Assembly (NCBI GenBank): GCA_947359465.1
Contig: OX375878.1
Coordinates: 73,772,416-73,836,415 of the forward strand
Direction: 5' to 3'
DNA from: Metellina segmentata
Taxonomy: Eukaryota; Arthropoda; Arachnida; Araneae; Tetragnathidae
Length of the DNA stretch: 64,000 nt
The translations under genes and the position numbers were made by a program. Under the pieces are notes generated by a model. It had not been told where the DNA came from, ran no database searches, and worked only from the letters and a program-made list of their open reading frames with translations. This document shows positions 1-64,000 of this stretch, one piece after another (within the stretch, counting starts at the first letter, position 1; every line of letters begins with the position of its first letter).

Positions 1-388
1 TAAGTTTAATATTAAAAATGAAATAACTATGAACAGAATGCATGTTATTTTATCCAAATGAGAGTTAAGAGGCTTTGCTTGTAACATCATCCTCTCTTTG
101 AAAACACTAAACAGTATATGTTGATTGGAATCATAATTACCAGACCAGTATATATTCCCTTGTGGGTCATTGACCAACAGATGTCACTCAGATGTCTGTT
201 AATTTTGTTTTAAACATTTCATGTGACTTTTAATCCCTTATGGCCAATTTTGAACTAACCATTCCCATGTGATGAAGATGCTTGAAATATATTCACTAAA
301 ATTCTTAAAGTTATTGTAACTTGTATAATGTTATTTATTTGTTAATTAATGTTATTTATTTTTATTTATACTTAATATAATTTAAACT

Positions 389-1101
389 AGAGGTGCACAA
401 CCTGCGGCCCACATGCGGCCCGCGAATCGTCAATTTGCGGCCCACAAACTAATTTTGACTATAAACTTCCAAGAGGATTTAAGTTAAAAAGCAAATTGAC
501 TGACAAACATTTAGAATCAGTCTTAAGAGTTTCTACTAGCAGTATTGAACCTAACATACCTAAAATTAGTTAGTAAAACTCAATATCAGCCATCCCATTA
601 GCAAGCTGTAACATAATTATTGTTTATGCTTTAGAAATTTTAATATTAAATATATTTGATGCTGTAATTTTTTTTCTTTCTAATTTTACTGATATCATTA
701 AAATTTCTGATACTCATCTTAATATGCTCATTATACTGTTACTGTTATTAAATTTATAACCTAAAATAATTTGCTGAAGTACATATGACATTCTTGAGAC
801 ACATTCTTAAAAGTAATTCTAAATTATTGATGCAAATGTTTGTAACTTCTTTTTTTAAACTATTCACACTATCATTCATTTAGCTTTATAACAAGCTCCT
901 CGATTTTTTGAGAAAACATTTGTAAGTTTAATCTTAAAAAAATTAAGTGATTATTTTTTACTATACATATAAAGTGTAATAACAGCTGTACATAATTGGG
1001 TTGTAGCATTTTCATTGTGTCTGTGCTGCAACTTCATTTGTGGCCCCCATGTCTCAATCAACGGTGCGAGTGGCCCTTCTCCCAAAAAGGTTGTGCATCC
1101 C
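389..1101. mobile_element. Non-autonomous hAT-type DNA transposon (713 bp)
   Basis: Ends are imperfect inverted repeats: left AGAGGTGCACAACC, right (reverse complement) AGGGATGCACAACC. These are hAT-like termini, with a GCGGCCCAC motif just inside the left end. The 11-bp direct repeat TAATTTAAACT flanks it at 378-388 and 1102-1112, consistent with an hAT-size target duplication plus terminal overlap. No transposase frame inside. It lies 3' of the third nicalin exon, probably in the next intron. Confidence 0.75.
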
Positions 1102-1112
1102 TAATTTAAACT

Positions 1113-1786
1113 ATTTAGAAACTACATTGTGATTTACATGTATCATGTCTAACAAATTTAATATTATAGGGCAACGAATTTTTGATTAAAAAATAAAAAT
1201 ATTATTTAAATTAAATAAATCTGGGGGGGGGTGATTTTTATTACTCTGCATTGAATTATTTTTAACAATTTTGTAGAAAAAACAACTGTACAACTATAAA
1301 ATACTTTACTTAAAACAGTAAGTTAACACCATCTGAAATAAAAATCAGTGTTACAATACAACTTCCATAAAATTTATTAGTTATGTATTCAATAACTGAT
1401 TTCATTCAGTAGTTTTCATTCAAGAGGGTTGGACAAAAAACTTTTGGAACCACCGATTTAAAATATTTGATAAGTTAAAATGTATCACAAAGTTTAAGTT
1501 CATACAGATTAAAATAAGGTTGGTTGATATTTTATGGTGCAAGGGATACATATGGACATAACACATATACATAATACATATGGTCAATAAAAATTAAAAT
1601 CAGGGCAGATAAAAGTAAAAAACATTAAGATTAGGTATCTGTGTAATCTTCTGTAAAATTTTACATAAACTTAAAATACAAGCCACTGAATTCAATATTC
1701 TAAAATAATAGTCAATAATACTAATATATTTCAATATTCCAAAATAAGTTTTTATAACACAAGAAGCCAAACCAAATCCTCATTAC
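1113..1786. other. AT-rich intron sequence of nicalin
   Basis: No exon seen. 1515-1600 shares TTTTATGGTGCAAGGG with the module at 40640. Confidence 0.5.
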
Positions 1787-1934
1787 CTTCAGCTGCTGAT
1801 CTAGTTTTCTGCTGAAGAGGAGAAGTTTGCTCCATACTAAAGTACATATCTAAAATTTCATCAGTTTCATAAGCAAAGTAAACAGGTATTGTCACATCTT
1901 CTTCCAACATGTGCTTCTCCAACTGCATTATCAC
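1787..1934 (-). CDS. NCLN: Nicalin coding exon 3
   Basis: The acceptor CACTTTAG and donor GAAG|GTAATG bound 148 nt that start in phase 0 and end in phase 1. The exon encodes QLEKHMLEEDVTIPVYFAYE and ends SAAE, as expected before the AAEVLLRTA-type continuation of the family. Confidence 0.83.
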
Positions 1935-4900
1935 CTAAAGTGAGACATTTCTAATATATAATAACTAACTTTCACCCATAAATTTTCTTTCAAATCTAGA
2001 CCTTTTCTGTTGAAATAGCAAAAACGTAGTTAAAGAATTAAAGGGAAATTATTTTTTGCATGGGAAAATAATTTTGTTATAAAATAAGGCACATAACTGT
2101 TACTTAAAGTAGCAAACCACTTCAACTTAAATGCACCAAGTTATTATTGACATAAACTTGAAAGAAAAGAATGTATGCAGTGAAACTCAACATCTTAAAC
2201 CCCTGAGCATCGCAGGATTTCCGAGTAGTGTTATATTGATTTAACCATACACCACATTTGATGACTAATTAACCACATCTATTTGTTGAAGGAAAGAATT
2301 TTCTCGACTATGAAAACATTATATTGGTTAAGAAAGTCAAAACTCGTTTCACAGAACAGATGTGTGAGAATGCTTCTCAGAGTGAATCCTAGACTCCAAT
2401 CAAGTGAACACTTGCTATACCTGTTCTGCAGTTACATGACATTAATGTGTTCCAAGGAATTTTTAAGGCTTTGCAGTAAATGAAGTCCTACTGTTAAGTA
2501 AAAGCAGTGATTCAATCCATCAATGTAAATATCGTATTTAACAGAGAATCAACCATTACTAATAGAAAATGTTGCTTCTTACAGTTGAGTTTTTTAACAG
2601 GGAGTAAAAACATTTATGTTTTTTTTTTAAATCAAGTAATATTCAGTTTTTTTTTAAATTAAAATCAGATTTTTTATTTAAATTTCTGTTGGCCCTAAAC
2701 ACTGTTTTTATAATATTTATATATAAATTTGTTAAATAGAAAATTGAGTTTATGACATGACATGTAAACCAATATTTAATTTAAGTAAACAATCAGAATT
2801 TGTGACATGGGAAATTAATATTTAGTTTACTAAAAATCATAGTTTGTTACATGGTAATACATTTAAAAAGTGAATTTTCAAAATAAAAGCAAAGGTAAAA
2901 CATTTGTTTAACTTTAAAACACAAGTTGACATCCTACATAGTTTTTCTTGAGTAAATTAATATCACCATGTTAACAAATTTATTAGTAAGTGACAGACCT
3001 AAATTATAGTATGATTAGATAAATATTTGTTGTGGGGCACTACTCTTAAAGTGACAGGTGATTGTTTCAGGGACCTACTGCATCATACACAGAGAAGCAC
3101 TTGGCATCGAAATGGTCGAATCATCCATTGAATCACATCCTAGAATGTGTAATAAGGATGGTAAAAACTAGGCCACTTATAGTCAGACTTTTCAAAAAAC
3201 TATGCAAGGATTTGTAGGCCACGCACACATCTCTTATATACTTCTGCAGTTCGTGTTGATTCTTACGTCGCAATGTACTATCTCGTATGTTTGAACTTTA
3301 AGCAGAAATGTACAATTTTCTGAAAGAAAAGGACCATGAGAACGCTAACAATTTCGCGGATCCAGACTTTCATCATCTGAAACTGGCACTCGTGCAATAT
3401 ATTTGAAAAACTAAATGCATTGAATGTTTATCTGATGGGTTGCAACATACACATATTGAAGCTTGCAGAGATGATTTCAGCATTCAGAAAAAAACTAGAT
3501 TTGGAAAAGAAAAGTGAGTGATACTGGAGGCAAAGATAGCTTTCCTCTATTGCAGCGGTACATAGTCCGTAGTGGAGATAACTGACTGGTTCGCAAAGCT
3601 CTTCACAAAACCAAACCGAGAAGTTAGCATGGATCCAAAATCCATTCCATTCTAAAGCTCCACAAGAAGAAAATTGAATTGTGCTATTGAGCAACAACAG
3701 CCGGAAAACAAAATTTGCTTGTTCGAATTTGACGAAGTTTTGGATATCTAAAAAATGAGTATCCCAGTCTAAGTGCAAAAGCTATATGGGTAATAATTCC
3801 CTTTGCAACTTCATATAGGTGTGAAGCTGGTTTTCAGCAGTTGCTGTTATAAAGAGCAAATATAGTTAAAAAATTAATTCATACAATTACAATTAAAAGT
3901 ACTTATATTATCATACAATTAAAGTAATTGTGTGTACCTGTTTTTCAGATTCTGGTAAAAAGCTAATATTTTTAGGAATTAATATCAGTAAACCACCAGC
4001 ATTCTGTTGAATAAGATCCTGGTAGTGCGAAAAGGTTAGTTCCGATATCCTTGCAACAACACAGCGACGTGTGTATGGGGTGGTATACAGGGTCCTTGCT
4101 TCCATATTTAAAACAGAATTTCGGCACCCTATTAAACAAATAAAAATCATAACAATAAATGTAAGTATTATAACAATCCAATGGAATTTAGAAAACAAAC
4201 ATTCAAGCAGTCCATAAAATTAGTTAACAAACACTACTTTAAGAGCCAGTATAATTTCCAGTTTCTCCTCAATAACAGAAGGTAAAGCCAAATAAAAGGT
4301 TTCCTGTAACATGAGCAAAAATATTAAGGTTGGTAGGTAGGAAATTTTTTTTTATACGCAAAAGGAAATATGTCTTATCTGAATGTTAATGTTAGATTTA
4401 AAATTGATCAGAGGTGCGATCAATGATGTAAATACTGGGGTATATTTATTTTTCGTGTCAATATCACGTTGGATAATATAATAATCGACTACAATCGCTG
4501 TGACATCATAAATAAATTAATCATTTTAATGAACTTTTTTTTAAGGCTAAACAAAACTTTAGGGTTGGAATTTTTGTATTGTAATTTTAGGGTCTGTCAG
4601 GTTACAAGAAACAAACTATATTTTTTTTTGGCCTAGGACAAAATAATACATCTATTCAAGCATAATGGAGCTAAATTACTTTTTACCACTATCATTAAAC
4701 AAATCCTAGTTACACACACGTTTGGTTTATATTACATAAAAGCATGTATAAACCAAATATTGCCTGAATTACATTTGTATATTACCCTGTAAAACATTGC
4801 TTTAACATAAAGGATAGCTGCTTTTCCATATAGCTATTAGAATAATCTTACATTCAGAAATTTACCGAGTATTATTATCATTATCTTTAAATTTCTACAC

Positions 4901-6307
4901 CACAGCAACGTGAGGACATTTGAGGCAGCAGTAGATTTAGCAAAAGCTCCGTATACAAGGTGGTTTTTAGCTGGACTGAGTTTCGAACTCGCAACCCTCT
5001 GGTCACTTTTCCGTTACACTTCCGTCTGGGCTATTGCAGACCAGCTATGATTAGAATCTTTTTACATTGCTAGTCTACATCCCTCTTTCCATTTGTTTTA
5101 TACCTTGTAGAAGAAATTTACTAAACATTGTAATCATTAGAAGCAAATGTTAATTGTAATCGCATGTAACAAAAGTGTAAATAAATTATTTATTTTAGAC
5201 TTGCATTTGTTAGAGTTCAGGCAAATAATATAAATACTAAAATAAACACTGAAAATCAGTTTCAGCTTTTGTAAAACATCTCTCAGTAAAAAATATATAA
5301 TAACACCACTTTGGTTGTCTGCTTTACTTTTATGCAACTGCCAGGACGAATTATTTAGTTATATTCAGCAGATTGATTTGATTTGAAGCTTTTACTGCAA
5401 TGATTGGTTAAACCACAAGTTACATTGGTGAGTGACCATACTCCCATTTGTGCAAGAGGTTGGTCTTACCAAATATCACTACGAAGCAGATTTTTTTTAT
5501 AACCCAGGCCACAAGTGACCTGGCTTACAGATGTTGGATAGCCTTGTCTATCATTGAATGTGTTCTCACAAATTACCAGTTCATTTTCAATTTTTTTTCT
5601 TTTTTCAAAATGTAAGTTAGCAGTTATTATTTTACATATGTGCAAGCTAAATAGAATTAAGTTTCTGCTTGAAAGAAAAGCATGTTTGGTTTCTGCAACA
5701 CTTTATGAATGTAGGATGATAAAATGGAGTAGTGTAATTTAAGGTGACTATATGAATGGAACAGTGTGAAACAAGGTACATTATGTGAACTTAAATTATA
5801 CTTTTGACTGCATCTTTCTCACAAATAAATATAAAGTGCACTCCTAAGAAAAAATCAGTTTAAATCTTTCTTAGCTCCCAAAAAGTCATTCATTACATGC
5901 TCTCTGAGAACCAAGACAGCGCATATTTCTGATAACTGCGCTGGCTTAAACAGTTATTGCAAAATGAAACTTAATCGTACATTTGATAAACTAGCTTAGG
6001 TCGCCTCGATTTTGTAACCGAACTATAAGCAATTCTAACATTTCAGCTAAATTTTAACAGCAGAAATAGGAGCTACAGATAAGCTTATTTTAAAAAAAAC
6101 AAAAGAGTAAGATGAGAAATGTTCAAATCTACCATGAGGGGTCCCATGTAGGTCAAAATGCTGCATTCTGTAAACTGTAAATTCCTGAGCTGCGAAAACT
6201 GGTGTTTTTGGAGATATGGCAATCAATAGTGGAACGACAATGATAGAATAAATGAAACAGTTTCCTCGAAGAAACTCGAGGAAACTTTCAGCCCATTCAA
6301 AACACAT
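1787..6307 (-). CDS. NCLN: Nicalin (5' three coding exons; gene continues off the low-coordinate edge)
   Basis: Nicalin is an ER membrane glycoprotein of the M28-peptidase/nicastrin-like fold. It partners with NOMO and TMEM147 in a complex associated with translocon and multipass-protein biogenesis. Coding exons in transcript order are 6133-6307, 3938-4128 and 1787-1934, with phases 1, 0 and 1 and GT/AG borders throughout. The first exon has an N-terminal hydrophobic segment ending in PVFAA and then QEFTVYRMQHFDLHG, close to the vertebrate HEFTVYRMQQYDLQG block. The second has RNSVLNMEART and RRCVVARISELTF, and the third has IPVYFAYE and ends SAAE, where vertebrate nicalin continues into its peptidase-like domain. 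About 171 codons are present, against roughly 560 in the vertebrate protein. The start ATG at 6307 precedes the hydrophobic segment. An acceptor-like site about 20 nt upstream suggests a 5' UTR intron. No later exon was found in 1-1786. Confidence 0.88.
3060..3870 (+). pseudogene. Decayed hAT transposase (ZBED5-like) in a nicalin intron
   Basis: Translating the plus strand across frames gives family blocks in order: TYCIIHREALG, then TRPLIVRLFKKLCKDL-like codons near 3160-3215. At the 3' end comes EYPSLSAKAIWVIIPFATSY, then RCEAGFQQLL and IKSKYS-like codons, the C-terminal hAT dimerisation region. Frames shift and stops interrupt it, so it is a fossil. Opposite-strand ORFs here are shadows. 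Confidence 0.72.
3938..4128 (-). CDS. NCLN: Nicalin coding exon 2
   Basis: The acceptor TTTAATAG and donor CAG|GTACAC bound 191 nt. Two nt complete the split Gly codon and 63 codons follow. RNSVLNMEART and the NAGGLLILIPKN strand match the family. Confidence 0.87.
4893..5046 (-). repeat. Diverged tRNA-derived SINE fragment
   Basis: Read on the minus strand it has a box-B-like GCGAGTTCGAAACTC and the middle module containing AATGTCCTCACGTTGCTGTGG, related to the 6.9-9.4 kb SINEs. Heavily diverged, no tail. Confidence 0.5.
6133..6307 (-). CDS. NCLN: Nicalin coding exon 1 (signal/anchor and EFTVYRM block)
   Basis: Encodes MCFEWAESF, a hydrophobic stretch (GNCFIYSIIVVPLLIAI) and QEFTVYRMQHFDLHGTPHG. 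The donor reads G|GTAGAT after CATG, leaving phase 1. The ATG at 6307 is the first in-frame Met before the hydrophobic segment. Confidence 0.85.
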
Positions 6308-6607
6308 GTCCACAAGTATTTTGATTCTAAAATAAACCCCTTTAAAATTTAATGGGATAAATATAAATCCCGCAACTGGAATGTTTTGAGAGTAGAGTTG
6401 TCTGCAAGTATTCAAGCAAAACAGGAACCGGAACCTCCTCTGTGCGAACCTCCATGGCTTGGTAAACAGACATCCTAATGAAATATAGTATAAAAATGAA
6501 TTGCTCTGTACAAGTTAAATTCCTACAAGATGTCCTGGAATAATTATCCGACTGTAAATAAACTAAAGATTTAAACAATTACCGAAAAGCAGCTTTGAAT
6601 TAAAATT

Positions 6608-6815
6608 CGGTAGGTAATTTAATTAACGTCCCAGTAGGAACAATACAACGGGCTATTGGTGACGGCCTAAGATCAAATCCGAAGGGAAAGATCCGAAAAC
6701 AACACCATCTAATTTTGAACCTGAGTAAGATGGCAAGGTCAATCGAGAGCTCGCGTCCCACTACCCAAACTTCCACGTCACGGCAACGTGAAGACATTTG
6801 CTGTCACAAAACATT
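6608..6815 (-). repeat. SINE fragment, 5' truncated
   Basis: In reverse orientation it carries the tail module seen downstream: GATCTTTCCCTTCGGATTTG, then CAATAGCCCGTTGTATTG and GACGTTAATTAAATTACC. The tRNA head is missing. It sits about 300 bp upstream of the nicalin start codon. Confidence 0.7.
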
Positions 6816-6933
6816 TAACTTAGGCAACCACAGATTTGCTAAACATAGCAAAAATAGTGATGTATCAAATTAATTCCTAACCAGATTATTTTCTCCATAT
6901 TCAAGTGGAAAGGGATCTTCCATAGCTCACTGG

Positions 6934-7264
6934 AGCCGACCAACCGGTATAGTGGTTAAGGTGTTAGCCTCTAGATCGGAAGGTTCCTGGTTCGAATCCG
7001 GGTTCGGGCATGGGTGTTTGCAAACGTATGGTGTAGAGGCGGCTGGTGCACCTTAAATCTGTCGTGGCCGAAAGTCCTCACGTTGGGTTGGCGTGGAAGT
7101 TTGGAGAGTGGGGTGCCAGCTCAGGTGTTGCTTCGTCATCTGACCGTGGTTCAAAATTACGAGGTGTTGTCCTCGGATCTTTCCCTTAAGGGACTGATCC
7201 CGGACCGTCGTCAATAGCCCGTTGTGTTGCTCTAGTACGACGTTAACTAAAAAATTACCAATTA
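6934..7264 (+). repeat. tRNA-derived SINE, complete copy with target-site duplication
   Basis: The head (to about 7010) has a box A (TATAGTGGTTAAGG) and a box B (GGTTCGAATCC). A non-tRNA body of about 250 bp follows and ends in an ATTACC-type tail. The 14-bp duplication CCATAGCTCACTGG flanks it at 6920-6933 and 7265-7278, proving retroposition. Confidence 0.92.
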
Positions 7265-7299
7265 CCATAGCTCACTGGTTTCACTCTAGCTGGGTTTGC

Positions 7300-8130
7300 T
7301 GACCAACCGGTATAGTGGTTAAGGTGTTAGCCTCTAGAACGGAAGGTTCCAGGTTCGGGTCCGGGCATGGATGTTTGTAAACGTGTGGTGTGGAGGCGGC
7401 TGGTGCACCTTAAATCTGTCGTGGCCGAAAGTTCTCACGTTGGGTTGGTGTGGAAGTTTGGAGAGTGGGGTGCCAGCTCAGGTCATCTGACCGTGGTACA
7501 AAATTACGAAGTGTTGTCCTCGGTAATTGGTAATTTTTTGTTAACGTAGTACTAAAGCAACACAACGGTCTTTTGACGACGGTCCGGGATCAGTCCCTTA
7601 AGGGAAAGATCCGAGGACAACACCAACCGGTATAGTGGTTAAGGTGTTAGCCTTTAGATCGGAAGGTTCCTGGTTCGAATCCGGGCCCGGGCATGGATGT
7701 TTGTAAACGTATGGTGTAGAGGCGGCTGGTGCACCTTAAATCTGTCGTGGCCGAAAGTCCTCACGTTGGGTTGGCGTGGAAGTTTGGAGAGTGGGGTGCC
7801 AGTTCAGGTGTTGCTTCGTCATCTGACCGTGGTTCAAAATTACGAGGTGTTGTCCTCGGATCTTTCCCTTATGGGACTGATCCCGGACCGTCGTCAATAG
7901 CCCGTTGTGTTGCTCTAGTACGACGTTAACTAAAAAATTACCAATTACCGAGGACAACACCTCGTAATTTTGAACCACGGTCAGATGACGAAGCAACATC
8001 TGAGCTGGCACCCCACTCTGTGTTGTCCTCGGATCTTTCCCTTAATGGATTGATCCCCGTCCGTCGTCAATAGCTCGTTGTGTTGCTCTAGTACGACGTT
8101 AACTAATAATTACCAAGTACCAATTACTAA
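7300..8130 (+). repeat. Chimeric, internally inverted double SINE in a single target-site duplication
   Basis: The order is SINE head and body (7300-7528), reverse-complemented tail (about 7525-7623), second head to tail lacking its first few bases (7624-7948), reverse-complemented middle (7949-8021) and forward tail (8022-8130). The 10-bp repeat CTGGGTTTGC flanks the whole block (7290-7299, 8131-8140). No duplication lies between the two units, so the block appears to have been inserted as one molecule. Confidence 0.85.
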
Positions 8131-8153
8131 CTGGGTTTGCCGTTTGCCCACTG

Positions 8154-8485
8154 CCGACCAACCGGTATAGTGGTTAAGGTGTTAGCCTCTAGATCGGAAG
8201 GTTCCAGGTTCGAATCCGGGTCCGGGCATGGATGTTTGTAAACGTATGGTGTAGAGGCGGCTGGTGCACCTTAAATCTGTCGTGGCCGAAAGTCCTCACG
8301 TTGGGTTGGCGTGGAAGTTTGGAGAGTGGGGTGCCAGCTCAGGTGTTGCTTCGTCATCTGACCGTGGTTCAAAATTACGAGGTGTTGTCCTCGAATCTTT
8401 CCCTTAAGGGACTGATTCCGGACCGTCGTCAATAGCCCGTTGTGTTGCTCTAGTACGACGTTAACTAAAATTACCATTACCATTA
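8154..8485 (+). repeat. tRNA-derived SINE, complete copy with target-site duplication
   Basis: Same head, body and ATTACC tail. The duplication CCGTTTGCCCACTG is at 8140-8153 and 8486-8499. Nearly identical to the 6934 copy, hence young. Confidence 0.92.
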
Positions 8486-8724
8486 CCGTTTGCCCACTGG
8501 TTTTCTCTTTGCCTCAGTGTTCTAACAAGTGTTATACTACTGTATTGCAAGTTAATTTCTGAAATGGTGGTTGCTTTTTATTTTCACCACAATAATCTTC
8601 TTAGATAATTTAGAATTCGATAAGTCTGATTGGACTAATTGACTGTCAATTGTGAGAGGTAGGTAGTTAAATGTTGAAATGTTGTACTAGAAAAAAACTA
8701 TGTGCTATTGACGCCGTATCTCAA

Positions 8725-8965
8725 CACCTCCATAAGGGTAATTTGGTAATTTTTAATAACGTCGTACTAGAGCAACAAAACGGGCTATTGACGACGATCC
8801 GGGATCAATCCCCTAAGGGAAAGATCTTAGGACAACACCAAGTAATTTTGAACCACGGTCAGATGACAAAAGGCAACACCTGGGATAGAATGAAAGACAA
8901 TCTAGTAATTATAAACTGCGGTCAGATAACAACACCCCGCCAACGTGTTAATATTTGAGACCGCC
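8725..8965 (-). repeat. Old inverted SINE fragment
   Basis: Reverse-orientation body and tail (GTCGTACTAGAGCAAC, then GGAAAGATCTTAGGACAACA and TTTTGAACCACGGTCAGATG). It is more diverged than its neighbours and lacks the tRNA head. Confidence 0.8.
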
Positions 8966-9059
8966 TATTTCACGTGCACCAGTCCTCTACCTGACCAGTT
9001 CTCTACTGACTGTTTTTAGGTTAGATCGAATTGTTAAGCAACTCGTTCAACTGGGTTAC

Positions 9060-9392
9060 GCCGACCAACCGGTATAGTGGTTTAGGTGTTAGCCTCTGGA
9101 ACGGAAGGTTCCTGGTTTGAATCCGGGTCCGGGCATAGATGTTTGTAAACGTATGGTGTACAGGCGGCAGGTGCACCTTAAATCTGTTGTGGCCGAAAGT
9201 CCTCACGTTGGGTTGGTGTGGAAGTTTGGAGAGTGGGGTGCCAGCTCAGGTTGTGCTTCGTCATCTGACCGTGGTTCAGAATTACGAGGTGTTGTCCTCG
9301 GATCTTTCCCTTGAGGGACTGATCCCGAACCGTGGCCAATAGCCGTTGTGTTGCTCTAGTACGACGTTAACTAAAATTACCATTACCATTAC
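9060..9392 (+). repeat. tRNA-derived SINE, complete copy with target-site duplication
   Basis: A 333-bp copy flanked by CAACTGGGTTAC (9048-9059 and 9393-9404). Several private substitutions (TTTAGG in box A, GTTTGAATCC in box B) make it older than the 8154 copy. Confidence 0.9.
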
Positions 9393-9404
9393 CAACTGGG
9401 TTAC

Positions 9405-10975
9405 AGAGGCCTGCCAATTGAGGAGATCGCCTGATCATGGCAACTGTATTAGGATTACGGGTGATCTTCCGAATCCAAGGTCTTGCAATGGATGAGTAGG
9501 ACGTTCCACTGTCTTTTGTTACCTATAACAACCGACTTAGTCTGCAATCACTCATTTGTTGAGGCAGCAAATAGTGAAGCAGCGATAGGAATGGAAGTTT
9601 CTGTTATCTCAGACCTCTAGGTCAGTCTCAAACGTGGCGAAACCGCTTTAGCCAGCAGGCTATCGGTTTGGATCGCAGGAACTGGTACAGGGCAATGCCG
9701 CCATTCCTGCGGTCAAGTAGTGACAGGAACCTCCTTAGGTGCCACACGGAGACTAGCAGTGTCGGGATCACTCCCCGGCTGCCCTAAGTTAATACCTGTA
9801 CGCTAACAAAAGAAGGCTACGCCTGCTGCTCCGCTGGGCTACTCAGGAATGTCGATAGGTTCCTAGGAGATGCTTGGGTGTGCGCCTCTGAACACCAGTC
9901 GACATGAATCTATAAAGAAACTTTTCCGGCTCAATTCGGACCTAAGGTTGCTGAAAACAATGAGCCGGACCACATTATCTTCAGCACACACACTCATGTG
10001 CGACCACGTCTACTCCCCGCCGCACCCATCCCGGGTAGACGAGGGCTTTCGAACGGCGCGTCACATGGCCTACTTCTAAAATTTCTCCTTAGAGGCTTTC
10101 CCTAGAGTGCCTATATAATAAGAGTGGCGACAAGGGACCAAATTTGGCCCTATGCGCATGCGCGGCAGCCATTTTTCTACCAGAATCGTCTCAAAGACGG
10201 TTTCTGGGCGAATTAATATATCATTTCAGGGAGAACAAAAAGCATACGATTGTTATAATATGGATACATTCTGTATAAATGAATCATATAAACGCTCAAT
10301 TACATGCGGAATCGATGAGATGGATTGCACAACGCGCTAACTTAGATTGCGGGAAACACCATGTTGTTCAAAAAAAGCTATTTACTTAAAAAGTCTTCAA
10401 ATTTATACTGACAAAACACTAAAATAATAATAAATAAACATTCTGGAACACGAAATGGAACATGAATAAGCTATATTTTCTTTTTAATTTAATGTACACA
10501 CGTTTTTCTAGAACACACAAAAAGTTCCCATGTTAAGCCTACGGGAGCTAGGAAAAGACCGCCTCGGGCGGTAGAAAAGCTCTCTAAGCCAATCAGAAAG
10601 TGTTTCCCGTATGTCGCCACTCTTATTATATAGGCACTCTAGCTTTCCCTAGCTCCAGCTAATCCGTTGTGGGTTTTGAATAACTAAGTACGGAGGGATC
10701 TGCTTCCATTCGAAGAAGATCTCCAGGAAGTTATTGCGAGTGATAGACATGGAATTGGCAATTCAACTACTCGTGTGGGCCGATTGGGGCGAGCGTTACC
10801 TGGAATTTGTCGGAAGCGTCATCTATCATACATTTGAAAGTGCGCGAGTACATATCCTCTACCAATCACACATTTAGTTAGACTTGTGAAAGTGCAACTG
10901 TGTACCAAACGGTACTTTTCTTGGACATGTTGTCCCCAATTGATGGTACACGGTTCTAATCGAGGAAAAACTATT
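9405..10975. other. GC-rich sequence of unknown nature, split by a MITE
   Basis: Markedly richer in G and C than its surroundings from 9405 to 10103, and again from 10642 to about 10975. No ORF over 70 codons has credible composition, and I match it to no rRNA domain. It may be an untranslated part of a retrotransposon or a non-coding repeat. The flanks join cleanly once the MITE and its duplicated bases are removed. Confidence 0.45.
10104..10640. mobile_element. MITE with 29-bp identical terminal inverted repeats
   Basis: The first 29 bases, starting AGAGTGCCTATATAATAAGA, recur exactly as the reverse complement of the last 29. The 9-bp repeat GCTTTCCCT is adjacent on both sides (10095-10103 and 10642-10650, one extra base on the right). 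Length 537 bp, no transposase frame. An 8-10 bp duplication allows P, hAT, Merlin or Mutator-like groups; I cannot choose. Confidence 0.85.
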
Positions 10976-11752
10976 TTACGGAGCTCTATAGGTACTATAA
11001 GTTCTATTTCAAAAGGGTAATAATTAGATGATTAATATGTGGAACAAGCGAACTAAACAGTTTCCAATTTTTAAATGTATTTAATAGTTTTTAAAAACAC
11101 TAAAATAAAACTTACATTCCTACTTCAGAGAATACCAAAGTATTCCCCCCACAAATCGTAAACATAAAAATATTTATGTTAATAAAAAGAACTAAACTCT
11201 TATATTTGTTCCTTTTCTGGAGGGGCTTAGGCAATTATAGTCCGCCTTGTTGACTCCCATGGTTCTACTATATCATTTTCTACTTCATTTAGGATGAAGA
11301 ATAGCTGAAAAATATTTTTTCTGAAGTTGTAATGTCATCAAAATAATGCACTATAATCATCTGTTCCCTGATAGAATTCTTCTGTAGATGAGGTAATGAA
11401 AATAATTTCTATAAAAACTACGATATAATGCACAATTTTACTAAAGAAAAGAGGGGAAACGAAAATTCTCATCGAATGTATCACACACACACACATTCTG
11501 CCCAGAATAAAATAACTGTCTTAAAGAGACCAATATTTTATAACATTTTGTTCAGATGAATATGTAATGAAAGTAAAAAAAAAAGAGTGTTAAGATATTT
11601 AAAGGAAGGGACAGTACACATTAGAACCCAAATTTCCGTAAAACAGGCAAAAGCTTTAAGATTCTGTACAATTATTATTTTTAAATACTTTTTTAATTTT
11701 TTGCAAAACTTGTAATTATATTTCATTTGATAGGTAACAAATACAAATACAA

Positions 11753-12065
11753 ATATTGACGACCAGCTACAGGCTCAAGCCCAACAAGGCTGGTCCTTTG
11801 TTTATGAATTCCCCAATTCCCACTGACTATCCAATTGTGTCTTAAATTCGTACACTCCCTTTGAATTAACTATATTTTCTGGCAACGCGTTCCAACTGTC
11901 TATTACCCTATTAAAGTAGTAGTTTTTCCTTAAATCCCAATTAAAATGTGTTTATTCAATTTATACCCATGGCCCCTTGTTCTGTTATCCCTATTGAAAT
12001 TTAAGCCCTCTGTGTAACGGATCCTGTAATGCGTGTATAAAGTTTCAGTACTCGCCTATGGTTCA
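11753..12065 (-). pseudogene. 3' end of a CR1/L2-like non-LTR retrotransposon
   Basis: On the minus strand a broken frame reads NRTRGHGYKLNKHILI, then, after a one-base slip, DLRKNYYFNRVIDSWNALPE and YEFKTQLDSQWELGNS and a stop. This is the C-terminal R.TRGH...W..LP block of CR1/L2-type reverse transcriptases. A TTTGTA-type tail follows at about 11731-11753. Severely 5' truncated and dead. Confidence 0.75.
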
Positions 12066-13608
12066 ATGAGTGAAAATTTGATGCACTGTACTAATAAATT
12101 AGTATGCAGAATAAAATTTATTCACAGAATTGACTGAATGAAATTAGAAATTTATATTTTAGCCTGCTATATTTTGATTAGGACATATCCAGCCATTGTT
12201 TTAAAAACTGTTCGAAACAGTCTCCAACTGCAGGTAACTTAAACATGTTCAAATTCTTAGAAATAATGCTCTTTAATTCAGGTTTCCAACACAAGATTCA
12301 CTGCATTCCTGTATTCTTTATTAATTCATAAATCATTTTTAAAGTTCTAGAAAAATAGATTTAAAAATTTCTCAACTGTTTATACACAATCAAATATACT
12401 TGAAACTTGATTGTGTTTTATGCAAATGTATACCAACTCTAGGCTAATGTAAGGAGTTACGATTTAGAATAGTTTACTTTAAACTAAACAGTATTGAGTT
12501 AGATGTTGTGAGCAGGACTTTTTCACATATTTGATTGTTCCTAACGCAGGAAGGTTAGAAAATTTTAACTATGACAGATAAGAACCAGCTACAGAATCAT
12601 TTTACTTAGTTAAAAATATATGTAGACATTAAAAAATACTCACATAAAGTTCAACAAAGCAGCCACAATATGTGCAGCATTTGCTTTTCAGGTGTCCTGG
12701 ATTTGAAAATTCAAGAATATGCCTTCAAACTGATTTTAAAAGATAGGGTAAAACATGGCCAGTGAAACTCAAAGTTTTCATTAAATCCAATCTGATTTTC
12801 TTCTCATTTGCTAAGTTCATCAAATCTTGTGATTTTAGTTAAATTTTATTTCCCACTGTTTCTTTGTTAAATCAACTTACTTCTGTCAGACTTTTGTTGT
12901 ACTTTGTGGTGTGTGTGCATAGTGGAGTTTGATTTAGTTCAACAAAAAAGTAAACCCATCAAGTGGAAGCATTTAATGTTCAGATTTCAGAGCTTCCCCT
13001 ATGGGACAGTTTGCAGATGTTGCAAAACATACCTTCCATCCTATAGAAACTCATGGTTTTAAAACTGCCATATAAATAGCATCATATATAAAAGCTGATG
13101 TAATTTTAAATGTGACGACACATTAAGTCTATGGCATAGTATTTGCAAACCCTACTTATGAAGATCACAATAACTTATCAAAGTATATAAATTTGTTTTA
13201 ATGCAATAAGGTAACCCTGGATTTAAAATTTGTATAACACAGCTTGTTCACCAATTTCAAATTATCCACAACAGTAAAACTATCAAGTATAAAAAGATAA
13301 CTTTGAAATGGACTGTACATGCAGGATATGTTTGTAAACCACCATCAACAGTTGATTTAAAGTAGAACCAATTTAAAGAAGTATTTTTTATGTTGCCCAA
13401 TATATTTTACAAGTGGCACCCATTTGAGAGCCATTTTCTGATAAAATGGAAGTTGGGCTGTAGCAGTGGATTCAGGTGGTCAGCAAATTCATCATCTGGA
13501 ACCCTATTCCCTTTTCTTATCTCAATCGGAATAATTTTATGGAAAAAGCCATTTAAAAATCCAAAAGTTACATTTCAATCTAATTATGTCAACTTCTCTG
13601 TAAAATTA
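12066..13608. other. Intergenic, nothing recognised
   Basis: AT-rich, no exon-like frame, and no duplication of the LINE insertion site found here. Confidence 0.5.
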
Positions 13609-13630
13609 TGTTGTTGTTGTTGCACATCCC

Positions 13631-13656
13631 CCTGGTGTAGGAAAGCCTACACCAGG
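13631..13656 (-). promoter_or_regulatory. Perfect 3'-terminal hairpin of the LINE, containing the ORF2 stop codon
   Basis: CCTGGTGTAGG and CCTACACCAGG are perfect 11-bp complements around a 4-nt loop. On the minus strand the TAG stop (13647-13649) lies in the first arm. Only about 24 nt separate the stop from the CAA tail. LINE reverse transcriptases often recognise 3' stem-loops; that role here is inference. Confidence 0.75.
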
Positions 13657-16600
13657 TCCAGAAGGCCCCGTCGTGCCAGATCCCCATATACCTGCAAAAA
13701 GTCCTGATCAACCAACAGCTGCTTATACGAAGCGCCAAGACAGAGAAGAAGGTGATCAGGACTGGCAGGTAGGGAACAGGAACAAGGAGGGAAAATTCTC
13801 TCCCCGTTCTGAAATTTGATACTTTTAAGATGGCCACTTCGAAATCTGGCCATGGCCGATTGAAAAGGCCGAGGGCCACAGCATGTGATTGAGAGTCCAG
13901 GGTGATTGCCAGCATACCAATGGTGGGATGGCGTACGGCGCCACAAGGAAAGCAAACGTTGTTTTCCCAGGGAGTGGACCTCAGTGGGAGTGAGGCGATT
14001 CAAACAGTCCATAGGGAGATCACAGCCATTCTTGGCGAGTACATCGGCTGTCTCGTTGCCATACACCCCGATATGCGATGGAATCCATTGGAGGCTTATT
14101 GGTGTTTTCAGGCCAATCTCGCAGAGAAGCTTCAGAATATCCTGGTCTGGGATGTCAAAAATTTGTGGCCAATTTTTGAAATACTGTATAGCACTCCTAC
14201 TATCAGTCAAAATCCAAATACAATTTTTATCAGTGGACTGTGCATAATTAAGGGCTGCACCAATTGCTATGATCTCCGATCTAAAGACTGAACAATGGTC
14301 AGGGTTTCGGATGCTGCATTTGACCTTGTCCTCAGCGCTGTTGATGAAAACACCACTCCCGGTTCTACCGTCTTCAAGTTTGCTACCGTCCGTATAGATG
14401 ACCAATGCATCAGAAGGGATGCTATTGACAACCTCCAGGGCCAACTGTTTCAAAAGGTCTGGGTGATCCGTCTGTTTATTGGCATGAGTCTTCAGTTCAT
14501 CATTAAAACTGACATTCTCAAGGGACACCGTCGGAGGCAAGCAGTTAAAAGTGGTCGAAGGAATAACCTCAAAATCAATAAAACCCTCCTTCCTCACAAA
14601 TTCCATCGGGGTGTCTCTCTTTAAACGCTGATTACTCCTCCACTTCAAAGTGAATTCAGCAGTCCTGTTAAAATCACCAAGACTTGACAATTTATTAAAA
14701 TATTTAAAAGAACCAATTCTATATCTCGTAGTCAGAGGTAAAATGTCAGCTTCGTATAGGACCACTTCACTAGGGCAGCTATTCCTTAACCCAGTGATTA
14801 TTCTTGCTGCACTCAATTGTACTCTGTCCAAGATCTTTAAGTTAGAAGCAGAAGCCGTTTGAAATACCTGGTAACCATACTCAAGAATGGGACGCACGAG
14901 GGAACAAAAAGTAAGTCTGAGAGTGGAAGCATCAGCTCCCCAGTCTCTACCTGAAATATACTTCAAAATCTGTAGACGCTTTCTAGCTTTATCTGCTATT
15001 TTCTCTATATGTTTCCTACAGTTTATCTCAGGATCCAATGTAAAACCCAAGTAAATTGGATATTTGTCACAGTCCAGTAACTGATTAGAAAAGTACACTG
15101 CAGGAGAATAATTGTAGAGGTGTCTATTAGTGGTGAAGAAGCTACTAACTGATTTTGAGGGATTGAAGTTTAACCTGTGAGAGTTTGAGAAATCACGGAC
15201 AGCTTCTAAGGATCCGTTTAGATTAGATTCCAGTTTTCCTATGTCTGAACCACTAGACCACAACACAATGTCATCTGCAAAGATGCCAATCTGGCATGGT
15301 GATACAATTTTTTCAATTCCTGCAATAAACATGGAAAACAGGGTAGGACTGAGTACGGAACCCTGAGGGATTCCCTGATACAACCTGTAAAATCCTGATT
15401 GGTTATTTTGAAAGTTTACGCAAAAATTTCTGTGATTTAGAAAGTTTGAGATCCATGGGAGAGCTCTACCTTTGATGTTAAAGTCATTGTAACACTTGTT
15501 AAGTAATTTATACTTCCAAACCCTGTCAAATGCCTTAGATAGATCTAGAAAAGCCGCCAAAGTATGTTTTGTGGGTTTGCAATTTTGGGCATCTCTAACA
15601 CTTTGACTGAAGAACAGAATCTGGTCCATTGTGCCATGGCCTCTTCTAAACGCATATTGCTCTGGTGGAATCAAGTTATTTGACAAAAGGTGGTGTGTCA
15701 ATCTTCTCAAAATTATCCTTTCTATAAGTTTACATATAATACAGGTGAGAGAGATTGGACGGTAACTGTCAACAGAACTGGCTTTCTTGTTGGGTTTACG
15801 AATGGGGATGACTATGGCCGATTTCCATTGCCTTGGAAGTTTCCCAGTTGACCAAGACAAATTGAAGAGATGAAGCAGCCTACTTTTGCCTAGAAAACCC
15901 AGATGGCTTAGGAATTGATCATGAATTCCATCCGGACCTGGTGACTTGGTCAGATTTTGGTGTTGAAGAGCGTAAGATAGTTCATCTGCTGTGAAATCAT
16001 CATCAAATAAAGGGTTCTCTGTCCTCAAATCTCGGCAGGATTTCACTAGGTTTCTTGTAATTCTGGACAGCCTTTTGTCCGATCTACTGAATGTCACTCT
16101 GCTCGCCTTAGCATAATGCTTGGCCAAAGTCTCGGCTGCCTCTTGGTCGTTTACAGCAGTTGAACCGTCATCCCCAACGATAGTGTTGGTATCTTCATTA
16201 TTGACCGGCATTTTATCAAGACATTTTGTCAATTTCCACAGCCTTGAATCTGGGGTTCTGTGGTCTAAGTTTCTACATGTGTCCTGCCAGTTAGTACGCT
16301 TTATCTCAACATAGCGTCTTTTGATTTCAGCATTTAATTTGTTTAGTTCAATCTTTTTGTCCATACGAGAACTCAGAGCTACCTCCCCATGAAGTTCCGA
16401 TCTCCTTTGGATGAGCGATTGGACGGGGTCGCTCGCGTGAATAAATAAACGCTTCTTCCCTTTACACTTTCCACGAGGAATGGAGGCCTTTGCGACTTTT
16501 TTCATTATGAACTTAAGGCCAGACCATTCTCTCTCCAGGTCCTCTGATGGAGAGCTCTGAGCGAACATCTCCTCTGACAATTTTTCAAATAAAGACCAAT

Positions 16601-17567
16601 CGGCTCTACGAAAGTTCCAGCGGAGCCTACTATCTCCATGGTAGTTCACTTTAAAGTCGATTTCTATAAGTATTGGAAGGTGGTCACTTCCCACCTCGGC
16701 TAGAACTCTCCATGATGAATAAGGAAACAAGCCGGGACTGATCATAGAGATATCTAGAGCGTCAGTCGAATTATAACTATGCGAGTGATAGGTATGGCAT
16801 CCATCATTTAGAAAAAGAAAAGCTTTGTCATTTGCCAAATTTACAAGCTCAGTCCCTCTATTGTTAGTGGTAGGGGATCCCCACTCAGCATGTTTTGCAT
16901 TTAGGTCTCCGAGAACAAGTGTGTTGTCTCCAAGAAAACCTTCAATCATATCAGTCGGAAGTCCTAAATTATTGGGAGGGTGGTAGGTATTTATAATGTC
17001 TATATTACGATCCTTGGAGAGAATCCTCAATCCCTGATATTCCAAGGCACCTGATGGCTCGATGGCGTCGGGAATGGTTTTAAAATGCACATTTCTCGCA
17101 AGGAACATAAGGCCACCACCTCCCGCAGTTCTATTTTTTCGTAGTACACTATATCCCTTAACACTGAACTGCCGCGTCTCTCCGAGCTTAGTTTCTTGGA
17201 GTGCTATTACATCTACTCGGTATTTGTCTGCCAAATCTAAAATCTGATCAAGTTTAAGCCTAGTTGCAGGAGTACTAAGACCATTGATATTACACTGGAT
17301 GATACGAAGATTCTTTGTAGAGTTATTATAATTGTGGGGAGACTGTAACCTACTTTTCGGACGAGACCCTCTGCCTAAATCCCGAACGCGTCCCGGATTA
17401 TCCTGCGAGACGGACGATGCAGTATGAGAATCATAATACGACTGGTCCATCTGGCTAAGGGTGATTTGCAGCTTCTTTTTGTTTAGAGGAACCACTAGGG
17501 CAGAAGACTGACTTGACCTCTGAGTACGCCTGCAGCCGTTAGCTGAGCATAATGGAACGGCCTTCAC
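13647..17567 (-). CDS. LINE ORF2: apurinic endonuclease, reverse transcriptase and RNase H
   Basis: About 1,306 codons uninterrupted. The upstream in-frame GTG at 17567 is not a credible eukaryotic start; the first in-frame ATG is codon 40, and an in-frame stop lies about 22 codons before the GTG. Endonuclease: CNINGL (Asn near 93), QETKL (Glu near 125), GDLNAKH (near 220) and GSDHLPI (near 295). Reverse transcriptase: SPGPDGI (near 541), YRPISL, AFRRGHGT, DLSKAFDRVW, GIPQGSVLSP and FADD (near 763). RNase H: YTDGS (near 1057), SEIIAI, LTDSRSA, and WIPSHIGVYGNETAD (near 1160). A C-terminal CSCSLPASPDHLLLC looks like the C-C-H-C knuckle of RNase-H LINEs. No catalytic residue is visibly lost, so the copy may be recent. 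Shadow ORFs on the plus strand were ignored. Confidence 0.92.
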   Translation of the reverse strand: MKAVPLCSANGCRRTQRSSQSSALVVPLNKKKLQITLSQMDQSYYDSHTASSVSQDNPGRVRDLGRGSRPKSRLQSPHNYNNSTKNLRIIQCNINGLSTPATRLKLDQILDLADKYRVDVIALQETKLGETRQFSVKGYSVLRKNRTAGGGGLMFLARNVHFKTIPDAIEPSGALEYQGLRILSKDRNIDIINTYHPPNNLGLPTDMIEGFLGDNTLVLGDLNAKHAEWGSPTTNNRGTELVNLANDKAFLFLNDGCHTYHSHSYNSTDALDISMISPGLFPYSSWRVLAEVGSDHLPILIEIDFKVNYHGDSRLRWNFRRADWSLFEKLSEEMFAQSSPSEDLEREWSGLKFIMKKVAKASIPRGKCKGKKRLFIHASDPVQSLIQRRSELHGEVALSSRMDKKIELNKLNAEIKRRYVEIKRTNWQDTCRNLDHRTPDSRLWKLTKCLDKMPVNNEDTNTIVGDDGSTAVNDQEAAETLAKHYAKASRVTFSRSDKRLSRITRNLVKSCRDLRTENPLFDDDFTADELSYALQHQNLTKSPGPDGIHDQFLSHLGFLGKSRLLHLFNLSWSTGKLPRQWKSAIVIPIRKPNKKASSVDSYRPISLTCIICKLIERIILRRLTHHLLSNNLIPPEQYAFRRGHGTMDQILFFSQSVRDAQNCKPTKHTLAAFLDLSKAFDRVWKYKLLNKCYNDFNIKGRALPWISNFLNHRNFCVNFQNNQSGFYRLYQGIPQGSVLSPTLFSMFIAGIEKIVSPCQIGIFADDIVLWSSGSDIGKLESNLNGSLEAVRDFSNSHRLNFNPSKSVSSFFTTNRHLYNYSPAVYFSNQLLDCDKYPIYLGFTLDPEINCRKHIEKIADKARKRLQILKYISGRDWGADASTLRLTFCSLVRPILEYGYQVFQTASASNLKILDRVQLSAARIITGLRNSCPSEVVLYEADILPLTTRYRIGSFKYFNKLSSLGDFNRTAEFTLKWRSNQRLKRDTPMEFVRKEGFIDFEVIPSTTFNCLPPTVSLENVSFNDELKTHANKQTDHPDLLKQLALEVVNSIPSDALVIYTDGSKLEDGRTGSGVFINSAEDKVKCSIRNPDHCSVFRSEIIAIGAALNYAQSTDKNCIWILTDSRSAIQYFKNWPQIFDIPDQDILKLLCEIGLKTPISLQWIPSHIGVYGNETADVLAKNGCDLPMDCLNRLTPTEVHSLGKQRLLSLWRRTPSHHWYAGNHPGLSITCCGPRPFQSAMARFRSGHLKSIKFQNGERIFPPCSCSLPASPDHLLLCLGASYKQLLVDQDFLQVYGDLARRGLLDLV

Positions 17568-17660
17568 GCCTTGGGTGACCCTACCAGGAGAAAATTCTCC
17601 CGACGTACTTCGCCCGTTCCGCCCAGGGGCACCCCCTCGCCACTATGAGGCCGACTGCAG

Positions 17661-19981
17661 GACTTGACTTATTCTTGACAGAAATGAAAGAAGACATAAA
17701 ATTTCCAGATTTTCTCTCTCTCATTGTTCAAAGTTACTATTCCAAGTACCTAAAATAACTTCAATACCCCTAATTATTAAGGCACTATATGGGTGGATCT
17801 GAGAACTACTTTGTTTCCCTGTTGGACCATGAGTTCACATTACATCTCACATTCTAGGCACCTATTTACAGAGATCACACATTTATTCTAAATGGATAAG
17901 CATCTGTACCTTACTCTGGATATGGACCAGGAAATTTTGATCCAGAAGTCAGCTCTCTGAACACAAGACCAATTGGTTCTTGATTGTTGAAATGTTTAAA
18001 AATAGTATGCTTTTAAGTGTAACAGACGGTTAAGTTTGAGGTTCATTTATAATATTCTAGAGGATTTTTCAACAAAATAAATGATTGTCTGGAGCAGAAA
18101 GTACAGAGTTGATAAGGTTGATCTACCTGTCTGAACAAATTTATTTTCTCACTACTGTTGCATTTAGATTAATTTGATTCTATTAATAGCTTCCTGGAAC
18201 ATAATCTTGAAATCAGTGGGATTTTCTTCTTTTAGAAATAAAATTTTTTCATAAGAATCAGTTGAAATTTCTAAAAGTTACTGTTATTACACCACACCAG
18301 ATTTTTGCAACTGTGCAGGTTTAAAAATGCAATTATATAAAATAGAATGATAGATACAAAACTGTGTCATCTATGAAAAAAGAAAGATGGCTATCATTTG
18401 TATGGATGGCAAAAATACCTGTATGTATAAAATATAAGTTGCAAAGAATATATAAAAGCCATCATAGCACTAAGTTGTGAGACTGAGCTATGAAATATTT
18501 TGTGTCCAATTCTTTTGCATTGATTTGAATGTTCTCCATATAAGATGCAAGCTTACAAACCAGAAGTTGATTTATTGCAAGTATGTGTCACTTTCACATT
18601 CAAAAATGCGAATTACATCAATGAAAAAAAAATTTCAATTCATAAAAACAAAAACAATTTCAAATAATCAATACTTTATTTAGTTATGAAATTCCTTATA
18701 GAAATAAATTTACAATTAGCTGAAAACACAGCTCAAAATGTGCTCCCTAGTTATTACATTTGGTTACAGAACACCAGAATGGCACTAATAAAAGAAACCA
18801 CAGCACATAAGGGCACATGGTGACAGCTAGCAGTTCTGTACAAATATTTACAAACCAGTGGCATTACACAGGATTTTAAAATATATAAGTGAAATATTAT
18901 ATAACAGATATATCTTATTGGATTGTCTGTAAGTAGTTTATTGCACATACACAATGTAAATATTTAAGAGAAATTGCACTTTTGTGTCTCTGAATACATT
19001 CCTTTTTGTTTAGACTGTGCACTTTACAAAGTGAACACAAGAAAGCAATTGATATACATTTAGTTTTGTACAGAGATGCTAAAAGTATCAATTCAAGAAC
19101 ATACATTAATGCCACTCTAGTGAATACAATATTCTAAAACATAAATCACTACGAGCAATAAGTATAAAACTGCGAGTAATGAAGCATAAGTTACCACTAC
19201 TCTAAGTGTTGAATAAAAATATGCAACACAGGTTGTGATATACCTTCACATACTAATTTTGATTCTGAAACTTTTCTATGATTAATAAATAGAGCATAAT
19301 TTTAACATAAGAGTATTGTGTTATGTTTACAGGAGTTACAGGACAAGGAGGTAGTATTTATCAAAAGTATAAGACTGTACAAGAAATGCCAGAAAACAGA
19401 CATGATATAGTTCTATTAGAATATATTGTTGTAAAACTCAATAAATTAAGTTCTTAAATTCTCTAAACCCGTGCTTACACCTCATGCACATGCTTCCAAG
19501 TTACAAAAGTTTAGGGTATAACAAAGCTCTTGGTTCTCAGTATGGCACTCATAAGTCATGCTATGGACGACATCAAATTCAATATAATTGATAAAATGGC
19601 AGATCATAAATCCAGAATAAATAACTCGGAAACACTTCACATGGATGTGGTGAGATTCTGAAAGGAAAATTCGAAAATAGAATTAGAGGCCTGGATTTGT
19701 CTTGCAACTTAGAATGACAATACTCTACAACACATAATATAACAGAAGTACAATATTAACTGATAAAACAATTACCAAAAATGTCACTGTTGAATGACAA
19801 CACATAATGTAACAGAAGTGCAATGTCAACTGACAAAACAATTAGCAAAAACATATTCTGTTACATTTAAAAAATGCACATAAAAACACTTCATATTACT
19901 TACCATGCATAATTTTTTATTCACCAATAAAGCAGATTTATTACAAAATACCCATAAATGTTATTGATTTTTATTTAAAGC
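17661..19981. other. Intergenic or distal 3' UTR
   Basis: No coding frame. Could hold the distal RhoGEF 3' UTR if transcription passes the copia element; several TTTATT (minus-strand AATAAA) sites occur. Confidence 0.3.
19718..19860. repeat. Two-copy degenerate tandem repeat
   Basis: About 66-bp units, each containing ACACATAAT, TAACAGAAGT and ACAAAACAATTA-type strings. Local duplication, no known role. Confidence 0.6.
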
Positions 19982-20286
19982 TGTTGGATATTCTCCTGTT
20001 CTACACCGTTTAAATATATGCAAATCCATCATATGTAAATCAGATTAGATTTGCATATGAAACGCCATTTTATTTAGAGTTGTATATATAAACGAAGTCT
20101 GTTTTATATTTCTCTCTCACTGATCCAAATACTGGATGTTCTGTATGTTTTCTTTTATGAGTTGTTTTATCTGTAAAGTCTTATATTTTTATTAAATTTT
20201 AAATCTCACCGTGGCTGTCTAACTGTTATATATTATACATCCTACACTTCGCACTTTGTCTAGATTTTTAGCTTGTTAACCTAACA
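19982..20286 (+). repeat. Copia 5' LTR (305 bp)
   Basis: Begins TGTTGGATAT and ends CCTAACA, so TG...CA termini. By eye it is identical over its full 305 bp to the 3' LTR. A TATA-like TATATATAA lies at 20083-20091. The base string AAAGC before it (19977-19981) is the target-site duplication. Confidence 0.97.
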
Positions 20287-20288
20287 AT

Positions 20289-20302
20289 GGTTATGGGCCC
20301 AG
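20289..20302 (+). promoter_or_regulatory. Primer-binding site for an internal fragment of initiator tRNA-Met
   Basis: GGTTATGGGCCCAG starts two bases after the LTR. It is complementary to the anticodon-loop region of eukaryotic initiator tRNA-Met (CTGGGCCCATAACC), not to a tRNA 3' end. This is the half-tRNA priming known for Drosophila copia. Confidence 0.88.
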
Positions 20303-20465
20303 GTACGAACAAGGATTGCATGCACAGTCAGCCGGTGAGTGAAAGTTCTAGCCCAACCGACGGAAATATTTTTCCTGCCATTTGAGAAGTACACCTGTGG
20401 CCGGGGGCCACACGCCGGGTGGTTTCTGTTTTCTGAAAACCCGGGTTCGTCTGCTGGCATTGACC

Positions 20466-23400
20466 ATGATGGATTCAGTGCAAATAGAGAAACTGAATGC
20501 GGGGAATTATTTCTCGTGGATCGACGACATCAAGGCCGTGCTGATGGAAAAGGGCTGCTACCAATTCGTTACAACGCCTACGAAGGATCTAAAGCTTGAG
20601 GAATCGGCTACACCTAAGGAAAAGAGGGATTTCGAGACCAAGCGAGATCGAGCCTACGCCACCTTGTACCTCAGCATCGACAAGGATTATCGTCTGCTAA
20701 TCTCTGGTGAAGACTATCCGTACACCGCCTGGATCAGCTTGAAAGACCACTTTAAACCGGACTCGAGGAGTCGCGTGATTGCACTCTTGGACGACTTCTT
20801 CGGAAGCAAGTACTGCGATGAGGAAATCGGAATTTACGGTGCGCGATTGAAACTTATAGTTTCTCAGCTAAAAGACGCCGGTCATCCACTGGAGGATCTA
20901 TATCAAGCTTTCCAACTGATCAGGTATCTACCAACTGAATATCAAGGTATTGTACAATCGTTATATCGTCTACCCAAAGAGGAATTCACTTTTAATAAGG
21001 TATTAAGTGAGTTAATATGTGAAGAAAGTAGAATTAAACAACTTAAAAAAGATAGTATCGGGATTGATAATTCTGCGTTTAAAGTTAAAGTAAACAAATT
21101 TAAGCGGAATATAAAATCGATAAGGGATACAAAATTAGGGCCATGTTTCAAATGCGGTAAATTAGGCCATATTAAGGCTAATTGTATGCAGAACCATAGG
21201 ACAAAGAGTCAACCCTGTACTTCGACTAACAATATAGTAGAAGCATTTATTAGTCAAAATGATGGGTACCATGACAAGTTAGCATGGGTTTTTGACTCTG
21301 CAGCGTCTACTCATTTCTGCAACAATAAAAGTTTATTTACGAAGTTTGAGCCTGTTTCTGACATGAACATGTCGTTGGCCGTAGGAGACTCAACATGTCC
21401 AGTTGAAGGAATTGGAACAGTAAGGATTTGTTTTAAAAGAAATGACCAAGAAAAATTAATTGATCTTAAAAATGTCATGTATTCACCAAATTTAAGAAGA
21501 AATCTTCTATCAGGAGCAGCTTTTGAAAAAGGGGGAGCAACTTTCATTGGAAGTAGGGGGAAAATTAAGGTTTATAATAAAAGTAATGAACTATTATTTT
21601 ATGCAGATCGGGTTAACGATCTGTATTATTGTAAACCAAGTTACCCTAACCACAATCCTGTATTTGCGATAGGTAGTGGGGAAAGAGACCCTGATACAAA
21701 CTATGATACAAACACTAGTCGTGAGTTGGAGCTTTGGCATCAAAAGTGCTGTCATATAAACTGTCAGTATATTATTAAAACCAGTCAAAAGAATGCAGTG
21801 AGCGGTTTACCAACATTTAAATCACAAAAGGTGGAATGTGAGGACTGTAAAGTCGCTAAAACTAAAAGAGTTTCGTATAAGCCAATAGCGCAAGTTAGGT
21901 CCCGTAAACCACTCGAACTGCTACATATGGATTTATGTGGTCCGCTGCCTACAGTATCCAAGGGCGGGCATAGATATTTCTTGTCTATAACAGACGATTT
22001 TTCACGCAAAGTTGTTGTATTTCCTTTAAAAACAAAGACTAATGTATATACACCGCAACAAAACGGTGTAAGTGAAAGGTTCAACTATACTGCTCTTGAC
22101 GCCGTAAAAACAATGTTGAAATCTAGCGGGTTATCGAATAGTTTCTGGTCTGAAGCTTTATTATGTTTCGTTTATACCTGGAATAGGATTTGTCATGGTA
22201 ATCAAGATAAAACCCCTTTTGAACTGTATTCGGGAAGGAAACCATCTGTAAAACATCTAAAAGTTTTCGGTTGCATAGCTTATGTGGGAACTCCGAGGCA
22301 GTTGCGTAGTAAGTTAAATATGAGAACTAAGAAAGGGATAATGATTGGGTATGCCATGCAAACCAGGGGTTATAGAATTTTCATTCCTGAAGACAATAAA
22401 GTCATAGAGACTATAAACGTTACTTTTTCTGAGTTAAATAATAAAAACCAAAGTACTATCGAAAACCAACATTGCTTTAATTTTATCGAAGTATCTGAAT
22501 CTGATTCGGAGCCGGAAGTAGATACACCCGAAAATGAATCTTCTGATTTGGACCTTAAAATTGAAGATTCGGGAGGTACCAAACGTAACAAGTCTCCTCT
22601 AAAGGATTCATTTAAGTCGTATTTAAAAGACCCAAGGGATTTGGGATGGATAAGATCAGCTTCTTTGAGAAAGGACGAATCGAGATACGATATTTATTAT
22701 GGATTTGAACATTCTAAAACCAGATTAAGATCGTATAACGATACTGAAAATTACTGTAGGGCCAATAATATAAAATATGATCGAGATTTTTTTGATTTCA
22801 GTGGTAAAAATCATTATTCAGGTCCAATCCCTAAGCCAGATTGTAGCAGTCAATCTGAGGCTTGTTTTGTTAATGTTAAAATCCCTTGTAATTTTAAAGA
22901 GGCTTTAAAATCACCCCAAAGAACTGAATGGCAGAAAGCCATGGTAGAAGAAATGGACATGATGCATAGCAGAAAGGTATGGACGTTAGTTCCCAAACCT
23001 GAAAGGGCAAGTGTCTTAGGGAACAGATGGGTTTACACTTTCAAAAAGGATGACAATGACAAAATTGTAAGATTTAAGTCGAGACTAGTTGCACAGGGGT
23101 ACAGGCAACTAAAAGGAGAATCTTATGATGAAGTTTTCAGTCCTGTCGTTAACTTCTCTGTTATTAGGATGTTTTTTGCAATTCTAGTTTGTTTATTAGG
23201 TTGGTATCATTGCCAATTGGACATAAAGTGTGCTTATTTATATGCTAATTTAAACGATAAAATTTTTATGCATCAACCACAAGGTTTTGTGGATTTAAAT
23301 TTACCAGATCATGTATGTTTATTAAATAAGGCAATTTATGGCTTGCATCAAAGTGGTAGGGAATGGTTTTTTTGAAATTCATAATGTTTTGGAAGAGATA

Positions 23401-24438
23401 AATTTTAAGAAATTGGAATGGGTCAATTGTGTTTACATATTTAATAATGAAGTTGTATTGCTACTGTATGTAGATGATATAATATTATTTGGGAGATCTA
23501 ATAAGGTAATCAATAGTGTAATTGAAAAACTAAAAGTAAAATTTGATTTAAAAATTTTGGGTAAAACTAAAAGGCTTTTAGGAATTGAATTTGAGGAACA
23601 AAAAGGAAAACTTTATATACATCAACATAGTTATATAAGCAAAGTTTGTGATATGTATAGAGAGTACAGATTTCCTCTTTCCTCACTTCCTATTGCAAAG
23701 GGCATAATTATGTCTAAATCAGACTGTCCAAGTACTGAACAAGAATTTTCTGAAATGTCTGTGTTACCTTATAGAAATATTATTGGTTGTCTTTCTTATA
23801 TTGCTGGTCGAACAAGACCTGATATATGTTTTGCTGTGAATATATTATCTCAGTTTCAGGAAAACCCAGGTTATAAGCATTGGAATTGTCTGTTAAGATT
23901 ACTTGGATATGTTCAAAACACAATACGTTATAAATTGGATCTTTCTAACATTACAAATTTTAATATTTCATGTTATTGTGATTCAGATTTCGCTTCTAAT
24001 AGAGACGATAGAGTGTCAATGGGTGGAATCATCTTGTTTATGGATTTAGTACCTATTTTTTGGAAAACCTTTAAACACAGATGTGTCTCATTATCCACTA
24101 TGGAGGCGGAATACATTTCATTAACAGAAGCAGCTAAGGAATTGATGTGGTTTATTCATATATTAGAAGACTGTAAAAATTTAAATATATTAAAATATGA
24201 AAACTACAAATATAAATTATTTTGTGATAATGAGGCTGCGATAAATTTTTCTAAATCTCCTATTGAAAATAGTAGGACCAAACACATAGATGTCAAATTT
24301 CATTTTTTAAGAAATCTTGTGTATGATAAAATATTTACAGTTGAACATATAAGAAGTAAACAAAACTTAGCTGACATTTTTACTAAAGCATTAACTAGAG
24401 AAAATTTAAATATATTCACATCAAGGATTTTTGTCTGA
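20466..24438 (+). pseudogene. Copia gag-pol polyprotein, disrupted by an integrase deletion and a frameshift
   Basis: ATG-ATG at 20466 opens a gag frame (MDSVQIEKLNAGNYFSWIDD) with a CCHC knuckle, CFKCGKLGHIKANC (from 21144). The protease motif DSAAS is at 21294; integrase HHCC-like residues run near 21735-21860. The first catalytic Asp (HMDLCGP) is at 21930 and the Glu of NGVSER at 22074. Only 48 residues separate them, so the segment with the second catalytic Asp is missing in frame. Reverse transcriptase starts in frame, then hits a stop after a T7 run (23367-23373). The remainder (YVDD at 23467, RNase H with CDSDFA, STMEAEY, DNEAAI and RTKHIDV) is in the +1 frame to the stop at 24438. Non-autonomous as written. 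Confidence 0.93.
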
Positions 24439-24771
24439 ACTTGATTTATTTTGAAGAATTTGTTTTGTCAATCTAGATGTAATGATTAGAAGGTATTTAT
24501 ATCCACCTATTAAAGATTTTTAGAAGTAAGGATATATTTTGCTTCGAATGTCTCATATTTTTGAACCCATTTTTTAGGATAAATATCTTTAGAACATATA
24601 TATTTTGACAAAATAAACGAATTATTTTGAAAATGTAATATGGAACTTTCATGGTTATTTTTGAAAATTGTATTTTTGAATGTTTCTAGGTTAAGAAATA
24701 TTTCAGCATTTTTGTATCAATGCAATTGATGTATTTTGATTTGTGTTTAGATATTCTAAGTTTTTCGTGAA

Positions 24772-24788
24772 CAGGAGAAAGGGGGTCA
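24772..24788 (+). promoter_or_regulatory. Copia polypurine tract
   Basis: AGGAGAAAGGGGG immediately precedes the 3' LTR, where plus-strand DNA synthesis of LTR elements is primed. Confidence 0.75.
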
Positions 24789-24790
24789 AT

Positions 24791-25095
24791 TGTTGGATAT
24801 TCTCCTGTTCTACACCGTTTAAATATATGCAAATCCATCATATGTAAATCAGATTAGATTTGCATATGAAACGCCATTTTATTTAGAGTTGTATATATAA
24901 ACGAAGTCTGTTTTATATTTCTCTCTCACTGATCCAAATACTGGATGTTCTGTATGTTTTCTTTTATGAGTTGTTTTATCTGTAAAGTCTTATATTTTTA
25001 TTAAATTTTAAATCTCACCGTGGCTGTCTAACTGTTATATATTATACATCCTACACTTCGCACTTTGTCTAGATTTTTAGCTTGTTAACCTAACA
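24791..25095 (+). repeat. Copia 3' LTR (305 bp)
   Basis: Identical by eye to the 5' LTR. Followed by AAAGC (25096-25100), the second copy of the 5-bp target-site duplication. Confidence 0.97.
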
Positions 25096-25631
25096 AAAGC
25101 ACTGAATCACATACATATAATCCCATTCAAATTGAAATAATAAATGATTTTCTTCCAGTCAAATTACATTTTTTTATAAACAATCATTCTTAGGTCAAGA
25201 GTGAAACACTTAGGATGCCATTGAAAATGTAAAAAGCCCTTTCTAACTAATTTTAATTGACTTATTATTGTAGACTACTTGAAAATATGTCTAGCAGGGC
25301 AAGAGCAGTCTAGTTGACTTTTTATTTCTTTTTTAATTATGCTGGTTCAAGTGTTCTAAAATTACAAAATAACTTATTGTTTATCACTGGAAAATAGATT
25401 TTTAGAATCTCAAATCTTATTGTAAATAAACCAGGAGATCACAAAAAATAAAAAAATTTAGGAGCCAGTCCAATTTTTTTAGGGGGGGGGAGCCAGTCCC
25501 CTTGCAAAACATATATACTAATATTTTTTTGAACGCTGAGTATATCATAGAACTCATTACACACACATGCACAGTAAATATTCTGCTATTTATAGTGTAA
25601 CTAAGGCAATAATAAATAACATTTTTATTAC

Positions 25632-25679
25632 CTACATTAGACATTTTGCTCCATTTTTAACCTTATATTTTGCTGTGCC
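25632..25679 (-). CDS. PLEKHG4: RhoGEF candidate terminal exon
   Basis: An acceptor TTTATCCCAG follows a 142-nt intron. The phase-0 frame reads GTAKYKVKNGAKCLM and stops at TAG (25632-25634). This is the nearest exon that closes the frame, but the evidence is only the splice signal, the phase and the stop. Confidence 0.42.
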   Translation of the reverse strand, partial: GTAKYKVKNGAKCLM

Positions 25680-27819
25680 CTGGGATAAATAAAAATGGTG
25701 CAAAAGAAAATCAGATCTCATTGCATATGTTGGTGGGTTAGGCCACTCTTGCTGTGACAGCCTCATAAATTTTGATAATGGTTCGGCAAATATGTTTGTT
25801 GACAGAATAAATTTACTTTACCTCTTCTAGTGACTGTTCAAGCTTTGAAATACATGGTACTTCAGATGGTGACACATTCGTTGATAAAGAATCACTGGAC
25901 AGAAGACTATCACTTCTTTCTGCTCTTTTATGTCGTGGCTGTTCATTTTCGGGACTATCACCGGCAGTGCTGACATCGGTACAAAATCCGCTCTCTACAA
26001 ATTATACAGAAATACTGCTTGTAATAGGTACTCAAAATATAGTTTTAAGATAACAAATTTAAAGCAAATAAAATAAAGTTTAATACAATTCAACATCCAG
26101 CCATTTTTCAAGTAAAAGTGACTGCGCACAGGGCTGGTTAAAAAAAATTAAGGAGTGACAATTCATGTGTGGCAAAAAATCTCACATTGCACTTGCGTCG
26201 CGGCAGCGATGCTGCACAATGAAAAACCAGATGTGTTCACTGGGCCTTAGTCAGAACATAAAAGATGAACTGATATAAAAAAATTTAGTAATTTCAATTT
26301 TAGTACACTCATTAGGTCTGGTGAATGAAGACTATTTAAAATCTTCAATACAAATACATTAATATTTAAATACAAATAATATTTATATACTTAGCCTTAA
26401 CCATTTCTAGGAAGGGTGGGGCATCAGATATCAAACTGGCCCTAAATAGGTTAAGCCTTAAGCAAACTAATTCCAAATGAAGGGGTCAAATCACTTTATT
26501 AGCAATGTGACAAAATAAATTTTATACAAAAATAATTTAAATTCTCTGCTTTGCAGAGATAAATCGTTTATATTATTTGTTGTGTACGTTCTTGTGTGAA
26601 ATTTTCTAGTCTTTTGGTGATGCATACCATAGATATTCTACACATTGTATCATAATAATATTTTAGTTCAAATGTCCATTAAAAATTTGACTATAACGAC
26701 AAATACAATTTTGAGATATTCAGACCATAATGTTGCAACAACTAATAATATTCATTACCATAGTTAGTTTCTACACTACTTAAGAGAGAAAAATTTACCT
26801 GTTGAGCACTGTGACTGCTGAGTAAGTGACCTGTGCAATGGCCTTGGACTGTCGCCAGGTTCAAAACCTAGATTCAGTGCACCATAGAATGAAAATGAGG
26901 ATTGGCTGCTGCCAGAAGACGATGATGAAGTGACAGAAATGATGGAATTTCTGTTGTTCCTGACATCACATGGAGACACCGCAATAGAATTTCGAAAACG
27001 AGGAGCTGCAACGAAGAAGTATTTTTACAATGTGCTTCAATTATGAAATAAAGTGCCAAAGTTTACAACAAAATACAACACACATGTATGATAATAAGAT
27101 GGAAAACTACTCACATAATGTGTTTTTTTTTTAATATTTAATTTCCAATTAAAAAGCATTTTTAAAGTAAAGAGTTAAATGAATGACACTATTTGCAAAT
27201 AAATGGATTGTCGATTACAAATTAGTTATTCGTTCCTATATAGTTTATGATAAAAAAAATAATAACCTCTAGCCAGTTGATGAATGCTAATCGATCGATC
27301 ACTTATCTGGTCTTCACTTGGTTTGATGTCTAGACAAGGTTTATTTCCAACACCCATCGATGACAGTTCAGCAAGGAAATTTTCTGCAAAAGAAATTGAA
27401 ATTTACATGAGTTAAAAAATAAAAAGTATTCAAATTAAAAAAAAAAAAATAGGAGGAAATATCACATTAAAAAATTCTATTTGCTCTATGCAAGGGTGTT
27501 TAGTAAAATATTGTTATCTGATATAAATATTTTTTAATTCAATTTTAAACAATTTTTAAAAATCTACAGAAGTTAAAAAGTGGTTTTAAGATTCGCAATT
27601 TCAGAATGAAGCATAGGAACCCAAGAGTCAAAAAGTTAGGTACACAATGCTGGCATGAAATTCCATCTTATTTGCAAAAATAATTTCACCATTTATTTCT
27701 GATTAAAAAATTAGCACTCAAATACAATTTTGCAACTTGCACAATCTATACACAGATTTCACTATAGTTAATGGCATTGAAACTGGCGAAAATCGTATAT
27801 TGGTAAGAAGCAAATATGG

Positions 27820-27854
<35 letters not shown>

Positions 27855-30800
27855 AAATTAACTACTAGGATATTAATTCAATGATTGTGACGCAAAGTTT
27901 AAATGATTAATTTGAGCTAGGAGTTGCATAATATTACTAGAACACTATGAAAGTACTCTCGTAGCTATGATAAAATTCCGCAACAGTCTGATTACGTAAC
28001 ACAATGAGAGAAATTTGGAAGACAGAAATTAACCCAGAAAGAAAATATGAGCCAACTTGAGAATAGATTTAGAGGTTAAAAAAATATTGAATTGCCTTTG
28101 AAAATGTGAATGAGATGTAATTGAAGTGTTCATTCTGAAGCTAATTGTGGTGACAAGTCAGAGGTCAGAACTTATCACCATGTACATATTAAAAATATGA
28201 ATTAATACCAGTAAGAGTACATTTGAAAAATGTAAACAAAATACTATTTTATATTTGTGACTAATTTAATTTGATTTGGAGGTAGAAAATATGCATATCA
28301 CTGCTTACATTCATCATAAATATATTTTAGAAATGTGAATAAGGACAATTCCATAAATCTATATTAGCATTTAAGAAACTTAAGCACAGATTTTATATGA
28401 GGGTCTGTTGGAATCAATAATTGATGAAGAGATGAAGCAATGAATAGGCATGTTTCTTTGTAGTTTTTATAGTTAAAAGCAATACATTTGATTCATAACT
28501 CTTACTTTTGTTATTTACTGCCTGGTTGAAGAGTATTCCTCTCAGTTCTGTAACCCATGCAGCTTTAACTTCAGGATTAGGGGCCTGAAGTAGAAAGGTG
28601 TCATTGAGCTTCCTTTTTCGAAACCATATTTCGAATTTGGTCGGACTATCTCCAATTTGTTCAGTCATTCCCATGTCAGTAGTCTAATAATAAAATAAAG
28701 GTTATAGTATTTATAAAAATTAAAAAGTTACGAAGTACAATATTCAAACATGAAAAACAATAGGAAAAAAACAATTTTACGAATTCAAATAATTGATTTC
28801 ACAAGAACTAAATAGGAATAAAGTTACTTTCCATTAGAAATCATTGGCACAAATTAATTTAGATAGTACATAATTAATTTGAGTGGTCAGAGTAGAAGAA
28901 AATGGATGAAACCAACTATGCACTAAAATGCTTTTAATTTATTTGATCATGCATGTAAAATACAAACATAACGATTTTAAATATTGGTTTATGTAAAACT
29001 ATTATTGTAGGCGGAAAAGTTTTTTCCCAAGATGATTTATCAGATAAAATAAAATGTAAGAGTTTTTTAGCATTGGATCAAGAGCATTTAACCCAAATTT
29101 ATAACATAAAGTCAGGAAAAAAGCATAAAATATAATTAGCAGATATTTGTTGTAAAATGCAATATTTTAATCAGGACGTGGTACAATAAGGTTAAAGCAT
29201 GTTTTAGTAGTTCAACGATTTATTATATATTACCTTAATGCTATGTTTGTATTGATACATTTCATAGCCTTTGCGCTGAGGATCTCTCCGAGCTTTGCTG
29301 AAGAGAATGAGACCTTCAAACAAGAAAACATGCCGCATACATTTTCTAGATCTACCTTGCCATACAATAAACTCATCTTGACGCAAAAGCCATCCCTGTT
29401 CTTTGACATTCACCTACGATAAAGATTTTATTTAGCAACAAAAAGGGGACACATTCACACATTTTATAATGGTCATTTAAATATGTGCAGTTATACTGAA
29501 GGTTATCATTACATAGTTAATTAAATTAGTATACAATATATTAGAGAGAAATATTAAAGATAATTAATTCATGTCGAGGTGTAAGATTAAAAGTAAAAAG
29601 TCTATGGATAAAATACTTTTTTTACATTTTTGAACATAAAAAAGAGGAAAAAAAAAACACACAATCGTAGATTTCAAAAACTTCTTAAACTAACATAATT
29701 ATTAAAACTTGAAGAGAAAATAAATATTAAGAACAAAAATAACAGAAAAAATTAAAAATTCATCTCAAAATTTTAAAAAATATGCTTTGCTTAAGAGATT
29801 TTTAAATTCATTTTATGTCTGATCCAAATGAGAAAAAAAAAAAATGAATATTAACTCTAAAAAATTTTATTACATTAAAATCTTCAAAAGTAGAACGTTT
29901 GCACCTTGAAAGCATATACATGGTTCCCACACCTTTATCTAAAAAATTTTCAAGGACTTGTCAAAACCAAAAAAATATTTTTCAAGGACCTGAAATTTTT
30001 TATAACGACCTGAGACAAGGCATACAAAAAAGTTGTCAGTTAAAAAGTAAAATGTAAGAAATATAAAAAAATACATAATTTGTTCAAACTATTGATAGTT
30101 AAAAAAAGAAAGGTTGCCATCAATTTTGGTTATAATTTGGATTTTTTCTTTCTTTTTATGCAAATTGGGCTTCTTGTCTCAATGTTAACTATCAGACTAC
30201 TTGCACACATTTCAATTTCGGTCGTGTGATAAAATATCGCACGATAAATTCTATTGAGAGCACGAAGAAGAGTATGGGAGCTTGCACACACAATTCGATC
30301 TACATGACACAATCTCCATTTTGCTGTCGTCCACTGCCTACAGCGGATGGCTGTCATGGTTTATTTTATTTAAGAAACAAAACAAATCAAAAGTTTTTAC
30401 TGGTGTAAGGGCTTTTTAATTCTCTAGTCTAAGTTTCTATCTTTGCAATCCTTAAAGACAGTAAAAATTTCAACGGATTTGAAATCTGCAGAAAATTTTA
30501 CAACAAAAAGATACTTTAAATGTGATTTTCTTAATTTTTTTTTTAATTGTAACTTTTATATTTTTGCAACAAGAATTTGGCTTTATTTCTTTGGATGCAT
30601 GCCAAGTTTTCAATTATGTCCTGACTACTAAACCTACGGTTTCCTAAGAAAGTTGTGCTGGTATTTAGTGGCCGTGATACGTCATGATGTGGTGGGCATA
30701 ACAAGGCAGCCGTCTTAACGAAGACCATAGGTGTCAACTTGGACAGAATACTGTGGAAAATGGACGATCTAGACGTAGCATTACTTGTATATCACGTAGT

Positions 30801-33800
30801 GTCAAAGAGCAAAACACCAGTCTCATTCAGAATGACGCACCAGCTGTGGAGGAAACTAGTCTGGACAAGTTCCAATGCAAGACGAAATTACACAATTATG
30901 TACTAGTTAAAAAAATCAAGTACTTTCAAGGACTTTTCACCAAGTTCCGTAATTTTTAAGGACTTTCAAGGGCCCCTAGTTAGGAAAAAATAATTCAAGG
31001 ACTTTTCAAGGACCGTGGGAACCCTGATATAGAAATTAAAGTGGTAATTTTAATGTCACCACTATGCTAATCAGAAACTTGAACAACTACACAATACTTT
31101 TAAAAGATTCATCTAAAGAGAAGACATACTAAATGTTTACTTACATCACAGTCTTTTAAAGCATCCATAGCTAGTAAATCGTTTCCATGCCTGAGTTGAA
31201 AACGAACCATTTCTTCAGCATCCTAAAATTTAAGCAAGGGAATTTCATTATCCAAGCATATATTTTTTAGTTTAATTATCAGTCAGTTTAAAAACACTAC
31301 CGTTTTATTGTACCTTTAATGCTTTGTGCTCTTTTTCTCTTTCAGGGCACTCTTTTAACAACTGTTTCAGAAGCAGAGCATATTTCCCCATCCTCTGCAC
31401 TGGCTTTAGAAGATAACTAGCTAAGTCCATCTTATCTTGAAGCTCAAGTTGTTTTTTCTGAAATATATTTATTGATTACACTAAAATTTTGCTAAGTAAT
31501 TAAGTAATACAAAAAACAGGAATCTTATAAGGTTAAAAGGAATGTTATTCTTAAAACACAGAATTCAGGAGTATTACTTACCCTGAAGAAAGCATTTCCA
31601 TATTCTGACATAAGAGCATCTGACTTTGGTTTGTTTTTATTATACAAAGCATACAGATAAAATTGGGGCCGCTGTAAATAAAAAGATATATATATCAAAT
31701 AAAGTTTTTATATTGTTCCTGCTTAACGCTACTAATTTTCATTAAAAGTATGTAACTTTTACAACAAAAATACAAATTACATATCTTAAAAAAGATTATA
31801 TTCACATCATTAAACTTTGACCATTAACACTTTTGGTCATTTGTTTCAATCATTATTTGTGAATTAATTATATGCCAACAAATATTTGGAAATAAAACTT
31901 ACAAAATCAAGGAAACATTGCCCCACTGTAAAAGGTGAACTCTCACAATGCTCAAGCTCAGTAAGAAAATACTGATTATGAAATTCATATGTTTTTTCAA
32001 TATTTCCAAAGACAACATTTCTCTGTCCCCTTAATGCTTGGGGAATATCTTCTCTAAGCAGTTCAGGAATATAATTCTAAAAATAAAAAGGAAAATAGAA
32101 TCACATATTTAACATGTTATTTCATTTAACTAAAAACCTCAATAACATGAAATCTAAAGTCTTATTACCGAAAAGCTAAAACCTTTCAAACAAGAATGCA
32201 GTTGAAAATTCTACTATAAAATTATGATAGTACCACCTTGAAATAAATTTTCCTTCGAATATTGTATATGCTTACTTAATAAAATTTATTTTGCACATTA
32301 TTTAAAACTGAAAGTAAAGTTTTTTTATAAAATATAGGTAATTAGGATAACGATCAATTTTGAAATGTCTAGAGTTAATTTCTTTTGCAAATCATGTTTA
32401 TAAAATTAAAGTAAAGCAAATTAAGTATTTGAAAGAAAAAAGGTCTAGAAATAATAAAACTTACTTCAATAATGTACTCCAATGACTTTACATAATCTCG
32501 CTCAGTTTGAATCAGTTCTTTCATAATTAGCATGAGAGTCCTAAATGCAATTAAATACATAATTAAAATTATGAAAGTACAAACTATTTCACAGGCATTA
32601 TAATTTTAATGGTGGAGCTGTAAATTCTACAATTGTCATTATTAAAGCCATTTTACAACATATTTTGTAATATGACATGATTCAGTTAGTTAATGTGCTT
32701 TTCAGCACTACAAATACTAATATTTGACAATATTACAAGATGGAAGAACCTTTCGAATGTCCAAGAATTCAGAAATCGTTCATTCTAAAAGTGGACAAGG
32801 CTATCTAATTCGATAATCTGTAGAACTATCCTTAATGGCACAGCTTGAAGTATGTCAAAGTATTAGGTTGTTTGGGTTTATATGGCTAATGGTTATATTT
32901 GGTCAAGCTGTACTAAAAATGACAGACAGTAACAAGTAAATGGACATACACATACAAGGAAAGTTTTTATAGACACAAAAGTGTGTGAGTAATACAACCT
33001 GAAATAACTCAAACCTGCAAATCCCTACAACTTGCAGGTTGGTAGCATAGCATGAAAACTAACTGAATCATGTCAAAGTAATCGATTAGGGTACAAAGTA
33101 CTTAGAAAATACATAATACTTCAATCTCATGATTTATTGAAAAAATATAGTGTAACTAACTTTGACATTTTTTTTATGGCAATAGTTTAAAATATGGCAT
33201 TATTTTATTCAAAAATTATTATGTTTTATGATAACACCTGACCCTACATTATTCAACTATGCACCAAAATCAAATATAAATAAAAAATTGGTACAGTCTC
33301 AGTCTACGTTTATAGCTGTAGCAATGGTCTTGGGGCTTTTTTTTTTCGGTGCACTTCTAGTAGCGAGTTATGGCAGGTTAAGGCAATCCATCTGTATTAC
33401 AGTAACTGCAATTTACATGGCAACCTCAACAAGCAAAAAAAAATTTAATTTAAAAATTAAAAAAAAAATTTAATTTAAAAATTTGTTAAATTGTTGCTTG
33501 ATTTCATTGGTTCATTTGAAATAATTAATTCCTTGACGACTTTAAGTATCGCGTCAAAAAAAGCGCCAAGGCTGTTTCCACCAATTGTAGACTGAAGCTT
33601 TACCTAAACATTCTACAAAAATGTAATAGCAAGCAAAAAATATCAATTTAAAGCAACAACAACAAAAAAAAAAAAAACATGATTAGTTACCCAAATTTCA
33701 AGTACTATACCACAAGTTGTATCGTCAGTCTCATGGCCATGAGACGCTCTGGCCGCCAAAAACCACAGTGGCGGTTTTCACGGTGTTAGAAAATTACGAC

Positions 33801-36800
33801 GCCAGTGTTCTTTATTCGAACTACAGTTTCGGAGAATACGATTTATTTGATTCTCAAAAGTACTTGTAATTGTGCATCTCTAAACAGGACAAATGATAAT
33901 AGTTGCTGTTTTTATCAAAATTTTAAAAGTTCCATGATTTATTGTGAAATTTTCCCTGAGAATACCAGAGTTAAAAAGTTCTCTGAGAATTCCCTGTTCT
34001 ATTACCACCCTGCATAATGCTTTTATTACTGGAATTATAACAAAATTAAAGTCATAAACAGTGAAAAATACAAATTTTGCACACATGTGCATATACTATA
34101 ATATACACCGGATGGTCATAAATTAAGTAGCCCTCAGCGACAGACATTTTCAATTAATCAGAATAAAACTTAAGGTTTCAAGATATGAGTTTGAGAATCA
34201 TCTAAGTAACAAGAATTTAGCTTTCACGGATACAGTTAACATATTTAAAAAAAGCAGCACATACTTTATATTATTGGAATGAGATTGGCAAAGAAAAATT
34301 GAAAATGGTGTACAACTTTACCTTTATCTCCAAAACCAACTACAAAAACACCTTTATTTTCTCTTTTGTCATTCACTCATGATTGACAGTGCAGTTTTCA
34401 GAGTAAAAGGCAAAATTTTAGTGTCATTTTTTGGTCTTTCGCTGTGCTAAGCACATTGAGATATAAAAAGTCAGTGTTGCTATTCGAAATTTGGTAACTG
34501 TATCCATAAGAACTTCTTGTCATTTACAACTCTTGGGCACATCCGTTGAAAATTGCAGTCACTAGCAGCTCCGAAATAGGGAGTATTTACTTCATGACCA
34601 CCCGGTATAATCCATATAATACTATCTATAATATACTACAATGCTATTTTTTATTCCAATATTTAATTTTCTACCTTTCGAAAAAGAAAGTTGGTCTGTG
34701 AAAAATTATCCCATATACTTGCTTGTAATAACTCTAAGGGAATGTTACAAATTAATTGCAATGACTCACTTCTTCGATTTAGCCTCTGCATCATTACTGA
34801 TTTCATTTGAAGAGCCTGTATCTGGAGTATCAACAGGAGTAATGGGTGGTAGCAGATGTGTATTAACAGGAACAGGTCCACGTGAACAGTCAGAGCGTGG
34901 TTGAGGAAGTGATTTCTTTGAAAGTTTGTCTGTATTTGGAGTTTCAGATATTTCAGATCTAGAACAAAAAGATTTTTTTTAAACAAAAAACAAACAAGTA
35001 CTTTAAATAATAATTTTTTTTTAAATCACTGAGTTTTAATAAGTTTTAGGAGAAATTTAAAAATAAATCCCATCAATACACTTTTAGCTACAAAAATGTA
35101 TTCACTTTAGTAAAAAGTTTTCAAGATAATCCAAAGAAAACAAATACAATTAAATGAAATCTTTATTTTTACACATTTGGTATTAAATTTATATATGGTG
35201 TGTAAAATTAATGTTCATAAAAGAACTCAAATTTCTCTTGTTTGGTTTTGCTTGGTAAAATTCAATTACAAATCAAGAAATACTAACAACATTTTATTAT
35301 GAGCATGTGATTAAACCTGATGGAACTTACCAAAAACATGATTAAGTAATTTTTGTACTGTGAAAACATGCACAATTTCAATACTTATTCACAATTACTA
35401 TTCTTACTTTTTTATTATGCAGTAATTGCTATTAAAGACTTTTAGAAATGAATTTGAGCATGACGGGAAAGTCATGTGTATTCAGAGACTACTCATTTCA
35501 TGAACACTTTCTAGAAGAAACATAACATTGTCATGCGTAGGATTTATTTTATTAAAAAAATTGAGAATTAGGAATATTAAGCATGGAATGATTTTTTCGA
35601 TAGAGAAGCTTTTAAATAATTTTTCAATTCATAAATACAGATCTTCTGTGAACCGAGTTTTGTAATTTAGCAAAACTACAAATACTATACTACTATGTTT
35701 AAAAATAAATTTGCAATAAAATTGTTTTAAATGTCAGTTTTACAACTCAATAAGACCCTAACTTGAATGTAAAACTTTCATGAGAGGAAGGATTTAAGAA
35801 ATTTTCTAAAAACTAGAAATAGGTCCCAAACAGAGGAACATCCGTTTTAGATAACAGTTTGTTCTGATAAATTAAAGGTTATAACATGATGGGTAAAGTT
35901 CATATTTTTTTTTAAGTAATAGAAATCATCACCGGGTTAGAGAAAAGTTGAAAAATAAGGTAATAATAGACATCCATACCTATTTGTATCATTGTCTTTT
36001 TGACAATCTCGCAGCCTTTCAATGCGTAATAATGCAGTTTGTTCTCGAACTTCAGCCTTTACCTTTTCAAGGGCATCATCTCTCATTTGCCACAACTGGC
36101 ATCGTCTAGTAAGCTTCTTGGCAGATTTAGATTCAGATCCATGTGTTGAGTAATATCCACTCCTTCGAGTTGCATTCATAATATCCTGAAAACCCACATT
36201 CGAATATTTGTATATTGTACAACTCTTTCAATGTTTTTTTGTAGCACACATAAAGCATCATTCAAGAGAACTCTGAATATTACATATTAGTTTTTTAACT
36301 TAACCATTTGGTTCATAAAGAATTCTCCAAATTAAATTACATTTATTTTTTATGAGTAAAAAACATCAACTAGTTGAACATTGAAATGGAACAGATTTCT
36401 GGGATTCACGTTCACCCTGATTATGCATGAGGGAAAATGGTGGTAAGACCAGTAGAGAAAAATTTAGCATAAAAGATGTGTTCTATTGAAGAATGTATTC
36501 TGTTGATATTGGAAGATTTAAACAAAAGAGATGTTTGATAAATATAATTCTTTTTAATGTAATTTGATGATGCAATGTCATCCAAATTACATTTAAAACT
36601 ATTTATGATATTGGTAATTCCAACATTTTGTTTCCTTTAAAATATAGTCAATTCAGGATGTCACCATTAAATGGATTTTTTAGTTTTAAGACAGAAATAC
36701 AGCATTTAGAATGTTCCATCTTTTAGTCTAAAAAACACGTGTCCAGAAAATATTACACTTTTTATACTCAGAGAAATATGTTTATAAGCCAAGAACCTCA

Positions 36801-39800
36801 AAAAATATGAAGACCAAGAGGGATTGGACAAAAACATTCATTAGACTATTGAAAGAATTTTACAATACTCACTTTGCTGACCCACACGATATTTCTATAG
36901 AATAGCAAAGAATCAATCATAGACTTCATAGAAAAATTGGAAAGAAGTAACCATGGGGATAACTGTTTTTCTTATATGTACTACCAACAGGTGAGGCAGA
37001 TGATAAAGCTAGCCTCGCCATCTGAAGGTACAATTCAAATGTAACAACAAATGACTACAGCTGCGCGATAAGAGGTGCATGATCACAGCAGCATGATCTG
37101 AGTAGCTTGTTCAACTTCCAATCCAACGAGTTTCAGTAAATACATGAACGTTATCGTTGTCGATATCTTATCCTTAGGACTTTATTATTCTGTAGTTCAA
37201 GTTTCTATCTATGCGATTGTTAAGAAAAAAATATTTCAAAAGAAAATTTCAATGGATTTGAAATCTGCGGAAAATTTTACACCAAATCAATTTCTTAGAT
37301 GCGGTTTTCTTTAAAAAAAATATTTTTCAACTGTAACTTTATATTTTTGCAATACGAATTTGGCCGTATTTGGATGAAGATATTCATGACAAACAAAAAA
37401 AAGGACTGTTTATTTCATTTTATAGAAAAGATATAACTTGAAAGGAGTATTTTGTTTCCTTAATGCCATTAAAACACAATGAAAATTTCACCCTATTCTT
37501 CGCTCTAAAGAAATTTATTGTGATGCTACAGTTACACGGAAATAGTCATTTCATTCGTCACATTGGAATCACACCTTAAGATTACTTAACAGAAATGCAA
37601 TGTTGCATTTCCAATTGTACTGTCTAACATAATTTAAATGACAAAATCAAAGGTGCGACCATTATGCAATATAAATATATCTTAAATTGCTGATCCCATT
37701 TTTGAGGCATTTGTATAGGTTTGAGTTTCTCTTAGGGAATATTGCTGAAATTCAAAGTTTTCTATGATCCATACCTACCCTCACCACATTTTAAATAGAT
37801 TGATTAATTAATTAATTTTTGCACTGGTGAGTAACAAACTTATAAATGTTTGATTTTTGTGAATTAGTATTGGTTTACAGATATTAAACTGTTTGGGTGA
37901 AATACTTGTGCAAAAATGCAGACTAGTACTGTTCTGATCATTCACTGTGTTACTGTAGGTATTCAATACTAAACTTTATAACCTAAATTTTTAGCCATTT
38001 GGATGTAATTCGTCATATACATACAGACACAAAGAATGACGGATACATAACGAAGAAGGCATTGATTGCCACTTTAAAATAGCAGAAAAAATAGAAATTA
38101 GATGAAAATTTTCGATGTACAAACCAACTTAACTTCATTTTTATGAATATAGAAAGTCATATCCGTGACTTGAGAAATAATCATATGAAACATCATATAC
38201 GTCGTCAAGGTTAAAACTGGTGATTAATCATTCAGGTTGCCCTATGAATTAACATATGCATGACCTTCAGATTTATAAAGAAGGTTAAAAACTCACTTTA
38301 CTACTTGTAGAAGATGTGGAAGATGATGATGATGAGTGACCACTTCTGTGAGTGCCACGCAAGTCTAAGAGAGTTTTAGATATTGATGCAATGGGTCCTT
38401 GAGATGTTAAATCCTCAGTGATCAGTCCATGATTTAGAAAACTGTCTTCTTTATCTTGCATAAATGTCTCTAAGTGATATGGCTCCTTTGTAGAAGGATA
38501 ATAACTACTTGGAAAAGCTGTATAAGATCCTATGGGAGATCCATAGCGCTGTGATGCAGATACACCCATGGGGCCTCCAGTTGAGCGGCGTCGCTGATGG
38601 CTCGAGAAACCAGGGTAGGGAGTACTTGCACCAACAGGTAACCATGTGTTCATTGGCTGAGAATGAGACCGCAAAGTACGGGGAGTTTGAGAGGCATCCT
38701 CTGCTTCCCAGAAAGGTCCTCTAAGAGAGTCTATTTCAATTTGTTGCTTAACCTTTTGGAGTGTAGTTTGGCGAGTTTTAATCAGATCGACTGTTTCTTC
38801 ACAACGCAGTTTGACAACCTGATATTAGAAAGAGAAATTATTTAAATTAGGCTAATTTAACTATGATACAGATTTAAACAATATTGATTCAAAAGCTAAA
38901 CAATGAAACAACTGAGCACTAACATAAAGAAAGAATAGTAGATTTGTACAATTATTATACAGTTGTATATATACGGTACTTGGACTGACAATTTTTGCTT
39001 TGCTACTACACTATATTTTGTCTGAACAAAAATTTTAATTTTGTTCTAAAGTTTATAAAAAGGTTAGCATTTTAAAACATGAAACAAATTTTAAATGAAT
39101 TAATAGTTGAAAAATATTAATTAATTTATTTTCTATTTACATAACATGTTAACAATGCAGCATGCAAAAAATGCATGAATAATTCTGAGAGAAAAAATTA
39201 AAGGAAATTAAAATGTGTTTACTGATAAGTATGTTTAGCAAATAAAAAATACTTTCTAAAAAGTAATTGATTCTTTCCATGGAGCAAATTACTTAATCAA
39301 GCTCATATTGGGTTAAAAAGAAAGGAGCATCTTCATTTGCAAATTCCATAGGAAAAATTAGAAACAAAAACACAGTGTCATACATAAACACAAATAATTC
39401 TTTCTAAAAGTTCTCTCAATAAAAATAGCTCAAACTCATTAAGTTCAATTAGTATTATTTTCTTACTTTCTCCCAACAGTTTGAACATGACTTAACAGTA
39501 ATAAAACAACATACATTAAAAAAAAATTTTGTACATGAACAGATAAATGATACATACCTTGCACTGTTCAAGGAGTTTTTCATTTCCTAATTTAGCTGCT
39601 AAATCCAGCATTTCAGTAAATGTATCTTCTGGAACTTGCAGATGATTATCTGCATAATCCTGCAGACACCTAATTTGCCGCAAAACCCCATCTGGACTTT
39701 CAGTGTTAGTGATGCCCAAGTGTGAGACGAATCTCATTGCATCTAGAGCCCACTCGTAAGACTAAAAAAAAAGTGGTATTAAGTAACTATTGGAAAGCAG

Positions 39801-42074
39801 TAATCTTAGGAAAAGGAAAACAAAAAATTCTTCTTAAAGCAGTTTTTGAAAGGTGTAATTGAAGTCATCAAGAAATGAAATTGATTTACTTGCAACATAA
39901 CATTCACATATTGATACACTGTATTGTTACGTATTTGAAATTTCATATAAAAGAAAATCTTTTTTAAATGGAAAATTCTGAATACTGGTCAGTATTATTT
40001 TTTCCTTTTCATTTTTTTAACGGATTGTAAATGGGAAGTGTTCTGTTTAATTTGAGTCACAGAATCTATATTTGTTTTTTGCTTTCTTCTTTCATTTTTA
40101 TCATTTATGCACTTATTTTGTTTATAAATGTTTAATTTGGTTTTGTTGGAATCGGTGAAGTTTAGCATTAAGACTTTTTAATTTGGTTTGGTTGAAATCA
40201 GTGAGGATGATTTTTAAAAGCATAACTTTGTCACGGGCAATGCCGTGTGGGTAATGCTAGTAATTAATATAACCCACTATGTTAGTATCCATCTTGACAT
40301 TACATTTCGACTTTCATGAAATCACTAGAACCAACCCAATTTTAAGGAAACAAAATATTTCATTTAACAGTAATATCTTAGTTTATATTGGACAATAAGT
40401 AAAACTTTTGTTGATGTAAAATCAGTTTATTATAGTTTAAAAATACTAAGCAGTTGTTCAAAGCATGAAAATACAGCAAATTTAAACATAACACATTGAA
40501 AGCTCAACTCAGGCTGCACAGGGGTGTTTCAATGCCATTATTTTGAGTAATTAAAAAATTATTTTGATAAAACACAGGAATATGGGAATTGCTAAATTGG
40601 CAACTCAAATTTTCACCAATAAATGTCTAGCTGCTGGGCTTCTTTGGCTTTTATGGTGCAAGGGCCATATTTGATCGTGCTGTGCCCAATATAAAACAGA
40701 TAACGTCAAGTAATGGGCATACACATTTAAGGAAAGTTTTACTGCAACGGAAGAGATACATTCAGGACCTACAATACCTATAATTTGCAGGTTACTAGAG
40801 CAGTGGGTAAACTCACTGAGGTACAGCTACAGTCTATGTTTATGAGCGGTGGAAACGGCATTGGCGATATTTTTGACAAACTTCTAAAGTCGCCAAAGTA
40901 AGAATTATTTCAAAACGTGTTTTCTTTCAAAAATAGTTTTCTTCTTACAACAGAAAATGAAAGCTTGAAAACACAGTTGAGAACGTTTTAAAAAGTATAC
41001 TATATTTTTTAAACTTTTGCAAAAAACAGTAAGTTTAAAAGCATTTCAGAACACATTTGTGAACCAGCAGAAAAAGTAAACTGCGAATGTTGGGTAAGAA
41101 TACCCGGAAACTTATCAATTACACGAAATACAGTAGTCTGTTTGAAAAGAAAAAGATTTTAAAAGAAAAAAAAGCAAGAAATAAAACAACCTGATACATC
41201 AGAACTGTACAGAGAAAAAAAATTATTAAACAAGAATGTTCCACAAATGGCAAAAAACAATAGATGTCAGAACTCTGCTGTGAAAAAAAAAATTATAATA
41301 AAATAAAAATTCCACAACCATTGTTATCAAAGAAAAAATTAAAAGGACCAATGCAATCAAAGGATACTTTAAAATCAAAATAACCAATGGAAGCAAAGAA
41401 AAAATTTCAAACGAACCAATGAAATCAAACAATTTTTAACCGATTTTGGAAGAACTTTCCAGAATATTCAAAATGAAAATTGAAAGTTACCATTTGCCGA
41501 GGTTTCCATGATAACCACAATAATTGTAAAGACATATGGGTTGCCTTAATCTACTGTAACTCACTACTAGAAGTGCACCAAAAAAATTGCCATGACCGTT
41601 GCCACCGCTCATAAATGTAGAGTGTAGCTGTACCCTCACTGAACCATAGTGGCTATACCAAAATGGCAATTTGGATAGGTTGCCATGTTAGTACCTATCC
41701 AATGCTTCCATATGCATGGAAGTAGAAAACCTACAACAGGTTATAATTTTCCAAAAGCATTGCCAACTGGAAATGATGCTGTGTTCTTGAGTCTAATCTG
41801 AAAATTCTATAATGGCATTACTTGTGAACCAAATTACACTTACCTTATCCATCAATTGATAGCATTTTGCAGTATCTTCGATTCTTTCCCGAGTTCCCTC
41901 CAGTCTTTCAGAAAATGATCCCAGATGTTGGCGCAGTGATGTCGCCAAATCATGAACTCCCCCTCCTTCATCAACTGCTTCTGAGGGATTTTCTTCATAG
42001 ATTTTAGGGAGACAAGATTCAGGGCTGAAAGTTGACACTTCCTCAAGAAGATCATTACCCTTTTCAATTTGTCT
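25632..42074 (-). CDS. PLEKHG4: Puratrophin-1-like Rho guanine-nucleotide exchange factor (PLEKHG4/PLEKHG4B/ARHGEF40 family), 16 exons, 5' end not certain
   Basis: DH-PH exchange factor expected to activate Rho-family GTPases at the cell cortex or cytoskeleton. Exons from the 5' end: 41844-42074, 39558-39761, 38297-38818, 35980-36185, 34770-34958, 32465-32540, 31903-32076, 31582-31671, 31314-31457, 31145-31222, 29234-29413, 28506-28683, 27267-27383, 26799-27005, 25822-25994 and 25632-25679. Every junction keeps phase and the total is about 938 codons plus stop. The order is spectrin-like helices (exons 1-2), Ser/Pro-rich linker (3-5), DH (6-10, with ELIQTERDYVKSLEYIIE and LLKPVQRMGKYALLL), PH (11-12) and a Ser-rich tail. 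MVRFQLRHGNDLLAMDA and KEQGWLLRQDEFIV are near-diagnostic of the puratrophin branch. The CRAL-TRIO-like N-terminus of the vertebrate protein was not located and may lie on unrecognised exons above 42 kb. The last exon is the least certain. Confidence 0.9.
25822..25994 (-). CDS. PLEKHG4: RhoGEF exon: C-terminal tail
   Basis: 173 nt from acceptor AATTTGTAG to donor GAG|GTAAAG, phase 1 in and 0 out. It encodes a Ser/Glu-rich tail ending SEVPCISKLEQSLEE. No family motif; supported by phase and splice signals. Confidence 0.75.
26799..27005 (-). CDS. PLEKHG4: RhoGEF exon: Ser-rich C-terminal region
   Basis: 207 nt, phase 1 in and out: APRFRNSIAVSPCDVRNNRN, then ISVTSSSSSGSSQSSFSFYG, the Ser-rich tail seen after the PH domain in this family. 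Confidence 0.85.
27267..27383 (-). CDS. PLEKHG4: RhoGEF exon: post-PH segment
   Basis: 117 nt, phase 1 in and out: NFLAELSSMGVGNKPCLDIK and SEDQISDRSI, like the MGIGNQPFMDVKP segment after the human PLEKHG4 PH domain. The donor G|GTTATT is a weak GT site. Confidence 0.84.
27824..27850. repeat. TA microsatellite
   Basis: Thirteen TA units in a RhoGEF intron. Confidence 0.95.
28506..28683 (-). CDS. PLEKHG4: RhoGEF exon: second half of PH domain
   Basis: 178 nt, phase 0 in and 1 out: TTDMGMTEQIGDSPTKFEIW, then FLLQAPNPEVKAAWVTELRG with the conserved C-terminal PH Trp. The donor A|GTAAGA precedes out-of-frame read-through. Confidence 0.92.
29234..29413 (-). CDS. PLEKHG4: RhoGEF exon: first half of PH domain
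   Basis: Sixty codons: VNVKEQGWLLRQDEFIVWQG and RHVFLFEGLILFSKARR, then the YEMYQYKHSIK strand. Acceptor TTATCGTAG, donor AAG|GTAATA. Confidence 0.92.
29919..31026. mobile_element. hAT-like element in the RhoGEF DH/PH intron
   Basis: The left end CATGGTTCCCACACCTT and the right end (reverse complement CAGGGTTCCCACGGTCCTT) are inverted. Both are followed by several TTCAAGGACTT units, a pattern of known hAT termini. A clear 8-bp duplication was not found. No transposase frame. A segment at 30390-30602 recurs at 37165-37370. Confidence 0.65.
31145..31222 (-). CDS. PLEKHG4: RhoGEF exon: end of DH
   Basis: Twenty-six codons, AEEMVRFQLRHGNDLLAMDA and the DH-PH junction DCD|GTAAGT. This block is nearly invariant in the puratrophin branch. 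Confidence 0.93.
31314..31457 (-). CDS. PLEKHG4: RhoGEF exon: DH domain conserved region 3 (catalytic helix)
   Basis: Forty-eight codons carrying MDLASYLLKPVQRMGKYALL, the hallmark DH helix that contacts the GTPase. Donor AAG|GTACAA. Confidence 0.94.
31582..31671 (-). CDS. PLEKHG4: RhoGEF exon: DH domain
   Basis: Thirty codons: RPQFYLYALYNKNKP and ALMSEYGNAFFR, matching the YALYSKNKP...NAFF block of vertebrate puratrophins. The acceptor is TTTACAG and the donor AGG|GTAAGT. Confidence 0.92.
31903..32076 (-). CDS. PLEKHG4: RhoGEF exon: DH domain
   Basis: Fifty-eight codons in phase 0: NYIPELLREDIPQALRGQRN, then a segment matching FGNIEKTYEFHNQYFLTELE of the DH core. Ends CFLDF|GTAAGT. Confidence 0.92.
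32465..32540 (-). CDS. PLEKHG4: RhoGEF exon: DH domain conserved region 1
   Basis: 76 nt encoding KTLMLIMKELIQTERDYVKS and then LEYIIE, the first DH helix with its characteristic ELI-TERDYV motif. The GTAAGT donor leaves phase 0. Confidence 0.92.
32870..33430 (+). repeat. Dispersed repeat, two modules
   Basis: Module one (32870-33060) contains CTGTACTAAAAATGACAGAC and CCTACAACTTGCAGGTTGGT. Module two (33276-33430) contains CTACGTTTAT and GGTGCACTTCTAGTAGCGAG. Both recur in the same order at 40640-40880. Unclassified; it lies in a RhoGEF intron. Confidence 0.5.
34105..34607. mobile_element. Mariner-like MITE
   Basis: Inverted ends read ACCGGATGGTCATAAATTAA and, from the right, ACCGGGTGGTCATGAAGTAA, beside TA dinucleotides. 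They resemble Tc1/mariner termini. About 500 bp, no transposase frame, inside a RhoGEF intron. Confidence 0.7.
34770..34958 (-). CDS. PLEKHG4: RhoGEF exon: Pro/Ser-rich linker before DH
   Basis: 189 nt, phase 2 in and out, with a GTGAGT donor. The frame set by the preceding exon reads SEISETPNTDKLSKKSLPQP and then a Pro/Thr-rich stretch. The longer open frame on this strand here is not the phase-consistent one. Confidence 0.8.
35980..36185 (-). CDS. PLEKHG4: RhoGEF exon: basic/helical linker
   Basis: 206 nt, phase 0 in and 2 out, acceptor GGTTTTCAG, donor G|GTATGG. It encodes DIMNATRRSGYYSTHG and a charged helix with RRCQLWQMRDDALEKVKAEV. Confidence 0.84.
37165..37370 (+). repeat. Second copy of a segment of the 29919-31026 element
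   Basis: Shares AAGTTTCTATCT, GGATTTGAAATCTGC and TAACTTTATATTTTTGCAA-type strings with 30390-30602 in the same order. Diverged, no termini seen. Confidence 0.55.
38297..38818 (-). CDS. PLEKHG4: RhoGEF exon: end of helical region and Ser/Pro-rich linker
   Basis: At 174 codons this is the longest exon, phase 0 in and out. It opens with VVKLRCEETVDLIKTRQTTL (helical), then turns low-complexity with basic, Ser, Gly and Pro residues, and ends in SSSSSTSSTSSK before GTGAGT. Probably a disordered linker. Confidence 0.85.
39558..39761 (-). CDS. PLEKHG4: RhoGEF exon: spectrin-like segment
   Basis: Sixty-eight codons in phase 0, from acceptor TTTTTTTAG to donor AAG|GTATGT. The product starts SYEWALDAMRFVSHLG and ends LAAKLGNEKLLEQCK; it is helical and fits the repeat preceding the DH region in this family. 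Confidence 0.87.
40000..40260 (+). mobile_element. Helitron 3' end (5' part not found)
   Basis: A hairpin CACGG...CCGTG (40232-40247) lies about a dozen bases before a terminal CTAG at 40257-40260, which is followed by T. This is the canonical Helitron 3' end. No TCTCTACT start was found, so it is probably truncated; the left limit is arbitrary. Confidence 0.6.
40640..41655. mobile_element. Inverted-repeat element in a RhoGEF intron
   Basis: GTACAGCTACAGTCTATG with a following GAGCGGTGG (from 40842) is matched in reverse complement near 41595-41645 (GTACAGCTACACTCTAC, GAGCGGTGGCAACGG). Bases next to both ends read CACTGAG or CAGTGAGG. The modules also occur at 32870-33430. Family uncertain, possibly hAT-like. 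Confidence 0.45.
41844..42074 (-). CDS. PLEKHG4: RhoGEF exon: spectrin-like segment
   Basis: The acceptor CTCAACAG and donor AAG|GTAAGT enclose 77 codons in phase 0. The product runs RQIEKGNDLLEE, then an acidic loop and a helical stretch, LRQHLGSFSERLEGTRERI, typical of a spectrin-type coiled helix. Confidence 0.85.
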
Positions 42075-42990
42075 CTGTTGAGAAAATATTGAATGTCACA
42101 GGAATATTGATTTACACAATAAATAAAATGATGATTTTATTTTTAAAAAAGTTTATAAAACATGTATACAAATTAATGATGGAACCAAATAAAAACTAAT
42201 TTATTGCAAAAAAGCAGTTTGATAATACGTTCTTAACTCTTAAAAAGAGAATTTGGGATTGACATTCATTAAAATTATATAAACTTAAAAATACATTAAT
42301 AATTGGTCAGAGGCAAGAACTCGATACAACATTTTTCACCAATTTGGTGAGAGACTGATGCCATGTTCTTTAATTTTATCAATATATTTTCATTCCCACG
42401 TTTTTACCAATAAGGGCAATAAATGCTTGAAAACATTCAGCTGAGAAAATAATTCTATTCTAGATGGAAGCAACCAAAAATTCCATGTTTTGAAAATGTT
42501 CAATTCAACAATACCGAATTTTCGCACAATTTTATACACATGTAAAACAATACCATTTAATTTCTTTGACGAATTTACAAAATTTGAGAAAAAAGCTCTA
42601 TTTGGATCACAAAGAGAAATATTTTCGTCTCACACCAATATTTTCAAATATCCCTGGCAAAAGAAATGTCTTGTCTTGTAATGGTGAATTTTGCTCCAAC
42701 GTGATGTTATTTCATCACGCTTGATTAATAATTAATAAAACCTACGAAAAAAAAAACTCGTTTTGTGACCACTTTTTAATTCACCAATGTTTTTTACTAT
42801 CAAACATATTCACCAAAATATCATTTCCCTGAATTTTGTTTAAATTGTTTACAGGGGTGAAAAAAATGTCGAACTTAATGAATTAAAAACAACTCCACTA
42901 ACTAAATTGATAATTACATTTGCAACGATTGTATCCATTGTATTTAGTGAACCAAAACAAAATAATGATAAATTGTTTTCTATAGAGAAT

Positions 42991-43175
42991 TCAGTTGGGC
43001 TGGTGTGGATGTTTGGAGAGTGGGGTGCCAGCTCAGGTGTTGCCTCGTCATCTGATCGTGGTTCAAAATTACGTGGTATTGTCCTCGAATCTTTCCCTTA
43101 GGGGATTGATCCCGGACCGTCGTCAACAGCCTATTGTGTTGCTCTACGATGTTGATTAAAATCTGCCATTACCAA
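42991..43175 (+). repeat. 5'-truncated SINE
   Basis: Starts in the body (TTTGGAGAGTGGGGTGCCAG) and runs to the tail (TGTTGCTCTACGATGTTGAT, then GCCATTACC). No tRNA head. Related to the 6.9-9.4 kb family. Confidence 0.85.
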
Positions 43176-43571
43176 AGCTTTAAAGAATTTACTATAAAAA
43201 ATGTAAGATTAATTCAATTATTTTTCTGGATGGCAATACCGGGAAATCATAAATTAATTTATCCGCTATCATAGCTACATGATGTGAAAAACGTTTTCCA
43301 CAATTCAGTAAACCTTGCACCAAAAGAAATTTATCCAAAGCAGAGGTAAATACTGTTTGTAAATTTTGAGGGAAAGAAATAAATCCATTATAAATCATTG
43401 TAATCAGTCTCATTTGCAAAGGATCACAAAACGTCCAGCTCCGCCTCTATCGCTTGTAGAAAATTTCGGGGTGTGGGCACCCTAATTAATAAAAAAATTG
43501 AAAGAATGTGAAAAACTGTCTTTTTCAGTATGAACAAAAATTATTTGCTTCAATATAATATTATTTCTACA

Positions 43572-44648
43572 CTAGCCACTGCGTAGCCAGCACGGCGTAG
43601 CCCGTGACAATTCCAAAAAGGTCGAAAACGTTGGTTACGGGGAGAAAAAAAAACTAATAAATTCATTTTAAAATGTTCTAAATTAAATTTAAAAATTCGG
43701 ACTGGACACAAAATTTACAAAAAATTAGGGCTACCTGTGTGCCAAATTTCAAAACAAAAAACAATAACGCTCTCCAACTCCCGATGATTGTTTGCTACGC
43801 AATTCCAAAAACGATCGCAATAGCCCATTGTGTTGGTCCTGTGCGACGTTAATTAAATACCTACCAAAAACAATCGCGAAGACGATACCAAATGACGTAA
43901 AATAAGCCCATATTTGTATTGCAAAAATAAAAAAGTTATAATTGAAATAATTTTTACCTAAAGAAAATTAAATCTGAGATATCTGTCTAGTGTAAAACTT
44001 TCCGCCGATTTCAAATTCGTTGAAATTTTCAATGTATCTTAAACCATCCCAATTTTACAAAGAACTAAACAATGTCAGTCAACATTTTTTTGTTGTTGTT
44101 TTCATTCCTTTCGCTCGAATCGTTTGAGCGTTGGAAATGAATGTGTGATCTCTCGATCCCGAAAGCCAAATTTCGTATTGGAAAAAATATAAAAGTTACA
44201 ATTAAAAATTATTATTTAACGAAAATCCTATTTTTAGGTATCGATCTAATGTAAAATTTGGAACCAGATTTCAAATCCATTCAATTTTTTTTTATTTCAT
44301 CTTTAACTATCTAGGGGACATACAAAAAAGAACTACATAACTCCAGTTAAAACTGTTTATTTGTTTTGTTCGTCCGCTGAAATCGTTGCCCGGAAAATGA
44401 AACGGAAAAAATAAATTTAGAATCTATGATCTATTGTATTTATACTGTTACCATTCTAAGGAAAGCAATAATAATTAAATTCCAATAAATTAATTTAAAA
44501 ATGTTCTAGATAAAATTTTAAAATTCGGGCGCGATAGGAAAATAGCAAAAAATTTGGACTACCTGTGTGCCAAATTTCATTATTGTAAGTTCCATAGATT
44601 CATCAGGACACTCCTCGCAGACATACAAACACTTAAAAAAAGTAGAGA
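43572..44648 (-). mobile_element. Non-autonomous Helitron (about 1.08 kb)
   Basis: On the minus strand it starts TCTCTACT at 44648 after an A. It ends CTAG at 43575-43572 before a T, with a hairpin CACGGGCTACGCCGTG just inside the end. Terminal motifs and A/T insertion are canonical. No Rep/helicase. The internal string GTGTGCCAAATTTCA-type occurs twice, and a SINE tail fragment is nested at 43808-43866. Confidence 0.78.
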
Positions 44649-47445
44649 TAAATTATTTGCTTCTTACGTAAAATATGTTATTTTGCGCTGATACTTCTGC
44701 AAAAGCTGAGAGAACTGTTTAACCAACGTTATAATTAAGTGACGCAAAAATTGTTAGAAATCTTTAATTCAGATTCAAGGATATCCGGTTCGCATCGCTA
44801 TTGAAAGAGACCTCATAGCTCATGTATGCAAAGTGTTTCACACATTCAATTGATGTCACGTTAGTCATACCGGAACGGAAACAGATGACAAGGAACGCAG
44901 AGAAGAGTTGGTGTAATTTATGGATTGCAGTGTTTTCGAACTCATTTGGTCTTCAGCCAAATAGCTTCCATGTACAACTAGGACAGGAAAATGGAAGATG
45001 TAAAATTCAGCTTTCTTAAATAATATGAATGAGTGAAGGGGAAAACAGACTGTCTTTATTATTGCGCAAATTTCAAGCGTGGTTCGTAACGTCCAACACG
45101 AAAGTTAAGTAGCTGAAGTCTGGCGAATTGCGAGACGATTAATGTTTGATTGAGATACTAATTAGATAACTGTCAGCCAAACAAGAATGCAGATCAACAT
45201 GTTTTCATGACGATGGGAAATGAAATAAAGATTTCTTGCATTTCCATGTAAGAAGGCAATCTGATAACAACGAAAATATTTATTGATCAAATGAAATTCG
45301 CGACAAGCTCAATGAGTTATGTGACACAACTTTAAAAGCTATGTTGTGTTGTATAGGTATTACATAATATAGCTTTCACGGTTTTCAATTTTCTTGGATA
45401 GTGTTCATTGTGTACGCAGTACAGCTTTTTATCTAGAAACATTGAGACCAAGGAAGTCTAACATCGCACTTCAGAGAACAACTTTTAATACTTGTCTCAA
45501 GTGTATAAACAAGATATCAATGTTTATTCGATTGTTCACAATGATAAAGACAGCAAGCCCTTTTTGAAATGTGACAAAAGCAGTTCCTATATTTGATAAG
45601 CTGTCGTAATTATGGTCTTTGTTTACTTTCAAATGAAAGATTTCAGACACCGATATAAGTGAAAGTTTAAGAGCTTAAAGTGTTATTTTTTCCGATATAG
45701 AATAACTGTTACCACTTTTGATACTTTAACACACAAAAGAACCGATGGGTTGTCCAAAGTCAAACAAACAGCATAGCACAAACACACAATCCCTAATTCA
45801 CATAGAATTTCGGATTATGTGTGCAACTTATAATCCGAATTTTGGTCTATAAGTTGTTTAGTGTAAGAGAGAGAGAAAGTTCATTGTATTAAACATGGCA
45901 TCGCATGAAATAGAAAAACGTTAGTTTGAATACAAAGAAGCAGTCTTATTCAAATACAAATTACATTTATATCCTAAGTATCATGTTTAATGGAAGGGGA
46001 CATTACATTAATTAGTAAAACAATCACTGTTGGATTTCAGAAGTCGAAACACAAGATTATTCAATTTTTTTAAATAAAATTAATTTTACATTTTGCTGGT
46101 TGCCTTACTGCCAGGCTTCTAAAGGAAAGGGTTCAAGGTTTTACTTTCAATCATTTGGTCTCCAGATGTTTTGAATCTCGGAAAGACCATTGTTTTATTT
46201 TGTTTTTTCTAATAATTGTATTCAAGAAATGTTATCCTGATAGTAATAGATTTGGTTAAATGAATTACAAACAATGGTCTGCAGGTATCTTTACCTTTTA
46301 CCTAGCAGATAATTGTCAGATTTTGCTATCTTCAACTGCTGTATGTAGCTTCTTTTTGAAGATCTAAATGGTATCTAACAAAACGTTCAGAGAAGGTTAT
46401 CTGACACCACGTAAAAAACGTAATGTTAAAACTTCTAAAATTTTGGGACACTGCATTACCATTTTAGAGAATTTACGTCTCAACCCATAGATCGCAGTGC
46501 TTACAAATTATTTCAGTGGCGAATGAAAGGGTTATTTCGACACACACGCCTACAACTATAGTCAAAAACACAAGATGCCCAGATCTGAGTAACATCATGG
46601 AAAGAACACCCAATTGTGGCTTGCCTGATATGAATTTCTATTTTCTCTAAAATTTCGATGCAATGTGGTCTTGATGTAAACGACACCTACACTGTAGCGT
46701 CCCTGAAATTTATTAACAGCGTAGGACGCAAACCTACTTGAATGTGATTCACGCCACACCTCAATATCGGCGCCATGCAAGGACGGTCATCGCAACGCAG
46801 CCGAATCTACAATAGATTTTCTATGTATAAAAAAGTATGAATATTCATTTAGGGTTGAAGTTATCGAAAAAATGCAGGGTTATCTAACTTGGTGAAAGAA
46901 GACTGATTGCTTTTTTTGTTTTTATCGTAATCAGTTCCAAAGAGTAACTTGGAATCACAGTAGTTTAAATGTTGACCTGATTCTTCAAGTTCAGAGCAGC
47001 GACCTCCCCACAATAATCTCAACATAGAGAAAAATTAAAATTCCTGTACTTATGGAATGTTTTCTGTTTTTGAGTTTTACTTCTAATGCTTGGAAATTGG
47101 TATCGATTCTCAAGGTTAAAAAGTACTTTCATAAGAAAAACTTAATCAGTTGCGAGGTAGGACAAATTATTATTTTAATAGATGTAAATTAAGGTTATGT
47201 ATCCCTCTAATCTACATTAAGTAGAATAAAAAACTAATTTAGATGTATTTGTATTAATTTTCAAATTGTGTAAGGAGAGTCTGCGCGCAATTGGACAGAA
47301 TAATAAAACAATCTAACTATCAATTTTTTGCTAAACTATTCATGAATAATTGTGACTTCATTTGTTTTTTATGCATTTTCATTGCTATTTTGTTGTTATG
47401 CTTTAATCTAATACAACAGTTGTAATAAAACCAAGAAAGCTATTT
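44649..47445. other. AT-rich, no gene recognised
   Basis: Minus frame 46595-46780 (VWRESHSSRFASYAVNKF) has protein-like composition and may be a transposase scrap, but no family was recognised. Confidence 0.3.
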
Positions 47446-48234
47446 TGCGCAATCTGTCCTTATAGAGTCGGAGAGATTTCGCACATGGGTAGGAGAGATT
47501 GTTCTTAATGAAAACTACAATTAAATTGTTAACAATAATAACTACACTTAAAGGGGGATAACATCCACCATGGCGCTGGTGTAAGCGATATTTTAGTGGT
47601 AACAAAAGTTAATCTGCCGCACAATAAAGGTTAATGACGACTTTATTATTTTTTACAAAAATATTTTTCAGCAAATTAATTTATTACCAAAATTGTTTCA
47701 AATTTTTTTTTTCTTTCAAAAATTGTTTTAAAAATTATGTTTTTTTTTCTTCAAAAATTGTTTCAAAATTAATTCATTCTTGTTTTACATATAATTTGCA
47801 ATTTAAGCAAAATTTCCAATAAGCTGCGTAATCTCTCCTAGCATGAAAACGAATGGGAACAAAGCGCCATCTCTCATAAGTAGCACATGCGCAAACTCTC
47901 CCATTTCGGAAGGAGAGATTGCGCGGCCTTTTATTTAAACATGGCCGCATCTAGAAAGAACCGTTGGTGTTCGCAATGCTCGTTTAGGTTAGTACTCATG
48001 AGAAACCGTTTAATAAAAAAATATTTTGTACTATTGCCATTCTAAAAAAATTAGAGAAAAAGGTATGAAAATTCAAGCGCTTATCTTGGGAAAACAATGC
48101 AAAATAGCAATGTTTTATTCTAAACGCTCGGAACAAACAACCTGCACTTTCAAGTAGACACTCCACAACTGCTGTTGTACAACTAACAGAAGTCGCTGCG
48201 CGAGCACTCAACTCTTCGACCGCGCAATCTCTCC
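47446..48234. repeat. Foldback region built from the motif GGAGAGATTGCGC
   Basis: GGAGAGATTGCGCGG (47912-47926) and CCGCGCAATCTCTCC (48220-48234) are perfect 15-bp inverted repeats. Two short hairpins with the same motif lie at 47446-47481 and 47889-47924, and another half at 47826-47838. Probably a foldback or MITE-type element; no transposase. Confidence 0.55.
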
Positions 48235-49035
48235 TCGCTTTACCTTAAGTTTAATTTTCGTTCGCAAAGAAATTAGCAGTTGTTTTAGACCGAAGAATAA
48301 TTTCTATATTTTTCTACGCTATAACAAATTAAACCATTTTACTAAAATCGCAGATAAAAAATAAAATTCTCAATTTTTGGGAATAAATGACGTAATGAAA
48401 GAAACAATGTGTAGAAAATATTCGTTATTTCCTTTAACTATAATTGTTACATACAGGCAGTCTTTTCCCTGACTTATTAAAATGTAATACAAGTTTAAAA
48501 GAAATTAACATTGACATTCGCGTATAGCGGTTACAATACATCTCATATTTCCATAACCCATATAGCCTTTCCTCTCATATGGTTTGCGTGTAGAAATTAA
48601 TTTAAACTAATTGACCAGAGTGAAATTTCATTTCATATATAAAAAAAAAATGACAAATAAAACATCTCATGTGGATCATCAAAAGTTTAGTTTCGAAGGT
48701 GTGACCTCTTGTGAACAAAAAGATAGAGAACCCAAATCTGGAGCTTTCTTACGAATTTACAAACGGGAAGGATGTAGGAATTCGTTTACTCATTGCTCTT
48801 CAACATCACAGATAAAAAAAAATTACGACAGTTAATCAAGTCCATAAAAAAAGTCACTTAGAGATATCCGCGTGTTTAGAGAAAAATGGTATTTGGAGAA
48901 ATTCTGCTTCTCCATTTGATGAAATGCGACGCTTCCACGTGCAATACTAAAGCAAATCCTTCATTTCACGATTTCAGAACAGATGGCAAGCGTTAACTTA
49001 AAAAAGGATCAATGTCAGCGAGCATAAAACATTCC

Positions 49036-49075
<40 letters not shown>

Positions 49076-52000
49076 AATTCCCCCTCCCAATTTTTCCCTT
49101 TACCAAAAATAACCACATCATCTGTCGGCGCCGGAAACCGTCTTAAAATAGACAGACAAGCACCTTTCCCCTAGTTTCCAGACACAAGGATTACAACGGG
49201 GCAGGTTGATGTACAAAATGGTTTTTAAAAGGAAGAACATGGGAGGGAAAAGGCTTACAATCACTCAGGAAGCGGATGATTTCCTTTTCGGAAATCATCA
49301 AAATACAACGACTGAATTATTTTCTGATGTAGATAGATGACTTCTCTACCTTACATGCTTGATACTTCCAACAAGATTTTTACTAGGGAGGTTCCAACAT
49401 TGTGGGTCCCTGGTTGGTAAGGGTTTTTTGGCCACAAGTTCAACAAATGGACAGTACTTGATGTTGCTCGTCTTGTGTTTGGCGCAGCTTCGCTAAATAT
49501 GACTTTTGCGCCATAAAATCTAACCAACAAATAGACAAATTGCGCCAAACACAAGAACAAAATACAATAAAAATATATTAGAAAATTCAGATCCGCAGCA
49601 ATACAAACAATAAAAAGCTTAGTAAAAATATCCATGTACCTTTAACCCAAGAAATATTAAACGCTTTTGTATCAGGATTTTCACTTTGTGTAGTAAAATT
49701 TACAAATTTAGAATTTGCAAACATTTCTATTGATTTATAATGTAACCAAACAATGAGTATGCAAGAGAAAATATTTCTGTTTCATGTGTGTTCCTTCGTC
49801 TAATCTAGAGTTGGGTTCCATCATCTAACTTGGTACTGAGGGCATGACTATTAAGCACAAAATCTATTACAGTATTCCTATTTTACGTCTTTTCATGTAT
49901 GCACAACATGAATTTCACCAACTTAAATAATTTTCAATTTCCAAAATTTCAAATACTGGCATTGCAAAGAGGCAGCTTACACAGATAATTGAAAAAATAT
50001 ACAGTCTTGATGAAATCTAAAAGAACCGATTTCAAATCTTCATATTTCATTCCAGAAAAGACACGAAGAAAGAAATTATTTTCAAAACCGTTCACAAGTG
50101 ACTAAAAATTAACGTTGAAATAATTATATCAAATGATGACTAAGACATCTGAAATACGGAAAGTTTTTTAACATAGGTAGGGGCAATTCAGCCTTGTATC
50201 TCGGCATCATTTTATCTCTCTATCTTCCTCACATTCCGAAGGAGTTATAGTTTTCAGAAACCGAGGAAAGGCCTCACTTTAGCTTCCAAACAATTCTGAA
50301 GATCATTTGTCACTTCGAGTTGGCAAGTCCAGTGGACACGTCCCATCATTTATCAGGATGAGGCTAAATGATCTTAGTGTTTCATGCTGCGTAGACTGAT
50401 ACAGCAGGTAAATTGATGATTTCTCTGGCTTTCTGTTTTGATTGAGTATTTCTGCTTACGCACACAGGTTTCTGTACATGATCCATTAATTTGATTGCAT
50501 GTGGTACTAAATCAAAGGAGGATCGGTCAATAGTGAGACTCTTCTTTCATTTGTTCAGATGTTTTAGGCCGGAATAAACAGAAACATTGTAAGCACAAAT
50601 CGGACTTTTCATTTTCAGTAGACGTTCGAATTTCCAGCGGATTCAAGTGAAGTCTAGTTCTTAAAGCAAAACACAAACGGCATTGGAAAAGGAGTCCGTG
50701 GATGAACGAATTTCACAAAATGCATACATCATCAAAAAATGTTGATCTCAATACTATATTTTCTAATTTACAATTTTTAAAGTCGTCCCCCCGCAAAAAA
50801 ACGAAAGGTATTATTTACATTTGATTTGTATTACTCGATGGGTAGTGTAGTGCGTCGTAATGAATACGATCTCCAAGATCCTATCGGAACATATCAAGTC
50901 TCTAACTTCATTACAAAACTAGCTAGATTACTTTTGTCGCTTTTCGTCATTTTAATTATTTAAAATCGTGGATTGTACTTGGTGTGAAACTGGGAATTTA
51001 TTACAGTTGAGGAGGACTCCAAGTAACATAGTAATAAGTCACAGAAGTATATGCCGCAAAGAAAAATATTACGAACAAAATATTCCAGATGATAAAAATA
51101 ATTTTGGATTGTTTGAATGCGTGCTTAATACTTGAAAGTTTAAGATAACATAATGGATGAACCATTATATTTTTCGTTTTTTTTTTTTAATATTGAAAAT
51201 TGCTTGTAACAAATGAAAAATTTCAAAACGATGACTAATAAGGATTAAAAACCATTTCGGTGGAGTAAGACATCAAAAATCATCAGAACTAATGTTGTAA
51301 GTTTTGAGCCACCAAAATGACGATTGACGATTTTTCCATAATTTTTTAATCTGTATTAGTTGTTGTTTTGAAATTTTGCACTTTTTATTGCCATTTTGAG
51401 TAAGTTTTAATTTTGTTTAACGACATAAGAATTGCCAGTCTGAAAAATTTGAAAAGTGGTTAATCATTATCCGAAGCCCTTCAATTGTAAATCGTTTTCG
51501 GCCCCAAACCCAACACCGCAAAAAGAAAAAGTCTACACCAGATGGCATGGAAAGGGAGAATAAGCCTTTATGTATCAAATGGATTATTAACTTTTACAGG
51601 GTGTGGGATCAGAACAGATGAGTGTTTCTACCCCTCTGAATGTATCCCAGGGGACGGAGGATTTTACGTAACTGTAACGTTCCCAGAATTTCCAGTATCC
51701 GAAAGGATTGTGGGAAGTAACACTTGTGGGTGTCTCTAGGGGAAATGACAACATGAACTCAAAAGACTGAATGGATTTAAAACAGTGATGATGTTCAACT
51801 TCCCCCGGGTACTATTTCAGGTTCATAAAAAATGTGTTCCGATAAATTTCAAGGGAAAACGTTCTTTTACGATAAAAGTGCAGGGTTAAAATTAAATGAT
51901 GCGAACTACTTATTCCTAGATTGAGAGCAAGTTGCACCGGAGATATAATCTTTAAAATTCAAAGTTTCATAGTGTTAAAAAATATTTATTCGATTTTAAA

Positions 52001-52376
52001 TGAAACAGTGAGTTTAGGAAAACGCAAAATTAGGTATTGATATTTTTTTAATCTCCAAAAGATTTTTCGTTTTAATATTCAGTGGAACATTGTTAGATCA
52101 CAATGCCAAGAATAGGAGTTATAAGAATTACTTCAGCAGACGTAAATGAAATAAAAATCTGAAATAAACACTTTCGTTGCATTTAAGTATGTTGGAACAT
52201 TGTAATTTAATAATAAAATGAACTTTGATCTTTGATAAAATTACTTTGAAGCAGAATGAATACTTTTCAAAGACTAAGAATAATTCTTGCAAATATGTTA
52301 TATGCTTATTTGTATTTAATTTTAAACATAACATCAGATGAAAAAGGATGTTGAATGAATATTCACTGATAACAAA
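48235..52376. other. AT-rich, no gene recognised
   Basis: Only short frames. Minus 49351-49560 contains NPYQPGTHNVGTSLV-like codons, too little to name. Confidence 0.3.
49039..49072. repeat. AG microsatellite
   Basis: About 17 uninterrupted AG units. Confidence 0.95.
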
Positions 52377-52379
52377 TTA

Positions 52380-52944
52380 AAGGGTCCCTAGACAGTCAAT
52401 ATTATTGTCAATGTGATTGACGGTTTCGATTGATAGATGTTTCAATATAGTTTCAATCAACCCGTCAAACTCGTTCGACCAGTGTTTTTCGAAGGGACGT
52501 CACGTTATTCTTTTTTGAGTTTCAAAAGGGTTTCAAATTCGTATTTGGGCTTTCTTGCTTTGACTTTGGTTATCTGCATTGTTTTAACACATTGACCATT
52601 TTTTGCAAAGCAATACTTATTTTGTTTTTGTTTAAATATGCATTTGACTTTACTTTCCAGAACTCAGGATAATCACGATGGAAAGTAATTAAAAGCGTCA
52701 CAAACTCCCATTCCCTGCAGAATCGCTTTTCGTGGGCTCGAAGCATTCGTCATGTTTGCTGTCTTAAGCGAAACTGCCCGAACGATTGACGATTGAGTAT
52801 TTTACACGATCAATCGGTTCCTTCAATGTCCTTCAGTAAAAATTTCTGTTAATGTCCGTCCATCGATGGAAAATCGCCTACATTAATAATTGATTGCTTC
52901 AATGAGCATAATTGACAATATTATTGACCGTCTGGGGACCCTTT
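52380..52944. mobile_element. PIF/Harbinger-like MITE
   Basis: Ends AAGGGTCCCTAGACAGTCAA and (right, reversed) AAGGGTCCCCAGACGGTCAA continue as about 38-bp imperfect inverted repeats. A TTA trinucleotide sits on each side (52377-52379, 52945-52947), the Harbinger target preference. 565 bp, no frame. Confidence 0.8.
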
Positions 52945-53140
52945 TACTTTCAAAAATTGATACTATTATCTCGAGCTAAGCTGATGGAATATAAATAACA
53001 GATTTTTTCGAAATAGAATTTGGTAATGTTTATGTTTACTTAAATTTCGTGCTAAATTAGCATATTAGAAACAGTTATTTTGTGCAGTAAATTGTGCATG
53101 GCTAAAATTTAGCTATGCAAACTGAAACACGAGGGAATAT

Positions 53141-53404
53141 ATCTGTGCTCAGATAGCAAAATGTTAATGTCACTTTTTTTTAAAATTTTTTGTGACAGCA
53201 ATTTTAAAATTCAAGATTCAACATGTGGTTCTGTGTTTTGGGATTCATTACAATTTTCCCACCTTTGTTTTCTCATAAACTAAAAGAAAAAGACTTACGA
53301 CATTTTGCCACCTTCTAAACATTACCAAACCAGACTCCAGGATGGGACTTACTCAATTTTTTGGGAAAAGTGACTTATAACATTTTGCCATCTGAGCACA
53401 GATA
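53141..53404. mobile_element. Short inverted-repeat element (264 bp)
   Basis: ATCTGTGCTCAGATAGCAAA with GTTAATGTCACTTTT on the left matches ATCTGTGCTCAGATGGCAAA with GTTATAAGTCACTTTT from the right. About 45-bp arms around a small core that itself repeats ACGACATTTTGCCA. Family unknown. Confidence 0.75.
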
Positions 53405-53834
53405 CTATATTCAAAACATTTCTTCCGATTCTTTATCAAGGCAGTAGAGCTAATTTCAAATTGAGCCCTTCTTTATGTGAGTTGGACAACTTCAACTCAA
53501 TTATTAATGGAAAAAGGGGTGGAAAATTGAAGGACACGTAAAAAACTTTCCCCAAGTAGAAAATAACCCTTGAAATAATAAGCCTATCATTACCTAGCAT
53601 TGTGGCAAAAGTAGAACTACCGCGCGCTCAGACAAACGGCTACAAATTAGATTGCTCAGCTGTTTCAACCGCGGCATACACACAAGAGTACTCTGTAAGC
53701 AGAACATCCCGAGTTCCGTGGACGAATTGTAATTAACAAAGTGGCCACAGCGAAGGTCAGCGAACTATTCTTTATTATTTTTCATCTCAACCGAAAGGGT
53801 TACTTTATTACGCGGCATTATCACTGAATGACGT

Positions 53835-53861
53835 CACACACACACACATACACACACACAC
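53835..53861. repeat. CA microsatellite
   Basis: CA units interrupted once by a TA. Confidence 0.9.
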
Positions 53862-54807
53862 TAATACGATACAAGAACGGCTAACAACATATTCGTTCAT
53901 GGAAGGGGAGGACTAACTTGAGGAGATAAAAATTGGGAATACAGGAAGTGAGAGTCCTCAAGGAATAACCCAGTCGTTAAAGTGAATTATTTAAAAAGTC
54001 GTTTTTACTGTTTCCTTTATACAATTAGTAGATTCAAGGTCGGTCGGCGACGCTAAAGAAGATTATTATATGTTGCAGACACCAGTTAGACAAAAGGAAT
54101 AGAAAAAAGCAATCAATACTGAACAATTGGAATAAATCATTAGCTTAGAGAAGCCGTACTTCGAGGATGGGATGCATGTAGGATTGTTAGTTACAAGATA
54201 GTTTAATGCATACATGCTTGGAGATATTTTGATTTTTTTTCTTCTTCATAATGAAAAATATGATGAAATAAATTAATTCCATTTGAACAACTTTTTATGG
54301 TAAATGTAACGCAATATTTGTTTATGTTGAAAAAACTATTTGACATTGATGCCTGAAAAGTGGAATGAAACGGATAAAATAAGCTCATGTGATTACAAGA
54401 ACTCTATACAGCAATAAGGAGAATATAGCAATAAGGAAATAATAGTAATAAGGAGAATATTAGGAGAAGTTTTCTTAATACGTAAAACTTCTATGTAGTT
54501 CAAAATAAAATTTTAAAACAAGTTGTGCATTATTCGAAAATTAATTTAACAACGACGTGAAGCGGCATTTGGAAGAAAAAAAAAACAAGTTCACATTAAA
54601 ATTAGGTAAAGAGAACAAGATGAATTCCTGGGTTTTTCAAAACCCTCAGATGTACAGAAATAATTTCCAACACACAAATTAAAGACAAATGCAAAGAAAA
54701 TATTACTAACAGAAAGGATGCATTCGAATTTCATTTTTATTTTAGGAGCTTTTCCCAGTTAAGCAAACAAAATGAAGTTAATTTTCTTGTAGAACTTTTA
54801 CACTTAC

Positions 54808-54975
54808 CCTGATTTCTCGGAGTTGAACCATTCCCACCTTCTTCAAAAAATGGTTCAAAGAAAGAGTTAGAGCAAATGTTGCAGAGAGCACTTGACTGCG
54901 AAATTTAAATCGCTTGTCACTGCTTCTAAGTATCTGTCCTCTGTGTGTTTTAGAAGGCGCACCTGCCATCATCAT
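54808..54975 (-). CDS. Candidate 5' coding exon, possibly first exon of the RhoGEF
   Basis: An ATG triplet run at 54975 opens 56 codons, starting MMMAGAPSKTHRGQILRSSD and ending MVQLREIR. They run into a strong donor, AGG|GTAAGT, in phase 0. The first confirmed RhoGEF exon (41844-42074) starts in phase 0 on the same strand, so a direct splice would keep frame across a 12.7-kb intron. I do not recognise the peptide. It could instead be the start of another gene or a chance ORF beside a GTAAGT. Confidence 0.3.
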
Positions 54976-57900
54976 GGCTAATCTTTATCTTTAACTTTTC
55001 TGATTGAAAGATCAACAAGCTTCCTGTTTATTGAAGCTTTGTCCTCAGTTGGAACTTCTCTAATGCATGGCACAAACGCATCTGTCTACCTTAAATTTGA
55101 AAGCATCTGGATCTCTTAAGTAGCTCATGTTGGTGATGTAAAACTTGCACTGATAAACCAATTTCAGGAATAAGTTTATAACTGAACATTTCAGACGCAA
55201 TCATTTCAAGAAATCTAAATACCTGTATGCAATATTAGAATTCAGGAGAAAAAGAACGATGTTTAAAAAGGCAATTTCAATGTAAATTGTTCTTTACCTT
55301 TTCTTCTAACTGTAGAAAGAATCTCAAATTAGAATATAGTAGTTGACTTTTATACAAAGTATTTTGAAAAATAATGTACTGGTACAAGCTGTTTACCTAA
55401 GAAATGCATTATACACTAAACTTCGGCAATGCAAAATGCTTATAATCATCTTTATAGTATCTTTTCTTCAACTTCAGGAGATAACCAGTTTCGTAACTCC
55501 AGAAAAATGAACCCATCACTTGATGAATAAACAAATCGCATTGCGTTACATTACGCCACCAAAAATATGCATTCACAAAAATTCAACGAAGTTATAATTC
55601 AAGTGGAAAGGAAGTCTGGTACTAATTACCAAGCATATAAATAACAATTATCAATATAGGTTTTCCAATTCTTTTAAATCCAAATGCATTTAGCAAAAAC
55701 TTATCCGATTCAGTCGATGCAACCAATGGTCTTGCCACCCACTTAGGGCCGAATATAATCTTTCCTCCATCTCAATATCAAAAACACGCTGATACTCCTC
55801 GTTTTTCACAGTTATTGATGCAATGGAACTTGCTGGATAGTGTCTTAAATCACGGAACTTGCAAGAAACTTCATGTGTTACAAGGAAAAACAAGATTAAA
55901 TCTACCAGACATCGGGTCGCCCGTAAAAAAAAAAGCAAGCTTCAAACACAATATCTATCTGTAGAAACACTCGCTGATGACATCGGTGTTTCGAGATCTC
56001 TGGTACTACATAACTCAGTCGCCGCGGAGTACACAGACGAGATATTTACAAAATAGTGAAAAGCGCACAGGAACGGAGCGTATCAGGAATCGTTCTTCAC
56101 ACCGTTTCTGGATGAACGTGATTAAAAATAAACATATGATTCAGATAAGAGTTTACGTGTACCTACGCGCAATGCATCTCCGCGAAGACGAAAGGTTTTG
56201 TGTCTCTTGGCTCTATTCATAAACTTTGAAAAATGCAATTTTAGTTTTTTGCCCTCTTTCTCTTGCGAGCTTCAGCCAAGAATGTTAATTTGAAGTAAAT
56301 GATGATTACTGATGGTGCGATAAACGGCTGGTTTACAGCATTTTTTTTTTGAGTGAGTATTTCTTTTAGACCTTAGTGTTATTCCATTCTCACTTAAGAT
56401 AAATGTAAAGAGTTTTTGAGACATATTTAATCAGAAACATGTTTAACACATCTGTTAAAATTACGGTTTTTAGGGAAAAAAATATACCTATGTGAGAGGT
56501 ATTTTAAGTACGAAACCGACGGAAGAAGGATATTTTACTTCCTGTTACCCAAATGCTCTGGTATGATACATACCTGTGTTTCCTTAAAATGTAGTTTATC
56601 AGTTTGGTGAACGTTTAGTGTTGACCTATTAGCCATTTTTATCAATTCATCAGATCAATCTTTGGAGTTTCTATATGCGGCGTTCTGAAATCGTATTCGA
56701 AAAGCAGGCCGTGACGTCACCTCAAAAACAAAGCATCTACACTTGCTCGACAGAAAAAAAACACTCAGGATTTTTGTTTGTTTTTTCATATCGAAAGAGC
56801 GTATCACGAATAAATGAGAAATAGTTTAAGAATTAAATTTGTTATCTATTGGAGCCATTCTATCAATTCTTTATTAATTCAGTCAGATCACTTCGCTGGA
56901 AGTTAAAATTAAATATTATTATTTGAGAGCATTTTCAGTATAAGCGAACCACAGAAATACGATTATTTCTGTATACCCAATACAGAATATGTGCCTGAAG
57001 CACGTTCTGCCACAAAAAACTAGCTCAATCTACATATAGCATGAGAGCAAAAAAGGACTTTCATAGTGAAAACTTAAATTGGAAAACTAATCGTTTTTTA
57101 GATATTTTACAATTTTGCAGAATTCACCCACAAAAAAAAAAAAAAAAAAAAAAAAGATTTTTTTGTGTAGAAGACTAAGATAAGCAGAAAGGGGAAAAAC
57201 AGATACTAGTAAATAGAAATCTGGAAAATACTTAAAATAATAGGATATTTTTTAATTTATAAAGGATTTTTCAAAAGTTATAAACTTTTTATTTTTGGGA
57301 TTCGACAATTAGATATTTGAATTTAAAAAAAAAAAAGCTCAACACTGCAGGCTATAAGGCGTTAGTTCACAAGATTTGAGTAACGAATTTCATACAGCGA
57401 TAAGAATTTTATTGGAATAAAAGAAGTAATAGCTATTTGTTTCTGGAGTTCTTTTTCTTCTTCAGAATACAATCATTCACTCCAGATGCATACATTAAAA
57501 AAAAAGTTTTATTTCCAATATCAAAATAAGCATCAATTACTGAAATCTATGCAATAGCAATAAATTATATCCACTATGGAATCTTGGTATAATAAGAGGG
57601 ATATCCAATAGGGCTTTTGAATACATAAAAGAATACCAATTCCATAAACTGTAACTATAATAGTAGGTATTAATCTATAGAAATACTTCCGGATTTTACG
57701 CATGTAAAGTTAATGATAAAATGGACATAGTTTTGGAAAACAAAGCATGGACGATGACAACTTCCATCAATACCGATTCATCACCCATTCTAAGGAAAAT
57801 CAAGGAAACAGAAAGTGCCTTCATTCATTCTCAAGTTCATTTCCTGCAAGGATCCGACGCGGATATTCGACAGGACAAGTTCATGAAGCAAAGATTCAAG

Positions 57901-60690
57901 AAAACAGCATTCTCATTATTCCCTCATTGCTTTTTTCTCGCCTCTCGGAAAGAAAGGACTGAGCACCCATTGAGAGTCTGACTGTTGCTTGACTCTGCCT
58001 TGGCCCATTTGCCCTATAAACTGCAGCAATAGGGACACGCTTTATTTCCCTGGCCATACATGGTCCGGAGACAAAACTTTTTTTTCTTCTGGTCTCTCGT
58101 TCTCTTTCCCTATCGGACCTGTTCCTTTTGTTTATTTTCGCCGTGCACGTTTTCTTAGACTTGACCTCCGATGGCTTAATCACTCTTTATTTATTTACTT
58201 TCTGAGCGATATCGAGAAACAAGCAATCGCTTTCACTGGATCGGCCCTTGGATGAAAGATGGCACCTCGAGATTTCTTTTGGACAGTGGACGTCTGTGGG
58301 TGACTTTCGATTCGAGGAACGGAGTAACTAGAGCATAAAATGGCTGGAGCCTGTCCTTTAGATAATGCGACAAGGATTAGTGTATCATTTACAAGATGCA
58401 CGTCATTCTGAACTTTTTACCGAGTTGAAATTTTTTTTTATTTTACTGACAATGCCATGGGCGTTTCACCGAAAACCTGTCGTGTTCGTCGGTAAACTTA
58501 ATTGTGCATTCTTGCTTTTTGAAATCGAAGGAAACTATTGGTTTTTGATTAATGGTTAGAAAATTGATACAAAAAATTTAAAGAACGCAGCACGATTTTA
58601 ATACAGGAGGGAAATATGTACATTTGAGAATAGTTAATAAAATAATTTACTTCAATGTTTTAATCAATTGTTCAATTATGTAAGAAACACAGAATGAACA
58701 GTTTGAGTAGAAGAAATACCAAATTCACAAATGTTAATAGAACAGAATTCAAAACCGTAAAAATTTAAAGTTTCGATTATTGAACGACTATACAAAAAAG
58801 TTTTTGAGCAGAAAAGTGGGAGGTTTTAGTCTATAATTCTGATAGTAGGAAGAAGTCTTTGAATCAGCTTTTGTTAGTCTCTGATGGCATTACAAAAGCT
58901 CCTATAACAAATGCAACCAAAGAAATAAGAATTCCCTCCAAATTTATTTGTGGAGCCATCGTGGCTAGGTTGGTCAGCGCTGCAAAAAACTATCAGCAAC
59001 ACGTTTCTTGTTCTATCCATTACTTAACAGAAAAACATTTGTTTCCCACAGCCTGGCCAAATCTGTCCCTTATGCAGAAAAAAAAAGCGATCAGTCAAAT
59101 GTATTTGTCCAGCGAATAGATATTTTTGTATGCTTCAGAAATTCTACGTCATTCCGTCACACGAATTTTTACGATTTAAATTTACCTAACATTCATTTTT
59201 GCATTAAACTGAAAAGAAAAAAAATTGACATAAAAAGATCCACCTTAGTCCTGTAAAAAATATCATGTAAAATATAGGCTTTTATATTTTCGTTACCGAA
59301 ATATTTTATTTTACTGTCCATAAATTTCATTTTTTTAAATTCAAATGTTGTTACTTTTCAAAATTGCTTCCGAAACGAAAACCTTTTCATTTTGAGTTGA
59401 CATACTTTACACATTGCTTAGTGCCATTACAATCTAGTTTAGAAGAATTAAAGGACGATATCACACTCCCATTTCATTTGAAATCTGTCAATCTGAACAG
59501 CAAAGATAATATTATAACTTCAAGTATGCAAATTAACCTGGAAAAGTTAGAATAAAATCCCTCCTATTCAATATAAATTTGTTGATTGGGTACTTATTTT
59601 TTTAGCTTCTTAGAATGCAAATTTGAAATACATTTGAATTTTTACAAGTCAAAAGAAGGAAATTTAAGAAAAAATTAAATTAAATTCAATGCGACAACTT
59701 ATCGATTAGTAACTATAATAAATGCATAAAAGTCATTCTTATTTTATTCATGTGAAAATGAGAAAATATTCACTGCAAATCGATCTATTTTCGAATACAT
59801 TTTTATTCTTTCAAAATGTAATCCGATTTCATTAAATACTATTTGAAACTACTTAAAATGAAAAATCCTTTGCCAATTCGTATGAACATATTTTTTGCTC
59901 CTCGACCAAAAAAAAATGTGATTTTATGTGCTGAAAACTAAATCCCGGAAAACAAACAAAACTGATCATACAAAATGACGTATCTAGTAGATATGTAAGA
60001 CATAATTGATACATCAAGACACATTTGAACTAACGGTGAAAGGTATAATTTTCACTCATAGAAAAAGTAAAAGCAAACATCTACAGAAATGAATTCTCAG
60101 GGGATATTGAATGAAATCGAACGGGGAGAAATCCCTTCCTCTTTAAGTACTTTTTTGAATAAGCATGGGCATAGATCGTGTTTTACCTTCATTTTTTTAG
60201 ATTTCACTGCCTCCATCTCTATAAATCTCTCCACTTTCAAGTAAATGGTATCAACCCACAGTTGTTGCACTTGGGAATAATAGCCGAGGGTAAAAAATCC
60301 CCTAGTGGAGGATGGGCTGGAAATTTAGTCGAATTCTGGGGAATCAGAACGGATGTGGAAAGGGGATGCCACATCTGAAATGAGGGTGCAAGGGGTGCTT
60401 GAAGTGCGGCACATGTGCCAGTCTGGAGCAGTCACATGTGCAGGGCTCGTTACACTTGGCCGATTAGTTTCGGCATCTGCTGCTGTCTGTCACGTTTCGA
60501 CGTTTATCAACATCTGACTCGCGTCTTATCACTTCCGAGAATCAGAAGAGGTGATTTTTCGGGTTAGCTACTTGAACCTGCTCTGTGCGGCAGAAGTTTG
60601 GAAAACAACTTGATTTTCATATCAAAACAGACTCGTTTGTTTAGAAAATTAGAGTTCAAGCTTCAAGACATCTGTTGCGGTATGAGGTAG
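54976..60690. other. Non-coding as far as visible; GC-richer islands
   Basis: 55900-56230 and 57720-58400 are less AT-rich and could be promoter or 5' exon sequence for a minus-strand gene, but no splice-consistent exon was found. The rest is plain AT-rich DNA. Confidence 0.3.
57132..57155. repeat. Poly-A run
   Basis: A run of about 24 A with no retroelement body recognisable next to it. Confidence 0.9.
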
Positions 60691-60693
60691 CTG

Positions 60694-60775
60694 AATTAAC
60701 GTCACACTGGAGCAACACAACGGGCAATTGGTGACGGTCCAGGATAAAATCTGCAAGGTCTGAGGAAGTTCGATC
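60694..60775 (-). repeat. SINE tail fragment
   Basis: Reverse-orientation TAACGTCACACTGGAGCAAC, then GGCAATTGGTGACGGTCCAG, the tail of the 6.9-9.4 kb family. Confidence 0.7.
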
Positions 60776-62760
60776 GGTGGACAAGAGACGATTTCAGTGG
60801 ATCCTCATTTTTCATCTGATATAACTTCCAATCACGTAATAAATTTATATATGGCGATGATAAAAAACTTCGGTTTTATTAAGAGACAGTGACTAGAACT
60901 GCTATATTTCAGCACAAAGATTATTTTGTTTGCTTCACTTTCCACCTGGTGCACCAATGTAACGCCAAGTGGATCTCAATCCCGCCTTTGTAGTGTCGTG
61001 ACTAAAACACTTTTAACCAGTTCAAATTCTCCGGGTATTGGAAAAAAATTATTTTGTTTGGAAGTTTAGTATGTTATAAATTGTGGGAAAACAATTAAAT
61101 ACCTGTCAATACCATGTTGGTATCCGTATATACATTAGATAATAACTCCTCTTCGCACATACAGTAGCCATTTATTTGGAATTTAATTTCACTTTACAAT
61201 AGTAAAAATAAAAAAAGTCTCGGATATAAATACTTTTACCAGTACAACTTCAATTTCGATATAAAAACCCTAGTATATTTTTTATCACCTTTTGCTTATA
61301 TTAAAACACGGTTAACCTGATAACTGCTTAAAAATAATTTATTAATTTATACTATGTATATAACTTACAAAAATATAAACTACCAAAATACATCGTCGTT
61401 TCGCCATTGATTTCCGTAGAAAGCTATCTGAGATAACTGAACTGTTGTAAAATTGTCGAAAATTTCATAGCATGTGTATACCCATACAATAGCTAGTGTA
61501 AATTCACTATACCACGGCAAATTGTTTATTTTAGGATTATAAATCTGCGGATTTTTTAAAATTGTTATATCTAAATGCTCTTATAAAATAAAAAGGTTTC
61601 TTTAAAATTTGAAAACAGACATTGAATTAAAAAGAAATGATAGAAAAATTACTTTTTTTGCTATCGATATTACCTTTTTTAAAATATACGAAAAAATTTT
61701 CAAAGATAGTTTTTATCAAATGTAACCAAACACAATTCATCCAGAAGTGTGTTTAATTTATGGCATAGAATATTCAAAAATATCTGGATTGAAGTTAAAC
61801 ATTAAAACTTAATTTTGTAACTCTTCCATGCTTTCCACAGGGTGTTGGTTGAAATTCATAGCATATCTGTCAGAAACTTAATTTAAATTCAAGGCGTTAG
61901 TTTCCACAAACAATAGAATAACATATACAATGGTAAGGGATCCACATAGAAGGATGAACGTAAAATTGGTATCCGTAAAATTTGACAAAGAATAGCAAGC
62001 ATACGTTAAAATAGATATTAAATTATTTTTTTAATTTTAGGGTAAATTACACTTCTTTTACATTCCTTGATCGAATCCCATTTTTTATGTTTTAAAGACA
62101 TGTAAATTGAAATGAAAGGTGAGGAAAATAAAGCTTTTCTAAACTTTTCATAGTATCTATGTATAAAAAAATATTATATGTATTATAAATTTATGACATA
62201 AATAAAAAGGAAATTGATGAGTTTATACGTGTATATATATTAATCCATACATTTAATTAGCACAGCTTAATCTTACATTTTACTAGCAATATGATTTTTA
62301 GGCACTTAAGATAGCATATAAATTTTAAATAACACTTATGAAAAGACAGGAATATTTATTCAGTCTTTTTAAACACAAAAATAGAGCACTTCATCCCCAC
62401 TATATTACTTCATTGCTTAGATAAAAACATCTACTATACATATTTCATATAAATAACGATCATATTTACAATTCGTCTTCCCACTTTTTTAATTACATGT
62501 TAATTTCAGTTTCAGTGCGAACTTTGCAATAAATAATAATAAATAAAAATACACATTTTTATATCTTACAAGGTACTTGATACCAGACATCTTACAATGT
62601 AAATGAAACTGTTATGCTTTTTTTTTTACCCGTTCTTGCTTACAATAAAACACGGTAACTGTTTAAAAAAGATCTTACTACCATAGCTTGCTATAGAAGA
62701 GCAAAAACCAATTGTTAGTCATTTCAAAGTTTCTTATGAATAGCAAATATTTTGAAAGCT
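60776..62760. other. 3' flank of the Trp-repeat gene
   Basis: AT-rich, no coding frame. A minus-strand AATAAA (plus TTTATT near 62355) could end the transcript. Confidence 0.3.
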
Positions 62761-64000
62761 TTACGTATCTGGTTCATAAGTTGCAAAAAGCAAGTTATCC
62801 TGTAAACAAGTGAACGTCGAATATTTTTTTAACAGCTCATGTCCTATAGTATAAGAGCGTGAAACGGGTATGAAAGGGACTTTATACATTTTCAGTAAAT
62901 TATTACAAATATTTTCAACTTTGAAACAATCTAAATACCAACCCGTGACACGGGAAGAAAGAGTGGATATCTCCTTAACAGCACTGTACACAAGTTTCCT
63001 TTTGGACCCTGGTTTTAAAAAATTCTCATTGGAAAACGTAACGCATTTTTTAAAAATATCACGAGTAGTAGAAGCTCTTTCTCCAATTTTCATTGACGGA
63101 AACTTTGTCCCGGGTAATTCGACACACAGTAGTAAAAATTTCCCAGTTCGAGTGTACGTAATGTATGAAAGCTTAATGCTTTTGGCAACAATCGAACTGG
63201 TAGAACAACATGCAGATAAAGTTGCAGGCCGGAAGGCGAAATTCCAGGAGTTGGATATTAGTTTGTTCAAAATGTCCCACGACGAAGAGCTAATGTCAGT
63301 AACAGTTTCGTAGCTGTTCTCTGCAGAAGAACAAAATACTTGCCAACGCAATTTCGAATTTTCAGACACTGTTAACCATACTTTAGGTGAAATGTTCAAA
63401 GTGCATTCCCACGCCATAGAAGATAAAGGAACCACAGCATTCCACGTTTGGGAACAAGTTTGCAGGTATACATTCCAAAGGCATTGAATGACATTCCGGT
63501 TGGAATTCCATAAAACTGGCGCAGTAGACGAAATGAATTCCCATACACCAGGAGAAATTTCGCATGTCAGAAGCCACATTTTTTGACATAAATCTTTAAA
63601 GGCACACCAAGCGTGTGGCGAATTATCACATATTAATTTCCATATTCTTATAGACATTTGCTCCAAAAACGTCCACAGTTCATCTGTGACATCACATTGA
63701 GTTTTCCATAACTTGGAAACAGCACTTTTTAAATATTTCCACAAATTTGGAACAATATTCTCATGAAGTTCAGAACATGCAAGAGACGAATTTTGTTGAA
63801 CAAATGTGATAGCACAGTAAACAAATGAGGAAATTATACCCATCAAACTATCATATACATGAGTTGCAGAATGTTCACATTTAAAATAATCTATAATTTT
63901 GCGTAACACAGTATAAAAAAAATTGTAGGTACTATCATCATCACCAGAACCAGAACCAGAAAAATATTTGCTGAAAACGGTGTAAAACTTTCTTACTGAC
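62761..64000 (-). CDS. Unrecognised protein with 16 uninterrupted 11-residue Trp repeats (5' end beyond the window)
   Basis: One open frame runs in from the right edge and stops at TAA (62761-62763): about 412 codons without an intron. It opens with a Gly-Ser/Asp-rich patch and a hydrophobic stretch (GIISSFVYCAITFV). Counting from the codon at 63909 as residue 1, Trp follows at 57, 68, 79, 90, 101, 112, 123, 134, 145, 156, 167, 178, 189, 211 and 222, with Tyr at 200. That is sixteen consecutive 11-residue units. Typical units are EISPGVW, NISPKVW and STAPVLW: a hydrophobic residue five before the Trp, often Ser-Pro three to four before, and Leu/Val/Ile just before. The last 160 residues are non-repetitive, Cys/Lys/Ser-rich and end FATYEPDT. 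I know no family with this pattern. An 11-residue period suits an 11/3 amphipathic or hendecad helix with an aromatic stripe, but that role is inference. Confidence 0.75.
   Translation of the reverse strand, partial: SVRKFYTVFSKYFSGSGSGDDDSTYNFFYTVLRKIIDYFKCEHSATHVYDSLMGIISSFVYCAITFVQQNSSLACSELHENIVPNLWKYLKSAVSKLWKTQCDVTDELWTFLEQMSIRIWKLICDNSPHAWCAFKDLCQKMWLLTCEISPGVWEFISSTAPVLWNSNRNVIQCLWNVYLQTCSQTWNAVVPLSSMAWECTLNISPKVWLTVSENSKLRWQVFCSSAENSYETVTDISSSSWDILNKLISNSWNFAFRPATLSACCSTSSIVAKSIKLSYITYTRTGKFLLLCVELPGTKFPSMKIGERASTTRDIFKKCVTFSNENFLKPGSKRKLVYSAVKEISTLSSRVTGWYLDCFKVENICNNLLKMYKVPFIPVSRSYTIGHELLKKYSTFTCLQDNLLFATYEPDT

Follow-up and report, generated by a model that had tools for sequence, protein, structure and literature searches.

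A tryptophan-marked array of sixteen 11-residue units in a conserved spider gene: a candidate helical scaffold resembling phage tape measure proteins in design

An 11-residue period is a known feature of hendecad coiled coils. Units of this length marked by Trp have also been described in phage tape measure proteins by Belcaid et al. There, Trp or Phe act as the marker of 11-residue units (PMC3271669), and the arrangement with W/F every 11 residues, seven in a row (pattern 1), was recorded for 191 of 5608 tape measure records, pattern matches overall amounting to nearly 5% of that set (PMC3271669). For phage TP901-1, 29 units are counted, each 11 or 18 residues long (PMC5099701). Furthermore, the 11-mer lipid helices tabulated in PMC5889406 have hydrophobic moments of 0.257-0.48 and aromatic fractions of 0.2-10%, with no helix of the table above 11%. 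Here we describe Trp-marked 11-mers in a spider gene, a design which in these sources is otherwise described for bacterial virus tails.

The window, i.e. the whole stretch of 64,000 nucleotides of Metellina segmentata DNA that was analysed, contains a minus-strand frame (62761-63999) which is open to the window edge and comprises the last 412 codons and the stop of a gene, the 5' part of which lies beyond the window. Neighbouring sequence supplied the full gene: the frame runs uninterrupted over 1156 codons from stop to stop on the 129-Mb contig C6 (locus L002 177-3647, minus strand) of the 1.67-Gb genome assembly. Met at L002 3530, chosen by fit to relatives, was taken as the predicted start, and the predicted protein (P0001) has about 1117 aa. 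The frame belongs to a genuine gene, in support of the sequence-only reading; besides its open length, it is kept in eight relatives. Protein search of the own genome gave a copy number of one and no second copy, the three other genome matches (E 0.03 to 0.7; C13 and C1) being minisatellite DNA. It should be added that these minisatellite arrays (C13:1836938-1840342, L005; C1:114521393-114525084, L006 and L007) have long open frames on both strands and are a source of spurious repeat-protein matches.

The gene is situated on C6 of the spider genome and, as far as ten neighbouring frames show, away from any cluster of phage or prophage tail genes: Pfam analysis of these ten revealed no phage-type tail gene, the frames having RhoGEF/PH domains, retrotransposon domains or nothing credible. 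Elsewhere in the window, exons of a RhoGEF gene, whose predicted product looks like Trio/Kalirin, occupy positions 28414-42095 of the minus strand, with an SOS1_NGEF_PH match at 28414-28680 and a RhoGEF match at 32375-32602, the latter slightly below its cut-off. Positions 13647-17642 (minus) carry an unbroken LINE-type frame of 1331 codons with endonuclease, reverse transcriptase and RNase H, and positions 20352-24438 (plus) a copia-type retrotransposon with two overlapping frames (gag, integrase, RVT_2), broken near 23375. The Spidroin_N profile gave 31 matches in the genome, all above the curated cut-off, and matched none of 14 control genomes. Spidroin N-terminal domains are clustered at C8:33893522-34394795 (L014-L017 and others), where four share the same E-value at a spacing of ~57 kb, which suggests that a silk gene was recently copied in tandem.

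Of 7990 candidates scored against the full protein, nine reached E<=10, eight of them with E below 1e-200. These eight relatives were 38-43% identical to the query and covered 94-99% of it in seven cases and 59% in one. Six are named, from Nephila pilipes, Araneus ventricosus, Trichonephila inaurata, T. clavata, T. clavipes and Caerostris darwini, all orb-weavers and all labelled 'uncharacterized' or 'hypothetical'. The two further relatives are encoded on contigs of only 4.7 and 5.1 kb, so that in them, too, the frame fits one short stretch. The single addition from the profile search, P0011 (E 2), was excluded from the relatives, as was P0010 (E 0.6). The T. clavipes protein (P0009, 939 aa) is without units 1-6 of the array, perhaps owing to a gene-model gap, and was excluded from full-length counts; these refer to eight rows, i.e. 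seven relatives and the window's own protein, or to nine rows with P0009 added. In the gene tree, rooted at the midpoint only, Nephila and Trichonephila were grouped and the window's protein was placed with the two rows from the short contigs. The in-window query of 412 aa gave no match at E<=1 among 1301 candidates, the relatives (939-1198 aa) being outside the length range of that search. Arachnids are perhaps sparsely covered by the protein database, which bears on how far the family reaches. The locus tags of the relatives were not mentioned in the results of our literature search; searching for a spider protein with 11-residue Trp amphipathic repeats or a spider perilipin yielded only unrelated papers, and none among the matches listed joined a tape measure protein with a spider or spidroin. 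The protein may nevertheless have been mentioned in print. In sum, this is a large gene without annotated domain that is kept across all spiders found in this analysis.

Conservation differs between the regions of the protein. N-terminal residues 1-220 are 57-64% identical to relatives. Residues about 640-778, the window part of which lies at 63772..63999 (minus), are variable in length and 17-24% identical. They are followed by the 16-unit Trp array (63244..63771, minus; residues 779-954), with 40-51% identity, and by a C-terminal stretch (62764..63243, minus; residues 955-1114) with 30-35% identity and no Trp period. Beyond the window, residues 480-640 of P0001 make up a second conserved block (45-53% identity) with conserved prolines 504, 537 and 548, which are 33 and 11 apart; this block is possibly the helix on which the Trp edge of the array packs.

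No credible match to the protein was found in Pfam (own protein at E<=10, nine members at E<=1), in NCBIfam or among PDB sequences. Several candidates were set aside as weak, namely Pfam CTD8 (0.082) and Antimicrobial_7 (0.14; 0.25 in a second scan), three Pfam families matched by one member each (E 0.095 to 0.41), NCBIfam SecE (E 0.085, one member) and, in the PDB, the tape measure 6v8i (E 0.53) and the entry 8rd2 (E 0.36). PDB FtbJ (E 0.008) was discarded with a bias term of 31 bits exceeding its score of 17, and a designed bundle (0.023), Gp14 (0.13) and two weaker PDB entries were likewise set aside. TMEM214, considered as a lead, was dropped.

The array covers 63244-63771, slightly more than the 63250-63741 given by the sequence-only reading, whose description of exact 11-residue spacing without insertions or deletions was borne out. 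Out of 16 Trp in the in-window frame, 15 fall in one phase of 11, and the best of 20,000 residue shuffles reached 8; thirteen consecutive W at a spacing of 11 are followed by Y, W and W. The same reading had DNA copies strongly diverged under selection on the period and on Trp, which agrees with our data. Tandem Repeats Finder detected no DNA repeat at the array, and inter-unit DNA identity without the Trp codon averaged 33%, vs 28% with codons shuffled within units. At the protein level, Trp occupied 136 of 138 register cells in nine rows and its spacing was conserved wherever the array was present, the two exceptions being Tyr in unit 14 of the window's species (Trp in eight relatives) and Leu in unit 15 of Araneus. 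Invariant Trp columns numbered 14 out of 16 in the array vs none of the 20 Trp-bearing columns elsewhere (Fisher p 3e-8).

Repeat number, which the sequence-only reading proposed to compare among relatives, does not vary: in all eight full-length rows the array has exactly 16 x 11 = 176 residues without gaps. Leaving Trp aside, different units of one protein are merely 9-11% identical, whereas the corresponding unit is 36-91% identical across species (28 row pairs, mean over 16 units). The units are therefore old and individually fixed and, with the length of 176 residues found in all full-length rows, have stayed constant in number in these spiders. From a signal at lag 7 (p 0.0095 before correction for the 8 lags compared) we claim no higher-order repeat of units.

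The proposed 11/3-helix geometry gained support from the hydrophobicity profile, which follows a 98-degree period in a single phase across the array, as expected of an amphipathic alpha-helix. This third harmonic of the 11-mer dominates even with Trp masked (power 16.6; 5000 shuffles average 0.85 and none is as high), and there is a slight rise of the fifth harmonic, which corresponds to a beta-like period (p 0.03). For the protein as a whole the peak is at 98.2 degrees, with a power of 20.8 (at most 11.3 in 500 shuffles), and for the segment preceding the array it is at 98.4-100.6 degrees in all eight rows (power 8.9-22.8). A clear helix period is missing from the first 220 residues (power 4.8-7.5, with peaks that do not consistently fall near 98 degrees), and residues 641-778 and 955-1114 follow the exact 11-residue register weakly; the case for a helix is therefore strongest in the middle of the protein and in the array. 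Along this putative helix Trp would form the stripe that had been suggested, given its hold on one register. The prolines that had been taken to favour short helices or another fold are indeed frequent, and six of them stand at identical columns in 8/8 full-length rows. The register, however, is unbroken, and five of the six are at register 8. They look like predicted kinks or helix starts and, being fixed on the same lattice, such kinks would keep the register.

The conserved side of the array differs from its hydrophobic side. Six of the eight full-length rows were used here, so that near-identical rows would count for less. With Trp left out, their hydrophobic centre was found at -79 degrees from Trp, and their conservation was centred at +14 degrees (p 0.0001). 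Of the 44 invariant array columns, 29 belong to three registers, namely 11 (14 columns), 8 (eight columns) and 4 (seven columns), registers 4 and 8 being within 65 degrees of Trp. The fixed residues at registers 4 and 8 are Cys, Lys, Pro, Ser and others, specific per unit, with the reservation that conservation at these registers is partly due to prolines and cysteines, which are maybe kept for other reasons. Generic burial would favour the hydrophobic centre, and specific residues line the Trp edge instead, from which we infer a docking edge; the pattern suggests a specific docking surface beside a generic hydrophobic face, ~90 degrees apart.

On these grounds we favour, at about an even chance, the reading of the protein as a long helical scaffold that docks through its Trp edge, its helical, docking and scaffolding roles being deduced from sequence. 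The protein would be mostly helical, with a conserved N-terminal region, long amphipathic helices and then the 16-unit array. The latter may be a single helix of 176 residues that stays in register throughout (a straight one would measure about 26 nm), with a kink or a fresh start at each of the six fixed prolines. Its broad, generically hydrophobic face would be buried in a helix bundle or lie on a surface, and the Trp edge together with the residues of registers 4 and 8 would offer sequence-specific docking for a second helix, be it the protein's own, that of another copy or that of a partner protein. Such a stretched-out scaffold, with aromatic anchors at regular intervals, would be akin to the Trp-marked helices of phage tape measures, probably with an independent origin. 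Several observations count against it: the six prolines of each array speak against a single uninterrupted helix, the N-terminus is without clear helix period, the register is weak in the array flanks, and the charge layout of the array resembles that of class A lipid-binding helices.

The closest match in design raises the question of descent. The claim of the sequence-only reading that Trp in each 11-mer marks no known family does not stand, since phage tape measures have published Trp/Phe 11-mers (PMC3271669, PMC5099701), and the array shows their pattern 1. Its suggestion of HMM searches turned out in two ways: Pfam and NCBIfam gave nothing credible, and PHROGs tape measure families did match. 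The tail length tape measure family phrog_1272 was matched at E<=1 by eight of nine members, with E 1.2e-15 for the whole of P0001, our scramble controls covering the array alone and residues 700-1020. Moreover, tblastn with the whole protein (E<=0.1) gave matches in 127 phage records out of 50,697, and tape measure annotation was present in 10 of the 15 phage matches listed. These results are in favour of a phage tape measure gene having entered a spider ancestor, as is the score of native residues 700-1020 with phrog_1272 (5.1e-9), 4 to 11 bits above all three class-preserving scrambles (3e-7, 9e-6 and 1.1e-7; 39-43% identical to native; five sequences in this test). The other controls point elsewhere. 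Ten sequences were used for the array alone (native, three column shuffles, three with only Trp kept, one unit-order shuffle and two full shuffles): the native array scored 3.1e-6 with phrog_1272 and was surpassed by all three column shuffles (6.8e-10, 1.2e-8 and 5.9e-7), the unit-order shuffle giving 6e-7. With Trp kept and the rest scrambled, 0/3 sequences matched any tape measure family, and neither did the two full scrambles; the full scramble of residues 700-1020 had no PHROGs match. For phrog_4200, two of three scrambles of residues 700-1020 (1.7e-7, 6.2e-6 and 1.4e-7) exceeded the native stretch (8.3e-7). As register-preserving scrambles match comparably, the phrog match reflects the periodic design and gives no clear sign of ancestry; the phrog_1272 score is chiefly, but not entirely, pattern, with a small residue-specific excess. 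Furthermore, tblastn identity was about 18-23%, and conserved N-terminal patterns, with 41 matches in viral contigs and 57 in prokaryote genomes, led to no confirmed relative. We consider descent from a phage gene very unlikely; the simplest reading of the sequence comparisons is that spider array and tape measures probably converged. Profile matches to tape measure families can arise from period alone, which should serve as a warning.

The main rival of the docking scaffold is a lipid-surface coat. Like those of apolipoprotein A-I, the synucleins and the perilipins, the 11-mer helices would then cover lipid droplets, organelle membranes or lipoprotein particles; Trp would sit at the interface, and the prolines would curve the helix round a particle. 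Class A denotes a type of lipid-binding helix with an acidic centre of the polar face and basic flanks, and the array has such charges: acidic residues are nearer to the polar-face centre than basic ones in 8/8 rows, which are related (p<0.05 in 5/8). The helix period across the middle and the array and the basic N-terminal and middle parts of the protein also suit a coat, and so does the array moment of 0.32-0.36, a whole-array mean that falls inside the 0.257-0.48 tabulated, as single-helix means, in PMC5889406, where seven prolines are seen to kink apolipoprotein A-I too. On the other hand, the aromatic fraction of the array, 12.5%, exceeds that of every helix in the same table (PMC5889406), its net charge is 0 to -6 in the eight full-length rows, and sequence-specific conservation is on the Trp edge rather than at the hydrophobic centre. 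The protein has a perilipin-type 11-mer amphipathic repeat, but membership in the perilipins was rejected: the Perilipin profile PF03036 matched neither the own protein (Pfam E<=10) nor the nine members (E<=1), and the genome's perilipin-like exon pieces lie elsewhere and lack significant similarity to the array family (best E 0.024 at 1.5 bits). These pieces gave six profile matches at E<=10, the best 0.0013 and none over the curated cut-off; five are on C4, at 42.44, 112.43 and 113.75 Mb (L008-L012), and are read as putative perilipin genes. We regard a lipid coat as rather less likely than the docking scaffold. We think it unlikely, in turn, that the protein is a helical solenoid or bundle in which the 11-mer is a packing unit only, Trp being the core and having no binding role. 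Trp is the most conserved residue, as protein cores conserve it, and the unit number is fixed; yet the hydrophobic centre without Trp lies ~90 degrees away and is less conserved, and two-helix solenoid units need more than 11 residues. A chance frame or decayed sequence has next to no probability and was rejected by the shuffles, which put at most 8 rather than 15 Trp in phase, and by the eight relatives with Trp spacing held wherever the array is present.

By analogy with phage tails, the docking scaffold could also be an independently evolved ruler of spiders, its helix having an invariable length (16 units, ~26 nm) and its Trp marks being occupied by a regularly spaced partner. We see this as an improbable extension; if true, the unit number would set the size of a spider-specific assembly, on the principle of the phage tail tape measure. 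With unit number and all 16 positions fixed, the Trp edge can be altered unit by unit, and the array makes the role of spaced aromatics on an 11/3 helix (partner anchor, length or lipid surface) testable outside phages.

Among known systems, phage tape measures have the same exact 11-residue Trp spacing as the spider array, and the register hydrophobicity of one protein with the phage-tail Pfam accession PF10145 (P0010) correlates with that of the array (0.83 over 11 positions, 0.78 without Trp). The array gene is nuclear, however, whereas tape measure genes belong to phages; its unit number is constant in the eight full-length rows and variable in tape measures, and their 11-11-18 mix of units is not present in it. 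Unlike tape measures, the spider protein has a conserved N-terminal region without phage match and six fixed prolines, and the similarity of the sequences is mostly explained by the register pattern. Hendecad coiled coils have the 11-residue period in common with the array, a comparison made by period, and differ from it in that the array carries Trp in every unit at the edge of a face. Proline kinks like those suggested by the fixed prolines are described for apolipoprotein A-I in PMC5889406. Perilipins, synucleins and apolipoprotein A-I share amphipathic 11/3 helices of 11-mers with the spider array, which differs from all three in being much more aromatic and in having one edge specifically conserved.
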